NCBI GenBank assembly: GCA_029964075.1
Contig: CM057149.1
Location: 36,972,900 to 37,036,899 of the forward strand
Length of the DNA stretch: 64,000 nucleotides
Reading direction: 5' to 3'
Source: Patiria pectinifera
Lineage: Eukaryota; Echinodermata; Asteroidea; Valvatida; Asterinidae
Every line of letters begins with the position of its first letter. The stretch's first letter is position 1. The position numbers were made by a program, and so were the translations under genes. The notes beneath the pieces were generated by a model. It searched no databases, was not told the DNA's origin, and was given only the letters and a program-made list of their open reading frames with translations. Positions 1 to 64,000 of this stretch are shown here, piece by piece.

Positions 1-51
1 TTGTTGTTAACAATGGCATGGGGACAATTCCTTGGAGTATTGAATTCTTAC

Positions 52-145
52 CTTAGGTTCTTTGGTGTGTTCAGGGCACAGAACCTTCAGTCTCTTGCAA
101 TAGGTGTTCTGTTGCTGGTTGAAGAAATCACAGAACATGGACTCC
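52..145 (-). CDS. CXXC1: CFP1 C-terminal exon, YCKRLKVLCPEH motif
   Basis: After TTTCTTTCATTCCCAG the exon encodes ESMFCDFFNQQQNTYCKRLK then VLCPEHTKEPK and ends at GTAAG. It matches human CFP1 LFCDVYNPQSKTYCKRLQVLCPEHSRDPK. The one-base phase at its start implies an unseen small exon between this and 818. Confidence 0.9.
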
Positions 146-3100
146 CTGGGAATGAAAGAAAATTCAAAAATGGTGTCTCAACTATAAGCCCATTTGGTGT
201 TTCAACTGCGCATGCGCAAGATGAAAAGGGTTATTGAGATACTGAACTAGATTTTTCTACAAAAAAAATATCGAAAACACTTTTACCACTGTTAAAATAT
301 GAAAATAGTGGAAAAGGATGGATGTATCGAAATGAGAATGAAATTCAGCTGCAAGCAATTTTCCAAGAGCTTAGTGGTAGAGTTCAGGTGGATTCTAGAA
401 GATTCCTAGTTAGTAATAACAGTTCTCCAGATAATGTATGGTTCAACATTGACTCTCGACACTTACCCAACAATTTTAGTCTTGAAAGCTGAACCAAAGG
501 ACGTCTGGCTCTCATACTATGAGACATTAAAATGACAGTGAAAATATTAACAAGTTTTATATTTTGATGAACTAAAAGTGTCCGAGACAAAATGACTTAT
601 AAAGATCAATGTGATTTAGACTAATCATTAATCCTCCTGCCTTTCATTCAAAGCATTTATTCACAAGCTATGGAAAGGAAAGATAGACTATAAAAATTGG
701 ACAAGTATGCAAACTTTGCAGTAAAAAAATCAAAACAAAATCCGACAAAAATAAGTGCTAAACGAAAATTGTTGATGAATTTAATATTTTCTGCAAGTTT
801 ATAATTACTGTCCTTACCTTGCTGTAGCATTTGCTCATGTGTCTGAGGGCCCTGACTGGATTGATGGGATGGCCGCAAGATACGCAGAAGATGCTCAGGT
901 CAGCCTCCTCACTCTCTCCATCAGTGCTCTGCATACGCAGACAAAAAGATAGGTCCACACGATGAGGATCAAAATACTTCACAATTATTACACTATCATA
1001 ACAATATTTTAATGCAGAGCACAAAAAAAATATATATTTGCTTAGCAAGAACAGGTTGCCGGTCAAAGAGTCTTAACATGTGAACTGTTTTGAAATGTTC
1101 TTGGCTGATTTTTATTAAGTACAAAAAAATGTATTAAAAGTACATTCCATCAATTGTAATTTATGCATTATGTTCATTTGAAGCAACAAATCTAAAGAAG
1201 GGTGCTGAGCAACTAACCTGATGAAAATTTAGCTCAGTGAATGCTGTATATTTCGAGTCCAAGAAAACAACATTCTAGGAACTCGATTTCAAATCAAAAG
1301 TTGCTGAGTCATATTTTGAATTGGGCCTGAATTCAGTGTCAGAGACACGTTCTCAATGGGCCGATTGCAGCTAAGCGATGTCACGCAGTGAACCGACGAA
1401 TTATAGCAACTGCGCGCGCGTGTGCCTCGTGTCAACGCTTGCGCGCGCTTCGCCGAATAAAAAAAACCGAACCACTAATGGAAATTTCCTTCTTTCAGAA
1501 AGCCTTCTTTCATTGATTTCTTCAAAATGACAGCTTGCCAGAAAGAATATTTTCATAAGGAGTTTAGTCCCCTTACTATCGTTCAACCAAGTATGTTTTT
1601 CAACAATAATCATGTCAGTCACTTTTTTGACAGCTGCAAATAAATGATGGACTGAAGATTTAAGCAATATTTTCTATTCACCAACTCTTTGAAAATGGTC
1701 CCTGATGATGTAACATCTTTTAAACAGTTGAAGACATACACAAATAAAAAAGCAGTCGCATCTTTTCTAAGAAGCCCTATAATACATCTACAACTTCTCA
1801 CATCCTGATCCTGGGCCACTTTCTCCTTCTTAGCCTGCTCAACTAGCTTGTTCAACTTGACAATCTTGCCATCCAGCTCAGCAATCTTCTTCTTGACTTC
1901 TTCCATCTCGCTCCTCATCTTCTCCAGGGATTTCTTGTTGTTCTCCTCGGCGATGCAGGGACTGCGCTGCCACTGCTGGATGCGCTGGGGCAGAAACTCA
2001 AACAACCGGCTAGCATTGAACGGAGAAAGGGAAGGCAGCAATGAAAGACAGATGTAAAGGGGAGAAAGCTGGGTTTAAAGTAGCTTGGAATAAACTTTTT
2101 GATATCAAAGAAAGGATTTGAACCAACCAATCTTGTATCATTTCTGATGTTTCGGCAGCACCCTCTCCAACAACCGTACAGAAGGTGATGTTGTGTTGCA
2201 TTTTAAAATGATCCAACCACCCATCACTGCATTTGAAGTCGGGATGGCCCAACTTCTTGGCCTGGGATACTGCCTTTTCTTGAAACATCTGCCATGACAC
2301 AATTACGTTCATGGCAAGTGCACCCATGCATCATGTCAGGACAGCTTCTTCAACCTAAGGAATCATGGCTAGTCTCATTCGCTTTCTTGCCGGAGCCACA
2401 GATCCATCCACATTCCCTTGTTCTTCATGATCGTAGACACTTAGTGCGGATTGGGGAATTCCCTATTCCATGGTGATATCCGCTTGCCTTTTCATGCCGC
2501 GTTCATCAATTTCTTCTATAAGTTTAACCTTATCAGCAAACGGCTAGGCCTTTCTGGCAGAATATTAGGGAGGATTCAGGAATTTGCCCGCCAACAAAGA
2601 CTAAGGAGTTTTTTTTATGTAAGGGTAAGTTTCAGATTGCTGTAATTGTGTCCATCACAAGTCTGGTCAAAAGTAAATCGCAACTCCTTTCACAAGTCCA
2701 GTCACAAGTAACAGAGGATGAACAACAGAGGAATCATTTTCTCACAGTTCATTTGAATTTGCGACTTGACTTGAGACTGGCAAGCCTTGTGAATAGACTT
2801 GAGAGGGACTTGTGAAGGACTTTTGATGAATTGGTGAGGACATTTGTGGATGATGAGGTCATTTGCAAGAATGATTTAAAACCCAATAGCGAGAGACGAG
2901 CCTCACTTGGTAGCCAGTTTGAGACCGCAAGCCTCGCTGCAGTACTTGCTGCCAGGCCTGGCGGCGTTGACACAGCCTGGCCCGTAGCACTGGGGCAAGT
3001 CCTCCTCTGCCGCCGTACTCGATCGTAGGACTCGCTTGAATTTGGGCTCATCGATGGTGGGCTTCTGCTGGGATCGCTTGCGTTTGCGTTCCTCTTTGCT

Positions 3101-6100
3101 CGGCCGCTTTTCTGGTTCTTTCTGAAAGACAAGGCGGGAGAAGTGACAAGTGTGAAAGCTCGACAAATAAAATGCAGCGCTTTGCCCTTCACTTATTTAA
3201 ATTTGATCAGTAAATCGTACACATGACATCTGTCTACATTTTTTTTTTTTTAAACCTAGTCTGTCCCAACCCAAACATATGGCTCATCAGGCCACTGTTA
3301 CAACAATTTCCACTGTCGGGTTTTGTTTGTATGAAATATTTCAATTTCCTTTGGATGAGACCCAAGTCCATTGCAGATTACTCCTTTGCAAAATGCCAGT
3401 AACCATTTAAACTCCTGGGTGGAGAGAGGCAAGTGAGGATGAAGTGGCTTGCCCAAGGACACGGCAGCTGGATTTGAGCCCTGACCTCATATGGCCAACA
3501 CTCTAACCACTAGGCCACACTCCCCACCCACCTCTGAGTGAACAGGCAAAACATTAGCTTGGAACGGACTGTGAATTGAATGCCGTTTTTCCATGCCTGA
3601 CTCACCTGTTTCTCTTTGGTCTCTGGTTGTCTCTCCTTCTTGTCCTTTTTGTCCTTCTTTTCTTTCTTCTCGGTCGTAGGGTCCAGCTCGGGTCTCATGG
3701 TGTAGTCATAGTGATCCACTAAACTCACATCAATAGTTGGAGGCGGTTTCTATAGGGGAGTGAGAGAGTTACACCCTTTCACATCTTTCTTTGATAGTTT
3801 AACAACCAAGACGAAATATAAACTAGTTGGACAACACACACAACCTTTGTGTGTGAACTGTACAAATGATACATCTTCAACCATGTACTAAGACCTAAAA
3901 ATTACAGCATATTATGCGACCACTTCGAAAACATCCTGTTTTTATTATGTGAAAGGTTTTGTTGTGTGAAAAGAGTTTAATGTGTGAAGTGCTCGGGGAA
4001 TTCAGAACCATATTTTAGGGGTGGCCAAGAGGGGTCAAGTATTTTGTTTTCAAAAATGGGAAAGAGATTAAGTATATAGCATCGAGCGCAATTTCTACAA
4101 TGTAATATTTAAATTAAGTCATAATTAGCTGACCACTTGCAAGGGAGATACACAAGGTTTTAATTTGTGATCTTATCTAGATTTTTTTTTGGGGGGGGGA
4201 GGGGCAATAGGACCATTTTCATGGTGACACTAAGCACAACATTTTCTGCTAACAGAGCCTCCGTCGTTTTCATGGAGCCTGTAAGCAGTAAGCACAGCAA
4301 AAGGCACGCTTGCCTCAAGAGGAAAAAGTTGCTTAAATCAGTGACGTAACAATAGAAATCTCTATGCGGCAACCATTAGCACATCCAAGCCATGAAATAG
4401 TGCTTGAAGTTAACACAAGTGTCTGAAATAGTAAGCACAACGTTTTACGTAATTTGGTCCTGTTCAACTGTAGTCAAGTGTAAATGATTGCTTCAAGGTC
4501 ATTGCATACCCTGGTGTAGCGCTCAGGAAAGACGCTCTGCGAGTCGGTATCCGTGTCGATGCTGGTCGTATCCCAGGATTCTGACTGACTTGACAAGTAT
4601 TGCTTCCTCAGAACTTTCTGCATGGGACGGGGCAGAAAAATATTGAAATAGCTTTACTTAAAGGTAAGCACACCATTTGCAGCTATCCAAAATGTAACCG
4701 ACCAAATTAATGTGAAAAAGCTTACTTGGTAGTTAGATAGTAATGACACTAAACTCCCTGTGAAATAATTCCTTCTGGCATGCTGTCATTTCGAAGAAAA
4801 CAACAAAAGAAGGTCATTTTCAAAGATGTGTCAAGTTACAAATTTTTTGGAAATTTTCGTGAATCCGCCTCCATGCGTTCTAATTTGTAGTTGGTTTGCA
4901 ATCGGGCGAATCCGTGAATGGGTGGCAACCGGCTGAATGAGAATCATGTCCCGAATGCTGATTTTGAAATTGTGTCATGAGTGGGCGCGTTACTCAAAAT
5001 ATGACTCAACACCTTTGGAATTGGAATCGACATCCAGAATATTGCGATTATGGTTGTTTTGTTTTCTTGAAATATACAGCATTCACAGAGCTAAAACTTC
5101 ATCAGATGAGTTATTAAGCATCTGTCATCACTTTTGTTGAGGCAAACGGGGAAAAAAATGCACAAATTACAAATGTTCTACTCTAGATTGTTTGACCAAT
5201 AGCATTGCAGGGATTACTTACACTGGCCAATCGGACGCACTGTTTCAACCGACACTTTTGTCTCAGTTTGTTCTGGCCACCGTACTTCTTCATATCCTGA
5301 AAGCAAAAGAGGAATGAAAGTTCATCTTGAGAAGGTAGTCCTTTGCATCAGAATCTCTGAAATACAAGACAATGTTCTGCCCACGCTTACTAAAAATAGC
5401 AAAATATTACGACAACAGTTGTCAATGTGTCCCATAGAAAACAGACGGAAATCAAAAACAATTCTAAACATTCAAAACATTTCTACCCTATCTGGTTCGT
5501 TAGTGACTTTGTCATACACGCATGCGCACCACTAATTGCTAGCACCCATTGGATAAACACTCAAGTTGTGTTAACTTCCGGTTCCATTGCTACTTAATGT
5601 GCAGTGGGCGTGGTTTGACGAACCAGATAATAGACCAATCCAGTAAGCCCCGCCCACTACGCACATGGGCAACCAATATACATGTGCACCTCTCCAATGA
5701 CACACTAGCATGTTCCAGCAGTACGCGTCATACGTGCGTGCACACATATCAGACTTTAGCGAATGCATGTCGGACTTTTGTATACGCATGTCAGACTTCA
5801 GTCACTTCAGTCACAGTCCTGTGATGGTCAACACACCATTGGGTAGGTCCTAGTGGATAAATCTATTGTCAAAAAAAACCCCTCCATTACCATGGAAATC
5901 AACTCATGTTTGAACAGTCATTTACAGAAGGTTTTGGCAATCTACAACACCAGCTGCACTTACCATACAGAAATCACACTTTCCACAGTCACTGACAAGC
6001 TGGCAAGGCCCACACTGACCGCATCGTCTTGCATGCCTCTAATGAAAGAAAACGGGATGAAAAAAAGATCAAAAGAGTTGGAACAAATACTGATGATAAG

Positions 6101-9100
6101 AATATTTCTAGTTTACCTGGATAGCCCCAATCAGTTGAATTCGAACTGTTATCCCTGACTGAATAGCAAATAAGGATATTAGTTCAGCAGTTTTTGGATA
6201 TGGTCACAACATTGCCTTCTGACCCTAACCCTCCAGGGTTTTTTGGCTAGAAACCCTGCCAAACGCAGCAACATGCAACACTCGTCTAAGTGACAAGCCT
6301 GCCCAGTGCAGCAAGATCCATCAGGTCAAAAGTCTCAAGGCCAAACTGTCTCAGAGTCTGTGGTCACCGAATGCAGCTGGATACAACTGTGGCATTGTTC
6401 AATGGAACTAGCTCTCATTGTCTCGGAAGTGGCCGATTATCGCTGGCGTTGATAGCTAAATACATCACAGCACCAGACTTTTCCACCTGATGCTCTGTGT
6501 TGCGTCTGGCAGGGTTAGGGTGAATACACCTCATTCACATTTATAAGAAAACTCGCCACTTTCCTTGGTCAATGTTCAAACACACCGGCTTGGTAAAATC
6601 AGCATTCCCCACACACTTGCACATGCCATGCAAGTACTACCGGGGAAGTACTACCCAAGTTTAGCTTCTTCGCAATGCAGAGTAATAGCCACAGTCAGGT
6701 TGCTGGTTGCACTACTCTACTTAAAGATGAATCCCCTATAGATTTTTTTTTTCAATTGCTATTTTCCTAGCAATAGAAAAGTTATTCACTTTTAAATGAG
6801 ACATTGAACAAAAACATCCACTGACATTTACATGTAGTTATTGAATTATTTGTTCACAAAATTTGGCACTCGCAAGTCAATGATTCAGCACTCACAAGCA
6901 GGTTATTTGTACACAAAATAAAAGCCCCTTTTTTTCAGAGGGTTGCAGACGCCCAAAATCACAATGAAGTGTTTTCTTGTTAAAACAGAACATAGGCCTA
7001 CCAACTGAACACTTGCTACGAGAAGATATTCATTCTTGAAGAGCATGGGGCATGCATCTTTAAAGACAGACAAATTACCACACGCATTCCAATGAAGAGA
7101 TTTTCAACTTTGAGAGATAATTGCGGTTAAAAGTGTTTTTCCGGCACATGAGTTGAACGCTGTAACCACTGGACCACAGTGCTCCACCTACGTGTTATGG
7201 CTTGCATTGAGAGCAAAATCCACAAAAATTTGTTGGGTATTTCTGAATGGCCAATGGTCAGTATGATTGTCCCTACACTTCAGGAGCCAAAGGGAACGCT
7301 GACTGAGTCACTGACTGACTAAGTCACTGACTGACTGACTACCCTGACTGAGTCACCGTCTGACTGACTCCCCGAGTGACTGACTAAGTCACTGTCTGAC
7401 TGAGTCATTGACTGACTGAGTCACTGAATTTCACTAATATCATTGACAGAAACTTTGGGTCAGCACAAACATGCAAACCTAGAGTTATAGAGCGGGAGCC
7501 AGGGGGGGTCAGCCTAGCTGGAAAGTTAACAAATTTTCATGTATGCAGCAATGTCCCACATGCATACCAATGTAAGGAAATGGACGTCTGCCGGGCACAC
7601 TGTGGTGGGTATGGTCAGGAGGGCCATGAGAAAGGGGCCACAAAATTGAGCTAGATCAGCTGGTGAGTTAACCCAATGAAACCTACTGGAAAATGTTGGG
7701 CCTAGTCCCAGGTACCATGAATGGCCACTGCCAGACAGTTTCAGTGGTGGAAAGTGCCCGCCAGACATGAAAAACCTGTATAGGAGGGGGCGTGGCCATA
7801 ACCCCCTCCCATTCCTTTTCGCCGATAAAGTAGCAACGCATCGATATAGAAAAATGTAAAACCAGTTTCTATGTGTGCCCTGACTCTTGCAGAATACAAA
7901 AATGTAACTTACGAGTAATTTAAGATCTGACTAATTAACTTAAAAGCGGCGCGAATAGCTTGGAGGGGGCGGGGCTACCACCCCTCCAAGCATATTTTCG
8001 CTTATATCATTGCAATGCATTCTATTAATTCTGTCAAATTTTCCTGGCATGTTTGCCAATGCCTTTTGGCTATTTTGTATCCATTTTGAACAAAATAAAG
8101 CACACTGTTCTCATCAAATGTCATTGTCAAAAGAAGTAGGTTATGTTCAATATGAACAGTACATGTACATGTACATTACATGTGCTGGGTCGGAGCTCAT
8201 ATGTAGTTTAAAAAGGGTACAGAAAATGAAAACTTACAAAACCTGGGTTTTTTGCGGTCCATTTCCCTTGTGTTTGTATGCTTTGACAGACACTTTGACA
8301 CTGGTTAATATACTCATACATGAAAATACATATTATTTTCACTCTTTTGTGGGCGTGGCCTAAATATTTAAATCAGGGTGTGAATAATTGCATTCTGAAT
8401 GAAACGAGGAAAATGTATCATTTTGCTGGCCAAACACAGAGTCTGCATTATTAAATAATGATTATTGTGCATTGTTACTTTCATTTTTAGTCATTTCATA
8501 TAAATCAACAAAATAAACTGGAGTTATGTTTTGAAATAGGCACGTATTTTGGTAAATAACTGTGATATTATACTCTGGGGCCTGTGTGGGCGTACTGTAA
8601 ATAATGTCTGTTATAAAGTAAATAAAAACGTTGATGAAGGGCAAAACCCCAAGTTTGATTTACATCACTCCGATGCAATTCCATCGCTTCAATAGTTTTG
8701 GTGCAGTCCCCCCCCCCCCTCCAGATATTTCCAGGTCATCAAAAGTGCCCCTCCACCCAAACAAATTGGTCTCTCTACATAACTATAGTCAAATTCATGG
8801 GGGGACCCACAGAGGTTACTGGCGGGGGCGGAGGACGTATAATGTGCCGTTTGCCGAAGGTCCAAGGGCGGATCCAAGAGGATGAGGGGCAATGGGCCCA
8901 TGCCTTTCCCACAATAACGAATCCAATTGTACTTTTAGTGATAATAAAATACAATAACAAACCCAATTGTGTTTTTAGTGATGTCACATAAAGGCAGACA
9001 CTACCTACACCACCATCTTTTCCTAAAAACAAATTGGTTACAGTGGTCAGAAATTGCCTCAGATCTCACCACAGAGCATCTAGAATCCATTTTATTCCGG

Positions 9101-12100
9101 GCCCTTAAGCGGGCCCTGAACCCAATGTGCTGTAATTTTGTGGACTCACTTATTGGGGGACCACATTTTCCTGCCAAAAAAAAAATGAGTTTCAGATCGG
9201 CCGTTGCGGAGGCCGAATAGCTCTCACTTTCACACCAACTGAAGGTGCCCCATTTTCTGAGCAGTTGCCCCTTTTTGGTGTCCCCCCCCCCCAGTATGGA
9301 AAGCATTCCACCGTCCCTGCCTGCTGGTGCCGTACATCATATTCCAACTAGACAAACTTTTTGTTTCTGCATTCAATAGGGGACGTTGAACATTATTGGG
9401 TTCAACAAATACAAAACAAATGGGATGTCTTCCTAAAAAGTAAAAACAATAACAGAGGGACAATTTTGACGATTGCACGTAAATACACACTTCGGGCGGG
9501 ACGTCACCACGTTATGGAGAAGTTTCTTTTTAATTTTTTATGCACATTTTAGGAATGAGATATGTCGACTTCCTGCTGTCCCCACAGTTTTCTGTCCCTA
9601 CAAATACATCCTAGCAACAAGTGTTTGTCTCCATCACTACGGAACAAGAAAGGTGCATTTGAACGCACCGGGAGCAAAAGAGAAATTAGGGGCAATGGTA
9701 CCCAACAAGTCAGTTTATAGAAATTCGACCTGACGAGGAAAACGCTACATGTATTTAGTTAAATATTTCTATCGGAACCGAAGAGAATAGAAAGAAAGAA
9801 GGGACGTATTAAAGTGGCAGGTGTATTAAATTCGTGTGAGTACACAGCGTTTATAAATACGATATTATTATAACTCAAAATGGCATTTACAAGAAAAATG
9901 TGTGGGGCAAGCACACAAAAGAGGGATTATTGGATTTGAGGAGAGATCCACAGGTGAACATCATATAAAGAAGAAACGACCGGCAACGGACAAAAGAAAT
10001 TTGTTTGGGCGAGGATAAACGAAATGGGTGGGGGTTGAGAGAGATATCAGGCTGGGGGACAAAGAGAGTGGCAAGAAGTGGGATCATAGGAGACTTAAAA
10101 ATTGGATATTGTTTTCCTTCTGTGCCCCCTCCTTCCCAACCCCCTCCCCTCCATTCTTACCCAAGCATATTAATACCCTATGTATCTCCCCCTCCTTACT
10201 CTTTATCTCTCTCATATGTTTCTCCATCCATCCCTACATGCCCGTGTGTCCCCCATGGCACGTGTTTCTTTATATACATACCAGTACCACTGTTATTTGT
10301 CAGCAAAATTACAAATTAACCTCGTTTGAATCAGAGTGCTCTTAATCACACCCTGATTTACATACTTAGGCCACGCCCACAAAAGGGTAAAATAACAAGT
10401 GCTATAACGTGGGAATATTTTACATTGTGCCCAAATGTATTTTAAAGCATAACTGAACAGGGGAAAAGGTGAAAAAAAACCTGTTCTTGTAAGTTTTTAA
10501 GTGTTTATTATCTGTACCCTTTTCTATAAGCTCCGACTCCAGCCGCCAGCACGGGTAATCTAATGTACATGTACTGCTAACCTGGTCAAAAGCCTACGGT
10601 ATTTGTTTCGGGAAATAGACATTTGATGAGAACAGTGTTCTTTTTTTTAAGAAATGGGTACAAAATAGCCAAAAGGCATCGGCAAACATGCCAGAAAAAC
10701 TTGACAGGATTAATAGAATGCATTGCAATGATATAAGCAAAAATATGCTTGGAGGGGTGGTAGTCCCGCCCCCTCCAAGCTATTCGCGCCGCTTTTAAGT
10801 TAATTAGTCAGATCTTAAATTACTCGCAAGTTATATTTTTGTATTCTACAAGAGTCAGGGCACATATAGAAACTGGTTTTACATTTTTTCTATATCGATG
10901 CGTTGCTACTTTATCGGCGAAAAGGAATGGGAGGGGGTTATGGCCACGCCCCCTCCTATACAGGTTTTTCATGTCTGGCGGGCACTTTCCACCACTGAAC
11001 ATGTCTGGCAGTGGCCATTCATGATACCTGGGACTAGGCCCATTTTCCAGTAGGTTTCATTGGGTAAACTCACCAGCTGATCTAGCTCAATTTTGTGGCC
11101 CCTTTCTCATGGCCCTCCTGACCATACCCACCACAGTGTGCCCGGCAGACATCCATTTCCTTACATTGGTATGCATGTGGAACATTTCTGCATACATGAA
11201 AATTGGTTAACTTTCCAGCTAGGCTGACCCCCTCTGGCTCCCGGTCTATTATTTTAATGAAAAAAACAAATTGCTTAAAAATAGTTTCATCTCACCGCTG
11301 CTGCCCCTGTAGCCTTGCGAGCCTCTCGGTCCGAGGAGGAGCTGGTCACTGCAGATGCCCCTGAAGCCTTGAGGGCCTCTCGTTTTGAGGAGGAGCTGCT
11401 CGATGTCTTACTTTTCTCCTTCTTCTTCTTTTTCTTCATCTTCTTCTGTTTTTCTTTTCTCTTTCGGCGTTGATATTCCTTGGATATCTTCGTCTTCTTT
11501 CTCTTCTTGCTGTTCTTGAGCATCTCCACGGATGCCTTCTCTGTGTCCTCCTTGTCTCGGTCCGGCTCCTTCTCCTTCTTAGCCAGGTCCTTGCTCTCTC
11601 TCTTCTCTTTGTACACAGTCTTGGCGTCTGGATTGGCCTCTATAAAATCAGCAAAAACACACAAACTAATTCTGGTAACCAGAGACAAGCATCTGATTTT
11701 TAAAACAAGTATGCAACAGTAAACTCCACTTCCACTACTTTGTATTGCATAAGTTGTGTTACAAGTTATGACACATTTTTTTTTAAAGTGACTTGCAAAA
11801 GTCTGTGACAGTGTGACTTGCAATCAAAAGTTAATGTATAACTTCAAAGCTTCCGTTTTCAGATGGTGTAAGTTACGACTCGACATAAATGGACCATTTC
11901 ACTGACTAATCATGATTGTCTTATGCACATCAATGTTTAATATAGCAGTTTTGGTACCAGAAAATCTGATATATTTACTCACTAGAGCATGGTGGGCATG
12001 CATATCTCTTGATGCTTTTAGAGGCATCTTTCTCTATGCCAATACAGTCCCCATGGTACCACTCTTCACAGTAGTCACAGCATCTGGAAAAGCCCAAAAC

Positions 12101-15100
12101 AAACAAATCAAATACTGTCTGGTTGAAATTCCAAACCTCAAGCTCTATTGGCACAATCCAAAAGAATCCTACATTGACCTTAACCTTCCCAAATCCTTCA
12201 AAATCCTCATTGCAAAAGGGAGGATTTTGCAGGATTGAGGCAATATGGCAAACAAAGTGTGCCCGATTTTGGAGGATGCACTGTGTCAAGGTCTTGGGCC
12301 AAACGTTGCGTTATTTATGCTCAGCCGTGCATAAATTAAGGCCTAGATTATACTTGAAATCCTCTGCACTGCTCCAGGATGTCACTGGCTCTGACTCAAC
12401 ATATTGACAGTGATTGCTGGAGGATTTTGCAGGATTGCTTCAGTGGTCACCCCTCCAAGGACTACATTCAAGAAGGAACGGAGGATTCTGCAGGATTGAG
12501 ACTGTATGTAGTTGTTGCATTGAGGCAGTTTGAAGACTTTGCAGGATTGAGGTTGCATCCTAGCAACAATGCCTTGGGACTTAGGGTTAAAGCTTACACC
12601 TACTACCTCCAAGACCCCCAAACTCAAGGTCTGATCACTGATTAGACCAAAATTTGTAGGATTACCAGCTAAGCGATCTTGGTACCTGTTCATTTTGCCC
12701 ACAACCTACCTTATAAGGTATAGTACAATCCAACCAGGGGTGTTCAAGGATTTCAAGGCTTAACCCCAAGTCCCTAAGCAGAGTTAGCCGGCATGATATC
12801 ACATAATCGGATTTCAATGCTCTTACGAGTTCATTGGCCTATAAACTTACTGAAATCCTCCGTTGTTATCCTGTATTGTGGACTGGCAATGCCAAGGCCC
12901 TAAATAGTTGGAGTAAAGAGGTTGTGCAGTGTGCAACAGTGGCATATGCTAGATGCCTGCCGATGTAACCATAAAGCAAGCAACAGCCAGAATTCTCAAA
13001 AAAAAAAAATTGGCACAACCAGTCAAAGCCTCAGTCCTACAAATTCATCCAGCATCAGAATGGGCCATGTGCCATTATCCTCCGGAGGCTAAATCCTCCA
13101 GTGCTCCAATTTTCAAAGGCCTTCAATCTTTCAAATCCTCCATTTTGCAAAGAGGATTTTGGAGGATTTGGGAAGGTTAGGTTAAGGTGCAACTTAAATC
13201 TTTATATTAAGAATGTGCCATGAGGATCCACAACAGTTTTTGATTGCCTAGGTATAGATGTTACAGGTAAGGCTTTCTTCTCTGTTAAAATACTCACATC
13301 ATAAATCGCGTCCCATCGGTGGACCGGCATATGCAGTAGTGCACGGGCTCCTCGGCTTCATCCCCGGTGGTCTCCTTGTCCTTGTCTTTATCTTTGCCGG
13401 TCTTCTTCATCATGCTGAGGAGGGTCGCGACCTTTGCCTGCCTCTCCGGCAGGTAATGGAAGGATCTGGCAATCTCATCTTGCTGTAAAACACAAAGGAT
13501 AAAAGTACACTTGTGTTTCTACCATCAACAAGCTTTAGGGAGAGTACTAGGGGTGTGCATTTACGGGTAGTACGTGACCGGGACGACTTGACTTTTCCAG
13601 CTGGACGCACAACGGTCGGGTTGGTTCAACGGTAGAGTTGGTTGACTTGAGTTGACCGGATACCCTGAGTTGATATGGGGTTTGTGTAGTTGAGGACACC
13701 TCCATCTCGTTTGTAAACACAAGTGCATTTTGAACGATGATAGGGAGTCGGGAACTAGGGCAGCTTTTATGAGCGGAAACCCGTTCAAGCTAATTCCCGA
13801 CTCCCTAACATTGTTCGAAATGCACTTGGGTTTATAAACGAGATCCAGTCTACTCATTATCATAACCGATGCATCTTAATCATCGATCTATACTTGTACC
13901 TCAGGTGGCGTAACTAATTGAAGGCAGTTTTGAGGGTGAAATCTGATGTTTATGTTGGGCAATGTTGAAAAAGGCAGCACTTTCTGATTAGCCTAGAGGA
14001 CTATGATGCTCCGCGTGAGCGGAGCCTCATAGATACAGAAAAATTGTTTGCAGCACAAAACACCAACTAAGTACAAAAACGTCCATCAAAACACAGAAAT
14101 TTCACACAGAATCGCTGCACAGTTTGCCCCTAAACTCCGCACAATACCTCATCACATACTCACATAAGTTGCGTAGAACAAACATGGCTGGATTCTGTCA
14201 GTTTTTAGGCCAAAATGATGAAAAATATTGTAACGATTCCGGCTTGCCTAATATTAGTCTGGGCTAAGACCCAAATAAAATCGGGTCCCAGTTTTCTGCC
14301 GGAAGCTTGAATGAAGAGTCGATGAGTGAGACGGGATTCTTGGAGGGGATGGGGGAATTATTTACAAACGACCACAAGATAATGAACAATAAAAGATGTC
14401 CACAAGGAGTAATTCTTTCAACCGATCAAAACGGTAAACTCAGTTTATTTAATCTTCTTGAGTAAACTTGAACATCTTTGGGACAGCGCCCTCTATTATA
14501 GGAAGTAAGGAAATTATAATGAAGCTGTGGTATGAGTTGCTCAGTGGTAGCGTGCGTAGCGTATTGATTCGATGGCCGCTTTTCCTGTAATCTTTTATAC
14601 AATCTCAAAATATTACAGCGCATAAAGTAGTCTCTTATATTTTGTCTAAAGTGTCGGAATTTTCACACACAAAAGCGCTCGTGTGGTTTTCCGCCGACAA
14701 AGCCCAATTAATAGCGCAAGTAGCCTGTACACGATTGCTTGCTTAATCAGTGCACACAAACGTGGGGCAATAAATAGGTCTTGAGGTCTTGTCTTGAGGT
14801 CTTGCGCGGCCTACTCCAAGAGGGAACAGAACCCAAATACTCGGAAATCTGTGGAATTTATAGGCACAGTGCGGACGCGCTCTGCACGCGCGTACGCGCG
14901 CGGCACGCGCATCTCATACAACTGCAGTGATTGGCTAAATAACACAACAATCTACGGTAGCTTGTAACAGCACAGCAGTACGCATGCGCTGGCTCACAGT
15001 TGTGTCGTACGGTAACGTACAGCATGTGCGTTCATTCAGTAAACACTGTGCATGTGGCAACAACACAACAGGAAGTCAGCGTAGGCACTGCTGAGAGTCC

Positions 15101-16884
15101 AGCCCCGAGGAATTATGACTGCAACAGGATCAAAGAATAAATTCAACAAATATTATTAGATTAACTTAAAGGTTCCAGCTAGGGAAAAGGTCAGTTGTAT
15201 ACAAAGTTTCAAGCACTAAAATACTCAGACTGGGACCCTGAGTGCATAAAAACGTGCAAAATTACTACTGACGTTTTTTTACTCACCATTCAGCTAATTA
15301 ATGCCCACACAACACATACATCAAAATGCTTAAGTTGCAAGCATGTCACCTGCAAAATTTGAGACCTTAAATCCAATTTTGAGGCAAGTTTTTGACAGTT
15401 CAAAAACCATCCACGTCATTCTCCATGCTTAAGAAATGGTGGTGTGATTCCCAAGGTATTCTGGGTAGGTGTAGGAAGAGCCTTGCAGCTTACTTGTTTT
15501 TTAATCGATGGCCAAATGAACATAGCGCCCTCTGTTAAAAAATGAAACATTCTGCATTCACTCAGATCAACAAGAGGGCGCTGTTTTATCTACACGATGA
15601 AAATGTTTTAGCTGAGGGGTCTTTTTGCACAATGCATTGCAGTACACATCAACGTGATGTTTCGCGTTTGGATTTCGATAACTCCCTGCAAAATTAGAAT
15701 TAAACGCTGAATTTTTGGTGATACAAAGCTCACAACAGCAACTTTGCAGGGCAGAAGTTTCGGGGATTTTCGAAGAAACTGTAGTGAGTAAGAAGCTTGC
15801 CGATTTGATTCACAGTGGTTTTATTATGCAGCACAAACTTTTGCACAATATGGATACCTTAAGTTTTGGGACTCTCATACACAGTATTGAGAGTCCCAAA
15901 TTTTCGGACTATAAAATACTAAGCTAGCAAGGAATAATTGTGATATTAATAAGCATCCTGGCGATTTTCGCCACAATATGCCCTTTCCGCACTGAGCCAA
16001 GCTGACACTTGAAACGTGCATGCAGAGATATGATCGCGATCGATCGATGATTTTCAGTTCGCTCAGAGCGCGCCGAAAATCATCGATCGATCGCAATCAT
16101 CTCTGCGTGCACGTTTCAAGTGTCAGCTTGGCTCAGTGCCGAAAGGGCATATTTTTCATCATTTTGGCCTAAAAACCGACAGAATATAGCAATGTTTGTT
16201 CTGCGCAACTTACGTGAGTAGGCCTATGTCATGAGGTATTGTACCTCATTTCTGTGTTTTGATGGACGTTTTTGTACTTATTTGGTGTTTTGTGCTGCAA
16301 ACAATTTTGCAGGGTTCTGTATAGAACTATGACTTGAGGCTCCGCTCACGCTGAGCATCATAGTTCTGGGAGTACGTAGGTGAGTATGCTTCTAAAGCAA
16401 AAATAAGCTACAAACTAAGCCTAAATGTGAAAATCAAAATTTGACAAAGTTCTATTCCTACATGTTTTTGTATCCTCAAGTCACCATAATTTTAATTGAC
16501 GCAGATAACGCTTGCAACGCGCGCGCACGTTGTCCAACGCAAATTGAATGCGAGTGCGTCAAAACATATCCTCATCGTTTTAGGTGGACTGACGATAGAT
16601 GGTGGAAGTGTAGCCTTTATTTACGAAGGTGGTCCAGTAATGGGGCTACCCTCATGCGAGCTGGCATGGTCCAAAGTTTGGGTCCGAGTTGGCTCAAAAA
16701 CCCTCAGGACGACAGGCATGACAGGTAGTGTCGGAAATACAGTCGTTTCGTATCAAATCGTGTGGCGTGCATTAAACATAAAATGTAAACAAGAAACGTT
16801 AGACATGTTCGAGGACAAAACGACCCTCAATCGAGGCTACATAAGTATACATACCGAAGAGCTGGTTCCTTCACTCTCTGACAT
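52..16884 (-). CDS. CXXC1: CXXC finger protein 1 (CFP1), SET1 complex CpG-binding subunit; 3' end beyond window
   Basis: CFP1 binds unmethylated CpG DNA and H3K4me3 in the nucleus and targets the SET1 (COMPASS) H3K4 methyltransferase to CpG islands. I read eleven exons on the minus strand with GT-AG sites and matching phases: 16,855-16,884 (ATG), 13,298-13,482, 11,983-12,083, 11,296-11,639, 5,964-6,038, 5,222-5,296, 4,510-4,617, 3,606-3,749, 2,907-3,121, 1,802-2,009 and 818-928, then 52-145. The first eleven join in frame into 532 residues; 52-145 is the twelfth. Domain order matches the family: PHD, basic/acidic linker, CXXC finger, charged region, CYGPGC/KYCSEAC cysteine motif, coiled coil (LPQRIQQWQ), then the IFCVSCGHPINP domain. 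A short exon expected between 818 and 145 was not found; the phases require it. The remaining C-terminus lies left of base 1. This copy keeps every family domain, so it is the likely orthologue. Confidence 0.9.
146..817 (-). other. CXXC1: CFP1 intron with an expected but unseen small exon
   Basis: Vertebrate CFP1 has about 16 residues (around SFGSMYPTRIEG) between the two flanking exons. Phase 0 out of 818-928 and a one-base completion into 52-145 demand an exon of length 3n+2. I could not identify it by eye; the rest is AT-rich with no repeat recognised. Confidence 0.4.
818..928 (-). CDS. CXXC1: CFP1 C-terminal exon, IFCVSCGHPINP motif
   Basis: The exon reads STDGESEEADLSIFCVSCGH then PINPVRALRHMSKCYSK, closely matching human CFP1 (LQIFCVSCGHPINPRVALRHMERCYAK). 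It starts after TATGCAG and ends at GTAAGG, phase 0 on both sides. Confidence 0.92.
1802..2009 (-). CDS. CXXC1: CFP1 coiled-coil exon
   Basis: The exon encodes RLFEFLPQRIQQWQRSPCIA followed by a Glu/Lys/Leu heptad stretch (KKSLEKMRSEMEEVKKKIAE) to VAQDQD. This is the N-terminal part of the CFP1 C-terminal (zf-CpG_bind_C) region used in SET1 binding. It ends in phase 0 before GTGAGA. Confidence 0.9.
2105..2575 (-). pseudogene. Tigger transposase relic in a CFP1 intron
   Basis: Minus-strand translation gives [25 protein letters not shown], colinear with SKKMGRPDYPCSDGWWDCFK in the intact transposase at 24.5-26.1 kb. Further matches to its N-terminal third run up to about 2,570. The catalytic two thirds are missing and the frame is broken. 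It directly abuts a block (2,570-2,770) that is also found at 26,690-26,885 beside the intact Tigger. Confidence 0.75.
2907..3121 (-). CDS. CXXC1: CFP1 cysteine-motif exon
   Basis: The exon runs from KEPEKRPSKEERKRKRSQQK through QCYGPGCVNAARPGSKYCSE to LAT plus two bases, ending at a GTGAGG donor. The next exon supplies C, giving LATN-RLFEFLPQRIQQWQ. The CxxxxC/CxxxC cluster is family-typical (human CLGPGC...KYCSDDC). The paralogous exon at 27,349-27,467 has lost this cluster. Confidence 0.9.
3335..3537 (-). repeat. tRNA-derived SINE
   Basis: The reverse complement starts GTGTGGCCTAGTGGTTAGAG (A box), has TCAGGGCTCAAATCC (B-box-like), and continues into a body containing CTTGGGCAAGCCACTTCATC. 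The same SINE lies at 28,262-28,492, at the same distance from the paralogous exon, so it predates the duplication. Confidence 0.75.
3606..4617 (-). CDS. CXXC1: CFP1 charged middle region, two exons
   Basis: Exon 4,510-4,617 (108 bases) encodes KVLRKQYLSSQSESWDTTSI and on to SVFPERYTR. Exon 3,606-3,749 (144 bases) encodes KPPPTIDVSLVDHYDYTMRP followed by a Lys/Glu run ending KEKQ. Both are phase 0. The second has a paralogue at 28,558-28,698; the first has none, and skipping it keeps the frame. Confidence 0.85.
5222..6038 (-). CDS. CXXC1: CFP1 CXXC zinc finger, two 75-base exons
   Basis: Exons 5,964-6,038 and 5,222-5,296 encode RRCGQCGPCQLVSDCGKCDF then DMKKYGGQNKLRQKCRLKQC. All eight zinc-binding cysteines are present, as are the KYGG turn and the RQ pair that in human CFP1 contacts CpG. 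The finger should bind unmethylated CpG. Both exons are phase 0 and flanked by AG/GTAAGT sites. Confidence 0.92.
6222..6521. mobile_element. MITE with CCCTAACCCT/CCTGCCAAACGC termini
   Basis: The left end has ACCCTAACCCT followed by CCCTGCCAAACGCAGCAACA. The right end, reversed, reads ACCCTAACCCTGCCAGACGC-AACACAGAGC. The inverted ends bound about 300 bases with no coding signal, in the CFP1 intron. Confidence 0.5.
7306..7430. repeat. TGAC/GTCA degenerate simple repeat
   Basis: The stretch is an irregular tandem of CTGACTGAGTCA-type units. An equivalent, longer block lies at 31,935-32,230 in the paralogous intron, so the repeat existed before the duplication. Confidence 0.8.
7490..11246. mobile_element. 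3.76-kb foldback element with ~0.9-kb inverted arms
   Basis: The arms are about 7,490-8,395 and 10,335-11,246. They begin GAGCGGGAGCCAG / GACCGGGAGCCAG (reversed) and stay closely similar through GTGGGCGTGGCCTAAATA. A TA dinucleotide flanks both ends (7,488-7,489 and 11,247-11,248), suggesting a TA target duplication. The middle (8,400-10,330) has no recognisable transposase; it carries poly-C tracts and a GGGCGGATCCA motif like the ends of the element at 31.4 kb. The paralogous intron at about 32,290-32,310 has the empty site. Confidence 0.8.
11296..11639 (-). CDS. CXXC1: CFP1 charged linker exon
   Basis: This 344-base exon encodes a Lys/Glu/Asp- and Ser-rich linker beginning KANPDAKTVYKEKRESKDL and ending in Ser/Ala-rich sequence before a GTGAGA donor. 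The start aligns with the EKDPKLEIRYR region that follows the PHD in vertebrate CFP1; the rest is low complexity. Related exons in the paralogue lie at 32,392-32,780, 34,228-34,344 and 37,582-38,086. Confidence 0.85.
11983..13482 (-). CDS. CXXC1: CFP1 PHD finger, two exons
   Basis: Exon 13,298-13,482 begins QDEIARSFHYLPER and ends HYCICRSTDGTRFMI in phase 2. Exon 11,983-12,083 continues CCDYCEEWYHGDCIGI to YACPPCS. Together they make a complete Cys4-His-Cys3 PHD finger at about residues 59-105, with the Trp typical of H3K4me3 readers (EEWYHGDC). The intron splits the finger between the second and third cysteines. The same split occurs in the paralogous copies at 38.7-39.8, 35.3-37.6 and 54.2 kb. 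Confidence 0.9.
12184..13181. mobile_element. TTAA-flanked MITE, about 1 kb
   Basis: Inverted ends: left CCTTCCCAAATCCTTCAAAA, right (reversed) CCTAACCTTCCCAAATCCTC. TTAA lies at 12,180-12,183 and 13,182-13,185. The interior reiterates GGAGGATTTTGCAGGATTG near 12,220, 12,420, 12,480 and 12,530. TTAA target sites and CC-starting ends fit piggyBac-type nonautonomous elements. It sits within the intron that splits the PHD finger. Confidence 0.6.
13704..13844. repeat. 141-bp near-perfect hairpin
   Basis: Left arm ATCTCGTTTGTAAACACAAG...GGGAGTCGGGAA pairs with right arm TTCCCGACTCCCT...ATAAACGAGAT, about 55 bases each with a short spacer. No coding signal; a compact foldback MITE is the simplest reading. 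Confidence 0.7.
14004..16360. mobile_element. 2.36-kb foldback element with ~215-bp inverted ends
   Basis: Ends read TGATGCTCCGCGTGAGCGGA and, reversed, TGATGCTCAGCGTGAGCGGA. The inverted arms span 14,004-14,228 and 16,148-16,360, with TA at 14,002-14,003 and 16,361-16,362. No transposase was recognised inside. A second palindrome (15,976-16,152) sits against the right arm. The element fills most of CFP1 intron 1. Confidence 0.75.
15976..16152. repeat. 177-bp hairpin, ~80-base arms
   Basis: Left arm ATATGCCCTTTCCGCACTGA... and right arm ...TCAGTGCCGAAAGGGCATAT are nearly complementary throughout, including GATCGATCGATGATTTTC. The loop is about 16 bases. It directly borders the right arm of the enclosing foldback. 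Confidence 0.8.
16855..16884 (-). CDS. CXXC1: CFP1 coding exon 1
   Basis: The exon gives ATG plus nine codons (MSESEGTSSS) and stops at a GTATGTAT donor in phase 0, matching the next exon at 13,482. It was recognised because the same ten-codon exon with the same donor recurs at 41,827-41,856 and 55,661-55,690 (MSYSEGTTSP), each upstream of a CFP1-like exon set. The intron that follows, 13,483-16,854, is 3.4 kb and filled by palindromic elements. Confidence 0.75.
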
Positions 16885-17336
16885 GTTTTCGAGTTTAAAA
16901 AATTCACTACCTAGCACAAATATAACAGGATTGACACACGCAAAATTGATTGAGATTGAACGAACTTTTGCTTTGCGAGTGACGTCATGATTTTGTGCAG
17001 GGTAGGTAATTAACATAAAAGTTGAAGGGAAAAAAATGTTCACTTTTAACTGAACAAATAAGCAAAATACATACTAATACAACATGTATTAAATATCATT
17101 CATTTCAATTGATTTTATTTTTTCGTTTTATAGAATTTTTATATTATTGCAGTAGCTTTTTTTTTTTTTTAAGTGTTACTTATGTTGAGGCCTAAACATT
17201 TTCAAGATGGCTGCGCCCTGTGTGACAAAAATTCATCAGCGACTAAACATACGGCCTATGCCGCCGCGCCCAAGGCTAGGGCTGCGATAACCCTAGCCCT
17301 GGAGCTGGCCGCGCCGCGATCCGGCGACGCTGATTT

Positions 17337-17384
17337 TTCGCTCGTACCCCCCGCCCTGCAATGCAGGGCGGGGGTACGAGCGAA
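17337..17384. repeat. 48-bp GC-rich hairpin flanked by 10-bp direct repeats
   Basis: TTCGCTCGTACCCCCCGCCC...GGGGGTACGAGCGAA is almost a perfect palindrome. ACGCTGATTT occurs immediately before and after it, like a target duplication. It is unusually CpG-rich for its surroundings. Confidence 0.6.
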
Positions 17385-19340
17385 CGCTGATTTGAATTTC
17401 CAGTCATGTGGTTGCTAGGGCAAAGCTTCTGGTGTTGTTAGGCAAAGCTAATGCGATAACGTACTGACACGCTATGGGGTCGCATTATTTTTAAGGAATT
17501 TCTATGAGGTTGCCTCGTGCCGTTTATTGTAAACAGTGGTGACAGCCAGTATCGAATGATCATGAAACTGCACTTTTGTTTACAACCACATTGCCACGAT
17601 CAATAAAAAGAAGCCAGGAAAGGAAAGTGTTTATATCCCAAACGGGGCTAACCAAGAGGCAATTTCAGAATGTCAATGATCTTCAGAAATGTAAAGTTTA
17701 TATCCAGAATGGCTTACCAAGAGGCAACTCAGAATGATCTTTAGAAAATGAAAGATTCTGCAAGAATAGGCCAACCATTAACTTTACTAAGCCAGTGAAA
17801 TAAAACAAACTTAAGGATGCTACCAAGGAGACCATGGAGAACAATGTACCTTATAAATTCAAGAAAGAAATTATCTGGGTGATTCGGGAACTATAATTTT
17901 AATTCTTGGTTTATTATCAGTATTCGTAACTCATTCTGGATAATCTTACAGCATTCTTACAAGTTTCTTAGCGTTATTTTCTTGGCGTTAAATGGTCCAG
18001 AATCATATGCCGAATCATTACGAATATGTCAAAAAATATTGTACATTTATTATAAAGAATAACTTACAAATACACTAAATAGGCATAATTGTGGGTCATT
18101 CTGGATGATTCTTGAGTTATTCGTATATTATTCTTGACAAAATCGCCAATTCGGTTGTTATTCTGCACTAAATCGCAGTAGTTCGGCTTGATTCGGTCTG
18201 ATTCGGCTTCCAATTCGTACCTAGTTCCTGACATTTTGTTTTTCATTTCTTAAGTTATTCTTACAAAAAAGGGTAATTGTGGATTAACTGGGGAATGTGT
18301 GAACCTAGCATTATAGAAGAGATAAGAGCAACTTGGATCCAAACTTGGGTTAAGACTGGAAAACGTATAAGGACCGAAATAAAACAGTTCAAGATGGACA
18401 ACTAAAAGCAACACACGGGTAATCACCCGTGTTAAAAGTTCTTCACACCAACAGGATGGTCTTTGGTCGGGTTGCGGAGGGACTTGTGGTGAAGCAAAAT
18501 GGTGGACACGAACACAGAGGATACACCAGCTGAGGAAGTGAAGATCCAGTCGATTCACCCCTGATATCTTGGATACATGTACTTGTGTAGGAAATGTTTT
18601 GTTGTAGTCGAGTTTATAGCCATTAACAATGGCTTATTAATCAAGCTGCTATTGGCATCTCAAAAACTGAATGAAAATATGTATAGGGTGACTGGAAAAG
18701 ATGTTTATTTTACCGTAAAACTCCCAAGGACAATCCAATGCTCACTCAAATATTAAATCTTTGGTTCATATGTTAGGTAAGCTTGATAAAACAAGCTGCT
18801 ATTTTTGTGTCATTTTGTAATTTTCGTGTTACAAAATGTAAATGTATACATGTATATGCTTTATCATTTTTCAGTTTATAGTACTGTTCAAGTGAGAACA
18901 CTTCAGTTAGTGGTGGAAATTGTCATCTTTACATGTACATGTACTGTAAATTTCGAAATGTACCTCTCGTAATGCCTAAAATGCATGTATGATTCCTTGG
19001 CAAATGCACAATTTGCGCATACATGCAACCAGCCCATTTTAAGATTTTGAAGACTAACATTATTTTACATTCGTCTATAAAATCGTTTTTTTAACAGAGG
19101 CAGATACTTTCTCATTTAGATTACAAAATAATGTGTCCGCCCATCTGTTTTGTTTTTGATGAGTAAATTTGTGTGCCTACAAACAATCATACAGGTACTA
19201 TACAGTGCGACCCCAAAAAAAGCAATCCTAAAACATGGATTTTTGTTTTGGATATCAGATTAAAGCTGAGAGCTTTTTCTTTCAAATACTGAAAAAAATC
19301 ATGAAAAGAGCACTTGGGGTTGCTGAGAAAATGCCAATTA

Positions 19341-19724
19341 GGCCAAAAAACAATAATAAGTCGGTCTCTGGTCAGCGCGCGCGTCGATTTTAATCATGCG
19401 CGTCAATCTTTTTTTTCCAAAAATGTTCCGCTGTAGCTCCAACAGCGCCCTCTTTTGTCGCTCCTCCTCCTCATTCAAAGAGCACCAAGGAATGGGAAAT
19501 TGCACCAAGGCAAATGATCGAGAGCACCAAGGCAAATTATGGAGGACACCAATGTACATACATGAGGACATCAAAAAAGCAAAATAGTACCCCACCTTGT
19601 TTGTACAATCCAAGCTTGAAGAAAAAAGAAAAAAAGCAAAAAAAAAAACCCAAAAAGCCGCGTCCCCGCGTCAATTCCGGAACTTCGGTCTGACCAGAGA
19701 CCGAATTTTTTTTTTTTTTTGGCC
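19341..19724. mobile_element. PIF/Harbinger-like MITE, GGCC termini, TTA target site
   Basis: It begins GGCCAAAAAACAATAATAAG-TCGGTCTCTGGTCAG and ends CTGACCAGAGACCGAA-poly(T)-GGCC. TTA flanks both ends. A second copy lies at 45,315-45,689. A 3-bp TWA duplication with GG-starting ends is typical of PIF/Harbinger. Confidence 0.7.
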
Positions 19725-20172
19725 TTATGTAAAAGTACATTGTAGTCATTTTCATCCTGTACACAAGTACTCCAAGCAGTGAAACATTTTACTGTAGTCT
19801 GTATTAAATAAAGCCTCCTGTGCAATTGTCCTTAATTTTCTGTGCAATTTCTTTAATAATTATGTTGACATATTTAGATGTTTAATAATAGGACTAAAAA
19901 GGATAAGAAACCTATTCGGGTGGAAAATAAAACCGGATTCGGTACACTGCTAGCAAGAGCAACAGCACTGTTCGGCCCCTGAAATTCTACCGGAATGAAA
20001 ACAATTATTGTCATGATTGTACTCAACAAAAAAATTAATGCAAGTCCATCCCCGATCACCAATGATATAAGAAAAAAAGAAAACGGATACAGAAACTAAA
20101 AATAGTAATCAGTATACACTAAACATGCTAAAGCAGACATGGAATTTCCAATCTCTTTTTTGAAGTTGTGGT

Positions 20173-20188
20173 GGCTCTGAAAAGAGCC
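20173..20188 (-). terminator. Histone 3' stem-loop (H2B)
   Basis: Read on the minus strand it is GGCTCTTTTCAGAGCC preceded by CAACC and followed by ACCACAACTTCAAAAAA. It is the canonical six-base stem with four-base loop bound by SLBP, with a purine-rich downstream element. Confidence 0.95.
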
Positions 20189-20218
20189 GGTTGGTTTGAT
20201 TGTCGTTCAGTACACCGT

Positions 20219-20587
20219 TTATTTGGATGTGGTGTACTTGGTGACGGCCTTGGTGCCTTCGCTGACAGCGTGCTTGGCCAGCTCACCGGGCAGGAGGAGA
20301 CGGACGGCGGTCTGCACCTCACGGCTGGTGATGGTGGACTTCTTGTTGTAGTGGGCCAGGCGGGAAGCCTCGGCGGCAATACGCTCGAAGATGTCATTGA
20401 CGAAGCTGTTCATGATGCTCATGGCCTTGCTTGAGATGCCGGTGTCGGGGTGCACCTGCTTCATTACCTTGTAGATGTAGATGCCATAGCTCTCCTTTCT
20501 CTTTCGCTTCCTCTTCTTGTTGGTGCTTGGCGCACCCTTGGCTTTGCCGGCCTTCTTCTGTCCTTTTCCGCTTGGCTTGGGAGGCAT
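20219..20587 (-). CDS. H2B: Core histone H2B
   Basis: The intronless ORF encodes 122 residues starting [20 protein letters not shown] and ending [13 protein letters not shown]. It contains the histone-fold core ([20 protein letters not shown] and [20 protein letters not shown]) and packages DNA in nucleosomes with H2A. I chose the inner ATG at 20,587 because MPPKPSGKG is the family N-terminus. A TATAAATA box lies at 20,651-20,658 and the 3' stem-loop is 31 bases past the stop, so expression should be S-phase and non-polyadenylated. The tail [16 protein letters not shown] differs slightly from the usual APRTDKKRRRKRKES. It faces away from H2A, sharing a ~0.9-kb spacer. Confidence 0.97.
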
Positions 20588-20650
20588 GATGAGTTTCTCT
20601 ATTCTAGCAAACTGCAAGAAAATTGAATATCGTTGAAAGAATTCCTTCAG

Positions 20651-20658
20651 TATTTATA
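20651..20658 (-). promoter_or_regulatory. H2B TATA box
   Basis: TATAAATA on the minus strand, 64 bases upstream of the H2B ATG. A CCAAT box (GTAGCCAATCAA, minus strand) lies near 20,738-20,750. Confidence 0.85.
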
Positions 20659-20918
20659 CCTCCGTGTATGCAAATTCGGATTCTAGACTGTACCACCTGC
20701 AATGCCCGCTAAAATTTGCCGCGCACAATTACGTGTGTTGATTGGCTACGTGTTGCACACGGAACTAAAATTTCCCCAATCGCCGACCTTCGAGGAGTGT
20801 TTGCGGACGTTGAATGAATCACTTTCTGCAACAGGTGGAGCGATCAATTACCAGGTAGTCTTGGAACGAGACGTCAGTGATTGATAGTGATTTTTAAGAA
20901 AGGCGCGAATTATTCAAG

Positions 20919-21060
20919 GCTGGGTAGCTCAGTTGGTCCATGGTGTACCTTTCTTCGAGTACGAGTACGTACGACTTCTTTGCGTACGAGTACGAGTACA
21001 AGACAAACCTTTTCACGAGTACGAGTATTTTGCCATACAAGTACGAGTAATTTTCCCGTA
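20919..21060. repeat. tRNA-like SINE head fused to TACGAG microsatellite
   Basis: GGCTGGGTAGCTCAGTTGGT resembles a tRNA 5' part with an A box but has no B box. It runs into degenerate TACGAG/GAGTAC repeats from about 20,955. It lies between the divergent histone promoters and is probably a SINE fragment, not a tRNA gene. Confidence 0.5.
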
Positions 21061-21506
21061 CACATATTCCCTTGCCCTTTTTGTACTTTTCACACATTAA
21101 AGAAAAACGAGAATTCCCTCAGTCTTATTAAACTATTTTCCAATTGGACAACTCAATTTAAATTTATGAAACCATGAAACTGGAACAAGTGGAGCCATGG
21201 AACAATTCCTTCCTCCATGCTAAAACTTGCTCTCTAATAGTTTATGATTTCAATGAGTCCTAACAATTCATTAAATCATTGTTAATTTATCTTATAGAAA
21301 TCCAGAGGTTTTTTGCAGTCAATTTTCCTGTGTTCATTTGAAGAAAAAAAACCTACAAATGTAGGTATTGTTGTAGCATAGAGCGCTGTTTGAGGGCGTA
21401 CTGCACGAGCCACTATCGATCACTAGCGTCTGAAGCCAAGACTATGTACATTTTTCTGTTGTACTGGGCAGTGTTATGATTGGTTGAATGGAATCCGTCA
21501 GAAACG

Positions 21507-21514
21507 TATAAATA
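21507..21514 (+). promoter_or_regulatory. H2A TATA box
   Basis: TATAAATA, 62 bases upstream of the H2A ATG, mirroring the spacing at H2B. An inverted CCAAT (GATTGGTTG) lies near 21,478. Confidence 0.85.
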
Positions 21515-21576
21515 GTCGCACTGAAGGCGCAAAATTCAATTTTCTTTCAAAGAATCATCAGAGAACAATCATCAAC

Positions 21577-21954
21577 ATGTCTGGACGTGGAAAGGGAGGA
21601 AAGGCGCGCGCCAAGGGAAAGAGTCGATCATCCAGAGCTGGTCTGCAGTTCCCAGTGGGCCGTGTTCACCGTTTCCTGCGCAAGGGCAACTATGCCGCGC
21701 GTGTGGGAGCCGGTGCCCCGGTCTACCTGGCCGCTGTCATGGAGTACTTGGCCGCTGAGATCCTCGAGTTGGCCGGCAACGCTGCCCGCGACAACAAGAA
21801 GACAAGAATCAACCCCCGTCACTTGCAGTTGGCCATCCGCAACGACGAAGAGTTGAACAAGCTTCTCAGCGGTGTCACCATCGCCCAGGGTGGTGTATTG
21901 CCCAACATTCAGGCCGTTCTGTTGCCCAAGAAGACCGCCAAGGCTGCCAAATAA
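21577..21954 (+). CDS. H2A: Core histone H2A
   Basis: The intronless ORF encodes 125 residues, [20 protein letters not shown] to [11 protein letters not shown]. The [20 protein letters not shown] signature and the acidic-patch residues ([10 protein letters not shown] and NDEELNKLL) are present. It dimerises with H2B in nucleosomes. The inner ATG is used because SGRGKGGK is the family N-terminus. Two substitutions look unusual: [10 protein letters not shown] where RIIPRHLQLA is normal, and NYAARVGAG where the fourth residue is often Glu or Lys. A TATA box lies upstream and a 3' stem-loop 32 bases past the stop, so it should be replication-dependent. Confidence 0.97.
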
Positions 21955-21986
21955 ACGCTGAATCCTCGGCTCAACAAAAACCAACC

Positions 21987-22002
21987 GGCTCTTTTCAGGG
22001 CC
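21987..22002 (+). terminator. Histone 3' stem-loop (H2A)
   Basis: GGCTCTTTTCAGGGCC with one G-U-type pair, preceded by CCAACC and followed by ACCACAACTTCAAAAAAGAG, the U7-type downstream element. An AATAAA also occurs downstream near 22,070. Confidence 0.95.
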
Positions 22003-22105
22003 ACCACAACTTCAAAAAAGAGATTGAATTCATGTCTGTCTGTTTATCAATGCCGCATTTTTTTTTCTAATAAAAAAAATTCAAAGGCCTACATTACGTC
22101 CGCCT

Positions 22106-22215
22106 AGAATCCCCAGCTCAACAAAAAACAACCACCCCTACAACTTCAAAAAAGAGATCGAGTTCAATGTCCGTCTGTTGTCGGTACCGCATTTTTTTCT
22201 AATAAAGATAAATCA
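22106..22215 (+). repeat. Duplicated histone 3' flank lacking the stem-loop
   Basis: The block repeats the H2A 3' flank: CCCAGCTCAACAAAAAACAA then CTACAACTTCAAAAAAGAGA and GTCCGTCTGTTGTCGG-TACCGCA. The bases that would form the stem-loop are gone. It ends in TAATAAAGA. Confidence 0.75.
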
Positions 22216-22464
22216 TACTATAGTCATGATAGTCCCGCCTAGACACATTATGTTATGATAGAGCTCCGCGCGTGAAGCCCCATACCATACTTCCTCCATC
22301 ATGTTCATGTTATGTACTTGTACTGATGTTAGGCCTACCAAAAGTACTAGCATCTAGGTGGGTGTTTTTTTTGGAGATATCTATCTGAATTAGGGGCCGG
22401 GAGTACAAGGGGGGGGGTTCCCTGACAGTGGTTTTGGTTGATTTTCCCTCACTTTTTTAAACGA

Positions 22465-22540
22465 TTAATTCTAGCCACCACAGCTTAAAAAAAGAGGTAG
22501 AATTAACCGTCTGCAGGCATACTGTGTAGTGTCCCTTCCT
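22465..22540 (+). repeat. Second, weaker echo of the histone 3' flank
   Basis: GCCACCACAGCTTAAAAAAA-GAGGTAGAATTAACCGTCTG parallels CCACCACAACTTCAAAAAAG-AGATTGAATTC...GTCTG of the H2A 3' flank. More diverged than the copy at 22.1 kb. Confidence 0.55.
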
Positions 22541-24480
22541 ATTTAACTTAAATCAATCTTTCTTGTGGCCAAAATAATTATCGACTGGAGATTTAAAAAA
22601 AAAAACATCAAATACTAACAGTTTTTTGTAACATTTATAAACACAAATCTTGCTATAATTTTGGACAATGATTTCTAACCGTAAACATCCCAAGAAACAT
22701 TCATGTACCAAAACAATTTTAGTTTTTCGCCACGCCCATGCCCTCCTCCCCCAATAAAAATGACTTTACTACACCTCTGCCAGGGGTCAAATTTCAGGCT
22801 CAATATACCCTTGAGAGCGGAAACACAACTATCCCGGGACATACCGTTATTTCGTTGTACCGTTTTGGATTTCCTCAAAAATAAAAACAGTAAATGAACC
22901 ATTGACCGTTTTGTCGTTTAAAAGTTTTGTTTAACGATCAAACGGTATTAAATTGTATTTAGTCACAAAAAAACAATAACTTTTTTTTTTTTTAAATTAA
23001 ATTGTAAAAAGCGATGAACGGTTAGTTGCTTTTTTTTTTAGAGTGTTGATTTACAAAAACGACGATGACAAAACGGTCAAAAGTCTTGTCGACCATTTGT
23101 GGATTCAGGTTTGGCAATTAAGCCAAGTAAAAAAAAACATGTTTCATGTCCAGCCTTTTTGAAAAAAAGCAAGGAGGCCCCTTTTTTTTTTCAATGGCTT
23201 TTATTTTAAAACCCAACCCATTTTCCAAAACGACCAGCTGGCTATTTTTCAAGATGGCTTCCAGGTTTTTTTTAAATGGCCACCTCTTGGACTCAGGAAA
23301 TGACATACCAGCTTTATATGGGCTTAGATGCAACAGACAAAGAGGCCAAAATAATGTCACTGTTTAAAATTTATCATTTTTTCAGGTTTTTTTTTCAATT
23401 AAAAAAAAAGAAGGCAGCGGCCTACAAAAAGGAAGCGGGCGGGACGCTTAACATGTTTTGTTTTTTTAATTTGGCCTTAAACAATGTACCTTGGAATGTT
23501 AATGTGTCCTTAGGATCGAGTCACGTACTGCCTGGGAAATTGCCCTCCTTTTACATTTATGTCGTTCTCACGACAGAATCTGCAAATATTGGCTATTAAG
23601 ATCCATGCCGAACCCCAATTTCCTTCAATATGTCTGCAACTTCTTCATACATCTAACCATCCTGTAGGCCCCTATCCATTGTGAAATGTCCTTGAAATTT
23701 CCCGGCGCCATTTTTGCTTGCAACTCTTAAAGCCCCACCAACTGAATCGCATGAGATGGTGGTCGGTGGTCAGTGTCACGCCAGGTATCACACAGGACAT
23801 GTTGTACGTTATTGACGAGAACGAGACAAGTATAGAATGCGGTATGGCTGTTCCCGGACGGTCTAGTGACTTGTCTGCAAGTCTACATGGACAGGCTTCG
23901 CGCGCAGTGCATGTGCTCGAACATGGACTGACTGTCGTACGTGTTGGCCAGTTAACGATGTTAGACAAGTTTATGCCAAATTATCTCTTTTTATTCTTTG
24001 GAATCCATTGGAATACCAATTTTTTTTCCCTGATAAATAAGCCTGAATTTTTGGACCACTCAAACAAAACTTATTGTAAAAAAATAGTGCTCGACTGTTA
24101 TTTGCAAATGAGTATGGTACGGTTGATGGCAAAGCCAAATTAAATCGCGTGATGCTGCCTCTTTATCGCGATTGCCGAGGCTGTTCAAAATAGTGAACCT
24201 GGTCTGTATTAACAAGGAAAAGTCCTCGGAAGTTCCCCATAGAGAGGTAAGCCAAAAATACATTAGAGAAGACTTTTTTTAAAGTCACAAATCATCTTTT
24301 ACTCAGGTTTCAGGTTTCATAAACGTGTCTGCTTTAAAGATGAACAGCAATAAACCACTCAAATGTCATCTTCTCATCTTCCCTTTTTCAATCCGAATGA
24401 GATTTTGGTTACACAATCTCACAGGGTGCCATGTGGCCTTGAAAAAGGCCTTTGTTGAGGAACAAGTGCCAGAGTCACAG
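22541..24480. other. Intergenic, AT-rich; one MITE, no gene
   Basis: Apart from the GGCC-type MITE at 23,121-23,476 I recognise nothing coding. Two short ORFs near 23.7-24.1 kb have no family resemblance. Poly-T/A tracts are frequent at 22,980-23,040. Confidence 0.5.
23121..23476. mobile_element. GGCC-type MITE (ACATGTTT subfamily), TTA target site
   Basis: Left end AGCCAAGTAAAAAAAAACAT, right end ACATGTTTTGTTTTTTTAAT-TTGGCC; TTA precedes and follows. Related copies are at 33,040-33,362 and 54,951-55,575. Confidence 0.65.
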
Positions 24481-24490
24481 CTCTTTAGTG

Positions 24491-26122
24491 CTAGAGAACG
24501 TCTGTGTTCCTTTTCCGTGTTGCCTCGCCTTTTCGAACGAGACCAATGACTTCTTCGATGTCACAGATTGCACTGAACATCCCCTCAGCGTGCTCACTCT
24601 GAAGCGCAAAGTTTCGCAACTTGTCCAGGCATCGCGTGGCCTTTGCAATGGAGACAGCCGGGCAGGGGGGTACCGGGGGTTCATCGTCATCCTCAACATC
24701 ATTAGCTTCTGCCAATAAAGCATCTAAGATGGTGTCGTCATGCAGCTCCACGGTACAGCGAACATTTGCATCAACTGCGGCGTAAGATTCCAGCGTTAGT
24801 TTCCTCGGAATATCCATCCCGGCATCTCTAAGTTTATGAAAGAGGTCCTCGTCTTCAGTGGCGGTGTTGATGTCAGCGTCAGGCTCAGATGTTTTGGTGT
24901 CCTGGGCAGTGGCTTTCTTGTTATGAAAGCCAGCAAGTTTAAAGCTGTGAGAGATGGTACTTTCCTTTACCATTTTCCAGGCTTTCTGGAGGAGAAACAT
25001 AGCATCCAACACGGTGGGGTTGTACTCCTCCTTCCTGTCCACTGCTGCAAGGAGCGATGTGATGAGTTGGCGGCGGTAGTGCGTTTTCAGGTTTTGAATG
25101 ACACCCTGTTCCATGGGCTGGAGTTGGGCCGTCGTGAAGGTGGGAAGGAAGACTAGATTGACGCTCTTCAAATCAGTGATTCGGGAATGTGCAGGACAGC
25201 TGTCGACAATTATGGCGATCTTTCGGTTTTTCTTTTGGTACAGTTTGTCGATGTTACGAGCCCATGCTTCAAAGATGTCGGATGTCATCCATGCTGTTTT
25301 GTTTGCCTCATACTGCATTGGTAGTGACTTCACGTTAGCCAAACACTGTGGCTTCTTTGACTTGCCAATGACAAGCAGGGGCAGTTTCTCGCTTCCGTCC
25401 ATGTTGGCGCACACCATGGCAGTCAGGCGTTCTTCGCTTCCCTCACCGCCACTGCAGGTCTTCCCCTTGCATGTGAGCAAGCAGTCAGGAAGAAGGCGGT
25501 AAAAAATGCCGGTCTCATCCGCATTAAAAATGTCCCATGGTTCGTACCCTGCCAGGACTTGATTTAAGCCGGTTTCCGACCGATCTGTCACCATTTCTCT
25601 TACTTGGGCGGCAATGGCAAGGAAGGTGATGCTGTGTTGCATCTTGAAACAATCCCACCATCCATCACTGCATGGGTAGTCGGGACGGCCCATCTTCTTG
25701 GACAGGGCTTTTGCCTTTTCCTGAACGAGCGGCCCTGACAATAGAATATTCATGGCACTTGCAGCCTTGCACCACTTCAGGACAGCCTCTTCGACCTCAG
25801 CAATCGTCGCCTTCCTCGTTCGTTTTCTTTCCTCCCGAGCGTCGCATTGGTGTTGGAACTGCTCCATCAACGTTCCCTTCTTTTCCAAGATAAAAGCCAG
25901 TCTTTTTGGCGTAATTCCCCATTTCCTAGCAATATCTACCTTCCTTTTCAAAACTCTGCCAGTTTGCCTGTTCTCAAATTCTTGGATAATTTTGACCTTA
26001 GCAGCAATTGACAAGGCCTTCCTGCCGGTTGTTTCCTTCCTGCCGGTTGTTTCCTTCGTTTTGGTTGTTTCCTCTGTTGTTTTTGGTTTGGCAACTGAAG
26101 TTTTACCCCTGAAAAATATCAA
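24491..26122 (-). mobile_element. Tigger/pogo-type transposase gene, intact ORF
   Basis: A continuous 543-residue ORF. Residues ~35-90 form a CENP-B-like N-terminal HTH (LSIAAKVKIIQEFENRQTGR, DIARKWGITPKRLAFILEKK). Residues ~110-165 form the second, Tc5-type HTH (CSDGWWDCFKMQHSITF). The DDE core follows: NADETGIFYR, then IIVDSCPAH, then LQPMEQGVIQNLK. In most Tigger/jerky proteins the third acidic residue is Asp (QPLDQG); here it is Glu. The enzyme would cut and paste elements into TA sites. A candidate terminal sequence (CTCAAGTTATCCAACTTTGA) lies near 26,592, but I found no matching left end. An undisrupted ORF means either recent activity or host use. A broken relative sits at 2.1-2.6 kb. 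Confidence 0.88.
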
Positions 26123-26689
26123 AATGAAATGACGTATTGTTTCAAAGTTTCACACACCAAATTCTGGGTCTGATTGGAAGACCAGCGTGCAAGCTGCATC
26201 TGGGCCAGCAGTATAACCAAACAGACCGACTCACAGCCAGGTGCGAGGCATCAAATTTCCAGTGCAATGACATGGCCATTGCAAAGAACCAGCGATTGCT
26301 TGTGATTGGACTGCCAGTGTGCAGGCAACAGTCGGGCCAGCAGAAGCTATCAGGCCAACTCTAAAGCCATATTTTTTGCTGTTAATGCCTGGTTATTGTG
26401 ACTAGTCCGACAGCGCTAGCAGCGTGCACACCATATCCCAAGTGAAAAAACAACAAAGTGCATTGGACAGTAACAACTCTTGAAAGAAAAAAAAGGATCA
26501 CGGTGTGGGCATTTCCAGTTACAGGGGTATTTATATACATAATATCCTATTCCCTTGATGGGAATGAAGTATAACTTCATGATGAACAAACACTCAAGTT
26601 ATCCAACTTTGAGTTATCGTGAGTTTGCCGTATTGCTCGACAGATTAAGTATAAAGAATGTGTCGTTGGGTTTCAGCACAGTGACAGAC

Positions 26690-26885
26690 AAGGGAGGATT
26701 CAGGAGGCTTCCCAACCAACAAAGCCTGAGGAGCTAGGTGAGGGTTAGTTTCACATTGCTGTAATCATGCCCATCACAAGTCTGGTAAAAAGTAAATCGC
26801 AACTCCTTTCACATGTCCAGTCACGAGTAACAGAGGATGAACAACAACAGAGGAATCCTTTGTCACAGCTCATTTGAATAGCATG
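26690..26885. repeat. Paralogous block shared with 2,570-2,770
   Basis: Both begin AGGGAGGATTCAGGA and share CATCACAAGTCTGGT, AAGTAAATCGCAACTCCTTT and AACAGAGGATGAACAACA. It marks the proximal boundary of the large CFP1 duplication. Confidence 0.85.
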
Positions 26886-26982
26886 TTACTTGACTGGAGG
26901 ACTTGTGATGGATTTTTTATTTTTGGTGTGGATTTGTCATTGATTCAACGACAACACTGTGGTTTCATGCAAGAATGGATTA

Positions 26983-27318
26983 ACCCTAACCACCCCAACT
27001 CCATCAAAATCCATCCCCCATTTTGGTGGATTTTGGGGGACTTGGTCCAGAATGCCTGGTGTGACTAAATATTGATGGAGTATGATGGACTTGGGCCAGG
27101 TGGCCTGAAGCAGTGCTAGGGGTATCCGATTGATTTTGCCTAGCTTCCTGTACTGCTATTGTGAAAAATGCCATGTGTAGCAAGTCCATGCATGTCAACC
27201 AGTGCGTCAGTGGTGGATTTCATTATGTCATGTACAGTTTTGTACTAGACGCACAGTGATTGATGGATTTTGATGGAACTGGTCCACTTCCTAGTAAAAG
27301 ACGCTAGGGAGTTAGGGT
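26983..27318. mobile_element. TTAA-flanked MITE with telomere-like CCCTAACC ends
   Basis: Starts CCCTAACCACCCCAACTCCA and ends CGCTAGGGAGTTAGGGT, flanked by TTAA at 26,979-26,982 and 27,319-27,322. CATCAAAATCCATC-like words repeat inside. A second copy in opposite orientation lies at about 35,506-35,840. The paralogous site at 2,876-2,879 is empty. Confidence 0.75.
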
Positions 27319-27344
27319 TTAAAACCAAAAGCAAGAGACCAGCC

Positions 27345-28698
27345 TTACTTGGTAACCCCTGTGCGTGATCGCAGAAAATGCTTGGATTTGGGTTTATCGT
27401 TGGTGGGCTTCTGCTGGGATTGCTTGCACTTGCGTTCCTCTTTGCTCGGCTGCTTCTCTGGTTCTTTCTAAAAGACAGGGCGGGGAGAAGTAACAAAAGT
27501 GTGAAATCGAGACAAATTGAATAGTGTCTCGCCTATAACCAATGTAAATTCATTGTGTAAATCCTACACATGACACAAGTTCTGCTGTTTCAGGAAATTT
27601 AACTGTTGGTGAACTTATGACTTTTGATCTGCAAATGACTTTGCTTCCTCATTATAAAATTGGAATTGGTTTTAAAAAGAAAACCTAGTATGTCCCAACC
27701 ATAGAGCTAAATATACGTTGTTCTTGCGCATCGCATTTAGAGTACACTTTAAATATTAAATCCATCAAATTTCATTATGTTCTACAAACACGCATATGAA
27801 TTCAAAATGTCTGCGCGCAGGACGGCTTCAAAGTATCTTTGCGCATAAGAATGAGGAGTTAACGCTGTAGTAATTTCATATAGCTCTATGGTCCCAACCC
27901 AAAGTATTTCTCATCAGGCCAGTGTTAACCCCTCCAGGATGGTGTAATTTTCGATACAATTTGTTGGTGTACCGGTGCTAACTGAGGGCGCATGCGTGTA
28001 GTACACTGTGTATATGGAAAGCCCAGTGTGATCAGCCAAGCATAGCCATGAACAATGAGCGCACATACACCGAACAAAAGCCAGTCAAAAAAGCCCATCT
28101 ATTTAACCACGAACAATAAGAAGTGTCACTCAATACATTTCAATTTTCATGACTGAAGAAGGTTTACTGAACTTTCCCTCTCATAGAAATGATGGGAAAT
28201 GGATGTCATTTTGGAAAAAAAGATTCGCGCCCAGGAGGGGTTAATAGCTGGTTTCGTTTTTATGGAACGACTTAGAAAACTTAGATTTCCTTTGATGAGA
28301 TACAAGTCAATAAAGGGCTACTTCCCTGCAAAATGCCGGCACCCATTTATGCTTCTGGGTCGAGAGAGGCCAGTGGGGATGAAGTGGCTTGCCCAAGGAC
28401 ACAACATACAGCCCAAAGCTGGATTTGAACCCCTGACCCTCTGATCATGAGTCAGACACCTTAACCACTAGGCCACACTCCCCACCCATCTCAAGTGAAC
28501 AGACCAAACATCAGCTTGAAACGGACTATGAATTGAATGCTGACTCACCTGACTCACCTGTTTCTCAATACTCTCTGATTGTCTCTCCATGTCCTCTGTT
28601 TCTTTGTTCTCTTTCTCCTCTGTTGTAAGGTCTGTCTCAGGTCTCTTGATGTAGAAAAAGTGATCCACTAAGCTGACATCAACAGCGGGAGGAGGAAT
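27345..28698 (-). CDS. CFP1-like paralogue, last two coding exons
   Basis: Exon 28,558-28,698 (IPPPAVDVSLVDHFFYIKRP to SIEKQ) is one codon shorter than its CFP1 counterpart. Exon 27,349-27,467 encodes KEPEKQPSKEERKCKQSQQK to RSRTGVTK and runs into TAA. About 96 bases coding for the family cysteine motif have been lost. The old donor (AAGTAAGG) survives, but no downstream exon was found before the Tigger element. Confidence 0.75.
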
Positions 28699-31600
28699 CT
28701 GTCAGTAAATACAAATAAAGTAAAGGTTAATTTACTTGATCAATACGACAATCAACCAACGTTTATTCTTTAAATATCCCAAACCTTACACAAACTATGG
28801 GCAAAAGTGGCAAAGCAGCTGCACTGGATCCTGCAGAGATCATTATGGTGGATTGCTGCTTGTCAAATTGATACCTGGATTAACCCTAACCGAACTCAAC
28901 CCATCAAAGTTCAACAGCAGGTTTTGTTTAAATATGTTGGGATAGGTACAATACCCCTAAACAGATGGTCTTTCACATTGGGTTTGGCATACCTCCAGAA
29001 ACTAAGTCCAAAAGTGTGTGTGTACGATTTCCCATGTGGGTGTTGGAATTTGCCTGAATGGGTATGGTTCCTAGTAAATTAGGTTGGGGAGTTAGGGTTA
29101 ATGAAATCTTTGGATCTGTCACCAATAGTTCTATTCTAAATGTCAATTTAATTTTCATGAACATAATTTGGCTGATAGTTTACATCATGACATGCATGTG
29201 CACATTATTTTTCAAGGTCACACAGAATCACTTGCATTTATCCCAAAAGTATCATTATAGTCATCATCGGACAACTACCACATGCACTTTCGTCAGGCAT
29301 GATGATGGACACGCCACATGTCCTGTTCTATCATCAGTGTCTTGAGTTCATCTGCAGTCACGGCACTAGTAACTTACCAAACAATTATCAAAAAGCTTAC
29401 TTGGATTTAGGATTGTACTGGTACTAAACACCCCGTGAACTTATTTTGTCTGGCTTGCTGTCATTAGGAAGAAATCAAGAAATGTAGGTATTTCCAACAA
29501 TCAGTCAACTGACTGACTTTTGGAAATAAAGAGTGCTTTGGACAACGTTGTGTTTTGTGGTCAAATGGTGAAGCACAGTTTTTAACTATTTTCTCGGACT
29601 CAGTTCGCCTCAGCAGAGAGAAAGTGTGGATGAATCGTCTTCGAACTATTCAACCACATGGTCTCAACATCCAACTTGGAAATGATTAATCCTTTTCTTC
29701 CTCCATTGTCTTCTGTTACAGATAATCCACCTGGTCTTCCTTGTTTGTGTTTACCCATCTTCCCCCATCTTTCATCCCTTTCCACCTCCATACTGTTCCC
29801 CCGCATCATCCCCATTCACTTGTGACCTTTGATCCTTCCTGTTTACACCAGACCCCTTGTGGTTTGCCATCTCCCTTTGTTTCTGTGTTCTCTCATCCAC
29901 CCTCCCCTGCATCTTTCCACACCTTTCCCACCTAATCCTCCTTTTGCACCCCTATGTTAATGTATGTACCTCTGTCATTTCTGTTTTAGCCTCTGAAGAA
30001 GAACTTGCTAAGTTCGCAACGTCAGGCCACATTAATTTTTAGATTTATTTTCTCGAAAAGTAGTATCCACTGAGCTGAAACTTCGGCAGGTTAGGTTTTG
30101 AACAGTCTTCTTGGGATTTCGAGTGGTGTTATTATTGGAAATGAACAAAGTGCATGTAAAGCAAATGATTCTATATATCTATAAATGCACAATTTGCACC
30201 AATATGAGTCAGAGCAGCGGACCAATAGCATTGCAGGGATTACTTACACTGGCCAATCGGACGCACTGTTTCAACCGACACTTCTGTCTCAGTTCCTTCC
30301 GGCCACCGAACCTCTTCCTATCCTGAAAATATAATGAAGGAAAGAACATCTTGAGAAGACTGTCCTTTCCATCACGACCTCTAAAAAAAGTGAACTGCAC
30401 AACCATTTTCACATTTAACAAAATTGGAAAAATATTATGACATCTGATGCGACACTGCATGTTTGGATTTACAAACAAGACAGACAAAAATCTCAAACAC
30501 TTCTAAACATTCAAACACTTCTGACTTATACTTGTAGACAACTATCATAGAAATCAACTCATGTCTCGACAGCATTATTAACCTGAGCACTAAGAAAGTT
30601 GGGTCAATATTTATTTTATTTATCGTTTTATTTTACCAGGGTAGCCCCATCAATTAACTTAGAACTGTTCTCCCTTGGGGCCCTGGATTATACAAAACTA
30701 GCTGCACTCACCAGACAGAAAACACACTTTCTACAGTCATCGACAACCTTGCATGGCCCACACTGACCGCATTGCCTTGACTGCCACTGATGAAAGAAAA
30801 CGGGATGACAATAAAGTTAAGGGGAACGAATAGGGTAAACTGGGGTAAAAACGCCCATGGGGTAAAAACGCCCACTTGACTTGTTTCCACTGCTAGTAAA
30901 AAATGACAAGATGAATTGTTCAATGGAATATAAAGTACAATGTAGATAAAAACTAATAATAAAAAGAATTAAATTCATTAACATATTTGAAGGGTACGTA
31001 GGTGCTGTTGAAAAAAATATTTAAAAAATGGTCGTCGAAGGTTTAGCCTATATCGCTTAAAATTATTTTATAAAAAAAAGTATCTTATATTTTTATTATT
31101 CTTTAGTTGATATATATTAAGAAGGGTTAATAACATAATTATAAATGATTAAAATAATGAAATCTAATTTAGTATGTCCTTAATAATAATTTTTGAGTGG
31201 GCGTTTTTACCCCGGGCAAAATCAGGGGTCTCGGGGTAAAAACGCCCAGTACTTTCCTTGATATAAAACTCTATTGCAGCCTCATTTATCTTCAAAAACC
31301 TCACTGTTAGAACTTTCTGCAGCATTATGTTTGTTGTATGAGTAAGTATTAGCTATAAGAGTCCCATTACATAAATATTAAACAGTCAGGCGCGGATCCA
31401 GAGGTTTTTTTAGGGGCCAACCCCCCAGCTCCGTCAAAAAAAAAAAAATTATCAAACAAATTCCTAAAAATAAGTCGAACCCCCTTGCTTTGACACCCAA
31501 ACAAAAATTATACTGGTAAAATGTCCGCCTGTTCGAAATACGGTACGTGTACATCATTCTGTAATCTAGTGTTAATAATCGTCGAATTTGAACAGCGCCC

Positions 31601-34600
31601 CCTATTGTAATAACGGTACCAGCCAGCCAGCCCCCAGTTTTTGATTTTACGGAGGCAAAGTGTCCAGAGATTTTCAGATTTTTTTGCTGATGAACCCCAG
31701 CGAAAACTCCTGGATCCACCCCTGACAGTGTATTGCGTGAAGTGGGGAGGTACATGTAGGCGGTATCACTAACTGACGTTACGAAGTGGCAAGGAATGTG
31801 GCATTTGTTTAGTGGCGAATGCCATGGGTCTATGATATGTGAGCAGATTCGCTGATTAATTAGGCAAGACCCCGCCTCTTGACCTCCTAGATTTTGACCA
31901 ATCAGCGGGCGCTTTCTGACTCCCCCCCCCCCCTAGTCACTGACTGTCTCCCCGAGCCACTGACTGAGTCACTCACTGATTGACAGACTGAGTTAGTCAC
32001 TGACTGACTTACTCCCCTACTGACTGACTCCCCCCCCCCACTGATTGACTGACTGAGTCACTGATTGTCTTACTGAGTCACTGAGTCACTGATTGACTGA
32101 GTGAGTCACAGATTGACAGCCTAGGTGAGTCACTGATTGGCTGAGTCAGTGACTGGCTGACTGACCGAGTCACTGATTAACTGATTGACATAGTCACTGA
32201 CTGACTGAATGGCCGAGTCACATAGCGACTGACCAATTCTCTGAGAATCAATAATTAATATCATTAACTGAGACTTTCTGTTCCAACTAGAGTTGTTTAT
32301 TAAAATAAGTAGGCCCTATAAACTTTTCAGACAACTTTTAACAACAAAAACATTCACCAAAAAACTATGCTTAAAACAAGTTTCATCTCACCGCTGGGGC
32401 CTTGTAGGGTCTGATCCTCGACGCTGTCTCTGTAGCTTTGAGGGCCTCTTGTTTCGAGGTGGGGGTGTAAGTTTTCCCTTCTATCATTTTCCTCCTTGCA
32501 TTTGCTTGCATCTTTATGCATTTTGTTGCCTGTAATTTCCACTGATTCTTTCTCTTTGTGATGTTCTGGAGCATCTCTCTCTTTTCGCTGTTCTTGAGCA
32601 TCTCCCCGGATGCCTTCTCTGTGTCCTCCTCGTCTTCATCTGGCTCGTTCTCCATCTCGGCTGGGTCATTGCTCTCCTGATCTTCTGAGAACACAGTCTC
32701 AGCTTCTTGACTGGTCTGTATTAGTTCTTGGTCTGGCTCCTCCATCTCCATGTACACAGTCTCGGTTTCTCGATTGGTCTCTACAGGACGAGTCAAACAG
32801 AAAGTGACCAAATTAGAAAAAAAAAACATAAAAAAATTTGGGCTATTCAACACAATAAAACAACCCAAATGAATGGAGGAGAACTTGCAAAAGAAAACAC
32901 ACCAAAATTGCCATTAATATTTCAGAAAAAATAGATGACTTGTTCCACATAACTCAAAACACAAAGTCTGAAAGTAAAAATGATGTTTCAGTCTTGATTT
33001 AAAAATCTTTGTCTTTGAATGCTTGTGTGTAATCTGAATGGCCAAATAAAAAAAAAACATGTTTAGTTTCCTCGCCCTTTTCCTTTTTGGCAGCCGCCTC
33101 TTCTTTTTTTTTTTATTGAAAAAAAAAATCAAAAACCCGAAAAATTGATAAATTTTAAAGAGTGACATCATACAAAGGTGATATGCCATTTCCTGAGTCC
33201 AAGTGACAGCCCTTTAAAAAAAAAAGTGGCGGCTGTGTTGAAAATTAGCCCGGCGGGTCGTTTTGGAAAATGGGTCAGGCACCCATTTTAGGAGAAAAAA
33301 AGGGCCTCCTTCCTCTTTTTCAAAAAGGCAGGACGCTTACCATGTTTATTTTTCATTTGGCCTATTTCTCACTCAGCTCAATAGCTTCCAATGGCATTTC
33401 ATGGACAGCTATTAAATGGGTTCTTTTAGTAAAAACATGCATAAATGCTGATAGTATGGAACAATTTCAGTAATCCTTTTTTTTTTTCAGATGAGGGGAA
33501 GAACATGCTCTTTGAACAGATACTTCATTGGAATTTTAAATTTGATTTCTTTTTTAGAAAAACGGAATTAAAGGGGCACTAGGTCCTGAAATCCCCGAAA
33601 ATTTCATGTTTTGGATTGTTTACTTATCCTATTTCAAATATCTGGTTGAAAGAAATCCAACCTAATGTCTTACAGCTCCGAAAAAATACGAAAAAAAAAG
33701 CCGATTGTTTACATCGGACACAACGGAGTACGAATACGAAAATTTCATGTTTTGGATTGTTTACTTATCCTATTTCAAACATCTGGTTGAAAGAAAACCA
33801 ACCTAATGTCTTACAGCTCCAAAAAAATACGAAAAAAAAGCCAATTGTTTACATCGGACACAACGGAGTACGAATACGCTTTTCCTGTCATTTTCCATGT
33901 ACGATATACATGTACACGTTCTGTGTATTATAACACACGTACACAGCACCGTGTTCGAGAGCATGGTTTCTTACACGTCTGCAAAAGGGAACACTTTACG
34001 GATGAAATCACAACTAGCACCAAAACAGCTCGACCTTTTGGGGTCGCAAAAGTGGACCCCGAAAGTTGTTCTTGCATGCAAAATACAGGAGTAACACAAA
34101 AATTTCCAGTTTTTAAAAGGATAGTTGTGTGGATGTTTATATTTTACTTTTAACAGTTCGTTTGGTAGCACTATTGTGCTGTTCCAGGACACAGTGTCCC
34201 TTTCAGGTCACTTTCTTTTTGACTCACCCTGTAATAGCACTTGGTCTAGCTCCTCCTCCTCCTCCTCCTCATCTTCGACTAAGTCCTTGCCTGCCTCTTG
34301 CTCTTCATACACAATCTGGTCTTCTGGGTTCATCTTTAATAGTGCTGTCCCAAATAAACCAAAAAGTCAAATAGTTTATCAACCAAATATTCAAACAGCT
34401 TTTTGGCGGTTTGAATATATCAAAACTAAAAACTATGCACATATGACTGTGATGTTATTTATCGTAAAGTTGCAGCTCTTTTTGTCATGTGCCACTTTTT
34501 TGTCAACATTAACTATTTTGTCGACTTTTTTGTTCCCATCCTTTTAGCAGGTTAAATCCCTTTCTGTTAAAAGTATTGCAAAACACTGTAGCGCCACTTA

Positions 34601-37600
34601 TCAATCGCTGCACGCAAATTTGACCGATGAAGCATTGTAGCTGCAGCTGGCAGTTTTGAATATTCTAATATTCGGTCAAAGGCAGTTTTGATTAGGCCAA
34701 AACAAAAAATACTTCTGCTTCTGATTACATGGCATTCAAAAATAGGGTAGGAAGGTAGGGATATATATTTTTTTTTTGCCAATTTTTTTATGTACAATTA
34801 TATGGAGGCATCTGCGTGTAGTCAAGGGTAAAAGGTAGAAAATGATGGTTTTGGGTGTTTTTTTCCTTCTCATTTTTCCCATAAAAAAATTAGTGTAGGG
34901 GCTTTCAGAGTAGGGTAGGTAGGAAATCCGGTACCAGAAATCTTTCTTTTTTTGGCTTTACCCTAAAATAAATTTTTCAAAGATGGACAGCACCAGTTTA
35001 TATAAAAGCAGCAAAAATAAACAAAGTTATTCTGGTAACCAGAGACAAGTATCCAATTTAAATGTGTGCAACAGTGAACTCCACTTCCACTACATTGTAT
35101 TGCATATTGTGTGATATAACTAGTCTTTGACAGCGTTACTTGCAAACAAAAATTAACGTCTAAGTTCAAAGCTTCCATTTTTAGACGGTGCACGTCGTGA
35201 CACAAATGGACAGTTTCACTGACTAATGATGATGATCGTCATGCTGATCAATGCTCAACATAACAGGGTTAATGCCAGAAAACCTGATAAGTATCCACTC
35301 ACAAGCGCATGGTGGGCATGCATATTTGATGATGCGTCTATAGGCATCTCTTCCTATGCCAATGCAGTCCCTATGGTACCACTCTTGACAGTAATTACAG
35401 CATCTGGGAAAAAAAACAAGAACCGTTTGGTTTAACTCCAAAACCTTTAACTCTCTTTGCGTAATCCCAAATAATTCTAAAACAATGAGGTGTGATGCTC
35501 ATTAATCCAAACTCCCTAGCGTCTTTTACTAGGAACTGGACCAAGTCCATCAAATTCCATCAATCACTGCGCTTCCAATACAAAACTGTACATGACATAA
35601 TGGAATCCACCACTGACGCACTGGTTGACATTCATGGACTTGCTACACATGGCTTTTATCACAATAGCAGTGCAGGATGCTGGGCAAAATCAATCGGATA
35701 CCCCTAGCACTGCTTCAGGCCATCAGGCCCAAGTCTATCATAGTCCATCAATATTTAGTTACACCGGGCCTCCTGGACCAAGTCCACCAAAATCCACCAC
35801 TATGGGGGGATGGATTTTGATGGAGTTGGGGTGGTCAGAGTCACAATTCCAGATTCTAGGTCTGTCAACAGACTAAATAAAAAATTTCAAATAAAAAAAA
35901 AATTGAAACAATCTGATCGATTGATTGATCAATTGATCTTATTGGGTTCCTAGGTTCCTTCAATGTTGGCTAATATTACTTTCTAAACCTGCATTTTAAA
36001 GCAACATCCTTGAAAACCAGGGGTTCTAAAGCATTCAGATTTTTAAAGTCAAAGAAAAAAAATGACAGAGACGGGGTTTGAATCTGCGACCTCCAGATTT
36101 CTGCTCCAGTGCTCTACAACTGGGCTATCCAGCCATACGTTGGTGGTTGAGGTTCCTCATTTTGTCAGTCTTTGTTCAATTATGGTAGGTAGGATCAAGC
36201 GACTATAACATGTCGGGTGCGTTCTGACATGAGAATCAGTTTCAAGAAAATTGCATTGAAAGGCTCCAATGTTACTCCACGCATATTATAAATCATACAA
36301 ATTTGTCACACGACACACATATGAATCATAATTTTGTGTTGCAGGTACATAGCAGCTCAACAAAGCAGCATGTCTCGCCGTTAGTCTGTACGTTAGTTAG
36401 TACCAAACGTTGACATTGTCTGTTGTTCCTACAAGTAGATATTTTGACTGATTTCAACCAACCTGGGTTTGATTGGTTAATTCGAATGCAGACTTATGTA
36501 AATTTTTAAGTGTCTAAATATATGTATATTGTTTTTATGTGCACATTGGGAAGAAGAATTTCACTTTTAAAGTCTTTTAATTGTGATGAAATGAAATATT
36601 GTATTGTATTGTATTGTTTTCTGTAATACAACGAATGCCGAGCGCATTATCGCGTGACATGATACAGAGCGCGTGACACAGGGTTTTTATCCATTGTCTA
36701 TGACACGCAACGAGTGAATGACCGAAGACGTGATATAAAGCGCCGACCGATTGGACAAGATCTAGAGGTCAAGAGGCGGTTGTCTTGCCTAATTAATCAG
36801 CAAATCTGCTCACATATCCTAGACCACGGCGAATTCTATTACATAGACTAAGCCCCAACATGTCACATGACCAAACTGGGGGACAAGGTCATCATGGGGT
36901 CCAGGTCAAAGTAATGCAAATTTCAAATAAGCTCAAATGAGAAAAAGTAGCATTGTCAACATGTTGGCCTCGGTCAAACATTAAATAATGTCCACGGTGA
37001 CCTCTTCATCCAATCTACAGTTATGGGGTCAAAGGTCAAAATAGGTCAAATTTTAAAGAAGTTAAAATTTCAAAAGTAGCACTGTCAACATGTTGGCCTT
37101 TGTAAACATTAAAAAATGTTCATAGTGACCTCTTCATCCAATCTACAGTTATGGGGTCAAAGGTAAAAATAAGAGGAACACGAATTCTTTGGCCTGAAAC
37201 TTCCGAGATCTGATCGAGCTTGTTTGAACAACTTTTTAATGTTTAAATGTCATTAAAATGAAGATAGTTTTCTAAATAGGCCCTTTTGCTGACATATCTT
37301 GGTAATAAGCCTGCGCGTAAACGCCCTTCTGCCAGGCACACGATGAACTCTTATTGTGTGTCCCGTGAACCTGCAGTTCGTTCCACACAAAAGGGTAAAC
37401 GAACAAAAAACAATCAACCAAGAGCAATCAATCAGTGATTGCTTCACCTCCATATCCATGTAACAGTAGACGGACCACCGGCGCAGGATCATCCCTGGGT
37501 TTGGATGTGCCACTTCACTAGCAAGAACCGTCTAGGGAGTTCCAACAGGTAAGGTTTTACCTCTCTTGATAAAATACTCACATCATAACTCTTGTTCTAC

Positions 37601-40600
37601 CAATGGAACAGCATAAGCCGCAGTTTCTAGGCTTATTGCTAGTGGTCTCCTTGACCTCGCCATTCTCTTTGTCCCCCATTTTCTTCTTTTGGTGGTTGTC
37701 TACCTTGGCCTTCCTCCTTCGCCTTACTTGGCCATCCACACCGGTGGTCTCTTGGTCCCTCATCCTTTTCTTCATTCTGGGGAGGAATTTGACCTTGGCC
37801 TTCCTCTTTGGCCTTCCTTGGCCTTCCTCCACGCCACAGTGTCTAGTCTCCCAAGATTTATCACCGGTGGTTTCCTTGGCCTTGTCCCGGTCTTTTTGGT
37901 TGTCCCTCATTTTCATCAAGTGATCATAATCCTTGGATATCTTTGGTTTCTTTCTCTTTTTGGTGTTCTTGAGCATCTCCCTGGATGCCTTCTCTGTGTC
38001 CTCCTTGTCTCCATCTGGCTCCTCTTTCTCGGCCAGGTCCTTGCCTCTCTCCTCTTTGTACACAGTCTTGGCTTCTGGATTGGCCTCTATGAAAGCAGCA
38101 AACAATAATTATATCATAAAGTACAGTAAAAACTGTAACCAAAGACAAGCGTCCAATTTTTAAAAATTTATGAAACAGCAAACTTCACTTCCACTACATT
38201 GCATTACTCACTCTTTAAATGACAATATTCTCCAAATTTTTATCAGACAAAAAGACAAGTTCCTCAGTACTTCACCAACCAAGTTTAAAGTCTTAATTCA
38301 ATGCTTAAAAGAGAATTTCTTTCACAATTTTGCATCTGAGAAGGAAGTCGAGTGATATCAATTTGAGGCCAAAGAGTCCAAAATTTTCAGACAAATGCAA
38401 TTTTAAACAGGAATGCAACTGGGAATTGAGGGGGGGGGAACATTTAACTCCAAACCACACAAGACTCTGTACAGCATTTTTTATTTGGAATGGCATTCGT
38501 GAGAAGTAAAAATTGAGGAAATCAGCGGAACCGAGGAAAAGTTGCTTGCTTCAATTTATGAAATAAATGGATGTTTTCACTGACTGATCATAATCATCTT
38601 GTGGGCTCAATGTTCAACATAACAGGGCTGATGCCAGAAAACCGGATAAGTACTCACCAGAGCATGGTGGGCATGCATATCTCTTGATCCAGTCACAGGT
38701 TTCTTTCTCTAAGCCAATGCAGTCCCCATGGTACCACTGTTCACAGTAATCACAGCGTCTGGGAAAAAAAACAACCAAGTACTGTTGATTTAACTCTAGA
38801 CCCATAAATGTGGATAATTTACTGGACTACCTAAATGTGGCCAATTTGCTGGTTCCTGGGTTCCTCACTTTAAAAACCTACCTTTTATAGCAAGATTGTC
38901 CAAAAGTAACCAGAGGTTCTCAAGCATTTTCAAGGATACTTTTCGACAGTTAAACAAACATACTGTATGACTGAAGCAGGCTTTGAACCTAAGACTTCCG
39001 AATTTCTTCCCTTTCTCGGAAAGAATGAAGTATTCAGACGCTATTTTGTGGGTTGCATACAAAGTCTAAAGAGAGTTAAGAAGATTGTCTTTTCCAAAAT
39101 TGGAAATGAATAGGCCCTACCTACCCTATTCTGACAGCCCCTACCCTAATTTGTTTATGGGCAAAATGATGAAAAAAAACCTCAAAAACCATCAATTTCT
39201 CCCTTTGACCCTTGACAACACGCAGATGCCTCCATACGGTCGTGCACAAAAAAATTAGCCAAAAAAACATTCCCTACCTACCTACCCTATTTTTAAATGC
39301 CATGTAATAGGAAGCAGAACTATTTTTTTTTTGGCCTTATCAGTCCCAGATTAATGCCTTTTCAAAATTTTTGCAATGACTGACCTCTAATGAGATGAGA
39401 TATGATGACAAAAAATGGCGCTAGGATGCAAGATTCTGTCCGCATCCTCTACCAACGGAGCTTTACGGCTTTTTGTTGGCGGTTCCTCATTTTGTCAATG
39501 CCTCTGTTCAATGAGGCGCTAGTCAGGATTTTCAAGGACTTCAGTCTTAAGACTATGCCATTGGGATCCACACCACTTTCTCGATTTGTAAGTAGGTGCG
39601 GAGCTTACTAGCAGAGACTGAATGGGGAGTTTATGGGAAAGAATTTTTTTTTCTCTGATAAAATACCCACATCATCAATCTTGCCCTGTCGATGGACGAG
39701 CATATGCAGCAGTGTCTAGGCTTGTCAGCTTCATCATCAATGGTCTCCTTGTCCTTGTCTTTCTCTTCGCCTGCCTTCATCATGCTGAGGAGGTATTGGA
39801 AGGATCTGGCAATCTCATCTTGCTGTAAAACAGAAAGGAATAACGCATAATTACCTTTTCACCTTTAAGAAGCTGCAGAAAGATTGGCAGAGGATCAAAT
39901 CATACACAGGAACTGCTCAGCCAAAATGTAAACAATAAAATGTTAAAACGTAACCCTCATTTTATCTAGTGCCTGTCTAGGGCCGGTCCACAGAGTTACG
40001 TATTATGCCCATGTATTCACAACAGGCAAAGACCTAGATGTGGAGGTGAAGTACATGTAGTACATTTTTCATACACAGTACAGTCCATTGACTTGACAGC
40101 TGTTCAATGTCCTACTCGGCATAAATAATCGAGGTACGGTGCCCTCTGATTGGCTGTTCTGATCCTTGATGCAATATTTTTCCCGCATTTATGATACGGC
40201 CATAACCCAGGCGCAGCGCCGTGAACTAGTTCCAGTCCACTTCGGTTGGCACATTATTTTTTTTTTTTAACAGAAGAATTTCACCAGAAGGAAGCACGGG
40301 GACTGAAGTCCTAATTTTGGGATGTAATTTTGTTGCCCGGGTATAAAGTGAACCCACATGCCGAGAATGAGCCCGAAGGATTTCCATGAAAAAAAATAAT
40401 TTGTTATTTTCGTGTTGCGTTTTGGCGTTGTCATCGTCATTTACCCCCAAAATTTCCCTCAAACGACGTCTCACGTCTGACTGCAAAAAAAATGGTAGGA
40501 AGTCACATTTTCTTTGAAAGTGCTTTCAAAATTGCAACAATGAGTTTATCTGAAGAAAAAAGACTGCTCTAGCCTGCAAAAGTCACTTTGGTACTGGACG

Positions 40601-41856
40601 ATCATCTGCAAAAGTCAGTTTTGAACAGAACAAAAAAAATAGAGGTGTCCTAAAGATAAGGTGAGCATGTTGTAGTTCTCGCAACACGAGTGAAAGCCCG
40701 ACCCAATGAAAGCCCAATGCTGATTGGCTGCTAAAAAAAACAAAAAATAGGTTTTTTTTATCAGCCAATCAGCATTGAGCGTTCATTGCATCTAGCTTGC
40801 ACATTTGCCATCTTGGTTTTTTAGTCTCTTTTCGGAATGATTCCCATATCCTGGCCATCACTTGACACCCTGTGCCCAAAAACTATGAGACTGGTCTGAA
40901 CATTTCTAAGTGTTTTCTCAGTAAATACTTCAATATTTTCCCTGCTAAATTTGAGTTTTTAGGACATATTATTACTTTCCGATGGCTGATAGGTCACTGA
41001 AGGGAAAATTTGTGATGGCCAGATATGGGAATCTTTCCTCCACAAAATTAAACCTGTTGATATTCAAGAAGGCGTCATTACCAACTGTTCTGTGTCAAGA
41101 AATCAGAATGTCACTTTTGAGTGTCATGATTTTGTCAGTTGTTTTGGCGAGTCTTTTAATATTACCTAATTTAATACTTTAGGCAGCGCATATTTAGCCG
41201 GAGATGACAAACCTTTAGTAAACGTTAGCTTGCCGGATATGCACTGAACATGCGCAGTTACTGTTTTTTTGTACCAAGACATTTTCCGGTGACAAATTTT
41301 AGTCTGGTTCCATGCCAACATTAATATTATCGTTGTATTTTCATATTCACAAGATGGGAATCAGACCATTTTACAATATTTTCCTTTAAAAATAATCCTC
41401 CAGAACCACAAATCTGAAAAAGAAAATGTTAATAGGCTACAATAAAAATTTTGAGACATGTTAAAATAATAAAAGAAGAATATTCTTATTTTTGGGGGAT
41501 GGGGAAAAAAACCCTTAAAAATTTAGGCAGGGATTGAACCCGGATCTTCCCGCTCATGAGATCCGTCGCTTAACTAGGCTAGGCCATGCTACACAACCGT
41601 TCATCGGATTATCATATGATTCAGCCCTATCTTAGAGAGTACAGCGCCCTCTGTTGATAGGGATTGCCGCCGGCAAACCTTAAGTAAACGTTAGCTTGCT
41701 GGGATTGCCGCCGGCAATATATCCACTATCATTAATAAACACGAAAAGTTAGAGGGAGAAATTAACGACTCTCACTCTCAGTCTCAATTGAGATTTAAAG
41801 GGAAAAGCAAGTAGGCCTATACATACTGGAGAGGTTGTTCCTTCACTATAAGACAT
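27345..41856 (-). CDS. CFP1-like paralogue with two PHD fingers and a CXXC finger, truncated C-terminus
   Basis: Eleven exons join in frame on the minus strand: 41,827-41,856 (ATG), 39,671-39,822, 38,658-38,758, 37,582-38,086, 35,303-35,403, 34,228-34,344, 32,392-32,780, 30,712-30,786, 30,248-30,322, 28,558-28,698 and 27,349-27,467 running on to TAA at 27,345. All junctions have GT-AG sites and matching phases, giving about 602 residues. Predicted order: PHD1 (~47-93), charged linker, PHD2 (~250-295), acidic linker, CXXC (~466-515), charged tail. The family C-terminal coiled coil and SET1-binding domain are absent and not seen downstream. It likely arose by tandem duplication of the CFP1 locus plus internal duplication of PHD/linker exons. 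Open frames and intact zinc ligands argue for selection, but transcription is unproven and a young pseudogene is possible. Confidence 0.75.
28262..28492 (-). repeat. tRNA-derived SINE, paralogous copy
   Basis: Same family, orientation and exon-relative position as 3,335-3,537: reversed GTGTGGCCTAGTGGTTAAGG and GGTCAGGGGTTCAAATCC, with the shared body CTTGGGCAAGCCACTTCATC. Confidence 0.75.
28884..29097. mobile_element. Short TTAA-flanked MITE with CCCTAACC ends
   Basis: CCCTAACCGAACTCAACCCA at left and TTGGGGAGTTAGGG at right, with perfect TTAA on both sides (28,880-28,883 and 29,098-29,101). Same end type as 26,983-27,318. Confidence 0.75.
29595..30045 (+). mobile_element. Penelope-like retroelement 3' tail
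   Basis: One frame near 29,595-29,690 reads DSVRLSREKVWMNRLRTIQP-HGLN, resembling the C-terminal end of Penelope-like (GIY-YIG) proteins. It is followed by the family-typical noncoding tail with CTGAAGAAGAACTTGCTAAG-TTCGCAACGTC. Only the 3' end is present; a fragment. Confidence 0.55.
30248..30786 (-). CDS. CFP1-like paralogue, CXXC zinc finger (two exons)
   Basis: Exons 30,712-30,786 and 30,248-30,322 give WQSRQCGQCGPCKVVDDCRK then DRKRFGGRKELRQKCRLKQC. All eight cysteines, the FGG turn and the RQ pair used for CpG recognition are kept. Exon lengths (75 bases) and phases equal those of CFP1. Confidence 0.88.
30837..31252. mobile_element. Possible MITE with GGGGTAAAAACGCCCA repeats
   Basis: GGGGTAAAAACGCCCA occurs twice at the left end and once, plus once inverted, at the right end. 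CTGGG/CCCAG terminate the segment. The interior is AT-rich and noncoding. Confidence 0.4.
31387..31727. mobile_element. MITE with CAGGCGCGGATCCA ends
   Basis: Left CAGGCGCGGATCCAGAGG, right CCTGGATCCACCCCTG, flanked by ACAGT on both sides. A second member, 56,069-56,346, has CAGGCGCGGATA / GGATCCGCCTCTG ends and shares the middle ATTATACTGG and AATGTCCGCCTG. Confidence 0.65.
31935..32230. repeat. TGAC-rich simple repeat, paralogous copy
   Basis: Degenerate tandem of GACTGAGTCACTGATTGACT-type units in the same intron position as 7,306-7,430 of CFP1. Confidence 0.8.
32392..34344 (-). CDS. CFP1-like paralogue, acidic linker (two exons)
   Basis: Exon 34,228-34,344 encodes TLLKMNPEDQIVYEEQEAGK then a run of Glu ending LDQVLLQ. 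Exon 32,392-32,780 encodes ETNRETETVYMEMEEPDQEL and on to RIRPYKAPA. Both begin with a version of the CFP1 ANPDAKTVYKEK motif, so the linker exon itself was duplicated. Both start in phase 1 and the second ends in phase 0, joining the CXXC exon. Confidence 0.75.
33040..33362. mobile_element. GGCC-type MITE (ACATGTTT subfamily), reverse copy
   Basis: GGCCAAATAAAAAAAAAACA at left and TGTTTATTTTTCATTTGGCC at right. No clear TWA duplication is visible, unlike its relatives. Confidence 0.6.
33598..33878. repeat. Two-copy tandem repeat, ~140-bp unit
   Basis: AATTTCATGTTTTGGATTGT...CAACGGAGTACGAATACG occurs twice in a row with few differences, in an intron of the CFP1-like gene. Confidence 0.85.
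34695..34957. mobile_element. GGCC-type MITE (ACCTACCCTA subfamily), TTA target site
   Basis: GGCCAAAACAAAAAATACTT at left, TTTCTTTTTTTGGCT at right, TTA on both sides. Related to 39,113-39,336 in reverse orientation. Confidence 0.65.
35303..35403 (-). CDS. CFP1-like paralogue, PHD finger 2 second half
   Basis: CCNYCQEWYHRDCIGIGRDA to YACPPCA, 101 bases, same phases as the other PHD second-half exons. With NCGLCCSIG from the exon at 37,582 it completes a C4HC3 finger, its first pair spaced CxxC rather than CxC. Confidence 0.85.
35506..35840. mobile_element. TTAA-type MITE, reverse copy of 26,983-27,318
   Basis: AACTCCCTAGCGTCTTTTAC at left; ATGGATTTTGATGGAGTTGG at right; the middle shares GACTTGCTACACATGGC. 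TTAA lies at the left end only; the right end has decayed. Confidence 0.7.
36058..36145 (-). repeat. tRNA-like SINE head
   Basis: Reversed: GGATAGCCCAGTTGTAGAGC (A box) and GGTCGCAGATTCAAACCCC (B box). The acceptor stem does not pair, so this is a SINE rather than a tRNA gene. Confidence 0.6.
36480..36616 (+). repeat. Retroelement-like 3' end with TGTAT tail
   Basis: GAATTTCACTTTTAAAGTCT then GATGAAATGAAATATTGTAT-TGTATTG: a transcript-end-like sequence finishing in short TGTAT repeats, as in many non-LTR elements. No coding part is seen. Confidence 0.35.
36885..37170. repeat. Two-copy tandem repeat, ~131-bp unit
   Basis: Both units contain CAACATGTTGGCCT, ACCTCTTCATCCAATCTACA and GTTATGGGGTCAAAGGT; similar degenerate units are common in invertebrate intergenic DNA. 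Confidence 0.8.
37582..38086 (-). CDS. CFP1-like paralogue, fused linker and PHD2 first-half exon
   Basis: A single 505-base exon starts like the CFP1 linker (ANPEAKTVYKEERGKDLAEK) and ends like the PHD first-half exon (NCGLCCSIGRTRVMI, donor GTGAGT in phase 2). In CFP1 these are two separate exons in the opposite order, so this exon is the junction of an internal PHD-linker duplication. It is rich in Lys/Arg/Asp/Glu. Confidence 0.8.
38658..39822 (-). CDS. CFP1-like paralogue, PHD finger 1 (two exons)
   Basis: Exon 39,671-39,822 (QDEIARSFQYLLSMMKAGEE to HCCICSSIDRARLMI) and exon 38,658-38,758 (RCDYCEQWYHGDCIGLEKET to YACPPCS) form a complete C4HC3 finger. The donor after the first exon is GTGGGT, weaker than GTGAGT in CFP1. 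The first exon is 33 bases shorter than its CFP1 counterpart, an in-frame loss. Confidence 0.8.
39113..39336. mobile_element. GGCC-type MITE (ACCTACCCTA subfamily), truncated
   Basis: GGCCCTACCTACCCTATTCT at left; the right end has the subfamily poly(T)-GGCC followed by TTA. About 35 bases of the left terminus found in 34,695-34,957 are missing. Confidence 0.6.
40552..41740. other. Intron 1 region of the CFP1-like paralogue; hairpin and SINE head
   Basis: An inverted repeat CAATGCTGATTGGCTG / CAGCCAATCAGCATTG lies at 40,712-40,780 and a tRNA-like SINE head at 41,522-41,605 (minus). The word GTAAACGTTAGCTTGC occurs at about 41,218 and 41,687. No coding exon is recognised. The third copy (53-56 kb) lacks this stretch. 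Confidence 0.5.
41827..41856 (-). CDS. CFP1-like paralogue, coding exon 1
   Basis: ATG plus nine codons (MSYSEGTTSP) ending at GTATGTATA, phase 0. Same length, phase and donor as CFP1 exon 1 at 16,855-16,884. Confidence 0.7.
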
Positions 41857-42157
41857 GATTACGAGTATAACAAAGCTCACTGAATGGCAAGAAAAACAAC
41901 CTCGAGTTTGAGAGATTCAATCGGTGAAGTACGGATCCGCTTTTTCCCAAACGATCCGAATGGATGGTCGATGAGCGGCCGGCTTTAGAGCGCCCTCTGG
42001 ATATAGAAAGGGGAAAATGCAATCAACAAAGAGTCGCGCGGCGATTGCTTAAAAAGTCCATTCAAAAAAGTCTAAACTTTCCTGAATTTTTACAAATATG
42101 GAAACTAGTTTCGACGAGTCGAGTCATTAGGTCAAGAAGGTTGAGTCTAGTCGAGAC

Positions 42158-42771
42158 TAGCCCGACTGCGTCTGGCCGTACAGTACTAGCGCAAGCTCTG
42201 TAGTACGGCCAGACGCCCGATGCTTCCACAGAGACTGAAATTTGTTGGCCGCCGATGTAGCGATTTTGCTACATCTTTCGATCGCGATTATCTTTTCATC
42301 CAGGACACAAATTTCCAAAGTTAAGGTTCGTAGTCGTAGAGCAACTCATACCTTTTCGAAAAAACGTTCTTTGGTCTCAATATTTTCATCCATCTGGCCA
42401 CAAGACGAATTTCAGTCATCAGATCCCACAAATATCGTCCCCCATGCGATCCCCCATGCGATTTCAAAATGGCGGCCGCGCTGTAATGTATGCAATATGC
42501 AGGCGCGCCCGCGCAAACTCATAAATATGCATAAACAGCCTGTGACGTTTGGCCTCGTGATTTTGGACGTGCGTGCGGCGGGGCCGTACGGTCATACGTC
42601 ACAGACTGTTTATTTTTTTTTTGTCCAGGATGAAAAGATAATCTCGATCGAAATCTGTCGCAAAATCGCTACATCAGCGGCCAAAAAAATTCAGTCTTTT
42701 TGGAAGCATTGGGCGTCTGGCCGTACTACAGAGCTTGCGATAGTACTGTACGGCCAGACGCAGTCGGGCTA
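42158..42771. mobile_element. 614-bp TIR element with 9-bp target duplication (Mutator-like)
   Basis: Ends TAGCCCGACTGCGTCTGGCC / GGCCAGACGCAGTCGGGCTA are exact inverted repeats. AGTCGAGAC flanks both sides (42,149-42,157 and 42,772-42,780). The third copy of this region carries one AGTCGAGAC (56,004-56,012) and no element. The subterminal regions form further hairpins. A 176-codon ORF inside has no recognisable similarity. A 9-bp duplication suits Mutator-like elements. Confidence 0.85.
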
Positions 42772-42835
42772 AGTCGAGACGTGTCAACTCGAGTGGCGTC
42801 AATTTGAGAGAAAGATTCATAAGGTTTTTTGCTAA

Positions 42836-43150
42836 GGCCCCCCCCCAAAAAAAGTCCCCGGTTTCTGGTATGCGCGCGCGTCGCCGAAGCCATGCGCGTC
42901 GGCAAAATGAAAAAAGTTTTTTTTTTTCAATAAAACATGATGTTTCAAAACCGCCATACTCACTGGTTTGACTGGAATCCTGCTGCTGCACAATTTTAAC
43001 GTGTTTTTAGATGGGTTGTGATCGAGAATAAGCTTTATGTGGCCTCTCTGGACTCCCATATATTTGCACTAAGGTTCCTCAATGTTGACAATAGGTTCTG
43101 TCGGGCACCATTTGCAGTCACCAGCCGACATTTGAAGCAAAAAAGTCTAT
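42836..43150. mobile_element. GGCC-type MITE (CCGGTTTCTGGTAT subfamily), incomplete
   Basis: Preceded by TAA, begins GGCC-poly(C)-AAAAAAAGTCCCCGGTTTCTGG-type sequence, and shares GAGTCCAGAGAGGCCACAT (reversed) with 45,999-46,377. The right end is unclear. Confidence 0.55.
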
Positions 43151-43469
43151 TAACATAATGAGAACCACCCCCAAAACCTCACATGGACGATTGAACCAAG
43201 GCGCTAGATTGGGTCCCGACTGATTCGCATAAAAATAGTGGCCGCGTGAGGTCGCTGTTCGCGCTGTATTTTTAATGCACTGCATGTATAGACATATGAC
43301 TGCATGCATAGCGCTAGCGAATATATCGTTTACCGCGTTACGGCCGGATAAATAACAACTAGCGCCTTGACCAAGGCTACGTGTGGTACGGAAAAAAATA
43401 ATAAGCTCTTCTGTTTACTCTCGTCTCGAGGCCATCGATAATCATACGTGCATGCGCTGACCTACAGGT

Positions 43470-43932
43470 AGCAGACCAGTAAATAAACTTCCATAGACCC
43501 CAATGGTAAATGCTCCCACTTCAAAAATTCGGGAAAAATACTCACAACTCTCCAAGGTGTTCGAGACACCCATCAAATTAAAGCTTATTTCATCATCTTT
43601 CATTTTCTGTTCAATTTACGGGGGGTCAACTGATGACTTTTAGGAGAAATTTCCATCTGAAGACGATCACCCCTGAAAATAGTCCTGAAGCCCATCGCCA
43701 TTTTGAAAAACGATGCCTACACTCCATTGCAAAATAGAGCGCTTTTAGGGTGCAAATTACATCCAAATTACACAGAACTGCAAGCTCCTAGTCCTGTGCA
43801 CGGCTTCCACCCATATTTTTTACAAACCCTCAAGTTCATGGGCCACAGCATGCTCAAATACCGAAGATTTTGAGGGCATGCAAATCGCGATTTGGCCCGC
43901 GCAGGCAATTTCGGACCGATTTACTGGTCTGC
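43470..43932. mobile_element. Possible MITE with GCAGACCAGTAAA ends
   Basis: GCAGACCAGTAAA at left and its exact reverse complement TTTACTGGTCTGC at right bound about 460 noncoding bases. Only 13 bases of inverted repeat. Confidence 0.4.
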
Positions 43933-43960
43933 ACCCATCAGACGGATAGCCCTAGCTGTA

Positions 43961-44879
43961 TGGAACGCCAAAGAGGCATTTAATGTGATCACCGAATCGG
44001 TGATGTACTTTCGCAGTCGTTGATACACTGCAGCGGTGATGGACTTTGCATCGGTGATGGACTTTCTCGATTGGTGATGGACTGTCGATCGTCTATGAAG
44101 CCCGGGAAGGGACAGGGTGGAATTTTTTTTGGCATTTGCTAATTCGTTCGCACGAAATACTAATTCGTTCCCACGAATTGCCAATTCGTTCCCACGAATT
44201 GCTAATTCGTTCCCACGAATTACTATTTCGTTCCCACGAATTGCTATTTCGTTCGCACGAATTCCTAATTCGTTCGCACGAATTACTAATTCGTGCGAAC
44301 GAATTACTAATTCGTGCGAACGAATTAACAAACTCCAGTAATTCGTTCGCACGAATTAGTAATTCGTTCGCACGAATTAGTAATTCGTTCGCACGAATTA
44401 GTAATTCGTGTGAACGAATTAGGAATTCGTGCGAACGAAATAGCAATTCGTGGGAACGAAATAGTAATTCGTGGGAACGAAATAGCAATTCGTGGGAACG
44501 AATAGTATTTCGTGCGAACGAATTAGCAAATGTCAACAAAATTGTCCACCCTGTCCCTTCCTGGGCTTCATAATCGTCGGTTAACTTTGCAGTTGGCGAT
44601 GGACATTTGCGACCGGTGACCGCAACTTTGATCGCCGATTGCGAAAGACCATCACCGATCGCGAAAGTCCATCACCGGCACCGAGCCCGAAGGCAAAGTT
44701 GATCACCGCGCCCCTGGTCGTGCATCAGTGATTCACCGATCGCAACAGTCCATCACCGATCGCGATTCGCGACAGTTCATCACCGATCGCAAACTCCATC
44801 ACCGCTCGTGAATATGCCTCCGATTGCGAAAGTGGATCACCGATTCGGTGATCACATTTAATGCCTATTTGGCGTTCCA
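43961..44879. mobile_element. 919-bp whole-length palindromic element with 21-bp repeat core
   Basis: Ends TGGAACGCCAAAGAGGCATT and (reversed) TGGAACGCCAAATAGGCATT continue as inverted repeats of ~60 bases, then recur deeper (GAAGGGACAGGGTGGA / TCCACCCTGTCCCTTC). TA flanks both ends. The core, about 44,141-44,530, is ~18 units of a 21-base repeat built on AATTCGTTCGCACGAATT, itself nearly palindromic. The units flip orientation about a centre at AACAAACTCCAG (44,328-44,339). The arms are rich in ATCACCGAT/CATCACCG words. It ends 99 bases before the P450 ATG. Confidence 0.85.
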
Positions 44880-44978
44880 TATACTCAAGACAGTCCTGAG
44901 TTGGATCATTTTCATCGCCGGTGCCTGGTCAGTAAACCTTGGTCTCCAGATCCTTAGCGGACATATCTGTCTGCCAAC

Positions 44979-47900
44979 ATGACGATCACAGACAAAGTCA
45001 TCTCCGTTTTGGCCAACACCTACTACATTCCTACCGTGCCTTTCCTCCTGTGTGTGGTAGTGACTTTCTTGGTCACGACGCTGGTATGGCGGCGACTGAC
45101 GTACTGGAGCAAATACACCTGGCCACCTGGGCCACGGGGCTGGCCCTTGGTCGGTAATTCACCGCTAATCGCTCCAAACTCTGGACAGACCAATGCCAAT
45201 ATCACCCGGATTGGAAAGCAGTACCATCCACATATGTTCACGCTGACTTTGTACTTGGGAAAGTAAGTTAATAGTAGGTTTCTCTACATCCATGTTGTTT
45301 CTTACTTGTGGTAAGGCCAAAAAAAAATAAGTCGGTCTCTGGTCAGCGCGCGCGTCGATTTTAATCATGCGCGTCGATCTTTTTTTTTCAAAATGTTCCG
45401 CGGTAGCTCCAACAGCGCCCTCTATTTCCGCACCTCCTCAATTTTTTTTTACCAAAGAGCACCAAGGAATGGGAAATTGCACCAAGGCAAATGATCGAAA
45501 GCACCAAGGCAAATTATGGAGGACACCAATGTACATGAGGACACAAAAAAAGCAAAATAGTACCCACCTTGTCTGTACAATCCAAGCTTGAAGGAAATTT
45601 AAAAAAAGCAAAAAAAAAAAAAAAGCCGCGTGGCCGCGTCAATTCCGGAACTTTGGTCTGACCAGAGACCGAATATTTTTTGGGGGGCCTAATACTAGAG
45701 TATTAATGATAATAGCATCACGTACAGGCTTTGTTTGAAATTCAATATTTATTACATGCGCGTGTATATCAGGTCGTTTCAAGGATAGAATACCGCCATA
45801 TCTTTCTGATGGGACTCTTTGGGGCATTGCTTTGAACAAAAGCCAATCATATGCACAGTATAGAATTTGTCATGATGGGACATATTTTCAATCAAATGCC
45901 CCAACAGCGGCGTGACCCTGAAAGATAGCTGAACCCGCGACGGAATGGTCTAGTATACGTGCAGGGGCCAGGGTTCTGGTGAAGGGCATACCCGTTAAGG
46001 ACAAAAAAAAAAGTCTCCGGTTTCTGGTATGGAGCTTGCCCCAAAAGTGGTGCGGCGACGCGGCTTTTTTTTTTTTTACCTGTTTTTTTTTTTTTTTTTG
46101 GCCTCAAATGTCGGCTGATGACTGCAAATGGTGCCCGACTAAACTTAGTGCAAATATATGGGAGTCCAGAGAGGCCACATAAATCTTATTCTCGATCATA
46201 ACCCCATCTAAAAACAAGTTAAAATTATGCAGCAGCAGAATTCCAGTCAAACCAGTGAGTTTGGCGGTTTTGAAACATCATCTTGTATTGAAAAAAAAAC
46301 TTTTTTCATTTTGCCGACGCGCATGGCTACGGCGACGCGCGCGCATACCAGAAACCGGAGACTTTTTTTTTTTGGCCTAAGCTGCGATGCCATTTGCATT
46401 GTAAAGGTCACGTCATTGTTGTTGTTTTTTTACAATACGTTGATGACGTCGAGTACCAGTTGTATAGGACGTTGAAAAATGTCTCGTTCAATTTATACTG
46501 AAACATTAAAAAATGTGTATAATTTTATCTTTTTAAATGTCAGTGTTAAGAGGTCATATTTCTATTGCGCGCCTATTAATACATGTACTACCAATATCGC
46601 ATGCCCTCTTCCACATCAAGAGTCTATGCACGGATCCTACAAGGATTAATGACTCGGCCAAAATCCCTGCAGTTGGAAAATATGTGATAGCATTGCAGCA
46701 GTGGCAGTATATGCAAATAAGGCGGCAAAAACATGCTTTTTACCATATAATTTCATAGAGCAAGGAAACGCGCATAATATTGGCGGCCATTTTAAAAAAA
46801 AATGTAAAAGTGATAACACCCAAAAAAATGTCACCGCTCACACTGCACAATAGCTATCACACATTTTCCACCTATAGATGTGCATACCTTGCCAAAAATC
46901 AGTATTGAACATAATGATAATAAATCATTACATTTTGATACCGGTGTCCCAATTTTTGGACCGAAGCTGATAGCCTACAGGGTGGTTAAAAAAAAGGACG
47001 TGTCCTTTTTTTTTACCACCCTGAATATAGCTCAGAATAATCGTTTTTACCTTGTTTTTAGTGCGTTTTACCTAATTGCAGTACGTTTCTACATAATTAA
47101 GGTAAACTGGCTGCCTTACTTATTCAATATGTATTTTTCAATTTACATGTTTTCGAGGTACATATGTACTTTTTTCCGGCGAATTTAACCGAAATTGTGT
47201 GTTATTTTACATAACAATTTTTACCTTATTATTTTTTACATATCTTTTTGGAGTGTATAACGATCTGGTGAAGTTTTGCATAATGGGCGAACGATTCTTT
47301 AAAACAATCCTGCATTCACACGCAATTCCCGATCACTTCCAAAATATAATGGACTTGTACTTGTACCAAGGACAAGCCCTAATAAAAAGAATGTTCAAGA
47401 AAATCTGTCCGGAACTTTTTGAGTTACCCTGCTCACAGACAAACACACTAACCAACCAACGCCGGTGAAAACATAACTTCCTTGGCGGGGGTAATCCAGC
47501 CGCTGGCCATAATGTTGTGTCGTTAAGCAAGCAACTTCATCCCACTTGCCTCTCTCCACCCAGGAGTATAAATGGGTAGCATCATTAGCTGGGGAGTAAC
47601 CTGCTATGGACTGGCATCCCATCCAGGGGGAATAGAAATATTCCCAGTCGTTTCATGCTACCGAAATCGGAGATAAACGCCGGCCTGATGGACCGTATTG
47701 GGTCGGGAAAACGAGCTTTACTTTCACTACTGTCCCCTCCTCATTACCTGTTTCATTGACTAACAGGTTGTGAAGATGCAAACAATGTAGCATCCAGACC
47801 CTATTTCTTTGGTTCATTTGTGTACAAAGTCTGTGGAAAGTCAAATGCATTTCCAAAGTATTCTCCCCAATTTTTTTTTATGGAAATCAATGTTAGGTTT

Positions 47901-50106
47901 TGCCCTTCATGGACGTATAAGCAATCAGTATGTGACCGCCAGAAAAATCACTCGGGTGGGACTCGAACCTACGACCTCCTGCTCAGTCTAGTGCAGACGT
48001 CTTACCACCGAGCTTGCGGGATGTTTCTCAGTCCTAGATGCATGTCCGTTCAACGTGTTTGCACTAAATAACCGACCTTCGTTGAGATAATAATATAAAA
48101 GAAACAAAAGTGGCCCCGCTCATTCGGCCTATAGTGTAAGCCAGATTCACGAAAAGACTACCAGTGAATATGATATGAATCCATCAAATAGAACTGTGTG
48201 CTCCATGACAGCATAAATATATAGCCTTGCCTTTTCCTCTTTTTTTTTCAGGCGCATGCTCATATTAAACAGCTTCGAATCCATTAAAGACGCCTTCGTG
48301 AAGCATTCAGCATTGGTTTCTGACCGTCCTAGTGTGTGGCCATTTACGTATGTCAATGAAAATCAACGGAATGTTGGTGAGTATTTGACATTCACCCAGT
48401 CCCCTATGTAGCCTCAATCCTGATATAAATTTGCGATTAAATGAAAAGGAATGGGAGCCAAGAGTCAAATTTTACCATTTCAGAGCTATCCGTTGTTTCT
48501 TGTTGTAGGCCTTATGACGTTTTCAATTTGCTCAAATGCGCTTGCTTTTGCGTCAACTACAAAGTTGAGCACTTAAGCCAATGTTTTAACGACATAAACA
48601 ATTCTAAATTTAAAACTTTTTTAATGGTAAAATTTAGTGTTAAGAGAAATTGTTTACTTTGAAATCAGGTGTCTTCTTTGAGGCTTTCACGGAGAGTTGG
48701 AAGAGAGAGAAGAAGTATATGATGCGAACCGTTCGTCAGTTTGGCTACGGCACCTCCGGCTCGGAGAGCATCATCCTCCAAGAAGCTAATCACCTGGCCG
48801 AGCTGATCAAGAAGAGGGGTGGGGAGCCGTTTGACCTCGGCCTCCCTCTCAGCCTCTGCCTCCTCAACGTGACCTTCTCCATGATCCTCGGTACCACCTA
48901 CGAGGAAGATGACAAGGAGTTCTCCAAAATCTTGAGCTATGTCCTGGAATGGTTTTTGGAAATCTTCAAACTATACGACGTGGAGCCGATGTTGCCCTTC
49001 TATCACAAGTTCGGCCTCAGCCCTCGACTGAACAAGGGAAAGATGATGACAAAGGATCTGCTGACGTTCGTACAGAAGCACATTGACAATCACAAGGCTA
49101 CCCTGGACCCAGACCATCCTCGCGACATGGTGGACGCGTGTCTGATCGAGATGGCTAAAGGTGACCCCAACAGTGACCTGAGAGAGTTCACGGACGAGAA
49201 GCTCTTGTGGATGCTCTTCTTCTTCATCCCGGACCAGGGAGACACGGCCTCGGGTCTATTCCTCTTCCTGATGCTGGCCACTGCCCTGCATCCTGAGGTG
49301 CAGCAGCGCGTCTTCCAGGAGATTCGAGACGTCATCGGGGACCGGCCGCCTTCGCTAAAGGATAAAGAGAAGATGCCGTACACGGAGGCTGTTATCCTGG
49401 AAACCCTTCGCATGGATACCACCTTCTGGCTAATAATCCCGCACGTCACCGCAGACGATGTTGAGATTCTCGGCTACAAGATTCCCAAAGACACCTCGGT
49501 CATTCCAAACATCTACGCGGTCCACTTTGATCCGGAGCTGTGGGGTGATCCGGAAAACTTCCGACCTGAGAGGTTTATCGACGAACAAGGCCGCATCAAT
49601 CGACCAGATTATTTCATTCCCTACTCAACCGGTTGGTAACTTTTGAAAAACACCTTTCACAAGTTATTATTTTGGTCCCTATCACTAACTCACTTATTTT
49701 GACAAAGCTCAGTTGGAAATGGTAAAGATAATCTCTACCGTATTGGCCAACTGAATTCCAGTCACAAAAAAACCTTTAGTTCAGGTTTAATGATGGGAAT
49801 AATTATGGTCCCGCCCCACAAATTAGTAGACTAAGCAGCGCTTACGTGCAACTTTATTTTTCATTTCAAATTTCACACTGCTCTTAATTCGACTTTAATG
49901 ACACTTATATACATATTCTGTTTGCAGGACGCAGGGCGTGTATTGGCGAGCAACTTTCCCAGAAACAGTTCTTCCTGTTCTACATCACATTGATCCAGAA
50001 GTACAAGTTCAAGCTCCCAGATGGTGACCCCATACCCAAGTTGGAATCGCAGTGGTTGTGGGTTAGCCCTCCCGACTATCGTCTGCAAGCGGAGCCCAGG
50101 GAGTAA
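44979..50106 (+). CDS. Cytochrome P450, CYP2-like clan
   Basis: A haem monooxygenase anchored in the ER, probably oxidising a lipophilic endogenous or foreign compound with electrons from P450 reductase; the substrate cannot be told. Four exons, all GT-AG with consistent phases: 44,979-45,262, 48,252-48,376, 48,669-49,631 and 49,928-50,106, giving 516 residues, normal length. Residues ~14-36 are a hydrophobic anchor; WPPGPRGWPLVGN is the proline hinge. Helix I reads IPDQGDTASG, keeping the Asp-Thr pair but lacking the usual AG before it. ETLR (about 381-384) is the ExxR motif, FRPERF follows, and YSTGRRACIG holds the haem cysteine (Cys462) with Tyr where Phe is usual. That motif is split by the last intron. 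Intron 1 carries two MITEs. No TATA box is evident. A CYP2-clan gene is expected to have more introns; loss is likely. Confidence 0.92.
45315..45689. mobile_element. GGCC-type MITE in P450 intron 1, TAA target site
   Basis: Second copy of the 19,341-19,724 element: GGCCAAAAAAAAATAAGTCG at left, GACCAGAGACCGAATATTTT at right, TAA on both sides. It lies 52 bases after the exon 1 donor. Confidence 0.75.
45999..46377. mobile_element. GGCC-type MITE (CCGGTTTCTGGTAT subfamily), TAA target site
   Basis: GGACAAAAAAAAAAGTCTCC-GGTTTCTGGTATG at left; its reverse complement at right ends in GGCC; TAA flanks both ends. Related to 42,836-43,150. Confidence 0.7.
47470..47730 (+). repeat. SINE body, common marine deuterostome type
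   Basis: Contains AAGCAACTTCATCCCACTTG, CCACCCAGGAGTATAAATGG and ATGGACTGGCATCCCATCCA in the order I know from SINE-like repeats of several marine deuterostomes, ending near CGAGCTTTACTTTCA. Confidence 0.55.
47945..48020 (-). repeat. tRNA-like SINE head
   Basis: Reversed: AAGCTCGGTGGTAAGACGTC (A box) and GGTCGTAGGTTCGAGTCCC (good B box), then ACCCGAGTGATTTTTC. Lacks a pairing acceptor stem. Confidence 0.65.
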
Positions 50107-51540
50107 ACGAAAAGTAATCGTGGTAAAACTCTCAACACGCTGTTATAAACACTTGCTGTAGCACTAGGGGTCGTAACGGCTCTTATAAAATGCATGTTAT
50201 TATAGGATTTGAAGACTTACCGGATAGGACTGTCGTTGGCGGCGCTGTGCTCAATTCAGTATTATGGAGCCGTAAGTACTTTTTTCAGGAAGGTGTGACC
50301 CATTTACATGAATAAAATGAGTAGTTTCGATGGAATCATTCGCTCTTTGCACGCTCCCGCCATAAGCATGCAGAGCCTCGATCTGGAAACTTTACACAAT
50401 AAATATAGCCGGTTCAGTGGTTCCCATGTCAGGGTTCAGTACACGGGAATCACTGAACCGTCTATTTTTATTGTGTAAAGTTGCCACATCGAGGCTCTGC
50501 ATGCTTATGGCGGAGCGTGCAATGAGCGAATTGCAAGGCTGCAGGTTCTCGTCCTATTTCCGATATACAGGGTAGTCCATAACAATCCCTCTATCAATTA
50601 CAATGTAAGTCAACGTCCCGGGCGCGGTTTAGTAATTCATCGGGACAAAAATGACCCCACCTTGCTTCACAAAATAGGCTCTAGAATAAAAACTACTGGA
50701 CTGAATCGGGCGATCTCGGTTTCATTTTTCTTCTAAAAAGATTGTCCATGCATTGGTATATGTGGTTGAAGTCTCAGGGTAGTGGAAGTATGCCATTCCG
50801 TTTGGTAGCTTCACGACATCCAGTCTTTGAAATTCTTTCAATGTAAATTGTCTAAATTATATAACAATGGTGTTGACGTCATTGTTCTTTTTTCCCCATA
50901 AAACCCATAATTTTACCAACAGACACAAAAGCACCATGCGGCAAACTTAAGATTAGCTGAATGTATATAATTTACAATAAGTACATTGAGATTTAGTTAT
51001 TTTCTATCACGAAGCAAAAACAAAAAATTAATCGTGAAATCAATTTAATAGCTTAGAAAATGTCCAACTTATTAAAAGAAAATAAAAGAAATCACGAAAG
51101 AGGCTAAATGTATCAACAATTGGCAAGTTTTGAAACAAATTGTGGTGTTCTAACTTTCACGTTGATTGTACAAAAGCACTTTTCATTAATAAAGCATTTA
51201 TATCCTATCGGTGAATGCTTTAAAATAAAAAAAAGTTCTTGGTCTAAGTATAGGCCAATTTTGTAAAGGTGGGATGGTTACACAAAATAAATTAAAATAC
51301 AGTCGCGCTTTTTGAAAACAATGGGGATTTAAATCAGATAATGGTTTTATTTGTGATTAAGCATTTAATTGAAAATTATCTAGGCTACTTGTGTTTTTGT
51401 TATTTCCTTATTTTTGCAACCTGAATTAAAAATAAGCGATAAGCGAAATTCAATTAAGTCCTTAGGCCTATGTGGCAACTTTTGAAGAATTTGAAAATAA
51501 ATAATTTAGTATTGTTCACTTTTTATAGGGGCATCAAGAC
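50107..51540. other. P450 3' flank; one long hairpin, otherwise AT-rich
   Basis: After the stop codon the DNA is AT-rich and noncoding. Apart from the 50,338-50,531 hairpin and an AATAAAATGA near 50,311 that could serve polyadenylation, nothing is recognised. Confidence 0.5.
50338..50531. repeat. 194-bp hairpin, ~88-base arms
   Basis: ATTCGCTCTTTGCACGCTCC...CGGTTCAGTGGTTCCC pairs with GGGAATCACTGAACCG...GGAGCGTGCAATGAGCGAAT; the loop is about 15-20 bases. Both arms contain AATAAATAT/ATTTTTATT. Noncoding. Confidence 0.8.
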
Positions 51541-52500
51541 TACCCCCCCCCCATATTACTATGGCTGCCACGCCCCTAAAACGGTTTGTTTGCCATGGTT
51601 CCACGTCTGAGGTTTTTTTTCTGGTGAATATTAATGTCTGTGGGAATTAGCTTCATTCGTTTATGAGATATGGGCACATTTTTCCCACGGTGGGCATAAT
51701 GAGAGCCCCGCCCCCTTTTTTTTCAATATGGCTGCCACGCCCCTAAAAGGGTGTATTCGTGATGGCTCCACATCTTGAATTTTTTTTCTCATGAATGTCA
51801 ATGTTTGTGGAAAGTTCCATTTCTCTGTGAATGTGGGAACAATATTTCCATGGTGGACATTATGAAAACCCCACCCCCCTTTTTTCCTAATATGGTTGCC
51901 ACGCCCCTAAAAGGGTGTGTTCGAGATGGATCTACATCTTGAATTTTTTTTCTCATGAATGTCAATATCTGTGGAAAGTTCCATTTCTCTGAGAATGTGG
52001 GAACAATATTTCCATGGTGGACATTATGAAAACCCCGCCCCCCTTTTTTCATAATATGGTTGCCACGCCCCCAAAAGGGTGTGTTCGAGATGGCTCTACA
52101 TCTGGATTTTTTTTTCTCATGAACATAAACGTCTGGGGGACGTTTTATTCGTTCATGAAATATGGACACAATATTTTATAAGGTGAGCATAATAATTTAC
52201 CCCCCCTTTTTTTAAATTGCTGCCACGCCCCCCAAAAGGTACTTTTGTGGTAGCTCCAAGTCTGGAAAACATTTATAATCTATATAATTATGTCTTTCTG
52301 AAGTTTCCTGCTTTTGTAACAAGTGGGAACAACGGTTTTCACTTTGGGCACGACAAGTCCCACCCCCCTTTTTTAAAATTAATGCCACGCCCCTAAAAGG
52401 GTAAATTTGCGATGGCTCCACATCTAAAACATTTTCTCACATGATTATAAAGATCTGTGCCAAGTTTCATGCTTTTATGCAAAAGTGCACAATTTTTTCA
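51540..52500. repeat. Tandem array, ~164-bp unit, six copies
   Basis: Each unit carries a CCACGCCCCTAAAAGGGT-like box (51,567; 51,735; 51,898; 52,062; 52,220; 52,384, approximate), a C-rich/T-rich tract, and CATTTCTCTG-like sequence. Unit spacing is 159-168 bases. Divergence suggests an old array. Confidence 0.85.
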
Positions 52501-53050
52501 CATATCCGCTGGACTATTTGTTCTATTGTTCTCTTAATGACTTTGTTAATTTTCTTCTTTCAAGATGTTACTTAATTCATTGTTGTGGGTTATTTTGGTT
52601 TTCGGCATTGTTTAATAAATCTGCAAAATATGAAACAAGCAAATTTGTTATGCAAATTAAGATCGGCTTTTCTTTCTTATGTTTTAGCTTGGGGTCATCG
52701 TTGGTGGTATTTTGTATCTGTTCATTTCTGTGTGTATATTTTAGGCTGTTATAATTAAATTTAAACAAAAAAATCTGTATGTGTAATTCAACCTAACCAG
52801 CCATTATGGTTGCGAAGGGCGATTTCTAAAGGTAACGTTACACTTCATTTTGAATGAAACTACATGTACACAGACATGTTCACGTTGGAGGGTGAAATCG
52901 TTGAAAATTAATTTGTCCCGTTTGGAAGACCGTATCTTCATGCAACCTTCAGGATTTATTTCCCCTATAATGATCCAAGAATGTGCTAAAAGTCGTTGTG
53001 ATCGTTAATTACTTTTCGTTGAAATTGGACAAATAGGCCTGGCTTCGTGC
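52500..53050. other. Intergenic, nothing recognised
   Basis: AT-rich, noncoding. It ends at the boundary of the third CFP1-like copy at about 53,050. Confidence 0.5.
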
Positions 53051-53059
53051 AGTATTCAC

Positions 53060-55690
53060 ATCAAAACTCTTGTTCTACCAATGGAACAGCATAAGCCGCA
53101 GTTTCTAGATTCATTGCTAGTGGTCTCCTTGTCCTCACCATTCTCTTTGTCCCCCATTTTCTTCCTTTTTTGGTGGTTGTCGACCTTGGCCTTCCTCCTT
53201 CGCCTTACTTGGCCTTCCTCACCAATGGTTTCTTGGTCCCTCATCATTTTCTTCATTCTGAGGAGGAATTTGACCTTGGCCCCCTCCTTGGCCTTCCTTG
53301 GCCTTCCTCCACGCCACAGTGTCTAGTCTCCCAAGATTTATCACCAGTGGTTTCCTTGGCCTTGTCCCAGTCTTTCAGGTTGTCCCCCATTTTCATCAAG
53401 GGTTCGTATTCCTTGGATATCTTCGGCTTCTTTCTCTTCCTGTTGTTCTTGAGCATCTCCCTGGATGCCTTCTCTGTGTCCTCCTTGTCTCCATCTGGCT
53501 CCTCTTTCTCAGCCAGGTCCTTGCCTCTCTCCTCTTTGTACACAGTCTTGGCTTCTGGATTGGCCTCTATAAAAGCAGCAAACAATAAACATATCATAAA
53601 GTATAGTAATACTGTAACCAAAGACAAACGTCCAATTTTTAAAAACTTATGAAACAGCAAACTCCACTTTAACTACATTGCATTACTCACTCTTTAAATG
53701 ACAATATTCTCTAAATTTGTATCAGAAAAAAAGACAAGTTCCTCAGTATTTCACCAACCAAGTTTGAAGTCTCAATTCAATGTTTTAAAAGAGAATTTCC
53801 TTCATTATTTTGCATCTCAGAAGGAAGTCAAGGGATATCAATTTGAGGCCAAAGAGTCCACAATTTTCGGACTAATGCAATTTTAAACAGGTATTTTTCT
53901 GGTAATTTAGGGGGGAAAAACATTTAACTCCAGACCACACAAGACTCCGTACAGTATTTTTTTTATTTGGAATGAAGTAATGAAGTAAAAAACGAGGAAG
54001 TCAGCGGAATCGAGGAAAAGTTGCTTGCCTGAATTTATGAAATAAATGGACGATTTCAATGACTGATCATTATCGTCTTGCAGGCTCCATGCTAAACGTA
54101 ACAGGGCTAATGCCAGAAAACCGGATAAGTACTCACCAGAGCATGGTGGGCATGCATATCTCTTGATCAATTCACAGGTTTCTTTCTCTAAGCCAATGCA
54201 GTCCCTATGGTACCACTGTTCACAGCAATCACAGCATCTGGGAAAAAAAAGGTACTGTTTGGACTCCAGACCCATAAATGTGGCCAATTTACTAGACTAC
54301 CTAAATGTGGCCAATTGACTGGTTCCTGAGTTCCTTACTTAAAAAACCTTACCTTTTAAAGCAAGGTTATCCAAAACCGACCTAAGGATACTTTTCGACA
54401 GTTAAACAAACAACGTAAGACCTCCGAATTTATGTTCCCATTCTCTGAAAGAATGTAGTATTCAGATGCTACTTTGTAGGTTGGGTGCAAAGTTTATAGA
54501 GGCAAAGACCTAGATGTTGGGGTGAAGTAGTACTTAGTACATTCTTCATACACAGTACCGTCCATTGACTTGACAGCTGTTTAATGTTGTACTCGGCATA
54601 AATAATCGAGTTGCCCTCTGATTGGCTGTTCTGATCCTCGATTGCAATAATGAATATTTGTTCCCGCATTATTTTTTTTAAACAGAAGAATTTCTACCAG
54701 AAGGAAGCACAGGAAAGTCCTAATTTTGGGCTATAATTTTGTTGCCCAAGTATTAAGTGAACCCACATGCCAAAGGGTTTGCATGAAAACAAATCTTTAT
54801 TTTCGTGTTTTGTTTGTCATTGTCATCGTCATTTACCCTTAAATTTCCCTCAAACGACGTCTCACGTCTGACTTTTTGTCTGACTGTAAAAAACGGTAGG
54901 AAAGTCACATTTTCTTTGAAAGTGCTTTCAAAATTACAACAATGAGTTTAGGCCGAATAAAAAAAAAACATGTTTCTCGTCCGGGTTCTTGAAAAAAAAA
55001 GGAGGAAGAGGGGCTTTTTATTTTTTATTTTTCATTTTTTTCAAGATGGCCGCCATTTTAAACTCCCTGCAACCGTTGGTGTTTCCACTGTTCAAAGACA
55101 CTTTTAAAATGAAAGACAAGTTGGACAAGAGAACTGAACATATTTACAGTGTCATTTAGAGTTGTATTGGTCTACAATGAACAGTTTTAGATGCATTTGC
55201 AGTAACCGCCAAAAGTCGTGATTCATTTTGGATGAGTGATTTTACAAACGACTGTGGTCTGTAGTCTAAAACTATCAATAGAAATATGCAAGTGGGTGAA
55301 CTCGCCATGCTCGCAGGGGTATAGACTCTCACTCACGAAGACGTGTTTAGCAATTGCGCGTCGATTTATGTGTTGTACAAAGTGACCGACAATGTCTATA
55401 CTGAAAACTTCGACTCACATATGTCGCAAGTATGTATTTTCCGATGAATTTGTGGACTTTTTCGGTGTTTTTTTACTGCATTTTTCAAAAATTAAAAATA
55501 ATTAAAAAATCCAGGCGGCCTCCAAAAAGGAAGCGGGCGGGGACGAGAAACATGTTTGGTTTTTTTTAGTTCGCCTTATCTACTTTAATAAACACGAAAA
55601 GTTAGAGGGGAAAAAAAAGACTCTCAATTGAGATTTAAAGGGAAAAGCAAGTATACATACTGGAGAGGTTGTTCCTTCACTATACGACAT
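53060..55690 (-). pseudogene. Third, decayed CFP1-like copy (5' half)
   Basis: Exon 1 (55,661-55,690, MSYSEGTTSP), a PHD second-half exon (54,137-54,237, CCDCCEQWYHRDCIGLEKET to YACPPCS) and the fused linker/PHD first-half exon (53,060-53,566) are present. All align with the 37.6-41.9 kb copy. The PHD first-half exon equivalent to 39,671-39,822 is missing, with the stretch 39.07-40.02 kb deleted. The linker exon is 507 bases instead of 505 and changes frame near 53,260-53,290. Its donor is the weaker GTGAAT. No downstream exons exist in the copy. It is best read as a dead partial duplicate, though the zinc-ligand exon itself is intact. Confidence 0.8.
54951..55575. mobile_element. GGCC-type MITE (ACATGTTT subfamily), TTA target site
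   Basis: GGCCGAATAAAAAAAAAACA at left and TGTTTGGTTTTTTTTAGTTC-GCC at right with TTA on both sides. The paralogous point in the 40.5-kb copy (TTA at 40,546-40,548) is empty. Confidence 0.75.
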
Positions 55691-56068
55691 GATTACGAGT
55701 ATAACAAAGCTCAATGAATGGCAAGAAAACCCCACCAGTTTGAGAGATTCAATCGGTAGAGTACGGATCCGCTTTTTCCCAAACGAATGGGATGGTCGAT
55801 GCATATGAGCGGCCGGCTTTAGAGCGCCCTCTGGATATATATAGAGAGGCGAAAATGCAATTAACAAAGACTCTAGTGGCGCGGCGATTGCTTAATTTAA
55901 AAAGTCCATTAAAAAAGTCTAAACTTTTCTGAATTTTTCGACGAGTCGAGTCATTTTAAAGAAGTGACTCGAGTCGAGTCATTAGGTCAAGAAGGTCGAG
56001 TCTAGTCGAGACGTGTCAACTCGAATCGAGTCAACTCGAGATTTTATTTTACCTGTTACACATCACAG

Positions 56069-56346
56069 GCGCGGATACCCCCAGGCTCTGAAAAAAAAAA
56101 TTATACCAATTCCTCAAAAATAAGTCTAACCCCCCCCCCCCCCCTGCTGTGACACCCCCCAAAAAATTATACTGGTACAATGTCCGCCTGTGCAAAATAC
56201 GAAAATACAAAATACCCCCCCCCCCCCACCCCAGTTTTTGATTTTACGGAGGCCAAGTGTCCGGAGAAAAAAACACCTGTTTACATTTTCTGATTTTTTG
56301 CTGATAAACCCCCCCCCCCCTGCGAAAATTCCTGGATCCGCCTCTG
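56069..56346. mobile_element. MITE with CAGGCGCGGATA / GGATCCGCCTCTG ends
   Basis: Second member of the 31,387-31,727 family, with long poly-C tracts inside. No clear target duplication. Confidence 0.6.
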
Positions 56347-56518
56347 ATTGTGCCAAAGATAGTAGACAAACTGTAGTGCGAGACGCAAATTACCGAAAAA
56401 CCTCCAGAGATTTCATGGTTTTAAATAATTGTTGTGTGGGAGCTTAATGACATGCTCCAAACAGTCGCCTTCAGATTAGCCTTTCGTCAAGGCCACCGTC
56501 GCTTAAAGCGGCGAAGCT

Positions 56519-57171
56519 ACGAAATCACGAAGGTGCAGCGTTCGCGAATTCCTTGATGATGTGACCGGTGAGGCAGTGGGATGAGGAGCGGGCGTCGGCG
56601 TATCGTTGCAGGCAGGACATCGTGGGCATGCACGGCAAGCGGAACGGGACTCTCACAGATGACGGGCTTCTCACGGTAGCAATAAGTGTCATCCATGAGA
56701 CCGTTTCCACCACGCCACAGTTGAACACAATCTGCATTACAAGTATCACAGATGGTTCTCCTGGTGCCCAATTGAAGAAGTTACATTCTCTTCTTCACCA
56801 GACTGCATCCACTTGCCTTTCTCCTCCCTGTAAAAACATCCGATCCAAAGATTCCCCACAGTACTGAAACATCTCCCAGATGAACTGATGCTCGTCCAAA
56901 GAGTCAGGAACCGTCAAGGCAGCGCCCATCTCCGAGCAAGAAGCATCACCCAGGTTCACGTCATTATCTCGGCCAGGAGTTGATAGCAAGAAATCTCTCC
57001 TGGTCTGGTTGACATGCCTCGGCGTAAAAAATACGCCCACATGATCGAAACATTCAGCCAAAGCAGCTTCATCGTGTAACCTGGCAGCTGGATTCGTATA
57101 TGCGGATCGGATCGCGAAGCTGATAATACGGAACAACCAATCGTCAGAAAGTCTCAGTTTAGGTAGAAATC
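56519..57171 (-). CDS. Unrecognised exon-like open frame, possibly part of a decayed gene
   Basis: After a good minus-strand acceptor (TTTTCATTTCAG at 57,172-57,183) about 125 codons stay open (RFLPKLRLSDDWLFRIISFA to ERQVDAVW, stop near 56,795). Another open frame with cysteines (RRTICDTCNADCVQLWRGGN) lies at 56,517-56,771 in a different frame. Composition looks protein-like, but I recognise no family. It could be an exon of an unknown gene, an old transposase or chance. Confidence 0.3.
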
Positions 57172-57650
57172 TGAAATGAAAACCGACCATTTGTCGACAA
57201 CGCCTGTGATCTCGGATTTTGTTGTTGTTGCGGTACAGCGCAGTGTGCATGATTGCCTCGTACTCGTTAGTTAGTTTCCAAAGCAACCCTAACCATATTG
57301 ATAGGCTACAGCGTGCTGCCGATGATGAGTTAAATAGCCAGGACAGGGTCGAATTGATCAAGCGCCTGGTACGAACTGAGAATTTCGTGTTCAAGGCAGT
57401 TTCACATAGCAAAGCGAGCACACACATACATAAATTATGAAAGACTTGTGGATATTGGAAAATATGTTCTAATTACCTGACGCCACTTTTTTCTTTATAT
57501 ATCATCAATGAAGGTCAGTAATTGCAAAAATGATGATAAGACATGAATCTGGGACTGAGAAACATTTCCAATTGTGTTAGGAAATACTTAGAAAATTGTT
57601 TTGTTAATAAACCAGAATAATAATAATAGAATACTAGAAAACGTTATTTA

Positions 57651-58040
57651 TAAGTACAAAGTAGGGTACCGTGTACATGTACCAAGGGTCGCGACGCGTC
57701 TTCGATATCACTTTGACATTTCTGCCGGGCACCTTTACCCAGATAAACCATTGATCATCAGAAGAACTTGGCTTCTACCGTTATCTATGATATATAGTAT
57801 TGATCTTTCTCGTCATGAACCAAAGCCGCCCTTGCCCGCCAACGTTACATGGACGAACTTTGGTCAGAAACACCAAAGTGTGACGGGTCTGTTTGTGCTG
57901 GGTGTACATTGTAAAGCCGAAACAACGAATCAGACTAATTCATAAGTACAAAGTAGGGTATAGGGCACATGTACCAAAGGTCGCAACGCGTCTTCGATAT
58001 CACTTTGATATTTCTGACGAATACCTTTGACCAGACAAAC
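57651..58040. repeat. Two-copy tandem repeat, ~292-bp period
   Basis: TAAGTACAAAGTAGGGTA, GCGTCTTCGATATCACTTTG and CATGTACCAA recur at 57,651 and 57,943. Similarity is clear for about 100 bases and then fades. Confidence 0.8.
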
Positions 58041-59627
58041 GGACCGACTGTAAAACAGTTCAGTTGCGACAAGGTCTTGGAATTCTGTTATCAACATGGT
58101 TTCTTACACTTTAAAAGTGGGGTTGTAAGTTTGGGGGAAAAGAGAAACAATGTACAAGGCAAGGCTATAAAGCTGGTGCAAGAGCGCACGAAATTCTATT
58201 CATTCAATTGATTCAAATTAATGACTGGTAGCCCACTATACTAATCAGTGGCTTAGCAGGGTTATTCCATATAGCACTGCCAGTGACTCACAAGCCACAG
58301 TCGGTCAGAGAGTCAGTGAGTCAATGATTGATATTCCATACATAATAACAAGTATGACCCGTTGGAAGACACTGTAGCGTCATATTAAGTTATACCTTTG
58401 GGAGACGCGTCAAATTAGGGAGACATGTTAGTGTCTCCATAATTCCACAGCCCCTACTTGGAGGCAAAATTATGGTGTCGCAAAAAGGCTAGATCAATTG
58501 CTCGTGTTCCAATTAGTAAAAAATACCGAAATTCGTGGGGGTAGGATAAGGTGAAATTGGAGTTAGGGGTCATTAAAGATTGGGGGGGGGGGGTGTGTGC
58601 ACAAGTCTATGGGAATGTCTCCCTAATCCCCAATTATCGGTAATTATTAAAACCATAGTCATTATAATGGGAATAACAATAGTGTACCCTGCAACCCCGC
58701 ACCTCGCAACCCCCTTTAGGCGCCTCTACAGCGTGCTTCAGCTTACGCATGCGCAAAGCACGTAATTGGCGATGCTGAACGGGGTGGCCTATCAAAACCA
58801 GACCATTTTCCACTTTAGCTCAAGTCCAAAGTCGTGTATACGTCACGTAGTTGTATTTGTATTGTAGCGAAATAATCTTTTGTCAGGCCATGCATTTTGT
58901 TATTATTGCGATCAAGAGAGGGCGCCAGACAAGACCTATAAAAAGTATCCGTATCTGGGCAGACCCGCCGAGGTCGCCAGGGTCATACGCTAGACAATAA
59001 ATGATTACAATGTATACATTTGAGGCGCGGGAAAAGAGTACGCGCAACAGGGAAAAACGGTCTTCGCTGCGAGGAGACGGGGTCCGCAACTACACAAACG
59101 CCTTCGCTGGACGTTGAATTATTGCACTTCGAGCAACGGCGGTGTTGCTGTGACGGATAGCACTATTTGGATGACAGAGGCGTGAAGCTTGATGTGCGAG
59201 ACGCGCTTGGACTGGGCCTACTGGTGTGGGGAGCTCGAGAGGGCAACAGTCAAGTCGGCTACACCTGTACTGGAGTGACGGTTCAACGCTGCGGTGGATG
59301 AACTGAGGATTGACAAGTCTCCGGCCTGGATCGACTGGTGAAACAGCTCATGGTATTGTAACTTCGGCAGGACTGATTAATGAACTTTCACCTTTAATTG
59401 TATTTTGAACAGTACACGTGTAGGCTATAATTTCATTAAGGTTTGCCCTGAAAACACAAAAAAAAACAGTTGTTGTATTGTTGAGGTGTGTTTGAAGTCA
59501 GCTGCCTAATACATGTAGTTTGCTCATTATCTCATTTACCTGTGTACATATGCAACAGTGTGTCCGAAGTTATGAAAGTTTGATTGAGAGTGCTTGAGGG
59601 ATTTTTTTGGGCACAGAAGCAAATATT

Positions 59628-60725
59628 ATGGCTAACTCAGAAACAGATTTGATAACCCAGTTGGTGACAGGGCTGACAAATGCCCTTAAGCAGGATAAGC
59701 CTCGGGCTGTATCACAGCGCCCAATCAAGCTTTCAAAGTTTTCGGGTAAACCCACAAGGGCAGGGGACCCCACTATAATAGAATGGTTAGATGAAGTAGA
59801 TGTGTACATTCAGCAATGCAGTATCCCGGAGGATGAGCAAGCAAAGGTTGTTATTCAGCATTTAACAGGGGTAGCCCGGGAGGAGATTAAGTGCCATGGG
59901 GATGAAATTAAAAACAATATTGCTTCCCTAAAGAAACTGCTTAAGAGGAGTTTTGGCGCGGACGAGACTGTTCAGTCTCTTCAAAAAGCCCTCTATGAGC
60001 GCACTCAAAGGGAGGAAGAGTCACTGATGGATTTTTCTAGATCGCTTATGCGACTTCATGATCGAATCCTTGAAGTCGCGACAGAAGGCGAGAAGGGCGC
60101 CCTCAAGGGGTTACGCGACAGGGTGTTAATCAGCCAGTTTGTCGCTGGTGCTAGAATTCAATCTGTTAGGCTGGAGCTGCGCAGGCTTGAGTTAGCCAAA
60201 CCTTCCCAAAGTTTCAGTGAGATGCGCGATGCAGCACGGGAACTTTTCCGTGACATTGAAGGGGGGTCACGCCCCAAACGGGGTCAAGTGCACCAGGTGT
60301 CAGCTGAAAGTGTATCACCTGAGGCTGAAGATAGTACACCGGGGGTCAAGGTCAATGAAATTTCAGTTAATAGGAATAATGACCAGTTGCAACAGGTGTT
60401 AGCACAACAGCAAGAGCTGTTGCGATGTCTCCAGTCACAACAGGGTATGTTGTTAAAGCAACAGGAGCAGTTGAATACATTGTTGAAACATGTACACGTA
60501 GGGCAAGATGCGAAAATTCCGTGGGTATCGGATACTGCCGGGAACAGACCACCCATGGTTTGTTTTTACTGTAAGAAAGCAGGGCATATCAAGGCTCATT
60601 GCAAGCGCAGAATTGCTAAGGAGGCAGCGACAACAGCTCAGCCATCACGCGAACCACAGTTAAGTAGTAATGTGCAGGGTAAAGTAGTCGGGGAGGGGTT
60701 AAACCCCCACGCTCCACAACTGTAG
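59628..60725 (+). mobile_element. Ty3/Gypsy gag region
   Basis: A capsid-type open frame of ~365 residues ends with a nucleocapsid zinc knuckle, CFYCKKAGHIKAHC (CX2CX4HX4C). A Gln-rich stretch precedes the knuckle. Part of the element at 58.4-64.0 kb. Confidence 0.9.
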
Positions 60726-63700
60726 GCCGAGTGGTGGAGGACAAGGTCAAAAAGGCCTCACAAAAAGGAGATTCCCAATGTGGAAGGGTGCAGTCAGAGC
60801 CTTCCATTGATGAGGTGCTCTCTAAGTTGGTGCGAGAAAGCCCAAAGGCTTGTGTGACTTTGGCAGGCGTCAAAACCACATGTGTACTCGACACCGGAGC
60901 GGAGGCGTCTCTGATTTCTGCATCTTTCTACAGGGAGAATCTAGCTAAAAAGATGGCCGGGTTGAAACAGATAGGGACGCATTTGCGAGTATTTGGAGCA
61001 AGTTGCGTTGAACTACCCATTGAGGGGTATGTTGAAGTCCCTTTGAGTGTTTACAACTACACAGTTGTAGGCCATTTTTTAGTAGTGAAGGATTCTGTGG
61101 AGGCTGACCCAAAACATAGACCTTGTCCAGTGTTGCTTGGATGCAACGTACTGCACTTACTGAAAGATCTTACAATAGAACCCGAGCATGAAGACGCTGG
61201 TGCATGGTCATTGGCATTACAGTGGTATGGGCTTTCAAGGGGATTGGACCAAACTGAAACTGAAAATATAGTCAAGGAGACATCTGGCAAGGGATCAGTT
61301 GCTGCGCGTACAGGCAGAAACCCAACCATGATATTGCCAAGAGAGGTGCGCAGCATACCGTGTTACTTAAGAGCACCGACTGACACCTTAGAGGGGTGTA
61401 CGGTTTTGGTTGAGGGTCTGCCTGGAGTAAACGAAATGGGGCTCAGTAGTAGAACAGGGGAACAATCCGACTCTAGTACATGTACTTTGGGTGCCAACTT
61501 TAAGGTTTATGATTCATGTGAGATAACCAGGGGTAGAATTGTCAATGTGTTGGTGGCAAATGTGGGAGCCCATGTACTTGAAATACCTTCACACTTTAAA
61601 CTTGCCAGCGTCACAAAGATCACTACCAGGCCCAATGTTGAACTTGAGGAAGGGTCAGATGGGATTCATGTTTCAGTGAGTAATATCCTTTGTGAATCTT
61701 TGGGGTATCAGGAGTTGCCCCAGACTGATTTAGGCAAACCCGTGGACCATGATATTGAAATAGGTGATGGGGAGTCGTCGCCGAACGGCGAGTTGTATGT
61801 TTTCGAGGATGGTTCGGAGTACCAGTTACCCATTGGGTTAAGTCTTGACTTGGGTGTAGAATTGAGCAGGGAGGATCGGGATCAGATAGTACATTTGATT
61901 CAAAAACATGACTCAGTGTTTTCAAAAGATTCTCTGGACCTTGGGTTTTGTGACCAAGTCCCTCACAAGATTCGGACAACCGATGACCATCCAATAAACC
62001 AACCGTATCGGCGTATCCCTCCACACCACCTTAAAGAGGTTAGGGAGTTAATTGAAAAATTCCTGGACCAGGGCATTGTGCAAAAGAGTAGTAGTCCATA
62101 TGCGAGCCCTATAGTACTTGTACAAAAGAAGGATGGGTCCTTAAGAATTTGTGTCGATTACAGGCGGCTGAATGCCAAAACGGTGCGTGACTCCTTTCCT
62201 TTGCCTCGAATTGAGGAGTCACTGGAGGCACTCCGGGGGGCTAAGTATTTTTCATCTTTGGATCTCGCACACGGATATCATCAGGTGGCGATGGACCCTG
62301 ACTCTGTCAGTAAAACTGCGTTTCGGGTTCCCTTTGGCTTGTACGAATACACCAGAATGCCTTTCGGGCTAGTAAATGCACCAGGAACCTTTCAGAGGGT
62401 CATGGAGATGTGTCTCGGTGACATGAACCTGTGTGAGTTACTGATTTATCTTGACGATATTTTGGTGTTTTCGTCTACTGTTCAAGAACATATCAACAGG
62501 TTGGACAGGGTTTTGTCTAGGCTTGCTCAGTTTGGATTAAAGGTGAAGGGCTCAAAGTGCCACTTGTTTAGTGAACATGAATCCTACCTGGGGCATGTGG
62601 TTGGGCCAGAGGGTGTGGCTGTGGATGAAGACAAAATACAGAAAATTAAGGATTGGCCGATTCCTGAGAATGCCGCGCAGCTTAGATCATTCCTGGGCCT
62701 AGCTGGATATTATAGGCGCTTTGTGCAAAACTTCTCCAGAATAGCGGCGTCACTGCATGCTCTTATACCCTCACAGGCTAAGGGCAATGCGAGAGGCAAG
62801 TTGCCTAGTTTTGTCTGGGACTCAGATGCGCAGTTAGCATTCGATGCATTGAAGCATGCTTTAACACATGCACCAGTTTTGGCCTATCCCAATTTTGCCC
62901 AACCATTTGTCCTGGAGGTGGATGCATCCCTGCAGGGTTTAGGGGCTTGTCTGTGTCAGGATGACGAGAATGGTAGAAGGCATCCGGTAGCGTATGCCAG
63001 TCGCAGTCTAAGGGGTGTTGAAGCTAAATACCCGGATTATAGTTCCTTTAAATTGGAACTTTTGGCGCTCAAGTGGGCGGTAGTTGATAAGTTTAGAGAT
63101 CACCTTTTGGGGGCAACCTTTATTGTCCTTACTGACAATAACCCGCTTGCTTACCTCAAATCAGCAAAGTTAGGTGCTACTGAGATGCGTTGGGTTTCGC
63201 AATTAGCCGCGTTCAATTTTGAAGTACAGTTCCGTTCAGGGAGAAGCAACAGATGTGCAGATGCACTTAGTAGGTATCCTGGGCATGCAAGTGATTCGTC
63301 AGAGGTTGAAGGTCTTATGCAGGATAAGTTGCACTCGACTTTACTTCCCAAGACGGCAGTAGTTGATAAAGTGAAGGTTAAACAGACACATAATGAAGTA
63401 CCCACAGAGGGGGCTGGACCTCCTGGTGTGTTTCCGTCTTGGTCGACGGAGCAACTTTCTTCCTTGCAAAAGGGTGATACAGAGTTGGGTTGTGTCTGGG
63501 AGTGTTGGAACCGGAGGTGGACACCAGGGGAGGTAGTGCCTGATGAACATGGTCAATTACCTAAGATTAAGTTATGGCTTGATCAGTGGTCACGTTTTGT
63601 TGATCGTGACGGGGTTCTTTGCCGGCGGGTAATTGATCCTATACATGGAGAATTATTCCAGATACTCTTGCCGAAAAGTCTTCGACAGAGAGTATTGGAA

Positions 63701-64000
63701 GGGTGCCATGACGGATGGGGGCACCAGGGAGTTGTCCGGACAAGTTCATTATTAAGGAGACGGGTTTACTGGCCACAAATGACGGCAACCGTTCGTCATT
63801 ATATTGACCATTGCCAGAGGTGTATTACTTCCAAGGTGGCTCAACCGCAGACAAAGGTTCCCATGCGTCATCTGCTGGCATTTCGGCCTTTGGAAGTTCT
63901 AGCGGTAGACTTTGTTAAACTTGACAAGGGTTGCAGGGGATTTGAAGATGTCCTTATAATGACAGATGTATACACAAAGTTTTCGCAAGCAGTACCTTGT
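60700..64000 (+). mobile_element. Ty3/Gypsy pol region (protease, RT, RNase H, integrase start)
   Basis: Parts in order: protease (DTGAEASL near 60,890), reverse transcriptase (YLDDILVFS near 62,446), RNase H (LEVDASLQGLGAC near 62,912), then the integrase zinc domain (HHCC, about 63,710-63,830) and the start of its catalytic core (LAVDFVKLD near 63,900). The integrase is cut by the window end. Domain order marks Ty3/Gypsy rather than Copia. Confidence 0.93.

Follow-up and report, generated by a model that had tools for sequence, protein, structure and literature searches.

Partial CFP1 copies on one sea star chromosome: a probable recombination mosaic beside the intact-looking gene and a candidate multi-CXXC family

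Introduction

CFP1 couples CpG islands to H3K4 methylation. In cultured mouse cells, CFP1 mutated in its SET1-interaction domain (SID-mutant CFP1) showed a higher occupancy of unmethylated CpG islands than the wild type, and H3K4me3 was rescued neither by this mutant nor by a CXXC/PHD mutant (excerpted text of PMC5603731). Mutation of C375 abolishes Setd1 binding (excerpt of PMC4879243). In type-1 CXXC fingers the K/RQ motif contacts CpG, and KFGG does not (excerpt of PMC3685328). In PMC5603731 the occupancy of CpG islands in the absence of the methyltransferase was studied with engineered mutants. The CFP1-derived family described below would, if real, be a natural in vivo test of such occupancy against H3K4me3.

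The stretch of DNA analysed, hereafter the window, has a length of 64,000 nt (C21:36972900-37036899) and lies on a 40-Mb contig of the 613.5-Mb genome of Patiria pectinifera. It contains a CFP1 gene, here called gene A, and to the right of it, in the same orientation, two partial CFP1 copies: the composite (41856-26691), followed by copy D (~55690-53053). For the composite, the 5' part is referred to as C and the 3' part as B.

Gene A and the composite

2907-16884, minus strand: gene A, coding exons E1-E12 of CFP1 (exon joining, PF12269 matches, Pfam PHD and zf-CXXC)

Gene A is CFP1 and looks intact. The PHD was found in E2/E3 and the CXXC in E7/E8; E12 holds the Cys cluster that belongs to the SET1-interaction region (E12-E13), with the C-terminal exons running leftward beyond the window edge. 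The nearest solved structures to its domains were the CFP1 PHD (PDB 9c0o) and the CFP1 CXXC (PDB 3qmb).

Several other elements were recognized in the window. An inverted repeat pair of ~0.95 kb, 87% identical, sits in a gene A intron (7487-8428 and 10301-11249). Between gene A and the composite there were, by eye, two divergent frames, one H2B-like (20219-20653, minus) and one H2A-like (21427-21954, plus). Near the 3' end of the composite, a minus-strand open frame of 552 codons (24491-26149) carried DDE_1 and HTH_Tnp_Tc5 domains, as in a Tc5/jerky-type transposase. Further to the right we noted a repeat array (44094-44572) that matches its reverse complement at ~90% identity and has long open frames on both strands, and a plus-strand open frame of 375 codons (59598-60725) that contains a CCHC-like motif and, by eye, resembles gag.

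The composite consisted of eleven minus-strand exon-like blocks, from an ATG at 41856 to a TAA at 27345, with GT/AG intron ends and consistent phases:

41827-41856, minus strand: E1, MSYSEGTTSP (exon joining)
39671-39822, minus strand: E2, first half of PHD1, C-C-I-C (similarity and exon joining)
38658-38758, minus strand: E3, second half of PHD1 (similarity and exon joining)
37582-38086, minus strand: E4, fusion exon whose head is acidic and whose E2-like tail, resembling that of the 35.15-Mb copies, holds the first half of PHD2 (C-G-L-C)
35303-35403, minus strand: E5, second half of PHD2; its last base, T, gives TAG with E6
32392-32780, minus strand: E6, acidic/basic linker (exon joining)
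30712-30786, minus strand: E7, first half of the CXXC (exon joining, Pfam)
30248-30322, minus strand: E8, second half of the CXXC, RFGG and LRQ (exon joining, Pfam)
29401-29457, minus strand: E9, with an in-frame TAA inside (exon joining)
28558-28698, minus strand: E11 (exon joining)
27345-27467, minus strand: E12, without the Cys cluster that E12 has in gene A; a TAA stands at the position of the former donor

A counterpart of gene A's E10 (4617-4510) was looked for in the composite by sequence comparison and none was found. Where gene A and the composite could be aligned, the blocks were 75-87% identical, more than chance. In the Pfam search, the part preceding the E5/E6 junction contained two PHD stretches (PF00628, 44.7 bits together), and the part following it a single zf-CXXC (44.9 bits). 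A preliminary description of this locus had reported eleven exons in the order PHD-PHD-CXXC, derived from CFP1 by duplication of the PHD exons, and our results agree with it on all these points. The SET1-binding end, which it had given as missing, is indeed missing. All four genome matches of PF12269, the CFP1 C-terminal domain, belong to gene A and none to the composite, and the composite E12 is without the gene A segment LPQCYGPGCV...C. This E12 Cys cluster probably corresponds to the region of C375 and would hold the SET1-interaction Cys.

CFP1-like copies elsewhere on C21

A 213-residue query from gene A gave at least 61 matches against the genome. Among the matches listed, 39 were on C21 at 35.1-37.03 Mb, with 53-96% identity, and the other 22 had identities of at most 51%. 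DNA matches to the CXXC query (19) and to the E4 query (10) were found on C21 only. The CFP1-like N-terminal copies that we detected are confined to about 1.9 Mb of a single chromosome. Outside this cluster the genome had four further zf-CXXC matches, on C19, C10, C22 and C8.

Two more partial CFP1 copies, 3515a and 3515b, were found at C21:35110001-35170000. The first had a PHD and one CXXC; its E2 contained stops, and its CXXC was followed by a short tandem repeat made up of the end of E8 and the donor. The second had a PHD half; a CXXC was looked for in it and none was found.

More surprising than the composite is the family derived from CFP1 that lies outside the window and includes a multi-CXXC member. 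We found two such copies:

C21:36428146-36442046: g3643, with E1-E4, three CXXC units, E10, E11 and E12
C21:36062360-36049087: g3605, inverted near-copy of g3643, with four CXXC units and a frameshift in E4

The E9 of g3643 carries a TGA. Its 13 exons without E9 join into an open frame of 555 codons, followed by a Lys and a stop if the E12 donor is read through. Pfam recognized in it one PHD and three zf-CXXC, and no PF12269. The three fingers carried KYGG/LRQ, KFGG/LKQ and KFGG/QRQ. Relatives of E13-E15 were searched for behind the paralogues, and none convincing was found in the 160 kb searched (best E 0.13). We infer a complete loss of SET1 contact in g3643 with caution, because its E12 Cys cluster is still there.

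The collinear blocks of g3643 and g3605 were about 88-97% identical, and such a near-identical inverted pair may represent either two loci or an assembly effect. We rejected the g3605 E4 as a second open copy, a 1-nt difference from g3643 shifting its frame. With E9, the frameshifted part of E4 and the CXXC unit that g3605 has in addition left aside, the two differed by 10 synonymous and 17 nonsynonymous changes over all exons compared (dN/dS 0.41, 0.19-1.03). The PHD and matched CXXC exons had 7.5 synonymous and 2.5 nonsynonymous of these changes, and the E4 head and E11 alone had 1.5 and 13.5, respectively. Between gene A and g3643, dN/dS was 0.35 (0.17-0.66) for the PHD, 0.24 (0.09-0.62), 0.30 (0.12-0.73) and 0.42 (0.17-1.20) for CXXC1 to CXXC3, and 0.51 (0.31-0.83) for E10-E12. 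Judged from these values, the PHD and CXXC exons of g3643 look constrained. A search of the literature gave no CFP1 paralogues of such kind among the matches listed.

Zinc-ligand and reader residues

The claim that all zinc ligands of the composite are kept stood for the CXXC and fell for PHD2. The CXXC retained its eight Cys, together with RFGG (one change from KFGG) and LRQ, the latter bearing out the earlier statement that the CpG-contact residues (R-Q motif) are present. In PHD2 the first Cys was shifted by one place, resulting in a C-x2-C spacing.

The first zinc ligands of gene A read Y-C-I-C, the same as in the CFP1 PHD of PDB 9c0o. The Tyr before the first Cys was gone from PHD1 (H-C-C-I-C) and PHD2 (N-C-G-L-C) of the composite and from g3643 (C-G-V-C). 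Met and Trp were kept in both composite PHDs. We assume that this Tyr is part of the methyl-lysine cage in the H3K4me3-reading class of PHDs. Because it is lost in both PHDs, H3K4 reading by the composite appears doubtful.

Mosaic origin of the composite

The different parts of the composite had different closest relatives. The E4 tail matched the E2-like exons of 3515a and 3515b. E5 with its flanks was 91.8% identical to 3515a, the E5 exon alone 98%. The flank before E6 scored 127 with 3515a, whereas four other copies gave 26-29. In terms of similarity, the copies at 35.12-35.16 Mb are the best matches to the E4 tail, E5 and the pre-E6 flank. The CXXC exons of the composite were less close to 3515a: E8 resembled gene A more (91%), and E7 the first CXXC unit of the 36-Mb copies (87%).

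53053-55690, minus strand: copy D, with E1 at 55690, E3 at ~54237-54137, and a fusion E4 at ~53565-53059 having a 1-nt frameshift

In copy D, E2 was looked for and not found, as were the second half of PHD2 and a CXXC behind E4. The fusion exon E4 is common to C and copy D. The two were 87.6% identical in the aligned introns, 95.0% in E3 and 93.8% in E4.

The composite is likely to be a mosaic assembled by recombination from CFP1 duplicates with truncated C-termini, and not an intact PHD-PHD-CXXC gene. As the matches suggest, the two PHDs in a row would have arisen by unequal recombination inside E4, between truncated CFP1 copies. For a large part of their history its components would have encoded protein, and the mosaic that they now form would be in decay. 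Any product today would be shorter, either PHD-PHD up to the TAG (296 residues) or PHD-CXXC without E4, E5 and E9 (361 residues). The composite is mainly a lesson in how families form and decay through unequal recombination.

Reading frame of the composite

Joined at the ancestral splice sites, meaning those shared with gene A, the eleven exons gave 583 codons and two in-frame stops before the terminal TAA: one is a TAG formed where E5 meets E6, the other a TAA within E9. This contradicts the in-phase join into about 602 residues given in the preliminary description.

The last base of E5 was a T in the composite, 3515a and 3515b, and an A or G in the other five of the eight copies compared. 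Since the T is common to three copies, the TAG does not depend on one base call, and a sequencing error behind it is unlikely. We did not retain the TAA in E9 as proof of death, E9 being broken also in the open paralogue g3643.

The composite and 3515a differ at the E6 acceptor:

32784-32938, minus strand: 155 nt present in the window and not in 3515a, between AACAAG and TAGAGACC

In 3515a the next exon can begin after AACAAG (T+TA), the frame staying open into L-E-T-N. In the window, a frame continued past AACAAG runs into a stop six residues later, and use of the acceptor that ends in TAG produces T+AG. Compared with the flanks of five copies, the 155 nt had no match better than shuffled sequence. 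They were dropped as a proven insertion, because 3515a may instead have lost them. The TAG stands whether the window gained these nucleotides or 3515a lost them, so our assessment of the readings below is unchanged.

We scanned for splices bypassing the TAG, accepting only donors in the E5 open stretch above -6 and acceptors of at least 0. Two frame-preserving splices were found (donor 35284 or 35299, with exon start 32842). On approximate weights set by us, in place of a trained model, these donors scored -4 and -5, compared with 0.4 to 8.3 for the ten donors of the composite. Their acceptor scored 2.5; the ten acceptors of the composite scored between 5.6 and 10.3, and the lowest value in gene A was 2.6 (E9). 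We suspect that the 602 residues rest on such detours. A single gene of that length was rejected on account of the two stops and the weak detour splices.

Selection on the composite

Pairwise dN/dS was calculated after Nei-Gojobori, with bootstrap ranges in brackets. Lineage counts were obtained by three-way parsimony with no outgroup species, and three-state sites (3, 1, 1 and 4) were dropped. The copies recombine, and therefore all dN/dS values and lineage counts are rough.

Between gene A and the composite, dN/dS was 0.55 (0.25-1.30) for the PHD1 exons, 1.17 (0.49-3.98) for the PHD2 half plus CXXC, 1.46 (0.50-5.76) for the CXXC alone, 0.35 (0.19-0.63) for the post-CXXC exons, and 0.55 (0.41-0.80) for all A-B exons. 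A neutral dN/dS had been named beforehand as speaking against a functional gene; the PHD and CXXC exons, with their neutral-like substitution counts (see below), gave such a result and the post-CXXC exons did not.

The composite lineage had 3 synonymous and 14 nonsynonymous changes in PHD1, 1 and 11 in the PHD2 half (E5), 1 and 10 in the CXXC, and 9 and 22 in E11/E12. The g3643 lineage had 8 and 13 in the PHD, 6 and 1 in CXXC1, and 6 and 21 in E11/E12. Against a neutral nonsynonymous share of 0.81, derived from site counts with no transition correction, the PHD1 plus CXXC counts of the composite showed no difference (p = 0.64) and those of g3643 differed (p = 0.0002). The composite PHD1 plus CXXC counts also differed from g3643 (Fisher p = 0.009). 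The PHD and CXXC exons of the composite change in a neutral-like manner.

Other results pointed to a coding past. None of the 14 zinc ligands was hit among the 27 amino-acid differences between B and gene A over 83 residues (P = 0.002 under random placement), some of these changes falling on gene A's branch. Considering substitutions only, the frames of E5, E7, E8, E11 and E12 survived 54 inferred substitutions without closing (chance 0.06), and that of E6 survived about 53 (chance 0.10). C and D differed less in exons (36/605) than in introns (90/725; p = 7e-5), with a dN/dS of 0.42 (0.22-0.88) over E3 and E4. E3 alone had 0 synonymous and 5 nonsynonymous changes, and E4 had 18 nonsynonymous over 403 sites and 12 synonymous over 95 sites. 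The ligand, frame, post-CXXC and C-D results are compatible with a recent coding function. We read the composite as coding parts that turned non-coding, or were reduced, late.

Possible products of the composite

Three readings in which the composite makes a protein were weighed against a decaying mosaic. The best of them, which we still regard as improbable, is a live gene for a protein with a single PHD and a single CXXC and without the SET1-binding end, in which E3 is spliced to E6 and E9 is skipped. E3 joins E6 in phase (G+AG), so that skipping E4 and E5 avoids the TAG, and once E9 is left out as well the joined exons form an open frame of 361 residues. The TAA in E9 need not matter here, since E9 is broken in the open g3643 too. 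The kept zinc ligands, and E6-E8 being open beyond chance, also fit such a protein. It is opposed by the splice sites of E4 and E5, which score like the rest, and by the neutral-like substitution counts of the PHD1 and CXXC exons.

A double-PHD protein without a CXXC, made from E1-E5 and ending at the TAG after PHD2 or in a retained intron, is less probable again. The joined E1-E5 are open for 296 residues up to the TAG, Pfam recognized both PHD stretches in them, and the E4 counts against copy D given above favour such a product. The PHD halves themselves do not: the C-D changes in E3 are all nonsynonymous, and on the B side E5 has 11 nonsynonymous changes to 1 synonymous. If the transcript were spliced on to E6, several junctions would follow the stop, which would favour mRNA decay.

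The PHD-PHD-CXXC protein of about 602 residues, reached through non-ancestral splice sites round the TAG and the TAA, is very improbable: it has its two frame-preserving splice pairs, an acceptor close to that of gene A's E9, and shorter in-frame E9 versions that look possible by eye, but both donors are below all ten of the composite, the TAA demands a second change, and PHD and CXXC substitution is neutral-like.

Functional implications

A recombination mosaic thus remains our preferred reading of the composite, and among the copies found g3643 would be the better candidate for a CpG reader without SET1 binding. Because of the behaviour of SID-mutant CFP1, a protein with PHD and CXXC but no SET1 half is a plausible competitor. 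As the presumed working form of the family, g3643 would bind unmethylated CpG by several fingers without bringing SET1. It could occupy CpG-rich promoters, competing there with CFP1-SET1.

We tentatively propose, at somewhat less than even confidence, a lineage-specific family of CFP1-derived readers, partial copies on one chromosome that have kept PHD and CXXC and are without PF12269, in which the CXXC was tripled or quadrupled in the C21 pair at 36.05 and 36.43 Mb. In this proposal g3643 would be translated as a multivalent CpG binder competing with CFP1-SET1 at unmethylated CpG-rich promoters, and the window copy would be a recombinant offshoot that may yield PHD-PHD or PHD-CXXC.

Comparison with known systems

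The composite shares with CFP1/CXXC1 the exon order, the phases, and the PHD and CXXC sequences. It differs in its second PHD, its stops, the displaced zinc Cys of PHD2 and the lack of a Tyr before the first ligands. It also lacks the E12 Cys cluster, PF12269, and, unless E4 and E5 are skipped, an open frame from the PHD to the CXXC.

Like the SID and C375A mutants of CFP1, the paralogues would keep a CpG finger without the SET1 interaction (excerpts of PMC5603731 and PMC4879243). Those are engineered point mutants of a full protein, whereas the paralogues are without whole C-terminal exons.

With MBD1, which has up to three CXXC fingers, g3643 and g3605 share the presence of several. In MBD1 the third finger alone binds CpG (excerpt of PMC4642587), whereas in g3643 K(F/Y)GG and a K/RQ motif are present in each of the three fingers.

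The window copies resemble unprocessed pseudogenes in their kept introns, partial extent, stops, exon loss, and the frameshift of copy D. They differ from them in that the zinc ligands and most frames have been kept better than neutral decay would give.
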